From Chytriomyces cf. hyalinus JEL632 (Eukaryota > Chytridiomycota > Chytridiomycetes > Chytridiales > Chytriomycetaceae), in contig JAIWWG010000127.1 in the NCBI GenBank assembly GCA_025435555.1, positions 1 to 64,000 of the forward strand: 64,000 nt of DNA, given 5' to 3'. Below, piece by piece: positions 1 to 64,000 of the stretch (within the stretch, counting starts at the first letter, position 1; each line of letters opens with the position of its first letter). Both the position numbers and the translations under genes were made by a program. Below the pieces are notes generated by a model. It saw only the letters and a program-made list of their open reading frames with translations. It made no database searches and was not told the DNA's origin.

Positions 1-2396
<2,396 letters not shown>

Positions 2397-3050
2397 TGAC
2401 GACCAAGAATCAGAACGTCCTTCTTCTTATTTATCGCTTCCTTCATTCGTGTTTATTCTGTCTGATTCACAAGGCACGGCTGCAACCGCGAGCGTCTCCT
2501 CAACACAACCATCCCTTCAATCGCCGTGGCGCACACTCTGACTGCGACTTCGAACATTGATTCCATCACTTTATGCAACCATCAATCGCTGCTATGATGT
2601 CTATCAGCGCTCGTTTTTGCACCTGGCTCGTACTTGCTTTCATTTCTGATGCTGCGAAATCGGATCTCGCTCTTTCCCGGATCTCCCGAGAGTGCCGTTC
2701 TCACTCTCACAAACGACAGCGTGGCCCACCATGTCCAGCATGTTTGCGACTTTCACCCCCTTATTGCCAAAAGAGTTCTCCAGTATTTTTTGAGCATAAA
2801 GCCACATCATATCTTCACTATCCATTCCGACGTGTTTTCCCGAATCAATGCATGATACCATCCCCACCTTCATCCCAGTTCTTGCGTTGAACCCTATTTT
2901 AGCCTGTATTATACTTTGGCATAACAAGCTGCATGAATTTCCGTGCTATCTAACGTGGCCGGCTTGAATAACCCGACAATCACACACACCACCTGAGCAA
3001 AAGAGACCCCGACGCAAAACAAAGAGAAATTATTTTTATTTCAGCTACTG
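2397..3050. other. Intergenic stretch, no confident gene
   Basis: Overlapping open frames occur on both strands, for example a + frame near 2634-2855 and a - frame near 2640-2927. None shows a domain I recognise. The stretch carries the 5' side of the deubiquitinase gene and the 3' side of the Utp13 gene. A small spliced gene cannot be excluded. Confidence 0.4.
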
Positions 3051-6000
3051 CTAAACTTCCATTTCGACATCCCCAGCCCCACCAATCAAGTCGTCCATCC
3101 TGTCCAGCGTGTACGAAATTAAATAACTCTTTTTCAGCATCTCATCCACATGCACATAATGCCTTTCGCTGTACACGAGCAACGAGTCGAGCAACTCTTT
3201 GATGCGATGAGTTTTGAAGAGATCCTCGCTTGGTGTGTTGTTTAGAATCAAGTGAAGTAGGAGCTGTGCAATCGATGCGTGCTTTGAATGCGTGTTCCAG
3301 TCGCGAATGTATTTCAGCAGTTTTTCCAGCTGTTGAAACAAAACGGGGGAATGCATTTAGCCATTTTCTCAAAAGAGCAGGTATTTCAGCCAAACAAATT
3401 ACCTGTTCTTTATCCAAACCCTTGACAACTTCGTCCACAGAGTACAACCCAGTGGCACTTGCAGGGTGCAACCGCGCCTTGTCAAGCTGTTTGAAAAGAG
3501 TCAAAAGTCGCATCGGTTTATCCAGCTCCATCGCCAAAATAATTGCATTCTTGTAGTCCTTCTTCTTCAAAAAGTTCATCAAATCTTGCTCCCTGAAAAC
3601 CAAAGCGTTTCGTGTTCATTAAGCGCCATAGATTACAGATCCGTCACAAACAATTCAAACTTACTTTTCAACTTTTTCGTTGGTTTCGCGATCTTGCTCT
3701 TCGCGCTCGGCGGCAGTGCAGTCCTCCCAAATAGTGATTTTAGAATCCGCACCTCCAGAAACCACTAAACTCTCATCACGTTTGACAGCCAATGCCCAAA
3801 CTTTGTCCTCATGCCCATCAAACGTCTCGATGCATTCGTTATTCTTGATATTCCACAGCTTGACGAGACCATCAGATCCACAAGAAACCATCTGCATCCC
3901 CAAAGAAATGAACGAGACTTTCAGCACAGAGTTCAAATGACCCTCCAGTGTCTTGACACATGTGTAATCAGTCATGGACCATAATTTGATCGTCTTGTCT
4001 CCTGATGAAGTGACAAGAACTTGATCCACCGTGGAAAACTGTACGCTCCAAATTCCTCGCCGGTGTCCCTTCAAAGTTCCAACAAGCGATCCATCTGTGG
4101 TGGACCAGATTTTCGCAGTCTTGTCTTGAGAACCGGTTGCAAAAATTTTGTCGTTTGGAGCAACGGCGATTGAGTTGATGTCTTTTTCGTGAGCTTGGAA
4201 TGTGTATGACGATTTCAATTTCAATGGCTCTTTGCTGGATTTCAGGTGTTTTTCTGCGTCCGCACATTTTTTCAGGTTAGTGGATTGCTATCGAATATTT
4301 TTTCCACAAATTTCGGGCTCACCAAGAGAGGAGATTTCCCACATTTTGATTGTCCGGTCTTGACTTCCAGTGATCAAGAACGCATTCGATTTTTGCGAAA
4401 ATGCCAGCGCTCCGATCGCTTCATTATGACCAACACATGACCCAGCCAACTGGAATCTAAATTTTCAAATCAAAATTACGATCAGAAGAAAGACTAAAAA
4501 ACAGTCATCCAAGGGCCACAAAGCGCATTTTCACCTGTTTGATTCCGAATCGTGGTGCCAGATGAGAGCAGTGTGATCTTTCGATCCTGATGCGAGAAAC
4601 ATGCCATCTTTACTGCGATCCAAGCAGACAACAATGTTCGAGTGTCCGTACAAAATATCGCAATTGGAGCTTTCGAGATCCATGATTTTGATTTGTTCAC
4701 TGTTTGATGCAACTGCCAAGCTGGACTCGTTTGGGTTGACGAAGCAGACATCCACAATTTCTTCATTGTATCCGACAATTTGATGGGTACGTATAAGATC
4801 TTCGAGAATGTTGTAGAATAGGAAGTTGTGATCGGATGTAACTGCGACGATGTCTTGGGATTTCGGGCGAAGGCTGCGTAAACGGTGCGATCGCAATGAG
4901 TTCCCAACCAAAAATTGAAAAACCAGAAAGAGAAAAATACGAACAGAACATCAGTAATTTCGTAGCTGCTATTTGTCTCAGATTTCTGAGTAGCAATGCA
5001 GTCTCCGGTATCGATGTTCCACAATCGGATGACACCTGTTTGACACAAATGAGCATGTCGTCCTAATTCCCTCAATAAATTGCGACTGCCACGTACCCTT
5101 TTCTCCTCCAGAATAAGCAATCATTGAGCATTCATCCAAGCCAAGTTTTTTCTCCAGACCAATCCGTGATATTTCGCTGACGAGTCCGATTGATTCCATG
5201 GCCTGCAGGTTCCAAATGTTATATTCTGCACCAAACCAGATGATTTCATGCGCAATGTTTGTACCTCATATGTTGGGATTGTTTTGATGAGTTCTCCAGA
5301 AGAAACTTCCCAAACATTCAGAATCTTGTCGCGGCCTCCACTCAGCAAATATCTTCCATCGACTGAGAACGCAACCCCACGCACAACGCTAACATGGTTA
5401 TCCAGAACCGAGATACACCTGTTTTTTCGCCGAGCGTATAAAAAATAATGAGCATGCGTAAAGTCAAACTTTTGCAAACTTTACTTTTTTGTCTTGAGGT
5501 CCCAAATGCGAACTTTGCAGTCGTCACTTGCTGAGGCCAAGAGAATGTTGTTGGACTTTCCGTTGAAGAATGTCAGTGCACTGATAACTCCACTGTGGCC
5601 TTTGAACAAGTGCGTTGCATAGCCGCGATCCACGTCCCATACTCGGATGGTGGAGTCTGCACTTCCGGTTGCGACAAGAGTTGACGATTTATCGAAAGCC
5701 ATTGCCAGCACGGGAGCTTCGTGTGCCTAAATCCAAGGAGAAAGCATTCAGTTCACGGAATGGATTCGTTGGTTTTTTTGAGAAATGAACCTTCCAGCTG
5801 CGGACAACAGTTCCATCGGATAAGTCCACCAACGATAGAAGAAGAGAGCGCGTCGCGGATACTAAATGCTTTCCATCGGGTTTAACTGCAAAGCAGGTGA
5901 CTTCGTCCGCGGTCTGAAGAAGAAAATCGGAGTTGGGGAACGAATGCGATATTGAAGATGCACCGATTCGAAAATGAACATACGCCTGAGACAGTCATGT

Positions 6001-6219
6001 CCACGTTTCCGGATGCGATATTGAGAACATTGAGGTCTTTGTCTACGGATGCAATCACAAAATCGCCCTCTTTGCCGCCAATGTTCTGGACAAGGGCTGT
6101 TTTGCCTCCCGTGAAAAACGGCGAGAATGAACGGCCTGCTTTGAGGCTGAACCAGTCATGTTAGATGCTGCCGTGGGCGTTGGTGTCTGGCAATCGAAGC
6201 CTTACTTTGTCTTGAGCAT
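3051..6219 (-). CDS. UTP13: Utp13/TBL3-like U3 snoRNP WD40 protein
   Basis: Component of the small-subunit processome (UTP-B module) needed for 18S rRNA maturation in the nucleolus. Many WD40 repeats are visible, e.g. GSADSTIRVWDVDRG (about 5640), GGRDKILNVWEVSSGELIKT (about 5310), GSKDHTALIW (about 4570), GSQDKTAKIWSTTDGSLV (about 4100) and GGADSKITIWED (about 3740). They are followed by the Utp13 C-terminal domain, QDLMNFLKKKDYKNAIILAMELDKP near 3590 down to the stop. I place the start at 6219: ATG CTC AAG ACA AA, then an intron beginning GTAAGG and ending GGTTCAG, giving MLKTNLKAGRSFSPFFTGGK, which fits the family N-terminus. About ten short introns interrupt the repeats. The next gene on the same strand ends 66 bp upstream. 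Confidence 0.9.
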
Positions 6220-6285
6220 GATTTTGCGATTCTTCAAAAAAAAAAGAAAGAAAGAATTTATTTATTTATCGCAAGAGGACGGTCG

Positions 6286-7415
6286 CTATGCAACCGGCCG
6301 GGCTCCTAAAACACGCGCAAATGTTTCCTCGACAATTCTGATATCGTCCGTTTCATCGTAAAAGCTCATATCGTACGCTTTGTCGTCGGCAAGATCCCTT
6401 GTCGGTGATTCACTCTGCTGCGAAATCCATTCTCAAAATTATGATCGCTTTCGTGAATGGCAGGAAACGCACCTCTGGTCTTCCCAAAATATTGGTTTCG
6501 ATTCCTCCTCGACTCGGCTGATCGCTTGTACTGACATTGACACTGCCGTTTCCAGACAAGGCTCTCTCCGGTGTAGCAGAAAACATGTCTTCCGCAATAG
6601 CAGTGATAATGTTACCGTTCTTCAGGGACGGTTTCGGAATCTTGAACTCCGAAACTGCGCCTTTTGTTAATTTCATGGTAACGGAGACCTGCAAAACCAG
6701 ACGATCTAAAAATCCATCATACAGGTGCGTCTAAAGTGCCTAACCTTGAGAGTGGAGTTAACTTTCGCTTCTTGTAATAAATAACGACGCGTCGTTGGTT
6801 TCGAAAAGGTTGCCAGTTCTGATAAGTTGACGACCACGGATCCCACTGTGTCAGCACTCCTACCACCGTTCGCTTCCTATTCAAAATAGTTAAACTGATC
6901 CAAGAAGGATTCGAATGAGAGAGAGTACCTGCTTAATAACCAGCAACAGTTCGCAGGGAAGCAACACGCCGTCCCTGTCAGTGCCGATTGACAGCTCCAA
7001 CCCGGGATGATCACCATCTCCTGGCACCAGTGACGAGTTCCACGCGACAGTATGGCTTCGCACTGTTGCCTGGGGTGTCCCAAAAGCAGTCAAAATGCTT
7101 CAGAAAGTGAAGTGACGAAACAAAGTCCCACCCTGTGTGTCATGCGCCAGTCTCGCACTCCAGCAACGGCCCCAGCCCCACCACCGGCAGCATCGCCGGC
7201 AAGAACGCCAGATCCACTGATCACTTTCCACTGAAAACAGGAAGACACCTCAGACAACAAGCGACACCGGTGAGCGTGCAGGGGGTAACAACCTTGATGA
7301 AGTAGAATCCGGACACGTACGGCAGCGCATTCAGTTCATGTACAAACACATCGCATGTGAAGTGCAGTCGCGTTCGCCGGGTCTTTGCCGTGCTTTCGTT
7401 GTTGGTTGAGGCCAT
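6286..7415 (-). CDS. NT-C2 domain protein (EEIG1/EHBP1-type N-terminal C2)
   Basis: The N-terminus begins MASTNNESTAKTRRTRLHF and carries a C2-like fold of the NT-C2 class: LHFTCDVFVHELNALPYVSGFYFIKW, then HTVAWNSSLVPGDGDH, LPCELLLVIKQ, a GSVVVNLSELATFSKPTTRRYLL strand and TLKVSVTMKL. Such domains are thought to bind membranes or partner proteins; the exact role here is unknown. The tail is splice-dependent: intron 6418-6472 (55 nt) joins GRPE to QSESPTRDLADDKAYD, and the protein stops at 6286. The tail is acidic and probably disordered. The gene shares a 48-bp divergent spacer with the mL53 gene. Confidence 0.75.
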
Positions 7416-7463
7416 TTCTTTGCATAAATATTGGTTTTATTTTTCACCTTTTATTTACAGCAG
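7416..7463. promoter_or_regulatory. 48-bp divergent spacer between NT-C2 and mL53 genes
   Basis: The two start codons (7415 on -, 7464 on +) are separated by only 48 bp of AT-rich sequence. A TTTATTTACAG motif stands just before the mL53 ATG and could instead be a splice acceptor of a 5'-UTR intron. That would move the true mL53 promoter into the neighbouring gene. Confidence 0.45.
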
Positions 7464-7888
7464 ATGCTTCAGTTCATTGACAAGCTGGCAATCAGCTTCG
7501 CACCACTGGCCAAGAACGCTCGCTCAGCACGGTACGCACGATGTTCCAGCATTGTGGGTGTAAGAGTACTCACCTTACACACAGCACCTTCTTGTACCAG
7601 GTTACCGCCGACCGACACAGAGAAGCAAACCCGAAACTGGTTCTTGCAGTGACACAGAATGATGCAGTGCGAAGACCAATGATCGAAGTGCTGTACCGTG
7701 CGTATCTCGAAAATCTTTTATCAGAGTAACTGTTGACAGCAAAGGCGTCCCGCTTCGATTCATTCACAGGCGATAAAACGAAGCTCTCGCTCGATTGCAG
7801 CAATCTGAAAGTGGCAGATATTGTGAAGGATGTGGGAAAGCATGCAAAGAAGCTTCAGCTGGAAGAGGACATCAAGTCGTCTTCTTAA
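7464..7888 (+). CDS. Mitochondrial large-subunit ribosomal protein mL53
   Basis: Small mitoribosomal protein of the mL53 family (yeast Mrpl44). Three exons (7464-7531, 7585-7697, 7740-7888) give 109 residues, close to the usual length. The N-terminus MLQFIDKLAISFAPLAKNAR matches the family motif in which a basic 'NPF..ARSAR' segment follows a beta strand. NPKLVLAVTQND and LDCSNLKVADIVKDVGKHAK are the central strand and C-terminal helix. Introns are 53 and 42 nt with GT-AG ends, and the reading frame is continuous only after removing both. It acts in the mitochondrial matrix. The start is the first ATG consistent with the family N-terminus. Confidence 0.8.
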
Positions 7889-7924
7889 ACAACAAGGCCC
7901 CAATTTGCGAGCACTCTCTCTCAC

Positions 7925-7927
<3 letters not shown>

Positions 7928-7972
<45 letters not shown>
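7928..7972. repeat. (CT)n microsatellite
   Basis: A pure 45-bp CT/TC tract lies 40 bp after the mL53 stop, followed about 250 bp later by the Cbf1-like gene. It is a simple repeat and could act as a pyrimidine-rich 3' or promoter element. Confidence 0.95.
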
Positions 7973-7976
<4 letters not shown>

Positions 7977-8221
7977 GGTCTGAAATGATACCTTGGATCT
8001 CACCAAATCAACGCGGATCGAGAAGGCGGGTGGTCATTGATCCACAAACCTGAAGAAATAAAAACAAATGGTAAAATGGTGGCCCACAGAATGAAGCTTC
8101 CCTCGCTTAACTCCCAGTTCAGTCTCACAGCGTAAATCTCGACCCGTCATCCGACCACCAGTTGAGCTCTCTCTCCCTGTTCCGTACGCTGCCTAAACTA
8201 ACAACCGCATGAAGCTCATCC

Positions 8222-9019
8222 ATGGCCTTCACGCCCCGCCAACTCGACTCACACCAGCAGCAATTATTCAGCAACTACTTCCTTCTCGCATCCAAAAACG
8301 GAGTAATGCCCACCGCGAGTAACCAGTCGCTGAATACTGGGTCCAACAGACCAAACGCCGTCGACATATCAGATCTCACATACGCTCCAATGGGCACCGC
8401 CCACTTATCTCAGTCACATCCGTATGCGCATTTCCAAGCGCATTTGGAAAACAATTACCAGGACCATCAGCATCTTCAAAATGAACAAGGTCAGCCACCG
8501 GACGGGGAGTTGAGTGCTCGCGACGTTGCAATCTCGGAAAACTGGCTGCGAGCCAAGCGGGACAGCCACAAGGAAGTAGAGCGCAGGCGAAGAGGAGTCA
8601 TTGCGTGAGTTAGCCTTTCAGCTGACACGGCCATGTTCTAAAGCTCGCACAGATCCGGGATTGAACAACTTGCTGAACTGATTCCAGCGGTGGAGAAGAA
8701 GCAAGAAAAGATTATCAAAGGAGCGTTGCAGTACATTCAGGAATTGAAGGCAGCGGAGGAGTCGAATCTTGAGAAATGGACCGTGGAAAAGTCCATTTGC
8801 CAGCAAGCGTGAGTTGCCAGTCACGCCCCGCGCGGTAACCTTTGCTAACGTGTAGTAACCAGCATTCAGGAGATGTCCAACACCGTGGCTCAATTGGCGG
8901 AAGAGAACAGGGCGCTGTCTGATCATCTTGTGCATCTGCAAAGTAGCGCGTCAGGTGGTTCGAATCCCGGAGACGCCAATCGTGTTCCTTTCAGCCCTCA
9001 TTTTGACAGTGTAAAATAA
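8222..9019 (+). CDS. CBF1: Cbf1-like bHLH transcription factor
   Basis: Basic helix-loop-helix factor. Three exons (8222-8604, 8653-8808, 8863-9019) encode 231 residues. The basic region KRDSHKEVERRRRG is followed by helix 1 IEQLAELIP, loop, helix 2 EKIIKGALQYIQELKAAEES and the Cbf1-typical extension NLEKWTVEKSICQQ. A C-terminal coiled coil (NTVAQLAEENRALSDHLVHL) is probably for dimerisation. Cbf1 binds CACGTG E-boxes and in yeast serves sulphur-amino-acid genes and centromeres. The N-terminal 110 residues are Gln/His/Asn-rich and probably disordered. Introns of 48 and 54 nt are needed to keep the frame. The orthology call rests on the DSHKEVERRRR and EKWTVEK motifs. Confidence 0.88.
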
Positions 9020-9445
9020 AGGCCCATCACAGCCAACTTCAGAGAGGGTCGTTCATTCCATCTTACGGGCTGCTTTGGATCAGAAACATGATCAGATGGT
9101 TTTTCAATGCCTTCGCAAACTGTGCTCGCTGTGTCAAACTCCTGCCGGTCTTCTCTTCTCCCGCATGCCCTCTGATATGTGCATCCGATCGCTTTCAATG
9201 TGAGGGCAGCAGGTTGCTGGTATTATTAATGAACTCAGCAACGTGTTTGTGTTCACTTAAAAAAAGACCTTGAAACGAGTATCTCCAACTCGCTCTGTAC
9301 GCACGGTAAACCAGACCACACAACCAACCCGCATCAACCAAACCAGAGAACTGAGGCTCATTTGCGTCTTCTTCCTTGTTTTTGCGCTCAAAGAAAGCAG
9401 CCAACCAAAGCGCCAAGCACCGCAGCAACCACCCAACTCAGCACA
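9020..9445. other. Intergenic region
   Basis: No gene recognised. It holds the 3' side of the bHLH gene and the promoter side of the HutD-AstE gene; no clear TATA element was seen. Confidence 0.5.
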
Positions 9446-12400
9446 ATGACCTCGCTCGACACTTCTTCCGGTCTGACTGCTTCGCCGCCAATGAACCCGT
9501 CCAAGGTCCTTCAATTCTATTCATATCGCTCACAACATTCTGTTGGTTAACGTGCCATCGCAGGACGAAGTTTCAATCGGCGGACCTGGAAACGCCGTTC
9601 TCGAAGCAGTGGCTTCCATGACAGATATACCACCAACTCTGACGCTTCTTACGCGTGAAACATACCAAAGAATGATGTGGAAGAACGGCCTCGGCGAGAC
9701 AGAGGAAATTGCAATCTTTCCAAAGGGAATCGACTTCCACAAAGATGAATTCGTTTGGAGGCTTTCGGTAACGGAGGTAAGCGCTGGGTGTTCATGGGTT
9801 TCGAGCACGCGCCGAGTGTTTTAATCGTTCAAACAGGTCCACGACGCGTGCACTTTCTCAGTTTATCCTGGCTACGACATTGCCATGATGATGCTGCCAC
9901 AGCCACAAGCGGATCCAAGCAGTGCACCACAACAACGAAACGCGTCATTTCCCGCTGTTCGCAATACTTACGGCGCTCCGGCCATCTTGCGCCACAATGA
10001 CCAAGAAAGCCCGATTCCGTTCAGACCTCTCGTTCCGTATACCTATGCAGGAGAATTACCAACAACCTGCTATGTAAAATCTGGCTCCACAAGACATTTG
10101 AACTTTATGGCAAATCGTGCTGCGACGCAGGTACCTTACCTCAGACTCTTTTCTCCGCGTTTTACTAAAACCTCACTTGAACAGGTAACCGTCAGTTTGG
10201 AAACCATATGTCCGCATGGACTTTCTGATGACGGAATATGCGATGGCGAAGGAGATGTTTCCACTCCAGTACCCTCTCCTCATTTCAACCACCGAGCTGG
10301 CCTATCCAGCTCCACCCCCGCTGCACAGACTGCAGCAGCTTCTAGTGAGATAGGCTCCACTGCAACACCCCGTCCGACACGTGCATCAGACGGCTTAAAT
10401 GTCAACAAACCTGTTGTAAGGGGTCCCAGCCCCAACCGCCATCACCCAAACGTCCTGCCCACTACCAAAATTTTGCTGGGAGCATTTACGATCGTTCATG
10501 TTGTATCAGGATCCATTCGGGCGTCTGTCAATAATGACCCCAAAACCATCAAAGTGAGTGCCGGAGAGACTTTGATTTGTGAACGAGATGAAGAGTCAGC
10601 TCCGGCGGATTTTACCATGTCTCCTGTAATGAGTAATAGCAGTGACAGCTTGGTTGCGGGAAATCTGAAAGGTAGCGCTATTGGACTTGCCCTTTTCAGA
10701 AGGAACACTCTGACATTCGTTTTTCACAAAAGGTCACCAAGATGCCACGATTTATATCATCCAAATCCACATGAAGCCTTCAGTAAAAACGAGGCAAGAT
10801 AGTTTATCAGGATTTGGCTCTGCGCGAGGCTCGCTGGCGTTTTACGGCCCTGCCTCTGAATCCACATTCAATTTGGCGTCTCCTGCGGTACCTCTCCCTG
10901 CATCATCATTTGGTGAATCAGCAGCAGAGCCACAATTTCGCGGTCGGAAGGGCTCAATCATCATCTATGACGATGCGGAAAACAAGCCATCCCATTCAAT
11001 CGGGCAGCCTGGTTCAAACGCGGTCAGTGAAAACCATCAGAGTCGCTACGGTGGCCATGGAGTCAAATATTGGGAGAGCGCAAGGCATTATCGACCTCCA
11101 ACGTTCAGTGCAAGATACCAGAATGAGAGCGACGTTCCACCGGCTGTTGTTCGAGACTCGCTTGTCATTGAAGAATTTCCTAAGGGAAAGATTAGCACTG
11201 TTTGGATCAATATGGTTAAGCAGGGTCTGTGCGAGTGGGTCAGAGTTCCTGTGATTGTGGCAAGAGGGGCGCAAGATGGGTGAGTTGCACTGGACCTGCT
11301 ATGTCAATGAGCTAATTTTTTCCTTCCAGGCCAGTTGTGAGTCTATTCCAATGTCTTTGTTGCCTGGGACTAATATTTCTCGCGATTAGCTTGGAATTAC
11401 TGCAGTCGTCCACGGGAACGAACTCAACGGAGTGCCGTGCATTCACAGGGTGATCACAGATATTAACGTGCATAAACTCAATGGAACAGTGGTCGCAGTT
11501 CCCTGCGTGAATGTTCCTGGATACCTTCGTTTCACGAGAGAATTCAGTGACGGCAAAGATTTGAACCGGCTATTTCCTGGAAGCGAAACCGGAACTGCTT
11601 CCCAAATCTATGCACACGCAATCTTGAACAAGATTGTCACGCATTTCGATTATTTGATTGATTTGCATACAGCAAGTTTTGGGCGCGTCAACAGTTACTA
11701 TGTCAGAGCGGATCTGAATGACCCTGTGAGTGCTGCTTTGGCAAAGTTGCAGCAGCCACAAATTATCTTGCACAACAGTGGTCAAGATGGTGAGTGCGCG
11801 TAGGATTTTCGCAAAAACCTCTGGGTATGCTAAATGGATTGCGCAAATCAGGCACAATGCGCTCTGCTTGTAGTGCCCGAGGAATCAAGGCGATTACTGT
11901 GGAAATTGGGAATCCACAGGCGAGTCTTATAATGAAAAAAGCAAGTGTATTCTGACGCTGATATTGACCTTTTTCAGTTATTCCAAAACCAATATGTGCA
12001 TTGGTCGTACATGGGTGTAATGAGGATTTTGACATATCTCGGAATGTTCCCACCTCTCGAGGCTGAGCCACCAATTTCGAATGACGATGATGTGTGGATG
12101 GACCCTGAAATACTTGCAACGCGTGTTGCAAATGCGAGCATGGGTAAGGAACTTTTATTGGACCACTTCTTCCAGAATTTGACACCACTTTACGCGGTCT
12201 TTTTAGTGGAAAAGAACGGAGGGGATAAGCCCATTTTGTACCACCAGCCTCCCAACACCATAATTTGCAGCAAAGGCTTCTGGATTTACACCAAGACAGG
12301 AGGGGTCTTGGAAGTCTATCCCGCTGTGAACACAGTGATTCGCAAGGGCGACCTCATTGCTCGTATCAAGAACATTTTTGGAAACATTGTGGATGAAATC

Positions 12401-12535
12401 TTCAGTCCAAGCAGCGGAGTGACAATTGGGAGAAGTAGCAACCCTGTTGCTATGGCTGGAGACCGTGTTTTGCATTTGGGCGTCATCAAGAAGGAAAACG
12501 AGGTTTTGCAAAGGGAAGCCAAGGAAAACTACTGA
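9446..12535 (+). CDS. HutD-like cupin fused to AstE/aspartoacylase-type zinc hydrolase
   Basis: Two domains lie in one spliced gene. The N-terminal half is HutD/Ves-like: WKNGLGETEEIAIFPKG, then WRLSVTEV joined by splicing to VHDACTFSVYPGYD, and later ILLGAFTIVHVVSGSI with AGETLICERDE. The C-terminal half is an AstE/AspA-type M14 metallohydrolase. HGNELNGVP supplies the His and Glu zinc ligands, DLNRLFPG the Arg motif, and YLIDLHTA the third zinc His, followed by the C-terminal beta domain to the stop at 12533-12535. Introns placed exactly: 9506-9563, 9777-9836, 11280-11329 and 11337-11389. Another of about 61 nt ending near 10733 restores the frame into GHQDATIYIIQIHMKPS. A 7-nt exon (11330-11336) links the domains. 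A long low-complexity linker (10260-10480) splits the cupin. Acyl-amino-acid or amide hydrolysis is inferred; the substrate is unknown. Confidence 0.82.
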
Positions 12536-13565
12536 AGCGCTGTTTTTCTTATTTCTGTCACTTGGATATTGGTGTGCTTTATTGGAACGATTAAACAAGC
12601 CTTTTTATGGAACAAGAGACGCCAAATGAAAGCAACACCCTTGGGGGTTGAGAAAATGTTCTATCGACCCGGTTGTTACACCACAGACTCGCATGCTTGC
12701 CTCTGAATATAGCTCAGCTCATTGGTAATGTGCGACCACTTGGATCAGCGCAGGTAATGGATTTCATCAGTGAAGTTGAGGTTCACGTTCGAGGAATGTT
12801 TATTGATCATCTGAAAAGAGAAGCAAGAGTCAGTGTGGAGTTGAGGAAGTCGCCACCATTGGATTAAGCTACCGTGATGATACTCGTTTCAAGGTCCGAT
12901 CCGTGCGTTATCAGTCAAACATCTTCAGCAAGTTCATCCCTCATGAAATTGCACCACTTTCCGTTTCAGCTGTATTCTAGTGTATGATACATTCAGCCGC
13001 CTGCGCCGCTATTTGACCAGCATGCCTGCTCATCATTTTCACGCTGTATCTTCCCATCTTCTTCTTTAACAAGCGCTTCAATGTTTTCAACAAATTCTGC
13101 CAGTATTTTTTTGACGTGCTTGCGTTTCAGGGCCGTTCCCACACACACCATTCCCACACAATGCCTCATATGGTTAAAAGCCCCCATACTTTTCGACTAG
13201 TAGCTGCATAAACATTCTCATCCATAATGCAAGTTGATGAAGTAGAGCTTTGCTCATGGAAGGCAGTTTTACAGGTCGGAACCAGCACACTTTACCAAGC
13301 ATGCTTGAAGTGCAGACTGCTAACCCTCAAAAAAAAATGCTAGCACAGAAAAAAACCTGAGAAACAGAAAGAAAAGGGTTTGGCCTTTGCAGAAAAAACA
13401 GGCTCAACATGTGGGCATATTTGAGGCACTTGTCTGAAATTCAGATGCTTTGCTGGTCATCAAGCAAACATACACAACAATTGCAAGTTTGGCCCAATGA
13501 TGCCTGTCCAGAACAGGCCGCTCCATAGAATCCCTGGAAGCAGACTACTGTGCACTTAAACTTGC
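12536..13565. other. Gene-poor stretch with two coding-looking scraps
   Basis: On the + strand 12673-12980 holds two consecutive frames. One reads through LNIAQLIGNVRPLGSAQV, FISEVEVHVRGMF and DHLKREARVSVELRKS. The other, shifted by one base, reads VATIGLSYRDDTRFKVRSV to VSAVF and a stop near 12980. They look like one frameshifted gene remnant of no recognised family. On the - strand 12993-13187 gives a small charged peptide with KKILAEFVENIEALVKEEDG, also unrecognised. Confidence 0.3.
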
Positions 13566-13569
13566 TGGG

Positions 13570-14235
13570 TGCAAGCACGCCGTATACATCCCATACTTCA
13601 TGGTGCACTAACTTTGAACTTTGCTTATGTAAATCTAGGTCCTCAAGTGACACCTATCTGGGCTCAAACCTTCGTTTCAACTACACAAGCTATGTACTGG
13701 TGTGTTTCTGCTGAATGCTTGATGTTGCAGGTAGTTTGTCTTAGTACTGTTGGTATTCTCTAGAGTGATAGATGTTGCAGGTAGTTTGTCTTAGTACTGT
13801 TAGTATTCTCTAGAGTGATGGAGTTTGACGCCTTTTGACGACTTGCTGAGGGTGTCATGTGAAAGTGTGTTATCGTGGTGGATCGTTTAAGGTCCCAACT
13901 TTGTGTAAATAAAGCTTTATTGGGGTCTTGGCGAGATGCTTCACAACTTCTCATCCACTGATGATAAATAGTCGTGGATAGCACCTGGGTGCTTGTAGGA
14001 CTTGGCAGATGTGCCAGAGACCTGAGTGTATGATCGACGGTGTACTACCATCCCTGTGGCTTGTGTATACTTACACAAAGTCACGTGGATTTCATGTCTT
14101 TGTTACATATGGGGTCTGCAGGTGCTCAAACACCTGTTTCCCACATCTTCATGCATTCTAGAGATTTTGAGCTCTCCTTTATGTTGAGTACATGAGGAGG
14201 CCACTAGTCCACCTTGACCAGGATCTGCAACAACT
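13570..14235 (-). repeat. Dispersed repeat unit A, copy 1 (minus)
   Basis: This stretch, read on the - strand, closely matches 38830-39405 on the + strand base for base, with scattered substitutions and small indels. Both contain a CCCCAATAAAGCTTTATTTAC motif (polyadenylation-like). A further piece of the same unit (about 80 bp) is embedded at 16690-16790. It is probably part of a degraded copia-like element or its LTR; the element class is not proven. Confidence 0.75.
13721..13820. repeat. 50-bp tandem duplication within repeat A copy 1
   Basis: A 50-bp segment starting GATGTTGCAGGTAGTTTGTC occurs twice in direct tandem (13721 and 13771), the second with one or two changes. The other copy of unit A (near 39250-39300) has it only once, so the duplication arose after the copies separated. 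Confidence 0.85.
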
Positions 14236-14514
14236 CGTCCAGCAGCTGTGACAAGTCCTCATTGCTCTGTCTTGAAGTTAATGAAGGTCTGGCCTTGAGT
14301 TGGTCGGTCTGTGAGGGGGTTGAAGCAGTGTCTGGCATTAGTACAATCAGGTTCCTCAACATAGATGATTCCAAAGTAACCGTAGTCATGACCAGCTCTG
14401 AGGAGGAGGTTCCTCTTGAACTCAGCAAAGTCAGCAGCGCTTACCAACACCGGTAGAGGTTTCAGGCTTGTTGATACAGATTGTTTGGAGTACATAGTGT
14501 AGTTGTGTTGGTGT
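14236..14514 (-). pseudogene. Possible copia Gag N-terminal fragment
   Basis: The - strand reads MYSKQSVSTSLKPLPVL then AADFAEFKRNLLLRAGHDYG. This resembles the start of a copia Gag, where a short strand is followed by a 'W/F-x-x-W/F-K-R-x-L-L' helix. It lies directly downstream (on -) of repeat unit B, as Gag would lie after an LTR or leader. The frame ends within about 80 codons. The call is tentative. Confidence 0.35.
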
Positions 14515-14985
14515 AAATGGTAGTGGCACGCTGTATGAGGGTTTGTGACTTGAGGACTAGGTGCTACAATGATGATTTTGGTCTAAGAAGATGTTTATTT
14601 GCCTTGTGGAAGCTCTACCATTTATATCCTTTTGGAATAGAACATGAAAGAATCACTCATGGGTGGAAACTCATGGGTATCTCCCTGGTTTTCTGTTTTT
14701 TCATAGCAGAAATTATAAAGAACTGAGATGGAAAACCCCCAAACGTCCCCAAAGACTGTTGGGCCTTTACCAATCCCAAAAGTTATGATTTGAATAAGAA
14801 ACTATCCAACCAACGTCCAAAGTGCATATGACTGTATCCTTGGACCTCTGACAGGGACTCTCCCACCTGGGTAGGGAGCTGTGGGTCCAAGTGACAGTGC
14901 ACTGGTAAGCAGTGCTGCCTGCTGTCCATGTATGTTTCAGCATGTCAGTCTGACTGTGGTGTACTAACATTGAACTTTGCTTATG
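14515..14985 (-). repeat. Dispersed repeat unit B, copy 1 (minus)
   Basis: Read on -, it matches 39395-39870 on + nearly base for base. The unit includes a TATA-like ATATAAATGG followed by GCAAATAAACATCTTC, the arrangement expected of an LTR promoter and R region. In this copy B precedes A on its strand, with about 280 bp between them. In the second copy A precedes B directly, so one locus has been rearranged. Confidence 0.75.
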
Positions 14986-15666
14986 GAAGGGTTAATTCAT
15001 CAGTTGATCAATCAAACATCATTGATGGCAAAAGAAGCTGCTTACGCATTTTCAGCAATTAATAAAGATCCAAAGTTGTATAGGATAAGCAACATCTTAC
15101 CTGGGTTGATTTGCATCAAAAGCCACAGAGGCGCACTGGACAGCCTTGAAGCGGCTGACTGGGTACTTGGTGAATGCCAGCAAACTGGAGTTGAGATACA
15201 TGACTGGGAGGGTTGACGCCAACCACCTGAGCGAGGGAGCATATGAAGTTAGCAGTCATGTGATATTTGTCAGAGGGAATCTTGTAATGTGGAGATCCCG
15301 GAAGCAGAAGACTGTGGCCTGTCATCGATGGAAGCGAAAGTGACTGCGTTAGTGGATGTTGCAAAGGAGGTGATGTGGCTAAGAGAACTACTCACCGATC
15401 TGGGTGTTTTGGGTATCAAGACCATCATCTATGAGGACAACCAGGCAGCCATCGCATCCAGCAAGAATTCAATTGCCAACAACCGTATGAGGCACATGCT
15501 TTGCAAGATGACATTTGTGCATGAAGCTGTTAAGGAATGCAACATCAAGTTAGCATCCATTCCAACCAAAGACCAAAAGGCAGACAGACTTTCCAAGATG
15601 AAGCAGCTAAGTAAGTTCAAGAAGTTCAGAACTGGCATGGGACTTGAGTTCAGCGTCGCTGTGTAG
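14985..15666 (+). pseudogene. Copia Pol C-terminal fragment related to element 1
   Basis: A short linker piece (LINQTSLMAKEAAYAFSAI) is followed, after loss of nearly all the reverse transcriptase, by RNase H pieces: KRLTGYLVNASKLELRYMTG, LSEGAYEVSSHVIFVRGNLV and EVMWLRELLTDLGV, YEDNQAAIASSKNSI, ending KKFRTGMGLEFSVAV and a stop. The pieces are in several frames. They are clearly homologous to the RNase H of element 1 at 32.8-33.2 kb. A polypurine tract GTAGGGGGAG and an LTR-like TGTTGGAATCCCC follow at once. Confidence 0.8.
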
Positions 15667-15672
15667 GGGGAG

Positions 15673-15830
15673 TGTTGGAATCCCCGGCTAAATGTGACCT
15701 TCCATGATAGAGAGGAGTTATTTTGTGTCATTTTTATGACACGGTGTCTTTATTACAAATTTACTGCACTCAAAGTTAAGCATAAAAGGAGGTATGCATT
15801 GGAGAATAAACATTACTCTTTTAAGCAAAT
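15673..15830 (+). repeat. LTR remnant after copia fragment
   Basis: It begins TGTTGGAATCCCC, the same first 13 bases as the 191-bp LTR of element 1, then diverges. A GAGAATAAACATT polyadenylation-like site is near 15815. The 3' limit is uncertain. Confidence 0.5.
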
Positions 15831-16626
15831 TCAATATCTTCCAAATTCTCTTCTTTGTTGGTGTAGGCTGAGATATACTGATATCTATTGTGCTGGCATT
15901 TTTCCTGCAATCTTTTTATCTTGAAGACTCTCCAAAAAGGTTGTCAGATCTTGTTGTACTGACTGACACTATATTAATTTTAAAATGCTGTACCTTTCAA
16001 CCTGTATGAACCTGGTCTTAAGGCAAAGCATCCAAATCTCAGACAAATGTGTCAAAGATGGCCTTCTTCAAATCAAGCATGTGCAATGTCAGTAAGTGAT
16101 AGTTGAGAACTTGCAAAAATAAATTAAACCATTTGGCCTAATAGGCTGACATGCAAACAATCATCCTTTTGAAGTTGCGCCATCTGAGCAGATAGTTCTC
16201 CAAAGCACATGTCCCATGCTTTGTCAGATGTTTTTGCATTGAAGCCAGTTTTGTCTGCGGCTTCTTGGCAGGTGAAGAGTTGTTCAGCCTTTGTCGTTGT
16301 GGCTGGTACAAATGGTGTAACTCGAGGATCTTGCTACAGCGATAAGTTGTGTCTTAGAAAGATTGTTTATTTTGCCTTGAATACACTCCACTATGTATAC
16401 CCATGTGAATAGAATGTTCTAGATGTCATTGCTTGTGCTCACAGAAAGGAAATGGTATTGGGTTCTGGTTTGTTTCTTCACTTGGAAGAAAATTCCTGAA
16501 ACAAATTTCTGATGATTCCTCCAAAAAGGGTTGGAAACATTTCCAGTGTGAAACTTTTAGGTGTGACCAGAGAACTATCCTCCCAACATCCAAAGTGCAT
16601 ATGACATTGTCTCCCATGCTCTACTG
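15831..16626. other. AT-rich stretch, nothing recognised
   Basis: No domain or RNA gene was recognised. Short open frames on both strands look random. Near 16570-16610 a segment (CCTCCCAACATCCAAAGTGC) recalls part of repeat unit B, so it is probably decayed transposon sequence. Confidence 0.4.
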
Positions 16627-17130
16627 TTGACAACAGCTGAGTGGGTGGCAATGGTGAGAGGCCAAGTGACAGTATGCTGGCCAGCTTGTCATTGTGTTGC
16701 AGATCTTGGTCAAGGTGGACCAGTGGCCTCCTCATGTACTCAACATAAAGGAGAGCTCAAAATCTCTGGAATGCATGAAGATGTGGTGGTGACCTGGCAA
16801 TCCAGGAAGCAGCAAACTGTGGCACTGTCATCAATAGAAGCAGAGGTGAATGTGTTAGTCAATGTGATCAAGGAAGTGGTTTGGATCAAGGAACTACTCA
16901 CCAACTTGGGAATCACAGGCATCAAAAGCACAATATACAAAGATAACCAAGCAGCAATCGTGTCAAGCAAGCATGCAGTGGTCAACGATCAGACGCATCA
17001 CATTCTAGTGAAAACAACGTTTGTGCGAGAGACCCTGAAGGAGCACAAGATCGAGTTAGTATTCACACCAATCAAAAAACAGACAGCTGACAGACTTACC
17101 AAAAGCAAAGGCCCAGGAGAGTTCGAGTAA
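16627..17130 (+). pseudogene. Copia RNase H fragment with repeat A embedded at its 5' side
   Basis: From 16790 the frame reads WQSRKQQTVALSSIEAEVN, IKELLTNLGITGIKSTIYK, DNQAAIVSSKHAV and DRLTKSKGPGEFE before the stop, i.e. a copia RNase H C-terminus. Its 5' side (16690-16785) is a piece of repeat unit A joined without a gap, so the original coding sequence upstream is lost. It belongs to the same family as element 1 but is more diverged. It is a relic. Confidence 0.8.
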
Positions 17131-17169
17131 TTCTGAGACATGGTCAATGTCCAAGCCGTGGTTGGGGAG

Positions 17170-17380
17170 TGTTGGATTCCCCAACCTCGGTGGCATGATG
17201 GCCTCATCCGCGTCATCGGGTGGTTCCAGTTGTTTGTTAGTGAATTATTTGGAACGAAAGACAGAATGACATGCCACCAAAGAATTAACATTTATTGTTT
17301 CGTGTTTATTTACGAGTATTTAAAGCCAAGGTTACACCACAATAAACAATATCCTTTGCTACAAACTCAATACCTGAGAG
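17170..17380 (+). repeat. LTR remnant (TGTTGGATTCCCC...)
   Basis: It follows the copia fragment at 17130 after GGTTGGGGAG and starts TGTTGGATTCCCC, like the other LTRs here. An ACAATAAACAATATCC polyadenylation-like site lies near 17340. The end was not determined. Confidence 0.45.
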
Positions 17381-17571
17381 CAACAGTCGGTGTGGCTTGG
17401 GAAGTAGCTCAAGCTGGTTCCATTTTGCTGTTATTTTTGTTCCTGTCTGTTTGGTTTTGAACTTGGGCTGATAAGTATTTATTATCTTAAGGGTAAATCA
17501 CAACACATCAAAACAGCTCTCCTTATATACATTTTTGTCTCCCATAAAATCTAATTAGGCTTTCTTCAATT

Positions 17572-17790
17572 TCACTTCTCAGCTACCTTTTTTTCCATTT
17601 CATTTGCGACCTTGAACGGGTCCAGCAGCAGGAAGATTTGTACTTGGACTTCGATGGGTATGTTGTGCATGCGTTCGATATATGATCCTGGAGGATTGCG
17701 AAGAGTGAAAACAAAGACCTTAGAATGTCTCGAGTTGCGCGCTGAATTCACGGTTACCTCTTCTTGCGTTTGTTGACAGAGTTGCTGCAC
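17572..17790 (-). pseudogene. Orphan F-box fragment
   Basis: The end of this frame (from 17670) reads MHNIPIEVQVQIFLLLDPF. This is the same F-box start as the LRR gene at 21584 (MHLHELPVEVLVHIFLLLGPF). It stops within ten codons, with no leucine-rich repeats behind it. It is probably a truncated paralogue of the neighbouring F-box/LRR gene. Confidence 0.6.
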
Positions 17791-18009
17791 ACGGCGACAG
17801 TTCCTCGGATGAGTTCGTTTGCATAATCACGTCGCTGTTTGGCTTTAATTCACTAAAATATCACCGTCTCCCATCAGTCAAAACACGCGGCTGCGTCCAG
17901 ACGGTCAAGACCTCCTCAGCCTTAACCGCAGGGTTTGTGCCCTTTTAGATTGAACGAATTCTTGAGCTCCGGCACTGAACTTTATCAATGGTTATGCAGA
18001 AGGTGCCGT

Positions 18010-18110
18010 CCTCCCCCACTGCCCCCACCTTCTCTCAGCATGAGTCGGAATGAGTCGCCGCGTTTGGATCACAACTCCTGAAACAACGCAATCAGAGCGC
18101 CTTTGAAACT
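18010..18110. repeat. Short dispersed repeat, copy 1
   Basis: CACCTTCTCTCAGCATGAG and the following ~80 bp resemble 43275-43370 (same strand; CACCTTCTCTCGGCATGAG), with clear substitutions and small indels. On the - strand both can be read as peptides ending THAERRWG. The origin is unknown; it could be a small transposon piece. Confidence 0.6.
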
Positions 18111-18119
18111 TCTCAAGCT

Positions 18120-19260
18120 GAACAGGTGAGTTCATTTCTGTGGTGAATGGTTTATTTTCTAAATACAACCCTGCAGCCAACTGTTGACACAAGTATCCCG
18201 TCTCTCAAGTCAAGAGAAGCTGTATCGTATCGTCGAAATCCAAGATTTATCTCCTCACATGTTTTCATGTTTCACGGCACTCGCGCATGCCATCGAAATG
18301 GTTGTTCCACTCCATACATGAAATTGCGACTGAACTCTGAATGTCCATGCCCAGATCTCCACCTGCTCATATTTGCTTCCTTGTCTGTCCGGGACACTGA
18401 TCGTATCAGCATCTCTTGGATCACACAGCTTTCATGGGTCAAGCCGGAATGGACTGTCTGTGTTCTCAGTTGCAATAACAATGAATCGCTCGAATATCGC
18501 GACCCGTTCATGCCACACCGCCTTAACTCCCATTTCATGTATGCCGCGCATTTTTTCCACAATATGTCACTATTTCCTGTGCTGTGGTTCTCTCAGTTTG
18601 GCGCCACCGATGACTGTCAAGTTCAATTCAACCTGTCCGAAAATTTTAAGATCAATCTGTCCGAAAATGTCTGGAACTGGATTCTTAACAGCCAAGGCTG
18701 TGCTTGGGGGCATTTATGCGATGTCACTTTCATCCATCGACGGCATCAAATCAAATATAGCGATCTTCAACAAACCATTCCGTTGTCCAAATTGCAGCAG
18801 TGCAGATACTCCAAAAAAAAAAAAAAGCAGTCGGATTATCATCCCTGCCTGTCATCAACTTTTCGTTCGGCAGGAAGTTCACCCCATCAGTCTGAAAATG
18901 TACTCATCGAAAGGGTTGTTTTTCAATGTCACGTTGCACTCGGATTCTGCATCCATCTTTTCTTGCGTGTTTTGCAAACTTCCTGTCAATGCTGTTCAAA
19001 ATAAATATGCCCTTCCTTCAAGCACTTCTCTGCAATTTCACCCCACTTCTAATCATGAGAGTATGCATTCATCCATTCCTCTTCTTTTTTTTTGCACTGT
19101 CCCTCTTGAGTCAGGCTTCTGAGTCTGATGTTTCGGTCCTTTCGCACTGCATTTATTGTACTTAACAAGTTTTACACGTATCCATGCCATGTTCCCATTT
19201 TCCGAATGCACCAGCTTCAGTTATGCAAAAACGCCAACTCCGCAACTCAACTCAGCTATG
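18120..19260. other. Unassigned stretch with overlapping long frames
   Basis: Two long overlapping + frames (18147-19004 and 18373-19122) are present. Neither has a recognisable domain, and the stretch contains an A14 run at about 18815. Low-complexity composition and the lack of a supported splice pattern argue against a confident gene call. It lies between the F-box relic and the LRR gene, so it may be decayed sequence. Confidence 0.35.
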
Positions 19261-19271
19261 ACTCAAATTTC

Positions 19272-21584
19272 TCACATTCTTTCTTCACCAGTCTCACTAT
19301 CAATACTATGCAACGACTGGGAATCAGTTTCAGCCTCCCACCGAAAGTTCCCCCCTGATGGTGTTCGAAAACGCCCCGGCAAATTTCCGACTAAACGATT
19401 CCCGCTTAAATCCAGTAACTTCAACCCGCCACAACCAGCGAGCGACTTGGGAATCAACCCTCTAAATCGGTTGTTGCTTAAATCAAGTGTCTTGATTCGT
19501 TGCATACGTCGAAACAACCCGCGGGGCAGAGTCCCGATGAAATGATTGTTGCTGAGATTCACGCTCTCGGCGAATGCACACGACGATATGAGCTCAGCAA
19601 TATGGCCCGAAAACTGATTGTGACTGAGATTCAAATGCATTATCGTTAAAAGCTCTCGAGTGCCCGTTGGCAAGCGACCCGACAGTTGATTGTGATCCAA
19701 TTTCAGTGTGCTTATCTCCAGAATTCTTTCCGGTATGGGACCAGTCAATTGATTATGGCCAAGGTTTAAATGGTGTAGGCTTGCCAAAGTTCCAATGTCT
19801 GGATGCATGCGACCAAAGAGCTGGTTGTGACTGAGATCCAAAGACCGCAAAACATGAAGTCTTCCAATTGACTCTGGAAGTTGACCAACAAAGCGATTGT
19901 GACTGACATCCAACAACTCCAAAACACGGAGGCTTCCAATTGACTCTGGAATTTCACCAACAAAGCAATTGTGACTGGCATCCAACAACTGCAAAACATG
20001 AAGGCTTCCAATTGACTCTGGAATTTCACCAACGAAGCGGTTGTGACTGATGTTAAGGACCTTGAGAGAAGTCAGGAGTCCAATTTCCGCAGGCAAACAA
20101 CCGTCAAGCTCGTTGTGTTGCAGCTTCAGACGAGTGAGATTTACCAGCGATGTGATTGAATCCGGAATGCTGCCAACAAACAAGTTCCGGCTGAGGTCCA
20201 GCTCTTCCAACGTGACAAGATTGGATATAGAATCAGGAATTACACCAGAGAATTTATTCCTGCGCAGAAACAGGCATTTCAAATTTGGAAACTCTCCGAT
20301 TTCAGTTGGAAATGGACCATCGAGATAATTGTCATCCAGGTAAAGGTGCTGCAGGGTTGTCAGCGCTGTGATATATTTTGGAAGTCTCCCAGACAGTTCA
20401 TTGCGTGACAGTCTCAGGTATGAAAAAACCTGTGAAACTCCATTGTCCAGGCCTGCATACGTGTCCATTTCGAGTTGATTCGACAAGACATTCATTGACT
20501 GGAGATCAAGCGACGCTGGCGGAAAAGATATCGTTCCAGATTCACGATCCGAGTCAGGATGAAGAATTGCAGTCAGCGGCGTGCCTTCCAATCCAACGAA
20601 TTGGACGCTGGCATTGTCACCTGGCGAACTACCCGAGATCAGCGAGTTTCGATCAAGGGTCAATGTGCGAAGGAATGGCAGTCGGAATATCGATTCGGGG
20701 ATTGACCCTGAAAGTCCACTCAAGTCGCACCGTAGTACTATCAGTTGCATGCATCGACCAATGGATTGCGGTATCGGCCCTTCCAAGCGGTTGCGGCTAA
20801 ATACCAACATTTGCAGCTTTGTCATCCCTGCAAACACATCTGGCACCGTGCCTGAAAGCTCGTTTCTCTCAAGGCTCAACTCGACCAAATTGACCAAATT
20901 CGCAAAACTCGCGGGAATGGAGCCAGACAGCTCAGCACCGCACAAATTCAACACTTCCAGGCTGACTAGGTTTCCGAAACTGTCAGGTATCTCTTCGTGA
21001 AGATCAACGTGCGACAAACTCAGCTTCTTCAAGTTGATGAGATTGGCCAACTCCGCCAGAAAGAGGCCAGCCACGGTCTTCCCCATCACATCCACATTTT
21101 CCAGTGTTGCCATATTGCCAACACCGCGCTTCATGAGACTAACCTGGCCCCCAAAGTCCAGGGATGTCAATCTAGTCAGGCTTCCGATCCCGCTTGGCAG
21201 AGGACACGCTAAGCAGAAAGATTGAAAGCGGTTATTGATCCGAGACGGTAAGCTTTCAAACAGGGAGGCCTCGCTGGTAGCCGTGAGACGGTTGATTGGG
21301 TAAACATTCAGAGAGTCAACGGGAAACTTCCTAAAAGCGGCCCCAAATTGCACTTTTGCCAGGAAGTCCTTCCCAAAAGATGCTGGAGTAACGAAACAGC
21401 AGACTTCAAGTCGTCGTCGGTGCGCTTGCCCAATATGAACAAGGCCAAACAAGTTCGAGAAAGGACGCACTGTCAGCACGTTGTTGAGACAGCGGCAGAC
21501 TCGTCGGTACTTTGCGATATTGAATGGGCCCAGCAGCAGAAAGATATGCACCAATACTTCGACGGGTAATTCGTGCAGGTGCAT
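19272..21584 (-). CDS. F-box protein with plant-type leucine-rich repeats
   Basis: Intronless frame of 770 residues. Residues 1-45 form an F-box (MHLHELPVEVLVHIFLLLGP, then YRRVCRCLNNVL), which in this family contacts Skp1 in SCF ubiquitin ligases. From about residue 120 to 745 about 23 LRRs follow the plant-specific type LxxLxLxxNxLxGxIPxxI, e.g. LDLSRNLFVGSIPDSITSLV and LNLSHNQFSGHIAELI. There is no signal peptide or transmembrane segment, so it is probably intracellular, unlike plant LRR receptor kinases. Repeats between about 19832 and 20050 are nearly identical at the DNA level, showing recent LRR duplication. An F-box relic (17572-17790) and a 32-bp LRR scrap (42228-42259) are related. 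Confidence 0.85.
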   Translation of the reverse strand: MHLHELPVEVLVHIFLLLGPFNIAKYRRVCRCLNNVLTVRPFSNLFGLVHIGQAHRRRLEVCCFVTPASFGKDFLAKVQFGAAFRKFPVDSLNVYPINRLTATSEASLFESLPSRINNRFQSFCLACPLPSGIGSLTRLTSLDFGGQVSLMKRGVGNMATLENVDVMGKTVAGLFLAELANLINLKKLSLSHVDLHEEIPDSFGNLVSLEVLNLCGAELSGSIPASFANLVNLVELSLERNELSGTVPDVFAGMTKLQMLVFSRNRLEGPIPQSIGRCMQLIVLRCDLSGLSGSIPESIFRLPFLRTLTLDRNSLISGSSPGDNASVQFVGLEGTPLTAILHPDSDRESGTISFPPASLDLQSMNVLSNQLEMDTYAGLDNGVSQVFSYLRLSRNELSGRLPKYITALTTLQHLYLDDNYLDGPFPTEIGEFPNLKCLFLRRNKFSGVIPDSISNLVTLEELDLSRNLFVGSIPDSITSLVNLTRLKLQHNELDGCLPAEIGLLTSLKVLNISHNRFVGEIPESIGSLHVLQLLDASHNCFVGEIPESIGSLRVLELLDVSHNRFVGQLPESIGRLHVLRSLDLSHNQLFGRMHPDIGTLASLHHLNLGHNQLTGPIPERILEISTLKLDHNQLSGRLPTGTRELLTIMHLNLSHNQFSGHIAELISSCAFAESVNLSNNHFIGTLPRGLFRRMQRIKTLDLSNNRFRGLIPKSLAGCGGLKLLDLSGNRLVGNLPGRFRTPSGGNFRWEAETDSQSLHSIDSETGEERM
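19832..20050 (-). repeat. Tandem 72-bp LRR-coding repeats
   Basis: Three consecutive LRR modules of exactly 24 codons (SHNRFVGEIPESIGSL, SHNCFVGEIPESIGSL, SHNRFVGQLPESIGRL) are almost identical in DNA at 72-bp spacing. The CAAAGCxATTGTGACTG core recurs at 19889, 19961 and 20033. Such identity points to recent unequal exchange. Confidence 0.9.
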
Positions 21585-24095
21585 GTTGCTCGGTATATTT
21601 TTGTTAAACTTTTAACTCCTTTCCTCTTATCTTCAGAAGGGCCCTGCACCCAAAAAGCTCCGATCAGACACGAGCCAATTCATGTTCCTCGCTCAAAATT
21701 CACGGGAGATTTCGTTCATTCTTTCAAGCTTTATTTGGTCAGTGACTTGGCGGATGGATCATTTCACGTGGGGAAACGTGTTCAAAAAGAGTGTTTGATT
21801 TGGATACGTTGCTCAATTGCAGCGGTTGGCTTCAACGCAGAGTAATGATCGTGTGCAACAAGGCGAGTGAGCAAAACGAATCAGATCCTGTTTGAAATCC
21901 TTTAAGGCAGCCATTCTCAACTATGACAAGGCACGGCAATGTAGTACACAATAAACTGGCAAGTTATTCGCCTGAAAATAAGGACTTTCGCATTCGACCA
22001 ATACTATGCCGCTGTCGGAGCAATTGTCATCACGTCAAACGCCGGCCAATCTAACCCATCATCATAATCTCCTTAGAAATTTCCACATCGCGGAGTCGAG
22101 CGATAATACTGCAGGTTCATCGCACCAAATTATTCGAAACTCTGGAGCCAAGAAAAAACTGCGCAAAGGAAGCTTGATCGATTTGGGCATGTCGTCGCTG
22201 GTTTTGAGTATGGCTCCTGAACTTTTGAGGCTCAATGGATTGCAACGCCAGCTCAAAGAATCAATGAAAGTGCACTCTGATCAAGCAATTTCCAACGGCG
22301 TTGAATGGAGCACTTTGAGCTGTGCCAGGATAATCCAAATGCCGCAAAGCTAATCACGGATGGTGAGGGCCTCTCCATTGCGCCCTTTTTTTCGCAGGCA
22401 AGCTCAACTGAACGATGATTTGAAGCCGGAAAAAATGACGGGCAGTGTGTGAAGACGGAATAACCCGCCTTTGTATTGCTCCCAGTCTGGAAGATCACGG
22501 AAATTCCTCTCGAGCTGCAGTTACACGCGCCATTTTCAAAGCAGGTTTGAGGACAGCAATGGACAAACCCTGCTGACCACGCACTTGATATTCGACAGCG
22601 TCCGAATCTTCGAATCCACAAGGAGAAGTTGGAAAGGAATAATGGCACCAAGAGGAAAAATAAGGCGATGAGGAACGAGGCAGGTGCGTCCGTTATGGAT
22701 AATGGAGCACTTGTCGCGCAAGCGTAGCATAGCACCGGCACCGTATGTGGGCATGAGAGGGTCGGCTTTCAACGAGACGAGCGCGCGTACGATGAGTCTT
22801 GCAGCGTTGATATGTGAAATAATTGAATACATCGATCCATGCCATTGTTATCGAGCTTTGAGGGTGGAAGCGAGGTCCGCATGAAGGAGATGAGAGTCGT
22901 GTCTGCAGGGAGTAACGAACGAGAGAGAGGGAGAGTGAGAGACAACGAGAGAAATCGATGATGAGACAAGATTCTACCACGAGAGACGTCGGCAATCAGA
23001 CAAGACACCACGAGAGAGGTGTCAGAATGAGACGGAGTCCCAACATGGAATATTTTCACGATTTACTTTACCAAAAGCAGCGTGATAACTGCAAATATAT
23101 CCCTCCAAGTCTCACACGGAACACGCTTTATCCTGCTCTTTTCACCCAGGAACAATGAACAGCGACCATGGCCGGATTTTATTAACACTTTAATCTCTCA
23201 GTTACTTTCAAAGCGGCATGAGCGATGAGTAAAAATCAAAACACAGCCAGTTGTTCAATGCGAAACAAATTCTTTGCCATCCAATCCAACGCGCACTGTC
23301 CAGAATCAGAATCAGAATCATATTCAGAGACGGGTTCGGATTCGGATTCAAACTCAGGTTCAGATTCAGAATCCGTTTCTTGTTCATGTTTTAGTTCTTG
23401 TTGTTGTTCAAGTTCTGAATCGGAATCAGGGAAGTATCGGACATTTGGAACCCTGCCATGCTGGCGGTGACACCGAAAAACTCCTTTTGCTTGCTTTCTT
23501 TGAGGGTCAGGACCCACACACATTGATGGACGAAACACGACGCTGCTGCTTCATCATGGTCGAGACCGTTGCAGAAGCTGTGTCTGGAGTGGCTGCTTTT
23601 TCAGACTTCTTGGTGTTAATTACCTTGGTCCAGATGTCGTGTCTGATCTGCTGTTGAAGTCGTCAAATTATACAAAGCAAAGCACGGTCACTTCCTCACT
23701 TATTCACGCTGGAAGACGATACCTGCTGTGCACCCCATTCCAGTCCAAAGTGCCTCTATTCAAATTATTCGCAACTGGAATGCTGTGTCGAAAATGGACA
23801 CCGCCGGATGAACTCTGCGTCAAAACAAAAGCCGAACCTCAGCGAAAGCTGGCGTTGGCTGCTCCAGGAACCGAAACATCCCGGCAGAACAATGACCAGA
23901 AACTAATTGAAATAGTTGACTTCATCCGTGGCCGATTCATTGCTCGTCAAATTGAGCATTCCTCAGCGCGTCACCGTTGCAGAATATTCTGAAGCCAACC
24001 TCAAGCTTTTACAAAACGTTATGCTTGGGTCAAAGTTGCAACGCCATTCGTTTGCTTGCAGTATTTCTCGTTGAAGGAGTGTTATATGGGACCTG
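21585..24095. other. Gene-poor stretch upstream of the F-box/LRR gene
   Basis: No family was recognised. A + frame at 22006-22353 (115 residues, KKKLRKGSLIDLG) and another at 23639-23992 (QNNDQKLIEIVDFIRGRFIA) may be small unknown genes or exons. Purine-rich GAGAGA sequence fills 22920-23030, with an imperfect repeat of AGACAAGA...CCACGAGAGA. The left target-site copy of element 1 (TTCAT, 24096-24100) closes the stretch. Confidence 0.35.
23295..23440. repeat. Hexamer-like (TCAGAA/TTCGGA)n tract coding Ser/Glu/Asp repeats on -
   Basis: Degenerate 6-bp units run for about 145 bp. Read on - they give SDSELEQQQ, then ESEPEFESESEPVSEYDSDSD inside an open frame (23236-23538). It may be part of an acidic disordered protein or simply a microsatellite that happens to be open. 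Confidence 0.5.
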
Positions 24096-24100
24096 TTCAT

Positions 24101-24291
24101 TGTTGAGTTTTTGTGAAAGAGTGTTCTTTATTCGTCCGAACATGCCGTGTTAAATACTTAAAATAAAGTCCGATAGAAATGTAATAAGAGAAAACCGGTG
24201 GCTAATGAACGACAATAAAACAATCTCATGAACCACCCAAGTGCCGCCCAACAATCTCATGAGCGGGGCACTGACGCTGGGGATTCCAACA
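24101..24291 (-). repeat. 3' LTR of element 1
   Basis: 191 bp, equal in length to 36777-36967 and identical by eye. Read on - it starts TGTTGGAATCCCC directly after the polypurine tract GTAGGGGGAG, and it ends CTCAACA next to the TTCAT duplication. Confidence 0.95.
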
Positions 24292-24440
24292 CTCCCCCTA
24301 CCCGGCGACGCTGGTCTCCAACCCCATCGCGGCTCGGAACCTCTCGAACTCGCTTGGTCCTTTTGACTTGGTAAGTCCATCCGCCTTCTGATCTTTGGTA
24401 GGTATGAACACTAACTCAATGTTATGTTCCTTGATAGCTT
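24292..24440 (-). pseudogene. Element 1 RNase H C-terminal tail, cut off by nested insertion
   Basis: On -, from the insertion point the frame reads AIKEHNIELVFIPTKDQKAD then LTKSKGPSEFERFRAAMGLE, and a stop just before the polypurine tract. It is the direct continuation of the RNase H piece that ends FVREA at 32763. The duplication AAGCT (on -) lies at the join, so the two pieces were contiguous before element 2 inserted. Confidence 0.9.
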
Positions 24441-24861
24441 TAAGAGTGACCAATGCCCCCTGGTGGTGGTGACAGTTGAGCGAAGGGGGAGCGAGTGGGA
24501 GCGAGCGAGCCAGCGAGCCAATTTACCTGGTGGTGGTGACAGTTGAGCGAAGGGGGAGCGAGTGGGAGCGAGCGAGCCAGCGAGCCAATTTACTGAAAGA
24601 TCGGTCGATATTTATTTCACTGTTTACACGCAATCATATAGATCAAGAAAGGAGGAGATCGTACCCTGGTGGTGGTGACAGTTGAGCGAAGGGGGAGCGA
24701 GTGGGAGCGAGCGAGCCAGCGAGCCAATTTACTGAAAGATCGGTAAATTGGTCGTGACAGCTCTCACTTCCCATTCACCATCACCAGGGGAAAAATTATA
24801 AATAAAAAGGACCAATCAAAGCTGCTGAGCCAGTTGAAAACGTCGGGGTGCATCCGACACA
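24441..24861 (-). repeat. 3' LTR of element 2, with three internal 67-bp repeats
   Basis: 421 bp, matching 32342-32762. Inside, a GC-rich module starting CCTGGTGGTGGTGACAGTTG recurs at 24459, 24526 and 24665; the first two are tandem at 67-bp spacing. On -, a TTTTTATTTATAATTTTTCC stretch near 24790-24810 may carry the promoter. Confidence 0.93.
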
Positions 24862-24873
24862 CACCCCCCCAAA
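24862..24873 (-). promoter_or_regulatory. Polypurine tract of element 2
   Basis: On - it reads TTTGGGGGGGTG directly before the 3' LTR and just after the Gag-Pol stop. This is the expected place for plus-strand priming. Confidence 0.75.
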
Positions 24874-24876
24874 TGG

Positions 24877-27800
24877 CTAGGCAGTAATGCTTTCTTCGCC
24901 AAAAGCGCGACGACAGTCTGTGAATTTCGTCGATCCAACGCCTTTTGTAAGAATATCAGCCCACATAAGAGGGTCGGGGCAGTGGCCAACAGTAATAAGG
25001 TTCTGACGAACTTGATCCCGTAGAAACGCATACTTGATGTCGAGGTGCTTGGTTTTGTGCCTGAGTGCCCCCTCCTCCATGTTAAAGACTGCCCCTTTGT
25101 TATCAGTCCACACTTGTGACGGCACTTCCTGCGGATGACCCAACCATTCGAGCATGTTTCGAACCCAGATAACCTCTTTCACCAGGGAGCATGCAGCAAT
25201 CACTTCAGCAGAGACAGTCGAGTCAGCAACTATTGGCTGACGCTTGCTGAAGCTAAGAACTGCTGATGTCCCTACACGAACCAAAACTCCTGTTGTTGAC
25301 CGCCGAGTGTTTACGTCACCAGCAAAATCAGAATCTGAGTATCCCTCCACCACCAGCTTGCGACCAGTGCGTTTGAAACATAGACCGTGATCTCGAGTGT
25401 TGTTGAGATATTCGAGTAATTCCTGAGCAGCTTTCCAGTGGATGATTCGAGTATTAGTTGTGTGTCGCGCTAGCTTTCCCACAGCATACTGGATGACAGG
25501 GCGAGTCACAGTTAAAAATTGGAGTTTGCCCACTAGTCTGAAATAATTGCGGTCTTTCATGAAGTGGAGGTCATCGTGGCTCGGATCACACACTGCATCA
25601 AATTCCTTGTCGTTTACTGAGCGATAGGGCTGGGTTCGCCTGCCGTATGGGTTTTCGAGGAATTCATCCAGAATGTTCTCCAGATAAGCAGCCTGGTTGA
25701 GTGTGGCTTGCCCTTCCTGGAACCTGAATACAATACTGATGAACTGATCCACCTTGGGCTTGACTGTCATCTTGAAATGCTTGGTCCCGAGGTCCGAGAT
25801 GAGTTCGTCCAGCTCTGCCTGAATCTCCCGATCTGCTGCCCACGCAAAATCATCTGCCCATACCAGCACCAATATGAGCCTTTCCACTCCCTCTTTGACA
25901 ATCACCTTTTTGAAGATCATTGGTTCGTGTGGACATCGCTGCATTCCCATCATTTCCAAAGCCTTGTCCCGTTTGAGTTCCCATTGCCTCGAAGCCTGCT
26001 TTTGCCCATACATGGCTTGCAGCAACTCCAACACCTTTCCCTGGTCTTCTGGAGCCACCTCCATTCCCTGCGGTATCTTAATGTGCATAACGCGATCTCG
26101 ATCTGCCACTAGGTGAGCCCCCATAGCATCTGATTGCCTTGTCACCATTTTGCGCTCCACCACTTCCACTGTCCACAGTTTGAGGGAGTGCATGTATGGA
26201 GTTGAAGCATGAGTCTTGTCGTAGTCTTCGCCGGCCACTTGTCTCCTACCGTCGAGGACCAGACGAGCTTTGTACTTGGTCTCCCCAGTGGTGTCATCCT
26301 TCTTGACTTTTAGAACCCAGATGGTGTTGAGAGTTTTCGCCCCCTTTGGCAGCCTGACTAGCCGCCAGACTTTGAGACCCCAGAACTGATCTAGCTCCTT
26401 GTTGATGGCTTCCTTCCACTTGGGGTCTTTGAGTCCCTCTGAAATGCGTGGGCCATTTAGAGTTGACAGTGCAAGTTGGTTGTGATTTCCCACTTCTTCT
26501 AGAGTTCCGTCTGTGACGGACAAAAGTGCCTCTCGTTCTTCATCTGAGAATCCATCATTCCCGAGCGTACGGCTCCATGCGGGCATCGGTCCAGTGCGAG
26601 ATCGTGTTGCGCGGGGTGCAGGTGTTGGAGTTGGTGGGGCGCTTCCTTCCGATTGAGTGCCTGAATCCTGCTCGTCCTCTGTGAACAGCTCGTTGAATGG
26701 TGTTACTGGTCCATCATTTCCCCCTCGTTCAGATCCAAATGCTGTGTGGTACTCAGATTCAGGTGAGTTCGGCAAGTCCAGGCGTGGAGGGGATTCGCTA
26801 TCGATATCCTTTTCACCCCCTTGACTATTTTGTGTTGAGTGGTGTTCAAAAATCAGAGACTGAGATTCCGGATTATTTCGAAGAAGACCCCAGTTTCGAC
26901 GTTTTTTGAGGTTTGTTGAAATCGCCTCCGGCGCTTGGGGAGCTCCATTATCGTGGCGAAAATCGGCCCAGGAGAGAGTCTTGACTGGATTGTGGAGAGG
27001 ATTCACATTGCTTGGGTCAAACTGATCCTCTATGAAGGCCACATCTCGGCTGACCACAACAGAATAGGGATCACCATCTCGAGTGAGAATGCGATAGCCT
27101 GGGTTTTCACGTCGAGGTTGCCATGGATAGTTAGAATGACCAATGTATCGGCCCTTCACTGCTCGGGGACTCGATTTGCCCTCTGTGCGATTCTTTGGAA
27201 GCTCGTATGCGTACGCAACACAGAAAAGCGTCTTCAGATCACGAACTGTTGGCTTGGATCCAAATAGAGCTTCGTGTGGTGTGATGGTATCCTCTTTGTG
27301 CAGAAAAGAATTGTAGATTTCAGCTTGGTGGTTGAGACCATCAACCCAGAGATTAGTTGGAGCATTTGCCTGGATGGTCAAAGCACGGTGTCTGTCCATG
27401 GCAATGCGGTGGTATCCCTCTTCCATTCCAAGTGACTGAGGCTGTTCTGTCCCCGTGTTGACATACGAGACTCCACTCTCTCGGCATGCTTCAAGAAACC
27501 AAGTTGGGTAATTTTCACCGCCTTTGTCAAGGGACCATGATCTGAGCTTTTGTCCAGTAGTTCTCTCCAACCATTGTTTTGACCACTGATACAGCTTGGC
27601 AGCTTTGGCTTTGCTGTCAACTCCAAAGCCAAAACGATATCCTAACGCATTTCTGACCGTGAGAGTCAGATAACAGCTGCTCCCCCCAAGTGACTTGTTG
27701 TTGTGTGAGAACACCATCAGATCTGCAGTCACGACTTCGAGCAGTTTGTCCGGCAGGTAACGCGCACCTAGAGATCGTGGGTGTGGAAGCCGGTACATCT

Positions 27801-29658
27801 TGGCCAGGACACAAGCTTCACAGTTGCACGCCACTTCTGTATCATCGGTCTTGTCTGATAGCATGAGATCCAGACCGTCTGCAGCTGCAAGCCGAAATGT
27901 CCGTTCAAGAGCCTTGTCTCCAATGTGGGTACGATTGTGCCATACAAGGTTCCTTGTCTTCCAAGATGGAGCAACCACTAGCGCTGGTTGAGGGGAATGC
28001 TTGATTGTGATGGGAAATAACCCTCCCTTTTTGAAACCTTTTGCAAACACTTGTCGTGGTCCATCTGCCGGGAAATATCCAATGCTTGCACTCATGTCAG
28101 AGTGATCAAACAAGACACTGTACTTGTTCTTGGTAAGGACGTCGTTGACACTTAGCAGATTGTGGGTGGCATGTGGTGTGTGCTCGATGGGAGGAGTAGT
28201 GTACACTACTGGAACTGCTGAGGTGCCTGATATAGAGCCCTCACGACCGCTCCCTGCAATCCTGCCCCCATTTATCCCACTCCATGTTGTAGGAATGCAA
28301 GGTGTTTGTGCAAACGCTGGATGGTTTCCCAGTGAACCTGATGCTGCTGAATCCAGATTGAGCGTGATTGGGTCCTCCCTTGAAATGGACAGAGCATACG
28401 CATCCATGTTGTTTATTGGGAGAAACACGAAACCCAAAGCTTGATTAGCAACGCCTTGCTTGGGCTGGTTCCCACGATTTTCCGACTTGACCATGACCAC
28501 TGGAACGTTTTCTCCTGAAGTCCGTGAAAATGCCAGATTCTTGCACCCAATGGCTTTTGCTGCTGCTTCAGCACTTTCAAAAGTCACCCAGGCCAGTCCT
28601 GACGGCTTTCCATCAGATCTGGTACCAATAGAGATGCGTGTCGTTGGTCCGAAATTTTCCATTGCTGCTTTGAGAGTCTCCTCTGAGATATTCCACAGCA
28701 GCTGACGAACAAACACTTCATTTTTATCCCTCTCTCCCCGGCTTGCCGGCACCATCCAAGTCCCACCAGCCGGATTTCTTGAACGGGTCCCAACTTTTGA
28801 GGCAGCACGCTCCACCTGAAGTGCCGCTCCTGATACCAGAGAGTCCATCTCCCCACGCTGGGCTTGGACCTGACGAATTTCTGCTGCCTCGAATTGCAAG
28901 AAAGCCTTCATAGTGGTCACAGTCTTGCAGGGATTTGGTGTGCCATCATCCTTGAGGTTTCGAAGAAACTTGTCCTTGTACACTTTGAAGTCTTCTTCTT
29001 TGAGTCCGAAACGCAGACGATTTCCCCACTCAAGATGTTGGGCCTCATGACCAATCGCATCTGGGAAACCATAACGAGCAAGACGGATAATGAGATCATC
29101 AGCTCGCACCATATATTCCAGTGGCGTCTCATGTGGCAACTGTGTTATTTTGATGAGCTTCTCACGGAGCGTGTCGATCATGAGCTGCTTGTCGTGATTG
29201 ATTTCCTGCATTAAAACGTCCCAGCGTTGCTTCACTGTCGATGGGCTTGTAGGGTCCTCCATAATAAACTTGGCCAGATCGTCATCGAGATGTTGGCGAA
29301 CCAACTTGGTGATGTCTGCTTGGATGGATCTGAAGCCCCGAGCCTGTGTCATGAAATCGCTATTGTCCTCTGCTTTGGCCTCACGAGCAGGGACATACGA
29401 CAAATTCAACGCCGGATTTGGCAGCTGCTCGGCTCGGGCAACAACAGCAGGCCGTGCGGGATACTCGTCTTGGAGTGGAGCCGGCATGTCTCGATGGATG
29501 AAATCCGTAATGTCCAGTGGATCCCCATGTCTGTATCCTTTTGGAAACTCGATGGCTGAGTTGAGTTCGAGAAACAATTCCGCCGCCCATTTTGGAAAGG
29601 CTTCGATGCCGTCTTTTCGGGTAAGGAGGTTGATTTTGTTGGTCGGCTTGGGTGCCAT
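24877..29658 (-). CDS. Copia Gag-Pol polyprotein with RRM domain in Gag (element 2)
   Basis: Single frame of 1593 residues. Gag-like helical region at 1-290. An RRM spans about 314-392: RNP2-like VFVRQL at 315-320 and RNP1-like KPSGLAWVTF at 351-360. It lies where copia Gag normally has a CCHC knuckle, and I see no CCHC. Protease-like LDSAAS at 435-440, in place of DSGAS. Integrase HHCC (HNRTHIG..., CNCEACVLAK) with core D-D-E in TADLM, SLDKGGEN and EEGYHR. The reverse transcriptase has QSDAMGAHL and active site VWADDF at about 25849-25860, where YVDD is usual. RNase H: DSDFAGD, SAEVIAA, WTDNKGAV, ending LTKGVGSTKF. The start at 29658 is the only Met near the leader. No frameshift separates Gag and Pol. 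Confidence 0.92.
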   Translation of the reverse strand: MAPKPTNKINLLTRKDGIEAFPKWAAELFLELNSAIEFPKGYRHGDPLDITDFIHRDMPAPLQDEYPARPAVVARAEQLPNPALNLSYVPAREAKAEDNSDFMTQARGFRSIQADITKLVRQHLDDDLAKFIMEDPTSPSTVKQRWDVLMQEINHDKQLMIDTLREKLIKITQLPHETPLEYMVRADDLIIRLARYGFPDAIGHEAQHLEWGNRLRFGLKEEDFKVYKDKFLRNLKDDGTPNPCKTVTTMKAFLQFEAAEIRQVQAQRGEMDSLVSGAALQVERAASKVGTRSRNPAGGTWMVPASRGERDKNEVFVRQLLWNISEETLKAAMENFGPTTRISIGTRSDGKPSGLAWVTFESAEAAAKAIGCKNLAFSRTSGENVPVVMVKSENRGNQPKQGVANQALGFVFLPINNMDAYALSISREDPITLNLDSAASGSLGNHPAFAQTPCIPTTWSGINGGRIAGSGREGSISGTSAVPVVYTTPPIEHTPHATHNLLSVNDVLTKNKYSVLFDHSDMSASIGYFPADGPRQVFAKGFKKGGLFPITIKHSPQPALVVAPSWKTRNLVWHNRTHIGDKALERTFRLAAADGLDLMLSDKTDDTEVACNCEACVLAKMYRLPHPRSLGARYLPDKLLEVVTADLMVFSHNNKSLGGSSCYLTLTVRNALGYRFGFGVDSKAKAAKLYQWSKQWLERTTGQKLRSWSLDKGGENYPTWFLEACRESGVSYVNTGTEQPQSLGMEEGYHRIAMDRHRALTIQANAPTNLWVDGLNHQAEIYNSFLHKEDTITPHEALFGSKPTVRDLKTLFCVAYAYELPKNRTEGKSSPRAVKGRYIGHSNYPWQPRRENPGYRILTRDGDPYSVVVSRDVAFIEDQFDPSNVNPLHNPVKTLSWADFRHDNGAPQAPEAISTNLKKRRNWGLLRNNPESQSLIFEHHSTQNSQGGEKDIDSESPPRLDLPNSPESEYHTAFGSERGGNDGPVTPFNELFTEDEQDSGTQSEGSAPPTPTPAPRATRSRTGPMPAWSRTLGNDGFSDEEREALLSVTDGTLEEVGNHNQLALSTLNGPRISEGLKDPKWKEAINKELDQFWGLKVWRLVRLPKGAKTLNTIWVLKVKKDDTTGETKYKARLVLDGRRQVAGEDYDKTHASTPYMHSLKLWTVEVVERKMVTRQSDAMGAHLVADRDRVMHIKIPQGMEVAPEDQGKVLELLQAMYGQKQASRQWELKRDKALEMMGMQRCPHEPMIFKKVIVKEGVERLILVLVWADDFAWAADREIQAELDELISDLGTKHFKMTVKPKVDQFISIVFRFQEGQATLNQAAYLENILDEFLENPYGRRTQPYRSVNDKEFDAVCDPSHDDLHFMKDRNYFRLVGKLQFLTVTRPVIQYAVGKLARHTTNTRIIHWKAAQELLEYLNNTRDHGLCFKRTGRKLVVEGYSDSDFAGDVNTRRSTTGVLVRVGTSAVLSFSKRQPIVADSTVSAEVIAACSLVKEVIWVRNMLEWLGHPQEVPSQVWTDNKGAVFNMEEGALRHKTKHLDIKYAFLRDQVRQNLITVGHCPDPLMWADILTKGVGSTKFTDCRRAFGEESITA

Positions 29659-29725
29659 GTTTTGATGTTTCGTTGTGGTTCAGTGCTCAATCAGTGACTG
29701 TTCAGACTCTTAATCTAAGAGTGAC
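29659..29725 (-). other. Leader of element 2 with start of the LINE target duplication
   Basis: On -, the sequence after the LINE duplication (GTCACTCTTAGA at 29714-29725) runs ATTAAGAGTCTGAACAGTC and reaches the Gag ATG within 70 bp. The first bases after the original LTR end should hold the primer-binding site; I could not assign it to a tRNA by eye. Confidence 0.55.
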
Positions 29726-32351
29726 GTTTTCAGTTTCTTTTAATCAAGTTACACAGTAACACACGTGCGGGGTTGAAAGATAGCAAAAATCACTCAAAAA
29801 AAGTTCAGAAACTCCAAAGAATCAGAAGTAGGGTGCGGAAATGTTAAGAAAACAGATGATCGGTAAAGGTAATAAGATACGTATGGTCAGTTCGGGCTTG
29901 GCGGTTGATTATCCAGGCTCCGGGTTTTGCCGTGGTCGCCCAAGCGGGGCTCCCCCGGGTTGAGGTATGCGATTTCGCGGTCTTCGAGGCGGCAGTGGTC
30001 GTGCGGGTGCATCTGGCTCGGCCCAGTAGCCATTGGCTTGCTGTTGGAGGTGGCGACATTCGGTGTAGATGAGAGCTACGGCAGAAGAGACTTCGGTGTA
30101 CGTGTCGATTTCGGAGGGCGGTGTATTCCGGACTTCATTCAGGATCGTATCAAGCCAGGTCATTCGGCCGGCAGGAGGTGCAAGCGTGTCCCAGTTGATG
30201 CGCAGGAGAGCAGTGGCACCAGAACAGTCAGCAGCATGGGATCGGGTCAGTACGTCGTTGCACTTGAGGCACGGTTCGTGTCGGGTGACGGCACCAAGAG
30301 TCCAGCGAAGGATGTTGTTGCGTGTCTTGCGGTCAATTCCCTTGCAGGCAGTCAGATACGGCCGGACTGGGTCTTTGGTTTCGACTTGGATTGCGCCAGC
30401 AATGGTGTCCAGGTTGTTGTCCAGGTTGACGATGGATTCCTTGCGCAGCTTCTTGCGAGCATTGTCAGACAGCGCTTGTTTTGGCTTCGGAGGGTACCGG
30501 AACGGAACTTCAGCTGGAGGTGGGGGAACCAGTGGTTGCTGTCGAAAATCAATCCATTTAGCATCCACATGAGTCACAAGTGGGTTGGAGCGAGCAAGGC
30601 GGGGAAGACATTCCTGAAATGGTTTGTCAGCACCAAGCAGAGCGCCGCGCCAGAAACGAACAGCCGGGATAGAACGATCAGTTGAGTTATGCAATCGGGA
30701 GGACCACATGAGATTGAGCTCGGTAGCACGGTGTTTGAATGGTTCGACTTGCAGCAGCTTGTGGAGAGCGGCAGTGGACGTGTTGCGGGGTGTTGATGTG
30801 AGAGTCCGTAGTGCAAGACGTTGGACCGACTCGTACAACTTGAGCGTGGACGCGGATGGGAGCTTGAGAGCAATGCCATATTCAAGAACCGGCCGAATGA
30901 AACTCCTGTAGATAGTAACAGAAGCTGCAGGAGCCCAGCCCATTGCATTCATACCTACCGACGCCAGCGCCACAATGACACCACGCGCTTTTGAAGTTCG
31001 TTCCTTTGCCAGCAGAGCCCAGTTGATTCCGTGTTGGCCAAAAGGGATGCCGAGATACGGGGCACATTGCTGGGATGGAAGGTCCACGTTGTAGAGCTTG
31101 AGAGGTACATCACGTAGTGCTGGAACAGGACCGAGATAGATGCACTTGGATGGCGAGAACCGGATGCCGACAGTGTTGGACCATTCCTCACACGTTCGGA
31201 GCAGGACTGCGAGATCATGTTGATTTGCAGCTACCAAGGACGTATCGTCTGCAAACAGGAGGTTATTGAGATGGATACCGTTGATTCGAATTCGCGGGAT
31301 TCCAGGAGCACGTAGCCGAATTGAGAGACCATGGATGTGACAGTTGAACAAAATCGGGGACAGAGTAGCACCCTGCAAAAGACCTCGTTCGTTGTCAATC
31401 GGATCACTAATCACGCCAGCCACCACCAGACAGCACGAGTTGTGATCGAAAAGATCCTGGAGCCGTGCAAGCATGAATTCGTCCAGGCCGAAGACTTGTG
31501 TGAGCATTTGCCAAAGAACCCTTCGATCGACTTCGTCATATGCCGCTTTGATGTCCAGCAGGATAGTCGAAGCATGTTCATTGGTGTTCAGGGTTTCGTG
31601 GAGAACCATGGCTTGATCGAGCGAGGACCGACCGGGTCTGAAGCCACCTTGAAAGTCATCGAGTTGTTGCATTACGGGTCCAAGTTCAGGAACAAGCAGC
31701 CGCTCGTAGAGTCGTCGTATCGTACACGTCAGTGCAATGGGTCGGTAGTTTGCAATGTCCTGATCAGATCCCTTCTTCTTGAAGACTGGCACAATGAGCG
31801 CCTTCCTCCAGTCAGATGGAATAGTTGCAGCAGCATGGACCATGGGCAGAAAAACACTGAGAACGTCAGCCATGAGATCGCCACCGGCTTTGATGAGTTC
31901 AGCAGGAATTCCATCGGATCCAGTAGCCTTTCCGAGTGGGAGTCCAGCAATCGCAGCCATGATCGCATCCGGGTTGAAGACTTCCTGAGTTGGACGCGAC
32001 TGGATTTCCTCAAGCGCAGGGGGTCCAGGTTGGGGATGTCCAGTCGGAGGTGCTCCAAAGGTAGTTCGAAAATGGGCAGCGTGTTCATTGATTTTCGCCG
32101 GGTCCAGTTTGCAGACAGTGCGGTCTTTTCGCGACTTGGCTCCTTTTACCATGCGCATGAACGAGGACATGTTTTGTGGGACTGTGAGCTTATCGACAGC
32201 ATCTTCGAAGAGCACGCGCTTGCGTGTGGTCAGATCCGCCCGGTAAGCACGCTGAGTGTTGGTCAGTTCGGAAGCAAGGCGTTTGATTTCGAGACGAGAC
32301 AACTGGCCACGCTCGATTTCCTGTTGCACGTTCGCAAGTTCTAAGAGTGAC
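29714..32351 (-). mobile_element. 5'-truncated LINE inserted at the LTR/leader boundary of element 2
   Basis: The 12-bp sequence TCTAAGAGTGAC (+) stands at both 29714-29725 and 32340-32351, flanking 2614 bp of unrelated sequence (29726-32339). The right copy overlaps the last ten bases of the 5' LTR of element 2; the left copy precedes its leader. The insert carries a non-LTR reverse transcriptase on -, ends in an A-rich tail (TTAAAAGAAACTGAAAAC), and lacks the endonuclease and ORF1. A long target duplication, 5' truncation and A-rich end are what target-primed reverse transcription leaves. Confidence 0.93.
29909..32339 (-). pseudogene. LINE reverse transcriptase ORF, N-terminally truncated
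   Basis: About 800 codons of open frame end at 29909. Reverse transcriptase blocks are in order: GKATGSDGIPAELIKAG, IVPVFKKKGSDQDIANYRPI, GGFRPGRSSLDQAM, LLDIKAAYDEVDR, GLLQGATLSPILF and the active site LLFADDTSLV. Behind it is a Cys/His cluster CLKCNDVLTRSHAADC. The 5' end runs straight into the LTR of element 2, so the endonuclease part was never inserted. The first codons of the apparent frame (before 32339) come from LTR sequence. No stop interrupts the remaining frame, suggesting a young copy. Confidence 0.88.
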
Positions 32352-32762
32352 CAATGCCCCCTGGTGGTGGTGACAGTTGAGCGAAGGGGGAGCGAGTGGG
32401 AGCGAGCGAGCCAGCGAGCCAATTTACCTGGTGGTGGTGACAGTTGAGCGAAGGGGGAGCGAGTGGGAGCGAGCGAGCCAGCGAGCCAATTTACTGAAAG
32501 ATCAGTCGATATTTATTTCACTGTTTACACGCAATCATATAGATCAAGAAAGGAGGAGATCGTACCCTGGTGGTGGTGACAGTTGAGCGAAGGGGGAGCG
32601 AGTGGGAGCGAGCGAGCCAGCGAGCCAATTTACTGAAAGATCGGTAAATTGGTCGTGACAGCTCTCACTTCCCATTCACCATCACCAGGGGAAAAATTAT
32701 AAATAAAAAGAACCAATCAAAGCTGCTGAGCCAGTTGAAAACGTCGGGGTGCATCCGACACA
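32342..32762 (-). repeat. 5' LTR of element 2
   Basis: 421 bp, matching 24441-24861. The differences I see are an A for G in GATCAGTCGAT and in AAAAAGAACC. The outer end abuts AGCTT; the inner end is now followed by the LINE instead of the leader. Confidence 0.93.
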
Positions 32763-35121
32763 AGCTTCTCTTACGAATGTGGTCTTCCCGAGCATGTGTC
32801 TTGTACGGTCGTTGATGATGGCGTTTCTGCTTGAAGCTATGGCCGCCTGGTTATCCTCATAGATGGTGGTTTTGACACCCGATACACCCAAATCGGTAAG
32901 TAACTCTCTTAGCCACATCACCTCCTTGATGACATCTACTAACGCATTTACTTCTGCTTCCATCGATGATAGTGCTACCAACTTCTGTTTCCGGGATCTC
33001 CAGCTGACTAGGTTCCCTCCGATGAACACTGCATGTCCACTCACTCCGTATGCTCCCTCGCTGAGATGACTGGCATCGACCCACGCCTCGATTGAGTTCT
33101 CCTTTCCGGTCCTGTACGTTAGTTCCAGTCCTTTTGTGTTCACCAAGTACCCGGTCAATCGTTTCAACGCTGTCCAATGTGGTTCTGTTGCTCTTGATGC
33201 GAATCGCCCCAGGTAAGCTGTTGCGTATGTTATGTCGGGTAGATACTGACGCGTACATTACTGCACCCAACAGGCTCCTGTATTGTTCCATTGTTGGTTC
33301 TGCTGTTCCATCTGGTAGTTTGACTCCGGTTTCCAGTGGCGTCCGGTACTTTGTGTTTTCCAGCTTGTATCGTTGTCCAATCGATTGGATGTAGCTCTTT
33401 TGTTGAAAGCTTGCCTTGCCGCCCTTCCAGTCGTACTTGATGACCGATCCGAGTAAGGTATGTATCTCCCCCATAAACTTGACTTTGTACTTGTCGACTA
33501 AGTGTCCTTCCACCCATTTTCGTAGTTCTTCGTTGTTTGTGGCGACTAAGATATCATCCACGTATAAGGTAATTAGCAACTTGCTCCCATTTCTTTGAAT
33601 TCTGAATAATCCTGGATCCGACACCGACTGTTTGAATCCAATGCTAACCAATGTTCCCTTGAATTCCTCGTTCCACAGGTAGCCTCCTTGCTTCGTTCCA
33701 TAAAGCCCTTTCAAGAGCCTTAGCGCGTGTCGCTTTCGATCAATTTGTGGGTCCAAGAGTTCGTAGCTGTCTGGGATCCGGATCACGACATTGAAGTCCA
33801 TTTTCGAGTTAAGGTAAGCTGTTACGACATCCATTTGTGTGATGCGGTACTCCTTTGCTAATGAAACACTTATTAATACTTTGATTGTCGTAGATCTTAC
33901 CACAGGTGCGAATGTCTCATCGTAGTCCACTCCTTCCACCTGGGTGAATCCTCGAACCACAAGTCGAGATTTGTATTTCTCAAATACTCCTGCTGCGTCC
34001 TGCTTCTGCTTGTGCACCCACTTAGTATCTGCAATATTTTCGGTAGGTTCCTTCCTCAGGTCGATCACTTCCCATGTCCCATTTTCGACTAATGAGTTTA
34101 GCTCGTCCAGGATTGCGGCCTTCCATTTCGCAGCATCGTCCCTCTCCAGAGCCTCTGCAATCGATCTTGGTTCTTCTGTTATTGCTGAAAACGCGTAAGT
34201 CGCTTTTCGCTGTCTTCCACTTTCAATGATGTTTGACTGATCGACTGATGAATTGATGTCTTTTGCAGCGACCTTGTTTCTTGGCTCAATTACTCGTTGC
34301 GTTCGGTCTGGTACGGCCGTCTTTGATCTCGGTGCTTGGACTTGTGATAGCTGTCTTAGTATTCTGATCGGTGATGGGCTGCGGGGTTCTGCATCCTCGT
34401 CTGAGTCTCGGTTTACTGGCTCCGGCGTATGTTGCCTATGTGGTTGGGTTGCTTCTTGTTGTTCTGGTGGAGGGTTTCTTGCTGTTGGTTTTCTTACCGG
34501 TTCAGCTTGTTCATTTTCCTCGTCTTCGGAGTCTGAAAGTAACTCAGGTAGCTCTTCACGTGGTGTCTTTGCGTCGGAGTCTTGATCTTGCTTGGGGAAT
34601 TTGACATGGATGGATTCGAACACTCTGCCGTTGCTGGTTTCTTCTAGTAAGTACCCTTTCCCCTTGATTCCTAGGACCCTACACTGAACTCCCTTGCTGT
34701 CTAGCTTTCCGCGCTTGTGTCCATCGACGTACGCCACACATTTTTCCCCGAATCGCCTCATGTATTTCAAGTTTGGCTTCTTTCCCGTCATGGCTTCGAT
34801 TGGAGTCATGCTGCTGGTTGTCGATCGTGTCGGGCATCTGTTCCTGATGAAGACTGCCATCTCAAGTGCGTATATCCAGTAGTTTTCTTTGTCCATTTTT
34901 GCATCTGCTAACAATGTCCTGCACATTTCTACTACGGTAGGGTTCTTTCTTTCTGCGATCCCATTTTGTTCTGGTGTGTACGGTGTTGATACATTGTGTT
35001 TAATTCCGTTTGCTTCGCACCACCTTATGAACTTGCTGTTGATGAATTCGCCTCCTCCATCGGACACGATTGACTTCAATTTGTGGTTATACTGAGTTTC
35101 AATCGACCATGTTGCCCTCAA
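32763..35121 (-). pseudogene. Element 1 integrase (part), RT and RNase H, frameshifted
   Basis: Read on -: integrase core remainder (SIVSDGGGEF, TPYTPEQNGIAERKNPTVVE), then RT (NGTWEVIDLRKEPTENIADT, QMDVVTAYLNSKMDF, LYVDDILVATNN with a normal YVDD), then RNase H (LTGYLVNTKGLE, WVDASHLSEGAYG, LSSMEAEVNALVDVI, YEDNQAAIASSRNA). RT and RNase H are in different frames: near 33240 one base is missing in ACCCGACATAACATACG, where the family pattern TRPDITYA would need one more. The 3' side is cut at 32763 by element 2. Confidence 0.9.
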
Positions 35122-35148
35122 TGAATATAAGTCAAGTTGTCTACCATC

Positions 35149-36726
35149 TCATGGCAATGCAATCAAGTAAACATATGCAGGTTTGAGGAAAAAAGCAATT
35201 TCCAATGTGATGATGTCAAGAATTCCTTGAAGTGCGTCGCTTTTCTTTCCTAGGATCTTCGCGAATGTGCATCCGCTTCCGGTGTCTGATACCATGAGGA
35301 CTGGCATTCCATTCACAAAGGTAAGATCTAGATTCAATTCTTCTCCAGGTGTTTCAACTGTCTCTGATTTCTCCTTTCCGACTTTCCTAGTGGCTTTTGA
35401 TTCCATGCATGTGCTGCAGTCTCCGAGCTCATTGTCCTCCAGTGTTATCCCGTCAGCTTGTTCGCATAATTTCCGTAGGTCTCCTGCATTCAAGTGGCCC
35501 ATGAGACGGTGAGCTTCCTTCATTGTGAGTTCCCTGTTCATTGATGACTGTGATGTTAATCCAACTGCATTTTCCTTCAAGGTGTAGAGTCCTTCACGGA
35601 TATCAGTGGCACGGAGGATGATCTTCCCGTCTATCGAGACTGAAGCACCCTTTTCATTGAAGTTCACAGTCGCACCTTTCATGCTGAGTGCAGAGATCGA
35701 CAGAAGGTTCACTGATAGTTCAGGTACGTAGAGAACCCCTGTGATTGTGATTGTTCCGTCCTCACCAATTAGATCAACAGCTCCTACTCCCGTGATTTCG
35801 AACTGGTCGCCGCTTGCTACTGTGATTTTCCCGAGGTTGTCCTTGACTGTTAGATTCTTGATGATTTCCTTGTCGCCCGTCATATGGTTGCTTGCACCGG
35901 AATCCAGTATCCAGTCGCCGTCTGCTGATTTGATTTTTGCTGCGGTGAGTACATAGTTTCTTGATTTGTTCACTTGGTTTGCTTTCTTCTCATCGTTATG
36001 CTTTTCTTTTTGCTTTGGTCCTTGGCCTTCCTTGTCGCCACCTTTGCCCCAACAATCCGTCTTCTTGTGGCCCTTTTTACCGCAATTGTTGCATTTGCCT
36101 TTGAATTTCTGTGCACTCTGTTTCGCCTGCATGGCTACTCCTCTGCTGTTTGAGGGTTTCTTTGCTTTGTCACTAACTCTCCAGCTGTGTTCTCCGTGGA
36201 TCTCTGCTTTGAATTTCGCGTATGTGCTCATGACGTCTGATCGGGTTCTCAGGCCTTGCAGGAACGTTTCCCATGACTCTGGTAGGTTACTCATAATCTG
36301 TATGATCATCTCCTTGTCTTTAACTTCTGACTCTTCATCCTTTAGCTGTCTTATGTATCGTTCCATGTCACTGATGAACTTATCGAAGTTGTCGCCATCT
36401 GCGTACGTAGTGTTCGTAAATGCTCGACGTGCTCGGATTGTCTGGTTGATCAAGCTTGCTTCTTCAAGTTCTTTGATGGCATCGAGTAGCTCCCTGGCTG
36501 TTTTCGCGCCTCTCAGTTGCTCGTGGAATACGAGCATGACTCTTTCTCCAATCTTTCCAAGGGCTTGCCTGTCCATCTTCTTCCATGCTTTCAGCTCGGT
36601 TGGGTCTTGTGGTGGGCTTTCTTCCAGGGTTTCTGCTAAATCTTTTCCCCTCAGGAAGTACATTAGCGCAGATTCCCAGTCGTGGTAGTTGGTTCCATCA
36701 AACATGACAATGTCGATTTTGCTCAT
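35149..36726 (-). pseudogene. Element 1 Gag, protease and integrase N-part
   Basis: Starting at MSKIDIVMFDGTNYHDWESA (36726; the frame is also open back into the LTR to 36819). Gag has a canonical knuckle CNNCGKKGHKKTDC near 36070. The protease motif WILDSGASNHMTGDK follows near 35900, then the pre-integrase HLNAGDLRKLCEQ and CSTCMESKATRK, then the integrase start ELNLDLTFVNGMPVLMVSDT. After QGILDIIT the frame runs through about 100 bp of unrelated sequence to a stop, and homology resumes at ETQYNHKLKSIVSD. A small insertion therefore breaks Pol here. Confidence 0.9.
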
Positions 36727-36776
36727 GGTAAGTCTTGGTTTTGGCTTGCTAGTTGGTAGTGCTGGTGCTGATAACG

Positions 36777-36967
36777 TGTTGAGTTTTTGTGAAAGAGTGT
36801 TCTTTATTCGTCCGAACATGCCGTGTTAAATACTTAAAATAAAGTCCGATAGAAATGTAATAAGAGAAAACCGGTGGCTAATGAACGACAATAAAACAAT
36901 CTCATGAACCACCCAAGTGCCGCCCAACAATCTCATGAGCGGGGCACTGACGCTGGGGATTCCAACA
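36777..36967 (-). repeat. 5' LTR of element 1
   Basis: 191 bp, identical by eye to 24101-24291. Directly inside it on - is CGTTATCAGCACCAGC, the position of the primer-binding site. TTCAT at 36968 is the target duplication. Confidence 0.95.
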
Positions 36968-36972
36968 TTCAT

Positions 36973-37890
36973 GGGAATGTCATGTTTTGGATCCCGTGAT
37001 TCGGTGGCACATAACGAGTTGCTCCATGAGGCACAGGTATTTGTATTGATACCTTCAATTCTCGGTCGCTCATAAGGACACATAAAATCAATTTGCCTCA
37101 AAGGTCGGAACTAGGTGGTTCAAGCGAATGAACGGGTATAAGTTTTCCAAGTGCCCCGTTGAACTGTTCCAGAAACTCTTTTGTCAAGAATGCGCAAGTG
37201 AGTTCACTGCGCTCAAATTTCAAAGAGTGATTACTAATCACGTTTGACGCGTCCAAAATTCTTCCTCCGCCTGCTTTTGCTGACGGTGCCGCAGAGAGTA
37301 GGGAACCTGGACAGGTGAATAGTCGGCATCGGGACAGAAAGGGCTGCCGAGAAGGAGGAGGAGGAGGAGCGGAAGGAGGCCGGGGAAGAGGGAGTTTAAG
37401 CCATGGATGTGGACCCACAAATCAAGGAAGTTGTGGACCTCTTGGATGATTTTGTGTTGTGGTGGGTAGAGGAGGATGGAAAAGTTGTGGGGGACAAGAT
37501 CAACGTCGACAGTGGTTCTTGGCTGTTGTGTACAAAAGGGTGAGGTCGCTGGCCCCCGGCTTCTGTACCGACAGGTACTTTCCACTTACGGGAAGAGTCT
37601 CTGCTTGAGCTCCAGCCCATGTGTTCATCAAGGATGGCAGTGTATTTTTTCTCCCATTTTCTTTTGGTTGACTGAACGCGACTGGCCGCAGCAGCAACCC
37701 TCTACCGCCAGCATCAATTTGAAGTAGGAACAACAGAATTTATTTGACACAGTAATAATATTTGCTTTTTTTGCACCAAATTTCTGCTTGCTTTTTTCAG
37801 TAAAGCAGCAGTGCAACATTGCTGCTAACTTCCCAAACAATGCAATCAGACCCAGTTAGCACCCAAACCACTGTGAACTGCACAGGAAGG
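36973..37890. other. Unassigned stretch right of element 1
   Basis: A + frame from 37403 (MDVDPQIKEVVDLLDDFVL) runs about 46 codons and a - frame lies opposite. No family was recognised. A GGAGGAGGAGGAGGAG purine tract lies near 37355. It may include the 5' side of the transposase relic that follows. Confidence 0.35.
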
Positions 37891-37897
37891 GTTATTA

Positions 37898-38845
37898 ATG
37901 CCCATTGACATTGAGCAGGTGGTGCTGCATATGCATGCGAGTGAGAACATGAAGATTCACGAACTTTACAACTTCTTCTACTACTGCAAGACTGTTTCTG
38001 AGATTTCGAAATTCTACATCAAAGATGCAGGGACGATTAGAAACTGGATCCGACGATTCAAGTGATTTGGCAGTGTTTCAAGGGTTGCTGCAACTCCGAA
38101 GTGCAAGTTCACAGTTGATCATTGCTTATGGATTCGCGAATACTTCTTCAACAACCCTCTCTCCTTTCTGGACGAAGCTCGGACCCCTTTTAAAGAAAGG
38201 TGGAAGAAGAACATCAGTGTTTCGCACATCTGGAGCATTCTGAATGCATTTGGAATACAGTGGAAGACTGCAGAGCAGAGAGCAATGCACATCAAGGAGA
38301 CTGACATCATGCAATTCACTTTTGAAGTGAACAGTCTGGATTGGAGCCTGTACGATATTGTGTTTCTGGATGAACCTTCGACAATTGTGGCATGGTCTGA
38401 AAATGCAGGTATGCTCAAAGGAAAAAAGGTACTTGTGAGAGGAGACTATCAGCAACTTCCACGTGTTTCAATGCTCACCTTCATTGGTTGTAACGGTATT
38501 CTTGAAAACTACTCAACTGAGGGAACATTTGATTGGTGCAAGTTCACTGAGTGCTGTTGCAAGTTTGCCCTCGAATCTGGTCATGTGAAGTGATATCCTG
38601 GTGCAAACTCCATTTGGATTCTTGATGGCACAGCAATTCATCGATCTGCAGAGTTGATCATGTTCCTCTGTCTCCTTGGCATTGTTCCAATATTCCTTCC
38701 TGCCTATTGTCCTTTTTTCAACCCAATTGAAGTTATGTTTGGACTTATCAAAAAGAGGCTGCGCCAAATCTATTCTGAAGGAAGGGTCAATGCAAGGAAC
38801 CTTGGACTGCTTGTAGCCAAAGCATACACCCACTACTTGTTGCGG
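37898..38845 (+). pseudogene. Tc1/mariner-like DDE transposase relic
   Basis: It starts MPIDIEQVVLHMHASENMKI with a helix-turn-helix (TVSEISKFYIKDAGTIRNWI). After stops and frame changes come the catalytic pieces IVFLDEPSTI, SIWILDGTAIH and LPAYCPFFNPIEVMFGLIKK, i.e. the D, D and NPIE motifs of DDE_3-type transposases. At least two in-frame stops (about 38062 and 38593) break it. The 3' end merges into repeat unit A at 38830. No terminal inverted repeats were identified by eye. Confidence 0.8.
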
Positions 38846-39405
38846 ATCCTGGTCAAGGTGGACCAGCAATCTCCTCATGTACTCAACATAAAGGAGAGCT
38901 CAAAATCTCTGGAATGCATGAAGATGTGGGAAACAGGTGTTTGAGCACCTGCAGACCCCATACGTAACAAAGATGTGAAATACATATGACTTCGTGTAAA
39001 TATAGACAAGCCACGGGGATGGTAACACACCATCAATCACACACACAGGTCTCTGGCACATCTGCAAAGTCCTACGAGCACCCACGTGCCATCCACGGCT
39101 ATTTATGGTCACTGGATGAGAAGTTGTGAGGCATACTGCCAAGACCCCAATAAAGCTTTATTTACACAAAGTTGGGACCTTAAACAATCCACCACAATAA
39201 CACACCATCACATGACACCCTCACCAAGTTGTCATAAGGTGTCAAACTCTATCACTCTAGAGAATACCAACAGTACTAAGCCAAACTACCTGCAACACCA
39301 AGCATTCGGCAGAAACACACCAGTACATAGCTTGTGTAGTTGAAACGAAGGTTTGAGCCTGGATAGGCATCACTTGAGGACCCAGATCTTGCATAAGCAA
39401 AGTTC
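38830..39405 (+). repeat. Dispersed repeat unit A, copy 2 (plus)
   Basis: Partner of 13570-14235 (opposite strand), sharing TGGTCAAGGTGGAC, the CTCATGTACTCAACATAAAG segment, the AATAAAGCTTTATTTAC site and GAACGAAGGTTTGAGCC. Only one copy of the 50-bp duplicated segment is present here. Confidence 0.75.
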
Positions 39406-39870
39406 AAAGTTAGTGCACCATAGTCAAACTGACATACTGAAACATACATGGACAGCAGGCAGCACTGCTTACCGGTACACCGTCACTTGGACCCATGGCT
39501 CCCTACCCAGGTGGGAGAGTCCCCGTCAGAGGTCTAAGGATACAGTCATATGCACTTTGGATGTTGGTTGGATAGTTTCATATTCAAATCATAACTTTTT
39601 GGATTGGTAAAGGCCCAACAGTCCTTGGGGACGTTCGAGGGATTTCCATCTCAGTTCTTTATAATTTCAACCGTGAAAAAATAGAAAACCAGGGAGATAC
39701 CCATGAGTTTCCACCCATGAGTGATTCTTTCACGTTCTATTCCAAAGGGTATAAATGGTAGAGCTTCCACAAGGCAAATAAACATCTTCTTAGACCAAAA
39801 TCATCGTTGTAGCACCTAGTCCTCAAGTCACAAACCCTTGTACAGTGTGCCACCACCATTTGTACCGACA
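39395..39870 (+). repeat. Dispersed repeat unit B, copy 2 (plus)
   Basis: Partner of 14515-14985. It contains the TATA-like TATAAATGGTAGAG at about 39750 and the site GCAAATAAACATC about 30 bp further on. It is followed directly by copia Pol C-terminal sequence with no Gag or RT, so the internal part of this element is deleted. Confidence 0.75.
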
Positions 39871-39872
39871 GT

Positions 39873-40235
39873 ATGCAAGTTATGAGGGACAAATCTCAAA
39901 TTTATCTATCACAGAAGCCATCTCCGGGTGAGATGCTAACTCATTTTGGCATTACTGATGCTACTACAAGGGAAACGCCAATGGTAGGCACTCCAGTAGC
40001 ACCTTCTGATGACAATGACACCACAACACAACCTTACAGGAGCGAAAGGATGCTGGACAGAACCAAGCACATGGCAGTCAAGATTGAATTTATTCATGAG
40101 TACATCAACAAGCAAGAATTCAATGTGGAACACATCAGTACTACCAAAATGAAGGCAGACATGTTCACAAAGAGTCTTGGCAAAAACCTGTTCAAGAAGG
40201 GAGTGGAAGGAATTGGTTTGGTAAGCCATACATGA
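39873..40235 (+). pseudogene. Copia Pol C-terminal fragment (second family)
   Basis: 120 codons: SQIYLSQKPSPGEMLTHFGI (end of RT), then MLDRTKHMAVKIEFIHEYIN and EHISTTKMKADMFTKSLGKN (RNase H end), stop. The motif K-x-x-A-D-x-x-T-K-x-L is the usual copia terminus. It differs clearly from elements 1 and 2. A TGTTGAATTCTGTC that could start an LTR follows at about 40255. Confidence 0.8.
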
Positions 40236-40239
40236 TTGT

Positions 40240-42185
40240 ACATATGTGGAGGAGTGTTGAATTCTGTCATATGATGCATAATTCTTTATTTACACATTGC
40301 CAATCTTAATTATATCTTTATGATCACTCATATTTCTTCTGGATGTTTTTTAGGCTTTGTCTTTTCATCCAATCACCTTATTTGATAGTTATTTTACAAG
40401 CTACTTCTTTGTTCTCTTTGTCACTTTGCACAATGGGTCATTTGACCATTGTTCCTAGTGTTTCTTACTTACATCAGTTTCTCCCTTGAGAACTGATTCT
40501 TATCTTCTACTATTTGCTCTCTGTTGCAGTATTGTTCTTACTGACTGTGTCTATCTTTAGGTTAGCTGGTTACGATATGTTTGAATTTATATGAGGCCTG
40601 TCTACAACTTAAACACAGCAACTGTCAGTTGTGTGTCACAGCCAATAAGAGATAACAACTTAAAAAGAAAAACTAAAACAAAAACTCTTTCTTATATCCC
40701 TTTTCAGGCTGTTCAGCAGCGTGCCCCTGTGCATGCCCTCCAGTCCCATAATTCTCATGCTTCTGATTCATTTTGATTGGTGGATTGCTTAAACTCATGG
40801 CTAACCCTTGTTTTTCGTGTGGATATATCCCTTTCTGATCCATTGTCAGAAATCCATCTCAACCTTACAACATAGAGTTGTAGATGGTGCTGCTTTGGAT
40901 GGGAGAAATGTCTGAACACTCAAGGTGGCCTGGAGTCCTTGAGGAAAGTCTGAGGAACAGGTGGCCACATTCGTCAGTGAATAAAATCAAGGTAGATATA
41001 GAAATTGGCACGTTTATCTTAGAGATCAAAACAAACAAAACAACGTGAAAAGTAAACAACTTAAATAAAAACTGTCACTTGCCACTATGATTTTACTGCG
41101 TCATGCTCTATACTTTGCAGTGCACCACCTTTCAAGAACTGGACAATTCCCCTTAAAGTGCGGTTCGGTAAATACTATCTTCTTCCATCATAGCATCTGA
41201 CTATCTTCCCCCAATGGCTTCACATTAGTGAGGGATAACATAGCATTACGCATCCTGAATTTCGGCCTGATTGTAAACCAATTTCACACGTGGTCAGTAC
41301 TCTTCTTCCCTGCACTGCTCCACCAGTAAGCATTTGTCCTCTGATTGCGTCATAGTATCCTTGTCCTGCCTGCTACACCACAGGGGATGTGAATGGGATA
41401 GCTTCTGTTTTCGACAAACAGGAAAAGTAGCACAACACTTCAAATCCCTCAACCGCGAATAGAGAACTTACATGGCCTCCAGCTTTTGCCTTTGAACGCT
41501 GACCGCTAACGCCGCCTTTCACGCAAAAAGGAGCGGTTCAGGGCACTTCCATATGAGAATGCCAAGACCCAAAATCAGTACTCCACTAGCTTCCAGGACC
41601 ATGACGCGTTAGATTCCTCCCAGAGGGACGTGTCACAGCTTTGTTCTTGACAGGAATTCGATCTGCGTCGCGTCTAGTTCAGAGCCACCTTCCCTAGATG
41701 ATTGATTTCAGCGTACTTCTGGGTTTATTGCATTGTCATGGGGCAATCTCTTGCCCATAAATCAAACAACAATGAACAATAAATAAAACAAAAGAAAAAG
41801 GAAAGAAAGAAAGAAAAGAACTAACAACTAGCAAGGAAGAAGAATAAACCCCATGAATAACAGATGTTACTTCACACTGGCTGCATTACAGATCAATGTG
41901 CCACCCAAAACCGTATAAAATGCATGACTTCCCAACTCCAAATCATTCACAACACCTTCAGAATACTCGGAAATGCTCAACTCCCTGTCTCCTGCACTCC
42001 TGTGAGTTTTGGTGCTTCTGGATGCATTCCTGCTACTGCTATTAACTCCAACAACTCCAACACTTCCAAGATCCGAAATTGAACATGATATTCAATCTTT
42101 ATTATTAAGCTAATAGTTGTATGAGTCTTTAGTTGATCTTTTAAAAGAGTAGTTATTATCAATACAAGCTTTAAGAACTCTTACG
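40240..42185. other. AT-rich stretch, no gene recognised
   Basis: Only short scattered frames. The beginning may be an LTR (TGTTGAATTCTGTC near 40255). A-rich simple sequence (AAATAAAACAAAAGAAAAAG) lies at about 41780. Nothing here supports a gene or structural RNA. Confidence 0.4.
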
Positions 42186-42227
42186 AAGATTGCCATATAG
42201 CTGTGTACCAGCAACTATAATTCTACA

Positions 42228-42259
42228 CAGTCACAATTGCTTTGTTGGTGAAATTCCAG
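42228..42259 (+). repeat. 32-bp exact piece of the F-box/LRR gene
   Basis: CAGTCACAATTGCTTTGTTG and the following 12 bases are identical to the reverse complement of 19946-19977, an LRR module (SHNCFVGEIP). Similarity fades over the next ~15 bp. It sits immediately upstream of a transposase relic, so it may be a captured gene scrap. Confidence 0.75.
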
Positions 42260-43114
42260 TCATTTGGAAACGGCGCTTCGTTGCCCATTTTGGACTGAGT
42301 GTGGACTCAGCAGTTGATGTGTGGGAATATGTTCACAAATCATTTGTGCCTGTTCGTTTGAAAAAGGAGTGCTTTCTGTAGGCACTTTACTTCCTCAAAG
42401 TTTATCCAACAGAGTCGATTGACATTCAGTACATCTGAAACAAATTGGAGTGTGGCAATTGATAGCTTTCAAAAATGGACAAGGTGATTTGGAAAAATTT
42501 TGCAATTTTTGGAGATGAAAATTTTAATTTTGTCAAATTTTTCACAGATTCATTTCAAGGACCATTTCCAGAACTAGAATCACCTGCAACCATCCTGCTA
42601 TGTTGATGGCACTGATGTCCTTGTCACCGAGATACGTCCACATGATGCAGACCTCTTTAGTCACAAGTTCAACCATGCTGGCTACTGTTACCAGGTGGCA
42701 ACAGCTCTTGGGTGCTCCATGATTGTCTGGGTTGATGGAGGAGTTCCCTGTGGCTTGTGGCCAGACCTCAAGATGGTTCGTCATGGAATTCTGCATGAGA
42801 TTGGACCCAACAAAAAGATGGCAGCTGATCAGGGGTACTGTGGTGATGACCAGATCATGACCAAGCTAAAAGGTCATGATGCTGACATCAGAAATCATAA
42901 TCACAATCTGAAACAGATGGGTGCAAGACACGAAACAGTCAATGCACGCCTGAAGGACTTTCACATTCTGAATGGACTCTATCGATCAAACCAAAATGAT
43001 CACTATCAAATTTTCAAAGCTGTTGTTCAAATCACTCAAGTTAAACTGAGGCGAGAGCCTCTCTATTGTCTCGACGGTTTATTGCATCAACAACTTCTCA
43101 ATTCATTTGTTTGA
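42260..43114 (+). pseudogene. Harbinger/DDE_4-like transposase relic
   Basis: The N-terminal part reads VAHFGLSVDSAVDVWEYVHK and ALYFLKVYPTESIDIQYI, with a stop between (about 42380). The catalytic part starts CYVDGTDVLVTEIRPHDAD, then YQVATALGCSMIVWVDGG, MAADQGYCGDD and GARHETVNARLKDFHILNG, and ends at 43114. D-D-E-type landmarks are visible (VDGTD, ADQGYCGD, HETVN), as in DDE_4/HARBI1-like nucleases. At least three in-frame stops inactivate the 5' half, while the 3' 140 codons are open. Confidence 0.75.
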
Positions 43115-43261
43115 AATAAAAAAGTTTATTCAGTTGGTGCACACTCCATTGGACAATGTCCAACGACTCTCCAACTCAGATCATGCCCAGACCCATCTCC
43201 ACAGTGACGGCTTTCATTGCCATCAGTCACCAACCCCAACCAGCACCCACAAGAACAACAA

Positions 43262-43370
43262 CAAACTCCCCACTTCCCCACCTTCTCTCGGCATGAGTCG
43301 AATGAGTCGCCGCTTGGCTTGCAACCCCTGAGACAACGCCATCCGACTGCCTTCGCAAAAGCTTGCGAAT
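43262..43370. repeat. Short dispersed repeat, copy 2
   Basis: Partner of 18010-18110, same orientation, sharing CACCTTCTCTCxGCATGAGTCG and CTGAxACAACGC cores. It lies about 220 bp upstream of the FIT-family gene. Confidence 0.6.
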
Positions 43371-43588
43371 GCTGGAATATTTTGCGCGTCTAGCTGAAGG
43401 AAATCCCGCTATTTTCGAGCGCCACTGTATTGCTTCCGACTTCACGAAATTATAATTGAACGTGTCCCCAAAGAGGAGGGTCCGTTGTATGTTGGCACTC
43501 GCTTCACAAGGTGCCACGTAACGTGACTTTATAAATAAACCAATTTTAAAAAAGAGCATCGACTTGACAGAAGACACAGCGTGACAAA

Positions 43589-44443
43589 ATGTTTACGAAA
43601 ACACGCATCCGACTGTTGGTATTCTACGTGCTGACGGTGCTGATTGGGAGCATCGTGACGCCGCCTCAGACATGGCTCGCGAACAAGCGCAACCTGCTCA
43701 ACGTGGTCTTTGCCAAGTTCGCATGGGTGAGAGAAAAACGACAGTTATCTCTTCACGCATCAAGCATACAAATCATGCTAAAACGGAAACCAAAAGGGAT
43801 GGACTACTCTAGTTATCGTCGCTGCAATCGCCGTGTCCTCGTTCGCTCGTCCTGGACAGCAAAGCCCACCTCAGTCAGGCACCTCCACAACCACTCTGCA
43901 CAGACTCGCTCTTCACACACGAACAACACTGTTCTGGATCATAACAACGCAGTACTTTCTGGGCCCACCGCTTCTTGACCGGGTGTACATGGCAACAGGG
44001 TCGTGTGTGGCTGGCGAAGATTCGCTTGTGGCTTTGGACGCAGCTGCGCTCGCATCGCCGAAAATGTGTAAACGCGCGGGCGGGGAGTGGTCAGGATTCG
44101 ATATCTCTGGGCATTGTCTTTTGTTGATTCTTGCGGGAGTGTCGATTCATGAGCAAGTGCGCATGTCGAAAAAGGCGACCAAATTGCTGAGGGAAGGGAG
44201 TGTTGAGAAGCGGTATGTCGACTGGAGCGTGGCAGCTTTGCGCTTCTTTCAGGTATTCTAGTCTCGCTTTATTCATTCCCTTTAACGATGCTTTCAATTG
44301 ATGACTGGGTCTGCCTGTTACAGTCATTGTGGTGGATCATGCTGGTTACAACGGCGCTGTACTTCCACGATATTCCCGAACTTTACAGTGGGACAACATT
44401 GGCGGGGCTGTACTGGGCTGCGGAGTACGCCTTCCTTCTTTAA
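43589..44443 (+). CDS. FIT-family (fat storage-inducing) ER membrane protein
   Basis: Homologue of FITM2/Scs3/Yft2, ER proteins with lipid phosphatase (acyl-CoA diphosphatase) activity needed for lipid droplet formation. Exons 43589-43726, 43797-44252 and 44324-44443 give 237 residues. Removing the first intron (70 nt, acceptor CCAAAAG) creates AKFAWGWTTLVIVAAIAVSS. Motifs: TPPQTWLANKRNLLNVVFAK, YFLGPPLLDRVYMATGSC, the catalytic-type GHCLLLILAGVSIHE (His) and the second His in TTALYFHDIPELYSG. Several hydrophobic segments fit the six-TM fold. Start at the first Met before TM1. It lies just outside the transposon island. Confidence 0.82.
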
Positions 44444-44747
44444 ATGCCCGTTTTTTCGTTGTATTTTGTAAAAGTATTTCGAGTAAACGCGATGCCTCAT
44501 GCTGATGATACATCCCCAAACTGTGCATGTCTTGTTCGTGTTCTGGAAAGCCATTTCCACGATCCAGATGAAGGGGCAAGAACTGAAGCCATTCAAAGCC
44601 GCTGAATGGGGTAACTGCTGTCGGCATTGACGTCCATCTTCTTCAACAGCTGTCCTGACCTGTTTTCCTCAGAGCAACTTGTGTTCCTCAGAACGACTTG
44701 TGTTCAGTTTGGATGAATCATAAACTTTCGCAAAAAGTAAAACCAAA

Positions 44748-45070
44748 ATGTCACTCTGGCGATCCGCCTCGAAGCAAGCACGAACCACGTTCCTGGGTTC
44801 CATCGCATTCACAACCATCACCATCGTCACCGTCTTCAAGCTGAAGGAATACGAGTTTGACGTAAGACCGCTGTAACCTGATCATACACACAGCAAGAAA
44901 GTGCTGACCCGTTCTCTCCCTGCTTACTCGCACAGGTCCGGCGAAAGGGAATCATCCGTGACGATGAGCGGCGCAAGCAACTGATTGAGAATAGTATCGA
45001 ATATGAACGGAATGAAGCTTTGCAGCAGAGACTGGCGCTTGAGCAGAATGTGACGGTTACTTCGAATTGA
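44748..45070 (+). CDS. PET117: Pet117-like cytochrome oxidase assembly factor
   Basis: Two exons (44748-44861, 44936-45070; 74-nt intron) encode 82 residues. The N-terminal hydrophobic segment (FLGSIAFTTITIVTVFKLKE) is followed by the family motif RRKGIIRDDERRKQLIENSI and a basic/acidic tail. Pet117 is a small inner-membrane mitochondrial protein needed for cytochrome c oxidase assembly, linked to Cox15 and haem a synthesis. The I-R-D-x-E-R-R signature is the main evidence. Confidence 0.82.
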
Positions 45071-45433
45071 AAACGTTTGCGGGGGTTCACCCCATGTCCG
45101 TTCTTTTTTAAACTTGGGTCTGCATTTGGAGGGAAAGAGTGATTATGCATTGGAGAGAGAAGAGTTTTCGTTGGAGTTAGTGTCGATGGGAGTCAACTAT
45201 GCATCGACTGTTTGAAATCTCAGTAGGTTTTGGGGGCAATGTCCACGCACTATTTGTTTTTAATGGGGGAGGGTCTTCATCTGAAGAAGCCCTTGGAGAA
45301 TCAGGGGAAGCAAATACTGGACGGAAAATAAAATAAAATGAAAAAATAAATACGCATGCACGGTCCTCGATTGTCTTGATTTTCCCAGTCTCATTTTCTG
45401 AATCTCTGTGAACTCTCTTTTCTTCTGCTACTG

Positions 45434-46835
45434 TCATCTCCTACTCCGTTTCACCCCGCCTTTCGTTTTCCTGGAGAAACCAAAAACGTCAATCAGTTTA
45501 CACTCCCCTAAAACAGAAAAGGGAAAAATAAACGCGAACACAAACCGTGATTTCGTATCATCTGAAATTCGCCCCTCTCCATACGCATCATCATCTTGCC
45601 CTCCACCATGTATCCCCGACTCTCTTCTTGCCGATAATCCGGCAGTCGTTGCATTCCGTTTCGTCCGTGTAGGAGCAGATAACCCAGAAATGCTCTCATC
45701 CTGCCCACCACTGAGCTGCTCATAAATCGCATCAAACGCAATGATGCTGCCTGACGTATCGACCGTTGAGTACGTTTGCTGGAGCGCGTGATGGTATGGA
45801 TTCGATTGCGATTGATTTGGGTCGTCGGGAGGGTTCCAGAAATTGTGTGCTTGTGTTGTGTACACGTTGGCTTGCGGGTTTCCTTGTTGGATAAAGTGCT
45901 GTTTGTGGTTTTTGGGTTAGTTTGAGTTTACTTGGTGAGGTAAGCGACAAGAGAGGGTTTTGCTCATACCTGAGAATCTGGAGTCATTGCAGCCAAGATG
46001 GAGTCTTGTTGATGCTGCTTCGACGATGGCGATTTCAGTTACGCTTGTTATTTCTGAAGCCAGCTTTTCGAAACTAACGTACCTGCACAAAAAAGGCAGC
46101 TTCCGCTTCAGGAACTTGGGTAAGACTTTGGCTATCTGGAGTTGCAGCTTCCAACTCTGGAAAGCCGGTATCCTCGTTGTCATCCATCAGGTTTTGGAAC
46201 TGGGGATTTAGAGCATCAACTTTTCGCGATTCCATCATTGCGGTTGCAGCAAATGGATAAGAAACTTACATCTGCATTCCCGCGACTTTCATGGGGTTCA
46301 CTGTACTGTTGAGAAAGTCGAATGTTAACATGGATGCGACAAAGCGTCAGAAGGGAGAGGGGGGCTAACCTCAGTGTATTTCAGCAAAATCTTGTCCATG
46401 TCCGTACTGGCATATTGAACCAGTTTGTTGTTATTGTTGATGATGATGAGCGCAATTTCGCAGTCGCAGAGGACGCTGAGTTCAAACGCCTTTTTCATGA
46501 GTCCAAACTTGCGTTTCAGAAATGTGACCTGCATTGGATGGAGTTGTGTGGACGTTAGAACAGGCAAACCGAGATGGGGGAGGGAGGGAGGTGAGAGAGA
46601 GGGTCGTCCCCGCATATCAGAGATGACGGAGGCATGGCAGTGTCTGACTAGTGTTGAGGGAGGGTGATAGGCTCGTACTTGGCGGTTGCGTTCATCGTTG
46701 ATGCGCTGAATCTATTTTTAACCGCAGCCAACAATGAAGGGATGGGTTTGGGTGGGTAAGGTTGGTGAGTTATTTATAGCACGGACGGTTCAAAGTGTTA
46801 AATGTCACGGGCACCTTGATCTTCTTTCTGCCCAT
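45434..46835 (-). CDS. MEF2/Rlm1-type MADS-box transcription factor
   Basis: The MADS box is assembled from three exons: 46815-46835 (MGRKKIK), 46679-46711 ([11 protein letters not shown]) and 46370-46528 ([20 protein letters not shown], then [33 protein letters not shown]). A short exon [12 protein letters not shown] (about 46280-46315) supplies the MEF2-type extension. Later exons are Gln/Pro/Ser-rich and disordered ([20 protein letters not shown], then [20 protein letters not shown]). The factor binds CTA(A/T)4TAG-like sites; Rlm1 acts in cell-wall integrity signalling in yeast. The 3' end is uncertain: the last exon is open to 45434, but its end ([13 protein letters not shown]) may be intron. 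Confidence 0.85.
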
Positions 46836-47033
46836 TGGAAACGGTGTGTTTGCGTGTGAGTTTGGAGGGGTGGGGTTGTTTCTGGTTGGAGGTTTCTGCG
46901 TTGACAGAATTGGAAGCGTTTTTGGATTCCTTCTTTGGCTTCGACTTCGATGCCCGCGACGGCCGTTTCTGATTCGCTCTCGATTTTACGAACGCGTGTT
47001 TATAAAAAATATATTTAAAATAATATTAACCAA
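46836..47033. promoter_or_regulatory. 198-bp divergent promoter, MADS factor / proteasome alpha5
   Basis: It separates the MADS gene start (46835, -) and the alpha5 start (47034, +). An AT-rich TTTATAAAAAATATATTTA lies about 35 bp before the alpha5 ATG and is the likely core element. Confidence 0.55.
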
Positions 47034-48263
<1,230 letters not shown>

Positions 48264-48516
48264 AACAAGAGAGTCATTTGACGAACGAAACCACGTGACT
48301 TTTTCGATCAAAGCGGCGTGTGTGTGTATGGATACTTTGAATAAAAAAAACAGAAGCTGCAGCAGACCGACCCCGTGGATTGACCCACAGAATTCTGAAT
48401 ATTCCTTGAAGAAATGGAACGTAAATCAGAGTGCTTGGGTTAAAAAAACATTTTACGCCCTTGTTTGGGGTGGAAAGGAAAAAATCAACAACTGGACAAA
48501 AAAACAGACTTCAATC

Positions 48517-50646
48517 ATGAGCAACCAAAACGCATTGTCGATTGGCGGCTCGCGCACGTCCGGAGCCGACATTCGGAACCAGAACGGTGAGACCACGGTA
48601 CTCGAGTTTTAAAATGACTGCGCATTAAACCGGTCGCTTGGCAACCTCCCCAGTGATGGCCGCCCAGGCGATTGCAAACATTGTCAAGACTTCGTTGGGT
48701 CCAGTCGGTCTCGATAAAATGCTCGTGGACGATATCGGCGTGAGCATTCCATTTTAATATCACGCTTGTCCTGTGCTCTCCGGGATTGCTCACAATCAAC
48801 CATTTTTCGGGAACCTATCGCCCAGGACGTGACAATCTCGAACGACGGAGCAACAATTTTGCGGCTGTTGGAGGTGGAGCACCCAGCTGGAAAAGTGCTT
48901 GTGGAGCTTGCGCAGCAACAGGACAAGGAAGTGGGCGATGGAACCACCTCAGTCGTGATTATTGCGGCAGAACTGTTGCGCAGAGCGAACGAACTTGTCA
49001 AGAACAAGATTCACCCAACGACAATTATTACGGGATACAGACAGGCGTCCAAGGAAGCTGTGCGTTTTATTGTCGAGAAGATGACGACAAAGGTGGACAC
49101 GCTTGGACGGGACTGTCTCATGAATGTCGCAAAGACGTCCATGTCTTCAAAGATTATTGGAGCGTACGTAACCGTCTTTGCGCGAATTTTTTGTGTTGAT
49201 GCTGTGCTGACGGATTTTATTTTTGTCAAGTGATGACGAATTCTTTGCCAACATTGTCGTGGATGCCATCACCGCCGTCAAAACTGTTAACCCACGCGGT
49301 GATGTCAAGTACCCAATTAAGGCAATCAATGTGCTGAAGGCGCACGGAAAGTCTGTACTCGACAGTTCCCTTGTTCGTGGATACGCTCTCAACTGCATGG
49401 TGGCTTCCCAAGCCATCCGAACGAAAGTGGTTGGCGCCAAAATCGCCTGCTTGGACATTAACTTGCAAAAGTACCGCATGAGTTTGGGCGTCAACATTGT
49501 CATTGACGATCCAGACAAGCTTGAAGATATCCGTCGCCGGTTTGGACCTTCTCGTTTGATTACCCAAATACCTTGAATGCTCACGCCTCGGATCTCCTTT
49601 CAGTGAAATTGCCATTACCACAGAGCGTATCAAGAAGATTTTGGATTCTGGAGCAAACGTTATTCTCACCACCAAGGGTATCGATGATCTTTGCTTGAAG
49701 CTTTTCGTTGAGGCCGGTGCTATGGCTGTTCGCCGAGTGAAGAAGGACGACATGAAGCGAATCGCAAAGGCGTCGGGAGGTAAGACAGCTATTCGAAAAT
49801 AACTATCAAATATCAGTCCATTAACTTGTTATTCTTCAGCAACTTTCATCTCTTCTTTGGCCAATCTGAGCGGCGAAGAAACGTTCGAAGCTTCATACCT
49901 TGGATACGCCGAAGAAGTCGTCCAGGAGCGTATTTCTGATGACGAATGCATTCTGATCAAGGGAACCAAATCACATGCATCATCTTCTATCATTCTGCGT
50001 GGAGCAAATGACTACATGCTGGATGAAATGGAGCGTTCCGTTCACGACAGTTTATGCGCTGTGAAGCGAACTCTGGAGAGCAACACTGTGGTTCCAGGCG
50101 GTGGCTGTGTCGAAGCGGCTTTGTCCATCTTCTTGGAAGAATATGCCACCTCAGTCGTGAGTAGCGCATTTCCTCGAAAACTCTCCATCGAAAAGGCTAA
50201 TATTTCTGCGAACCTCCTCAGTCAACTCGTGAACAGCTCGCAATCGCGGAATACGCCAACTCCCTCCTCGTCATCCCAAAAACACTTTCAGTAAACGCCG
50301 CCAAGGACTCGACTGACCTGGTTGCCAAACTGAGAGCCTACCACAATGCGTCGCAAGCACCAGGTGCAGATGCCGAGAAGCAGCAACTGAAATGGTATGG
50401 ACTGGATTTGATCAATGGAGTTGTGCGTGACAACCTGCAAGCGGGTGTGTTGGAACCTGCAATTTCAAAAGTCAAGAGTTTGAAGGCTGCAACTGAAGCT
50501 GCAATCGCATTGCTTCGTATCGAGTATGATGTGTTTTTATGTCTTCCTTACATTTGAAGGAATCTGACTTGTTTTGCCTCTTTACAATCAGTGACATGAT
50601 CAAAATCGAGCCTGAGCAACGTCAAGATGATGGCCATGACCACTAG
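48517..50646 (+). CDS. TCP1: CCT/TRiC chaperonin subunit alpha (TCP-1)
   Basis: Subunit 1 of the eukaryotic chaperonin that folds actin and tubulin in the cytosol. About seven exons. Motifs in order: SLGPVGLDKMLVDDIG (ATP P-loop type), DVTISNDGATILRLLEVEHP, DKEVGDGTTSVVIIAAELLR (catalytic Asp), MSSKIIGA, KAHGKSVLDSSLVRGYALNC, CLDINLQKYRMSLGVNIVI (CCT1-typical), ECILIKGTKSHASSSIILRG, NTVVPGGGCVEAALSIFLEE, then EKQQLKWYGLDLINGVVRDN and DDMIKIEPEQRQDDGHDH. The start is 48517 (MSNQNALSIGGSRTSGADIR). All ATPase landmarks are present. Confidence 0.95.
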
Positions 50647-51113
50647 TTTTTGCCTCTTGTTTTGAATTTGAGGGGGCAGTCTGATTATTATTTAAAAGAA
50701 GGGGGCTGTCCCTGCAGAAATGTGCCGTGTTGTTTTTCTTGTACTGTGCAAAGGGCTTATTAAAATGAGTATGAAAAAGCAACTGCATGTGTTGACATGC
50801 GGTGTTGTGAACAGGGCACCGGATTTGAATTGAGGTGTTGTGAACCAGCATGTCAGCGATAGTCTCATTCAGTTCATGATGGGGTTTATGAAGCAACGTC
50901 AGTCTGCTGTCCTCTTCCACAATTGTAAAGTCAACGAATTTCGTATATGGATCGGCTGCATTTCTGGATTTGGCGATCATTGCTGGACTGCTTCACAAGC
51001 GTTTCTAGACGCGGGCGGGCGCTTATGTGGCTGGTAATTATGAAAAACATGCAGCGCGTTTATGCAACCGCTTGTGGCTAATTTATATGGAAATTCGAAA
51101 TAAAAAGTACATT
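50647..51113. other. Convergent intergenic stretch
   Basis: It lies between the 3' ends of the CCT1 gene (+) and a small - strand gene. Only short frames; nothing recognised. Confidence 0.5.
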
Positions 51114-51672
51114 TCAAAAACTCAGACTTTTCCCTTTCAATAGCCCCAGCTTCCCTACAACCTCTCTCATCTGATTGTCCAATTCTTGAAAGTATCTCCG
51201 CAGATGCTTCATGTCTTCCTGCACACTTGTCGCACTTTCGATACGCTTGGGAGGTTCCGGCACAACAACTACGTTGACATCTACATTCCCAGCAATGACA
51301 TCTTCGTTCATGCACCGTTGATTCTTGAACAGCAGCATCAGCGGCGCGTTGAAATCACGCACACGGAAAGACTCGTAGTGCAGACGCTGCCCAGCTTTGA
51401 GTCTCTAAAGTCCAGACCCAATGCTTTGTTAAGATTTCTTCGTAACGAGCGGGGCGCCGTGGGAGAGTGGACGCCTGTTTTGTTTGTGCGAGTTTGGGTT
51501 TTCAGATTTTTGCGGGAAAGTTTCGCCTCTGGTACTTAATCACCTCCAGCGGTTTCGATGAGAGGAATGGGTCTTGATGGGATTGCATTACTTCTGAGGA
51601 TGCTTTCATTTCAGCTTGAATCGATTGCAGAACTGTTGTGTCAGGTTGTTGCCGGTTTTCCTGACCCAGCAT
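51114..51672 (-). CDS. Small unknown protein with predicted coiled coil
   Basis: Two exons fit well: 51544-51672 (43 codons, MLGQENRQQPDTTVLQSIQA...) and 51117-51404 plus stop, joined in phase 0 over a 139-nt GT-AG intron. The product has about 139 residues. Exon 2 reads RLKAGQRLHYESFRVRDF, NAPLMLLFKNQRC, an acidic Val-rich strand and a heptad-like helix MKHLRRYFQELDNQMREVVG at the C-terminus. I do not recognise the family. The size and terminal coiled coil suit a small subunit of a larger complex; that is inference. Confidence 0.55.
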
Positions 51673-52073
51673 CAAAAGTGCATCGTTTCTGGGTACGCGT
51701 TACCGTGACGGCGACAAGATATGGACTGACAAGTCCGTGAATGTGAAGAGCGTGTTTGATCGGACTCCCGGACAAAATCTGAACGCGAATCTGAAGATAT
51801 GCACGGCGGGTTAAAAGTCATTGAAGGTTATCAGAATGTGCTGTTGACAGTGTTTAAAGAGACCTTGAATCGGAGACAGCAGGAAAGCCTGTATGGATGG
51901 GTTTGATGTATGCCACGGCTGATGGCGATCCCAGGAGCGAAGCAGCACCACGACACAAGGCCGCCGATAGAATCGCCTTGCCCAAGTCCGTGTTTGCGGC
52001 GATCACAGCATCTTGATGAATAAAGTGATAAATAAAGGCAGAAAGAGATCGGATATACCCGGGAACCAGAAAG
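51673..52073. other. Divergent spacer upstream of biotin synthase
   Basis: About 400 bp between the small - strand gene and the biotin synthase ATG. A TGATAAATAAAGG element lies about 50 bp before the latter. No gene recognised. Confidence 0.5.
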
Positions 52074-53505
52074 ATGTTGAAACGGATCTCGGTCGCAGCA
52101 CGCGCAATGGCGTCGCACTCGTCGAACCCTGCAGCTCCACTTGCGGCGAATGTACCTCGCTCGCTGCTTGGCAGTGCGGCCGAGGACGCGGCGCTTGCGG
52201 CCGTTGCATCGAAATCGGCGCTGCGTTTCGACTGGTCCAAGAACGAGATTAAGCGCATTTACGATTCACCGCTGATGGACTTGTTGTTTTACTCGGTAAC
52301 TTATTCTGCGCTATTTATCTTGTTGGTCTTATCTTATTTATCGAACGACTTGCTCCATTACATCGTCTCTTTCAGTCCCTCGTCCACCGCAAATTCCACG
52401 ACGGAAGAGCCGTTCAGCAATGCACACTTCTCAGCATCAAAACCGGTGGCTGCTCCGAAGACTGCTCATACTGGTACGCAAAAACACACCCCGCGTGACG
52501 ATCATCACATCATCTCTGAACCTTCAAAAAAACAAATACAGCCCACAATCCTCAAAACACGCAACCACAGTCGAAGCAACAAAACTCATGAAAGAAGACT
52601 CCGTCCTCGCCGCCGCACGGAAAGCCAAAGAAGCCGGAAGCTCGCGTTTTTGTATGGGCGCTGCATGGCGCGACATGGAAGGCCGTAAAAGCAATTTCAA
52701 TAGTATCCTCGGTTACGTGAAGGAGATTCGTGGGATGGGGATGGAGGTGTGTTGCACTCTTGGAATGATTACGGGGACGCAAGCGAAGCAGCTGAAAGAG
52801 GCTGGACTGACGGCTTATAACCACAACTTGGACACGAGTCGCGAATTTTATCCCAAAATTATTACCACGCGGACGTATGATGAGCGGTTGGATACCCTTG
52901 CGCATGTCAGAGATGCGGGGATTAATGTTTGCAGTGGGGGAATAATTGGTCTCGGTGAAAGTCACGATGATCGCGTGGGCATGTTGCATACTTTGGCGAC
53001 TTTGCCGGAGCATCCAGAAAGTGTTCCCGTGAACGCTTTACTCGCCGTAGAGGGAACTCCTTTAGAAGCACAAGAGGTAACTTTGGTAGATCATCGAAAC
53101 CGTCATTGAAGTTGCTTACCCCTCACGACTATTCCAGCCCGTCAAAATTTGGGAAATGATTCGAATGATTGGTACAGCGCGTATTGTTATGCCCCAAACC
53201 ATGATTCGGTTGAGTGCCGGTCGCGTTCGGTTCACGCAACCAGAGCAAGCAATGTGCTTCATGGCCGGTGCAAACAGTATCTTTACCGGAGACAAACTCT
53301 TAACAACACCCAACAATGCGTACAATGACGACAAGGCCATGTTTGAAACGCTTGGTGAGTGTCCTTTGACTTGGGTCCCTCTCGAAAGACATACTGACTA
53401 TAAATTCTTTCAGGTCTGGTTCCCCTTGAACCAAAATCCGTCACTGCCAAAGACCTTGAAATCGAAATCCCCGCACCAAAGGCGCAAGACGAGATTCTGA
53501 TCTGA
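52074..53505 (+). CDS. BIO2: Biotin synthase
   Basis: Radical-SAM enzyme converting dethiobiotin to biotin, normally in mitochondria. Residues 1-50 are Arg/Ser/Ala-rich ([17 protein letters not shown]) and look like a targeting peptide. The radical-SAM cluster [10 protein letters not shown] is interrupted by an intron after the first two bases of its last Cys codon; splicing gives [17 protein letters not shown]. Then come [100 protein letters not shown] and [20 protein letters not shown]. The Cys and Arg ligands of the second cluster are present. The stop is at 53503-53505. Confidence 0.95.
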
Positions 53506-53721
53506 GAATAAAAAAAAGACAGTTGAATACCAGTCCATGTTCACTTGTACCAAATATGGTGTTTATGTGCGTGGTCCAAGTTGTTGGCCATCCGTGCAAT
53601 CCTCGTCCAAAGGTTGTTGTCCATCTGAATTCGAAACTGGCGACCTTGTTTATGTGGGTGCTTGCATGGCTGGTGCTTCTATCAGTCGGCAGTTAAATGT
53701 GAAGTAAATTTTATAAATAAA

Positions 53722-54924
53722 ATGGCCAAAGGACGATACACCCCACTCGCATCCACTCAGCCACCAGCTGCAGCAGCACCCTCGAACCAACCACCCGCCC
53801 CTGTAGTCTCAGCAGCTTCATCAACGTACCTACCACAACAACAGCAGCAGCAGCAACCTCCCCAATCTTCAGTCCCAACCGGAAACTATGCCCAACCAAT
53901 CAGCACAAGCACACAGCAGCAACGATACAGACATGCTGCTCAAAGCCCGTTTATCTGTTCAGCACTGTTTACAGCGTGTTTTGCGCGTGTTGCGAAACTG
54001 TTTCCGTCGAGAACGATGGCTGTGGGGTATTCATCTGGAATGCTGGTGAGTTCAATGACTTGCTCTTTTTTTTTTTTTGCTACTACTCTCTTTGAGAGAT
54101 TGATCTTTCTGACGGAGTATTGCGTTTCTATTATCGCTGCGTTTCTTTCGGTTGCTTATTATTTTTTCTTCGTTTGGGTTTGTGGGAGGCAGTTTGCGAT
54201 GGGATGGTGGCTCTTTATCGATGGAGTCGTTTATGCGAGCACTCGAAACAAGGACGAACTTCCGGCCGTGAGGTAAACATAGTTTCTTCTTGCGCGTTCT
54301 CGCGACAAGCAGCCTCCGAACTGTCGCGAATCGAAATTCTGAATCAAAAAAATTTCTCCTATTCCCCCAGATTCGAAGACTGGCTTCCTGGCATTCTATC
54401 CACCATATCTCTCATCATGTAAGTCACTGTTCTTTGACTTTTCTTCTTTGCGCGCCACACTCATTTTCCAAGTAATGACCACAAAACAGTGTCAACTTGA
54501 TTGACAAGGATTCCCTCAACGCCGACGACTTTTCATATTCCGGATCAAATGTTGCTTGCAAAGCGCGTGCGTGCGCGTTTATTGGAATCACGATGGCGAT
54601 GGGAGCTCTTGGCGGGTCGTTTGTGAGTGTTGTGCTTGCCCAGTTGGAAATTTTGTAGTTTGATTCTCATGCTTTTTTTGTGTATGTAGGCGATTTTGGC
54701 GCTCAAGTACTTGATGCCGGGGCTTTCCGGAGAAGATATTTACTTTGGAGTAATGGTTTCGCTGCAAAACGTCTTTATTTTCGTGGGGTGAGTTTGTTGC
54801 GAAAAAAAACTGCAAGGGTTCAAAAATATCACTAACTCTTTGGGCAACATTCAGATCCATGACTCTCTGGTTTGGCAGAAACACGGGCAATAGCAGTGGA
54901 TACGGAGAAACTTACAACTTCTGA
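53722..54924 (+). CDS. Vps68/TMEM50-family membrane protein
   Basis: N-terminal 70 residues are Pro/Gln/Ser-rich (a Q7 run) and disordered. They are followed by four membrane segments in five or so exons: FARVAKLFPSRTMAVGYSSG, FAMGWWLFIDGVVYASTRN, FEDWLPGILSTISLIM, VNLIDKDSLNADDFSYSGSN, AFIGITMAMGALGGSF, AILALKYLMPGLSGEDIYFG and VMVSLQNVFIFVGSMTLWFG, ending RNTGNSSGYGETYNF. The W-W-x-x-I-D-G and Q-N-x-F-I-F-x-G motifs define this family. Yeast Vps68 acts in endosome/vacuole sorting with Vps55. The Gln-rich extension is longer than usual. Confidence 0.85.
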
Positions 54925-55407
54925 AGCGCATGATTTGATTTTTTTTTTTTCTTCCCTCAAAATCTTCTTTTGTTTGCTTTTTAGTGTGTGGTGACTTTGA
55001 CGACGGCTGTGTATGTTTTACCTTAAGAAGATTCATTTTCACATGAGATGGAAATTGCGCGCGCTTTGTGTCAGCGCCAAACGTGTGATGGCACCAGTTG
55101 CAAATGAATCCAAAAGTATCTTGGAGGCGTGTCCCTCCAAAAACCGGCTGTACACACGCTTCAATAATACGCGTTCTTTGCATTTCACAAATTCTCCTCG
55201 CACACTCCTGCCCCGAAAGTATTGCGAGTTGAGACTTTTGTTGTTGCCATTGGGGTTCATAAAATCTCATTTCTTGCATAAAAAGATTTTATCATCCAAA
55301 ACAACATTCGACCTAAACTATAAACAGGCTCCCCTCCCCCGCGCGCGCGCCCCGACTACACACTCCACACACAAACACGCAATTAGACAACGACAAGAAA
55401 ATAAGGA
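54925..55407. other. Intergenic region
   Basis: Only short frames with no recognised domain. A T-rich tract (54935-54960) lies just past the stop of the Vps68 gene, and GCGCGCGCGC occurs near 55340. Confidence 0.5.
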
Positions 55408-56777
55408 ATGGCACACTGGAACGGCACCGAAACTCCCACAGACGCTGTCCACGAAAACTATGTGGACAACGATTCCGACAATGACAACGAAGAAGAAGAG
55501 GAAGAAGAAGACGATGACGATGACAACAACTCTAATAATAGCGGTCCGCCTGTGATGCGGCGCGGTGCTGGTGCTGGGAAGGGCGCGTCTGGACTGCGGA
55601 AGAGCGTTGATTATGATGACGGTGAGTTTTATCGTGTTCCAACTTTGAAGTCCTCGTACACACAATTTGATTTTTAAATACCCTTTCCCCTGTTTATAAT
55701 CAGCTGACGATGTGGGGTCCGATGAGGACGAGGAGGACGACGACGAAGATGAGGATGACGAAGACGCTGGCAGTGTTCGACCGGCAGGAAAAGGGCGGGG
55801 TAAAGGCAAAGGCAAAGGTCATCATGTGCGCACGGCTGGGAAGGGAAAAGGCGTTGGACGGGGAAAGTCTTCTTTTGCATCGAGTAGTCGCGATGAGGAT
55901 GATGACGATGACGATGAGAATCGTGAAGGAGATGATGGGTCTGTGGAGGACTATGAGGAAGAGGGCGAGCAGTATGTTGCTGGGAAATATATGGCCGCAA
56001 ATTCAAGGAGTAGAGGTATGTGTTTTTGTTTTTATTATTGATGTTGGTTTTCTTTAATTGGGTTTTGTTCCATCACAGAAAATGAGGATGACGAAGACGA
56101 CGATGACATTGGTACGAGCCATACATATTTTAAGAATGGATCAACTGTCTTTATTTTGCAAGTTGATGTTGACGGCTTTTTCGCGCTTTCACTCAGACGA
56201 CGACAATGACGCGTACGACGACGATGGTGCAGAGCAGCTACAACAATCACATCCTTTTGGACAGAAACATCCCAGATACCGTGCGTCCTTATTTATTCCT
56301 TCTGCTGATGCATTGGAGTAAAAGTCTACTGACAAATCCCCCTCACAGAAGCCGACACTTCCTATCCCGATGACGAAGATGATGACGACGATAACACTGA
56401 ACCAGCTTCTGCTGGCAAACAACCCGAGCAAACTATCGCGGGTGATACCAATGACCTATTCACGGGAGCAGGTACATACACCAAAAAGATACTTGTTATC
56501 AGTTTTTGACTCATTTACAACAGATTTTGAAACATTCACGGACGAGTTTGCAAACCCGGAAGCAGACATGTCATCCTATTTTCAGCAAAACTTTGATGCA
56601 TCGGATGCATCCGCTTTAGCCAACAACTCGATTTCCAACGAATTTTCAAACACATTCAATGGAGGTGGTGGTGGGGAACAGGATTACGGCGACATGCCGT
56701 TTGGAGTTGTTGACTTGGATGCAGAGCTGGATCTAGAAGAGTCGCTTGGGCCGCAGAAGAAGAAGCAGCGGGTGTGA
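55408..56777 (+). CDS. Highly acidic, intrinsically disordered protein of unknown function
   Basis: Several exons give a protein dominated by Asp/Glu runs (DNDNEEEEEEEDDDDDNNSN; DEDEEDDDEDEDDEDAGSV; DEDDDDDDENREGDD), broken by Gly/Lys/Arg-rich islands (GKGRGKGKGKGHHVRTAGKG). The C-terminal part is less extreme (FETFTDEFANPEADMSSYFQ, VVDLDAELDLEESLG) and ends in the basic PQKKKQRV, which could be a nuclear signal. Composition suggests a histone- or RNA-binding nuclear protein, but no domain supports this. Exons end at sites such as DYDD|GTGAG and SRSR|GTATG. The first ATG in the frame (55408) is taken as start. Confidence 0.65.
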
Positions 56778-57146
56778 AGCCAAAAGCAACAAAAACAAAA
56801 CAGCCTGTGTGTCTGAAATACAAATCCTGATAAAAATACCAGGCACGTGACTGTCTCATGCTGATCTGACTGATCTCCCCCTCCAAGACCAAGGGACCCC
56901 GTCCACCTGGCTGCTTGAATGCATCTGAAGGGACGAGCCAGTCCCCATGGATCGATGGATGGATGCAAGGAAGACATGGAAGGAGCCCGTGTACACTCCC
57001 GGCCTCGGACCCCGCTAAACCTGGATAACAGTTTGACGGAGCCCCCATAAAAAATTCCTGATCAAAGAAATAATTCTCCATCTCCCGCATTCACTCTATA
57101 CCTCCCTCCCGAAAACTCAAAAACACACCTTGCGAGCGGGGTGAGC
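56778..57146. other. Intergenic region
   Basis: Between the acidic protein gene and the two-TM protein gene; no gene seen. A GATCGATGGATGGATG repeat lies near 56950. Confidence 0.5.
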
Positions 57147-58001
57147 ATGCCACACACAGCCGGACAGAACACAGACATCGCTGTCATTGTCACTGCACCT
57201 GCCCTTCCAGCTGCCGAATCCGTCAGCCGCGATCAGGAAAAGTTTGTGCTCACCAGCGACAACAGCGGCCAAGCAATAGCGGACACACCGCCACACCGGC
57301 CATCCCTCTCGGTCTCTACCCACCCGGATGGATCCACCACCAACACAGACTCAGACTCCACACTCGTATCTATTCCGAATCGAATCGAGACCCCGCTGGA
57401 AGCACCGCCGGACTATGACGGACCTCTGCCTGTAGGGATGGCTCTTGTAACAGTTGTCAAACTAGACATGGAGCAAAAACTTGCATGTTTCGATATTACA
57501 CGGCCAACACGGCTTGAGGATCAAATACCCAATCTAGAGTACGCCCAACGAATGGCGATTCTGAATGAGGAACTGGCAGATAAGAAAGTGCAACGGTCAA
57601 TAGAACTGTTGCGAGTGTCGGGTGCGATTTTGGGGGCAATTGGGGTCTGCATAGCGTGCGTTGTTGCGGTGCTGTTTTTCCAATTCAACAATCCGGCGTT
57701 GTTTGCGGGAGTGGGACTGTTTTTCGGGTTGGCCTTTTTTGTGCCAACAACGGCGAGGTATATTCAAATTGTGCGGGCACATGTTACGCGGTGGAACGAG
57801 GAAGACAAGTTGGCGTCTCGGAATCTGGAATGGAAGGTGCAAACCGTGCGGAAGGCAAAAGGGGTCGGGACACTGGTTCATGTGCATATTCTTGTGTTTG
57901 AGGAGGTGGGCTTCTCCAACGACACTGTTGCTCTGGCAGAGTATTTGCCGACATACACGCCGACGAATAGGAGTGCTGAGGAGCTGCCTCATGACGACTA
58001 G
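57147..58001 (+). CDS. Unknown protein with two membrane segments
   Basis: Single exon, 284 residues. The first 100 residues are Ser/Thr/Pro-rich and probably cytosolic. Two hydrophobic segments lie close together (about 157-176 VSGAILGAIGVCIACVVAVL, and 182-201 PALFAGVGLFFGLAFFVPTT), separated by FFQFNN, a hairpin-like arrangement. A charged helix RAHVTRWNEEDKLASRNLEW follows. No family recognised. It is probably an endomembrane or mitochondrial membrane protein. Confidence 0.65.
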   Translation: MPHTAGQNTDIAVIVTAPALPAAESVSRDQEKFVLTSDNSGQAIADTPPHRPSLSVSTHPDGSTTNTDSDSTLVSIPNRIETPLEAPPDYDGPLPVGMALVTVVKLDMEQKLACFDITRPTRLEDQIPNLEYAQRMAILNEELADKKVQRSIELLRVSGAILGAIGVCIACVVAVLFFQFNNPALFAGVGLFFGLAFFVPTTARYIQIVRAHVTRWNEEDKLASRNLEWKVQTVRKAKGVGTLVHVHILVFEEVGFSNDTVALAEYLPTYTPTNRSAEELPHDD

Positions 58002-58166
58002 TTTAGGAGGGGGGGATGCATTTAAAAATAATCTATGTACAGTTATTCTCAAGTGATGGTTTTTTGATGGAGTGAATCACTCCCGTCTGTGCCACACTCC
58101 CGTCAACAGAAGCGAGCTTAAAAGCGGACTTTCAAACGAGCCAAACCTAACCATCGAAACCAAAAC

Positions 58167-59240
58167 ATGCGCTCCCTCGCAACCATCCAGCGCATCGCCG
58201 CAGTCCACGCAATCCCCAAGGCAGACGCTATCGTCACCATCACCTTCAGGGACACCCAATGGGAATGCATCATGAAAAAGTCTGAAGCAGAGCCCGACAA
58301 ACTCGTAGTCTATTTCGAGATTGACTCGCTCTTGCCGCACTCCAAAGCCCCATTTGACGAAATGGAGTTTCTCGAGAAAGTCCACTGGCGCATCAAAACC
58401 ATCAAACTGAGGGGCCAGATTTCGCAAGGGTTGGCATTACCGCTGGACGCACTATTACCGTACCTGCCGCTGGATACTCCACTGGAAGATGGAACAGATT
58501 TGACGGAGCTTTTAGGTGTCCGAAAGTATATTGCAAACGAGGAGCGAGGCCTCTACGACCCGCCACGACCCAACAGGGAAAAACCTCCACCCACGTTCCC
58601 ATCATGGATTACAAGAACAGAAGAAAGCCGTGGTCAAACTTTTCCCAATTTGAAACAAGTGTTGGCGGAGTTGGATCTTTTCATGACGGTGAAAATGGAT
58701 GGAACTTCGGCAACGTATTTTGTACGGAATGGAGAGTTCGGCATGTGTTCGAGGAATCATGTTGTGGATCCGTTGGATACTAGCGCGGCGTCGGGGCATT
58801 ACGCTGAGATTGCTGGCAAGTACAACATTGAGCAAGTATTGCGCTCCGTCGGCTACGATGTGGCAGTACAAGGGGAAATCTGCGGCCCCAAAATCAATGG
58901 AAACCGCGTCAAACTGGATTCAAACCAGTTTTTCATTTTCACGGCGCAGAACTTGGAAACCGGGCAGCGGCTGTCACCGAGCCAGTTGAATGAGTTTGTG
59001 GAGACAATGAATCGCATTCAAAGCCAGGATTCTGGGAAAGAAGCGAGCAAGTTTGTGCAGGTTCCGTCGCTGGGTGTGTTGAAGGCGGGGACATGTGGTA
59101 CGTTCAAGGAGGTGGTTGCGTTCTCAGAAGGGACTTTTGTAGTCACGAAAGAAGCACGAGAAGGGATTGTTGCGAGGACGGAAGATGGGCGCTCGTTCAA
59201 GGTTATAAATCCAAAGTACCTGTTGAAGCATGATCTGTAG
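58167..59240 (+). CDS. Rnl5/DraRnl-type RNA ligase
   Basis: Single exon, 357 residues. It follows the layout of the Deinococcus DRB0094/Rnl5 RNA ligase family. An N-terminal OB-like domain (LATIQRIAAVHAIPKADAIV, KLVVYFEIDSLLP, IKTIKLRGQISQGLALPLDA) is followed by a nucleotidyltransferase core. Motif I is VKMDGTS with nucleophile Lys176, motif III-like QGEICGP at 235-241, motif IV EGIVAR at 332-337, and motif V FKVINPKYLLK at 344-354 with both lysines. Such enzymes join a 3'-OH to a 5'-phosphate at nicks in RNA or RNA-ended strands; a eukaryotic relative is known from Naegleria. All catalytic motifs are intact, so it should be active. The role in a fungus is unknown. Confidence 0.88.
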   Translation: MRSLATIQRIAAVHAIPKADAIVTITFRDTQWECIMKKSEAEPDKLVVYFEIDSLLPHSKAPFDEMEFLEKVHWRIKTIKLRGQISQGLALPLDALLPYLPLDTPLEDGTDLTELLGVRKYIANEERGLYDPPRPNREKPPPTFPSWITRTEESRGQTFPNLKQVLAELDLFMTVKMDGTSATYFVRNGEFGMCSRNHVVDPLDTSAASGHYAEIAGKYNIEQVLRSVGYDVAVQGEICGPKINGNRVKLDSNQFFIFTAQNLETGQRLSPSQLNEFVETMNRIQSQDSGKEASKFVQVPSLGVLKAGTCGTFKEVVAFSEGTFVVTKEAREGIVARTEDGRSFKVINPKYLLKHDL

Positions 59241-59458
59241 CTGTGCAAATAAAAGTAAAACTTAACTGTCACGTCGCTTGAGCTGTATTGGAATTCAATG
59301 CCCTCCTCTCAAGGTTGAGGACATCTTGTCGATTTACAAATCTGGTTTCTGCGAGCATCCCCCAGTGCGTGTTTGGAAATGGGAAAACACGAGAAATATA
59401 TAAATATTAACACACAACTTTAACAAAAAAAAAAGTCCGAAGCAAAGAACATAAAAAA

Positions 59459-62400
59459 ATGCTCTCCAGCGAGGCCGACGCCAACGCGCAGAGACGCAGA
59501 ATCGTGCAGCGCCGAGAGAACAAGAGCGTGTACTTGGATCTGGGCGAACGCGGACGGTGCGAACGAACAAGCGACTTCCGCGATACATTCGGACTAAAAA
59601 AAACACAAACAACTCCAAAAAAAAACAAAAAAACCATGCAGAAAAACCGGATGGTCGAGACCCGCAAATCTGCCTGTCGATGAGTTTGGTCTCGAAGATC
59701 CCGATGACTATTTCATGTCGGACGACGAAGAGGCGCGGGCCATCGGCAGAACCCGTGTGGAAAAGAAACCAGACAGAGTGGACGATCTCCCGAGGAGTAT
59801 GTGTTCTCTCGTATCCCAATATCTGCATTCACTTGTTCCCTGTTGATTGTTTTTCTGCATCTTGCTCTGTTTGTGCTTTCTGACGGAGTTTTATTTGCAG
59901 CAGCAATGGCTCCTCAGGATGCAAGCCCGGATGTCTTTAGACGGAGCACTATTATTGCTCGTTCTCCTGCAGTTGCACCAAGTGCGACAAAGGCGGTTTA
60001 TCGAGGCGCGGACGACGTGGGACACAACAACACCTTGCCAGAGGATTATTACGTGATCGAAAACGAAAGAGAAGTGGCGATGAGTGCCAGAAGAAACAGC
60101 GTTGATCCAAGAGTGTTTGCGGACAGGGATGTTGCCCAGGATAGACGCCAATCCATGCCTCGAGAACTTGCCACACGCCCGCAATTTGATCCAAACTTTT
60201 CTCAACGACGAATGCAGCCAGCGTACGAGGATGAAATGATCCCACGTTATCCAAATACGATCGAAACTTCGAATTTTTCTTCGGAATACGATCGAGAGCA
60301 AATTCCACTTTACTCGGAACTACAACACCGAGCTCCTTCCTCCGCGCAACGTCAACATGCTTTACCTTACGATCCGCTACCGAATGCAAGCGATCGTATT
60401 GAAAACAGAACCCCGACCGGTCCTCGCCATCAACAGCAAATTAAAACCGCAAACAGACTGGAACATGGGTCGCAACAGCTGATTGACTTTGAAAAGGCGC
60501 AGCCTCAAATGAGCGAGAGAAGATTTGAGATTTCTCAGCGTCGTCAAGCGCGGCATTCTGTTGCCTATGGGTCATATTCGGATGCAGCAACAACCCACCG
60601 TTTTGAAGAGCCAGTTCAAGATTTTCCTCCTCGAAGGCAAACTATTCATTCGCCGGCCGTTCCACACAGACGGGGCAGCTCCGTTACAAATTTTGCCCCT
60701 GTCGCCAACGCACCTCTGTTCAGAAACAGGCTTGAACCGGCCCGCCAATACGAAGTTGGCGCTGACAATTATCGGACCGAGTATTATGACGATCCTCAAC
60801 CGGAGAAATCAGCGCCTCGAAATGTTGACCGCGAATATGCCCGGAATGCTGTTGAGCAATCGAATCCATTTATGGTTGCGCCATCGCCAAATAACAGACA
60901 GCGCCACACTCCGAAGCCGAGCGGCAGGCCTGTGCGGGAAAGTGAGCCGATGCCACGCGTTTTGGTGCGTCCAGATGGGCGACAGCATCCAGATGGGAGA
61001 CAGCATCCAGATGGGAGGCAGCAACATTCTACTCGCAAGTTTTTTCCGGCCGCACCTCGTCCGCAGTCGTACGCCAACGTTCCTCCCGTGCATGAAAACA
61101 GCGTACACGATGCTCATTTGGAAAATGAGGCAACCCAGGAACTGATCGATGATGTTCGAAGCGAGAGGGATGAAGTGGAGGCGTGTGAAGAAAGGTACGA
61201 AGAAGAAGAAGCTTTGTATGAAGATGAGCAAGTGGATCAAGAGCAGGAAGAAGTTGTTGAACAACGGGAACCCAAAAAAGCAATACCAGCTGCTGCTGAA
61301 ATTCCGGCTGTGCGCACATTACCGAATAAGCAACTACGTGCCCCGTCCAAGCCAGCGCCTGTTGAAAATGGAGGCAAATCGACTTCGGTTGAAACAGCAA
61401 AACCAATGGCTCGAGTCCCACATCCTGTGGCAACTGAACCCCGAGCCGCAATTACTTCAAACGCGTCCTCTTCAGTCGTATCTCCACTGACTGCCCAGAA
61501 GCAGCGCGAATTGGCAGGTCGATTTGGACGAAGCAAGCTTGGTCAGAAAGTTTTGACTGCGGTAACAGTAGAGGAAGTCGATCAACAGCAACAGGCACCT
61601 GCGCAACAAGAATCCGCAACCATTATAGAGGAGAGCGTGAATGGCGATGCTGAAGAGGTGACAATAATTTTGTCTTGTTGCCATATTTAGGGTGTGATTG
61701 TTAACATTTTTCTGTGAACGCAGGAGGTTCCTGAATTTGCTTCCTTCTCTCATTCCAACAACCCAGATTGGTCCTTTCCGTTGCTCCCATCTGATCCGGG
61801 TTACGTGGCACCGTCAGCGAAAACCAAAGACTCCAAGAAATCGAAAACTCAAGAAATCGCGAGCACGCCCGAAACAGCAACTGCAGGTCCATCGAATGCG
61901 ACAGCGAAACATGTGGCTCGCCGAGACAGTTCTACAACTTCTTCCACAACCAAACCCACTTCAATCACCTCCACGAAAATAGCTGCTGCTGCTGCTGCTG
62001 CTGCGAGCCCTCGCAGAGCATCTCGGTCCAATACACCCCCTGTTTCGAGCTTGCAGCCTCCATCTGCTACCACTTTACGTAAAAATGTCTCCTCAGCGAC
62101 CGCGGAGGTGTCTCCTCCGATTCCATCTTCAGCTTCTGCCGCTACCAAGGCGCCAATACGACGTGCGACTCGGTCTTCTCTGGTTATTCCCCCGCTGCCC
62201 GTAACATCCGACCCTGGTTCAGAGGGAGAAGAAGACGGACCGCCATCTGCTGACGAGGATGTCGCGCTTGACAACAGCGGATTAAACGGCGAGGATATTG
62301 ACGAGACAGGAGGGTTCGATGATGTTCCACCGGCAGCTGAAGATTTTGATGGGCAGGATGATGATTCTTTTGGTCAGCCAATGGATGAGGACGCGCAAAT

Positions 62401-63760
62401 TCCTGATTCGCTCGATCTCAGTCGTGACCATGAAAGCGGCAATCCGGAACAAAATGAACTGGAGGAAGAGGGAGAGGAAGAGGAAATTGCAGCGACATCG
62501 AAACCCGCACGACAGCAGAATGCCTCGAAAGCAACAAAATCTCAAGGAAAGAAACGATCTAGAAGTACAGTTGACGCCGAAGAAAACGAAACGAGGAGTA
62601 AAGCACGGGTAGAGTCATCAAAACCTGTTGCACCACGGAAAAAGTCTGTAGCCAAATCGGCAGCGCCATCTGAAACTGTGGTCATCCCCGTTTCAAAAGA
62701 AGAGGAAGGTGAAGGGCGACATAAGCGGGCTCGCGTTCCTCCGGTGCAATTCTGGAAGTTGGAGTCGGTTCAGTACGAAAACCGCCGAAGTTCTATGGGT
62801 ACAGTGCATTATTTTTATAGTTTGGGTATATCCATGCTGACGCTTTTAAACGCTTGCAGGCGACACGATGGTTCCTTATGCGGTCGGCGTTGCCAAGAAA
62901 GAACCAGACGAAGTCGCTTCAACTGGCCCAAAAAAGACTCAAATCAGCAAATCTAGAAAACCAGTCAAGAAGGAGAAAATCACTTTATCAAGTCCTGACA
63001 TGCTTGTTATGGATTCTGAGACTAACCAGGAAGTTGCACAGCGTAAGTACATTTTTACGACGCACTCAAACCATCTGGCTTATCGCGCTCTTTTATATTC
63101 AGGAATCGTCTACACCGATGACATGCTCCAGCCTCAAGTTGTTGGGAACGGAGACGCTTTTCTGTACCAGAGAACTTTTTCGGTCGGAAACTTTTGCGGG
63201 TCTGGAGTCATTATTCTTCCAAAAGGCGTGAGTAAACCCAATAAGAATTCAGGATCAACTGCGCTGGTATGTTCTGGCATGTAAAAAGTCGGTTCCGAAT
63301 CTAAAGCAACGTTATTTCATAAAAGTTCATCATTGTGATGCACGGCCGCATTCGCGTCAAAATTTACAAGAATTCATTTGAGGTTGGACAAGGATCAAAA
63401 GTGTTGGTTCCAAGAGGTAAAGTTCAATCGGTGGTTCGGGTTATTATGCAAGTGACCAATAACGGGTTTTTCTGAAACACAGGAAACCAGTATAGTCTGG
63501 AAAACACTGGAAATACAGATGCAACCCTTTACTTTTTCCAAGCCCGTGATCCTTCCGAAGCAGCAGATGCTGAGGCCGGACAAGCATCATCTTCATCGAC
63601 TTCGAATGCAAACGGTAAACCAAAAGCCCCCAAAGAAACACCAGCGACAGACAAGCCGAAAAAAGCAGAACCGAAGGCTGCAGTCGCGAAGAAGGCAGTC
63701 GTCAAAGAACCTGCGCCGAAGCCTGCTCCAACTCGAAAGGGCAGAGGAAAGCAAGGTTGA
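59459..63760 (+). CDS. MIF2: CENP-C/Mif2 kinetochore protein
   Basis: Inner-kinetochore protein linking CENP-A nucleosomes to the outer kinetochore. Exon 1 (59459-59556) joins over an 85-nt intron to give YLDLGERGRKTGW then LPVDEFGLEDPDDYFMSDD, matching the Mif2 N-terminal block. A long disordered region follows (59900-62700), with an 18-bp tandem repeat coding HPDGRQ (60970-61022) and acidic stretches. The CENP-C motif HKRARVPPVQFWKLE lies near 62725-62790. The C-terminus is the Mif2 cupin dimerisation domain: YTDDMLQPQVVGNGDAFLYQ, FCGSGVIILPKG, IVMHGRIRVKIYKNSFEVGQ, SKVLVPRGNQYSLEN, then a Lys/Ala/Pro-rich basic tail. About eight exons. At about 1300 residues it is longer than yeast Mif2, mostly in the disordered part. 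Confidence 0.9.
60970..61022 (+). repeat. 18-bp tandem repeat coding HPDGRQ in CENP-C
   Basis: Three near-identical 18-bp units (CATCCAGATGGGAGACAG type) in the disordered middle of the CENP-C gene. The reading frame is maintained. Confidence 0.9.
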
Positions 63761-64000
63761 ATGGGAGTGTACTGGCATTATCGAGGAAAACTGCAAGTTC
63801 TGCCGCCGATGTACAAAAAAAAAAAAAAAAGAAGCTGCTCAAAAATGTTTTTCCAAATTTAACGCTACTGCTACTTTTCTTTTGGTTTATATTCCTCTAT
63901 TTTTCGTTAATTTATTCTCAATGGGTGGGAGGATCTGGCTGGTGAGAAATAAAGTCATATTGTCCACATCACAACAGCTGTCAAATGTGGGAATGGCTCA
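63761..64000. other. 3' flank of the CENP-C gene
   Basis: An A16 run near 63817 and GAGAAATAAAGTC near 63944 (possible polyadenylation signal). No further gene starts before the window end. Confidence 0.5.

Follow-up and report, generated by a model that had tools for sequence, protein, structure and literature searches.

An RRM domain at the nucleocapsid position of a copia-type Gag in the chytrid Chytriomyces cf. hyalinus

Introduction

In LTR retroelements and retroviruses alike, the nucleocapsid zinc knuckle (CCHC) ranks among the more constant components. The RRM is the RNA-binding domain type of splicing and poly(A)-binding proteins. PMC8396678 describes a retroviral zinc-finger nucleocapsid that selects and packages the genomic RNA, and a Ty1 Gag that binds RNA through a basic region without zinc finger. 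RRMs are well known in the ORF1 proteins of LINEs, as outlined in sections of PMC4120745. In addition, a half-tRNA priming mode has been reported for Drosophila copia (excerpt of PMC5371799).

Here we analyze a window of 64,000 nucleotides (contig JAIWWG010000127.1, positions 1 to 64,000) that contains a copia-type element, element 2, with an RRM in its Gag. Element 2 belongs to the Ty1/copia group (Pseudoviridae) by its RVT_2 domain downstream of the integrase region, its LTRs, 5-base target-site duplication, primer binding site (PBS) and polypurine tract, all of which it shares with the CCHC-bearing copia elements. Five of the latter in the same genome (L050-L054) likewise encode Gag-Pol in one frame. 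Unlike these and the neighboring element 1, the element 2 family carries an RRM for the CCHC, which is usual in the Gag of Ty1/copia without defining the group, and has a WADD/HADD box in its reverse transcriptase (RT).

Ty1 of Saccharomyces, also of the copia superfamily, resembles element 2 in having a Gag without zinc finger, but uses a basic disordered region (PMC8396678, in part) where element 2 has a folded RRM. The LINE ORF1 proteins of types I-III are RRM-based RNA-binding proteins of retroelements, as here (PMC4120745, in part), whereas they belong to non-LTR elements and often join the RRM to a CCHC or coiled coil; in element 2 the RRM follows a capsid-like domain. An ORF1 with RRM lies upstream of an RVT_1-containing ORF2 in elements without LTRs, whereas element 2 has RVT_2 in the same ORF and possesses LTRs. 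Host RRM proteins (PABP, nucleolin, PUF60, hnRNP A1) have the fold and RNP motifs in common with the element 2 RRM, which differs from them in being a single RRM within a polyprotein.

Results

Organization of element 2

The features of element 2 are listed in Table 1. A sequence-only reading of the window had called the element intact. Its ORF is indeed open, but the element is interrupted beside the 5' LTR by a LINE-like insertion, which lies between this LTR and the PBS and is flanked by a 10-base duplication (29716-29725 and 32342-32351). The insertion displaced the 5' LTR, so the LTR pair was recognized only by comparing a wide region with sister copies; a repeat search within 23500-31500 had yielded a tandem repeat inside one LTR and no LTR pair. 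The open frame of the LINE-like RVT_1 element (29716-32351) extends into the LTR, and the element thus looks 5'-truncated. Sister copies without this insertion are present elsewhere in the genome.

Table 1 Coordinates of element 2 and associated features in the window
Feature	Position	Strand	Remarks
Copia-type Gag-Pol, single ORF, 1593 aa	24877..29658	-	RVT_2 E 3.6e-36, SH3_retrovirus E 1.6e-7, RRM_1 E 9.9e-10
RRM domain, residues 314-392	28483..28719	-	
RNP2 VFVRQL, residues 315-320	28699..28716	-	Sequence
RNP1 octamer SGLAWVTF, residues 353-360	28579..28602	-	Sequence; positions 5 and 8 aromatic, position 3 non-aromatic
Gag helical capsid-like region, residues 14-257	28888..29619	-	hhalign probability 91%, score 49.8
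Reverse transcriptase RVT_2, residues 1096-1333	25660..26373	-	Catalytic box WADD
3' LTR, 421 nt	24441..24861	-	Internal tandem repeats
5' LTR, 421 nt	32342..32762	-	Split from element body by LINE-like insertion
Primer binding site	29702..29715	-	Directly after LTR; complementary to tRNA-Lys(CTT) anticodon stem-loop
Polypurine tract, G-rich	24864..24870	-	Adjoins 3' LTR
Target-site duplication AGCTT, left copy	24436..24440	.	
Target-site duplication AGCTT, right copy	32763..32767	.	
LINE-like (RVT_1) insertion	29726..32341	-	Not part of element 2; interrupts window copy

Element 1, a CCHC copia element at 32697-36819, adjoins element 2 as described earlier, but the relationship is closer than that of a neighbor: both flanks of element 2 read as the RNase H-end of a copia protein, indicating that element 2 lies inside element 1, within its 3' part. 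The window also contains a 770-aa protein with F-box and leucine-rich repeat (19272-21584), an ORF with a Radical SAM domain (52420-53109), and an RNA ligase that bears a PHA02142 OB-fold domain (58167-59240), in a combination reminiscent of viral ligases.

The genome contains 45 occurrences of the PBS 14-mer, counting the family's own copies, vs 0 for the pattern read backwards. ARAGORN calls tRNA-Lys at 3 of the 10 PBS-motif loci scanned, and six of the other seven are copies of other repeats. Given the complementarity of its PBS to the anticodon stem-loop of tRNA-Lys(CTT), the element 2 family may use half-tRNA priming. Other repeats (L041, L045-L049), some of them copia-like, also have the tRNA-Lys(CTT) anticodon-loop PBS motif.

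The RRM domain

The RRM-like unit proposed from sequence is borne out, and residues 314-392 of the ORF do translate to the nucleotide interval first given. Pfam RRM_1 (PF00076) matches residues 315-374 with 38.6 bits (cut-off 20.7, E 9.9e-10), and four sister copies score 50 bits. The RRM exceeds the curated Pfam cut-off in all four proteins scanned, namely element 2 and its relatives P0001, P0002 and P0003 (see below), and the domain scores highest with the general RRM_1 model. RNP2 and RNP1 are assigned on the RNP consensus. RNP2 stands as originally read, and RNP1 is present within the KPSGLAWVTF originally noted, with its octamer now placed as in Table 1. The aromatic residues F316 and W357 occupy RNP2-2 and RNP1-5, while RNP1-3 is non-aromatic, being L in element 2 and C in P0003. 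Two of these three positions thus keep aromatics in both families.

The predicted model of the window copy comprises b1 (314-318), a1 (326-333), b2 (339-346), b3 (352-360) and a2 (363-371), followed by final strands at 376-378, 384-386 and 388-391. A beta-alpha-beta-beta-alpha-beta fold is found in the models of both the window copy and P0003, the last RRM strand of the latter having a pLDDT of about 50 or less. A missing fold had been named in advance as grounds for giving up the domain. Sequence matches of the RRM include PABP, nucleolin and PUF60, the top PDB sequence match being a poly(A)-binding protein, and its structural neighbors include, among ties, the RRMs of PSPC1/NONO/SFPQ. The domain is near neutral in charge (9 K/R, 8 D/E). 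The linkers of the window copy are mildly basic, with no strongly basic stretch seen in the flanks of its RRM; the P0003 tail C-terminal to the RRM has a more basic composition, with 5 K/R to 1 D/E in 31 residues.

Gag and the position of the RRM

Neither a strict nor a loose CCHC was found by regular expression in the polyproteins of element 2, P0001, P0002 and P0003. Element 1 has one canonical CCHC, so both halves of the earlier contrast hold, and the search elsewhere in the element 2 Gag was blank. The other copia elements L050-L054, which are five of 17 non-RRM stretches chosen from the genome, all contain a CCHC (5/5). Among 49 other relatives listed, 34 have a strict CCHC, in four cases far from the N-terminus. 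The remaining 15 lack both the strict motif and an RRM, two of them having a shorter-spaced variant; several, at less than 1,100 aa, may be missing Gag. These 15 suggest that the CCHC may not be indispensable.

The region N-terminal to the RRM matches no Pfam Gag model. A profile of three pre-RRM Gag sequences aligns with the pre-CCHC region of 26 copia proteins with 91% probability and a score of 49.8 (hhalign), compared with a maximum of 16.1 for 40 column-shuffled profiles and 16.6 for the reversed profile, in line with a copia-type Gag capsid. When single Gag sequences are the query, the profile matches are weak, with probabilities of 15.4% and 5.6%. The capsid region is poorly modeled, with pLDDT below 50 for most of the window model and below 60 in the P0003 model. 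No copia or Ty1 capsid is among the structure-search matches for these two proteins; the match rows are filled by the RRM part and therefore say nothing on the capsid.

Downstream of the RRM, no Pfam protease domain is matched in element 2 or the scanned relatives. A D-S-A motif in the window copy and a D-S-G motif in P0003, both candidate protease motifs, lie at about the expected place between Gag and integrase. These are followed in element 2 by gag_pre-integrs (546-621, weak and below cut-off), SH3_retrovirus (799-880) and RVT_2 (1096-1333). P0003 has the same domain order, with gag_pre-integrs above the cut-off and a weak rve match (E 0.034). The predicted order thus starts with the capsid-like Gag and the RRM directly after it, and continues with a protease region seen by motif only, the integrase region, RT and RNase H. 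The profile match and this order agree with the earlier placement of the RRM between the Gag helices and the protease region. Judged by domain order, the RRM sits at the nucleocapsid position, where most copia elements have the CCHC zinc knuckle.

The family in the genome and selection on the RRM

In the genome (37.8 Mb, 242 contigs), at least four full-length copies including the window copy are 99-100% identical, one of them with a stop codon. A fifth copy lacks the start, and degraded pieces are 54-92% identical; as the best candidates were scored, these copy counts are lower bounds. The window ORF differs from a near-identical sister at four residues, two of them in the RRM. Three sister copies and the window copy have LTR pairs, each with its own 5-base target duplication, and one sister pair (421 nt each) is identical, suggesting that the family moved recently. 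LTR length ranges from 215 to 493 nt across L002, L003, L004 and the window copy, a variation that comes from 68- and 139-nt tandem units; the two LTRs are unequal in L002 (493/354) and L004 (282/215), and of the same length in L003 and in the window copy.

The RRM is kept at all 10 places found to span the site, some with stops or split; nine of them score above the Pfam cut-off, and the remaining one is split. Comparison of a young copy with four old copies gives RRM dN/dS values of 0.13, 0.21, 0.23 and 0.27, which include neutral decay of the old copies since insertion. The same comparison gives similar values for Gag 1-290 (0.19-0.31) and the protease region (0.12-0.28), and values above those of the RRM for the Pol linker (0.38 and 0.42). 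Differences in the RRM common to all old copies present comprise 9 synonymous and 5 nonsynonymous changes vs 24.6% synonymous sites (one-sided binomial p 0.0019, sites treated as independent). This substitution pattern indicates that the RRM evolved under purifying selection.

Relatives and RT phylogeny

Along with the domain, a search for further copia elements of this domain arrangement had been proposed, together with RT trees, and both gave a positive outcome. P0001 and P0002 (protein database) are Chytriomyces confervae proteins with Gag, both with RRM, and the genome's best long match to P0001 is at 88%, which probably makes this genome that of a different Chytriomyces strain or species. 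P0003 is a metagenomic copia protein with RRM and 34% overall identity to element 2. In the RT tree, all three RRM-bearing rows that include RT group in a single clade (100/100 support). RT-RH identity is at most 32% to any non-RRM relative covering most of the query. The xADD form of the RT catalytic box (WADD or HADD; about residue 1132 in P0003) is common to the window element and P0003; in place of the A, 43 of the 46 rows with letters at this position have V, and one has T. A protein-database search with the RRM only (residues 306-396) gave no matches beyond P0001 and P0002, and a scan of viral contigs and prokaryote genome contigs with the polyprotein alignment found no relative. The ten genomic places, purifying selection, the C. 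confervae proteins and P0003 together argue that the RRM copia elements are a lineage and not one odd copy.

Discussion

Our analysis points to an old Ty1/copia clade whose Gag uses an RRM, not a zinc knuckle, to bind genomic RNA, a reading that we consider probable. From the nucleocapsid place of the RRM and the location of F316 and W357 on its sheet, we infer that the sheet would bind single-stranded genomic RNA and that the RRM may thereby package it. The Gag helical domain would form the shell, assembling around the RRM-bound RNA. The same contact may also promote dimerisation of the RNA, or annealing of the half-tRNA-Lys primer ahead of reverse transcription; the annealing would be a likely second task of the RRM. 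RNA binding is made less certain by the non-aromatic RNP1-3 in both families, the near-neutral charge, the mild basicity of the window copy's linkers and the 15 of 49 relatives without strict CCHC; the poor capsid models, the weak single-sequence profile matches and the lack of a copia capsid among the structure matches further weigh against the overall reading.

The non-aromatic RNP1-3, together with the poly(A)-binding protein as top PDB match and the PSPC1/NONO/SFPQ RRMs among the tied structural neighbors, could instead mean that the RRM makes a host contact, for example by tethering Gag to host mRNPs or to poly(A), or a protein-protein contact. Dispersed basic residues would then hold the RNA, as in Ty1 Gag with its basic zinc-free region (PMC8396678, in part). 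We find this unlikely, since two families retain aromatics at RNP2-2 and RNP1-5, the RRM sits at the nucleocapsid position and the window copy has no strongly basic flanks, a point limited by the more basic P0003 tail. That the similarity is due to chance, or that a single copy picked up a neutral passenger insertion, has next to no probability given the Pfam E value, the fold, the 10 genomic places, the dN/dS values and the second family. As for its source, a host RNA-binding protein may have supplied the RRM; since none of the matched host RRMs of the genome is more than 34% identical to it, they point to no particular donor. The frequent occurrence of RRMs in LINE ORF1 proteins, alone or before a CCHC (PMC4120745, in part), and the LINE-like element in the window would suit a derivation from LINE ORF1, which is nevertheless decidedly improbable: the general RRM_1 model scores best, the sequence matches are PABP, nucleolin and PUF60, and no LINE ORF1 model appears in the Pfam tables of element 2 and the scanned relatives.

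The P0003 RRM scores slightly higher with host RRMs of the genome (27.3 bits, 34%) than with the element 2 RRM (21.5 bits, 31%), as might be expected if the Chytriomyces-type family and the P0003 family had each captured an RRM. At about 75 residues, the RRM sequence is too short to settle whether there were one or two captures. Two captures appear doubtful against the same slot, the absence of CCHC and the non-aromatic RNP1-3 in both families, as well as the monophyletic RT with its common xADD box; the position, CCHC absence, RT monophyly and common RNP1-3 state favor one capture. A fuller scenario, in which a single ancient swap of RRM for zinc knuckle gave a sequence-reading RRM that picks the genomic RNA, with half-tRNA-Lys priming and convergence with LINE ORF1, is a serious possibility, though we rate it slightly less likely than not.

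Among the matches listed in searches of the open-licence literature, no title or abstract start reports an RRM in the Gag of copia or other LTR elements, or an RRM Gag in chytrid LTR elements. In PMC3605345, PMC5348765, PMC4427930 and PMC7602945, 'RRM' occurs solely in the reference lists. The main text of PMC3248453, on LTR retrotransposons in fungi, contains neither RRM nor zinc, and refers to a supplementary figure for complex elements that carry further domains. Within the open-licence literature, a copia clade with an RRM Gag thus appears undescribed.

If the fuller scenario of a single ancient swap is true, the packaging rule would have changed, with a sequence-reading RRM placed inside a retrovirus-like capsid. 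Short sequence motifs are often what RRMs recognize, so the specificity of packaging would be directly testable in vitro. A swap to a folded RRM that lasted across deep divergence would imply that the modules for assembling the capsid and for recognizing RNA can be separated. The RRM copia elements would then constitute a natural experiment on how Gag chooses its RNA, and a case of convergence with the LINE ORF1 proteins.
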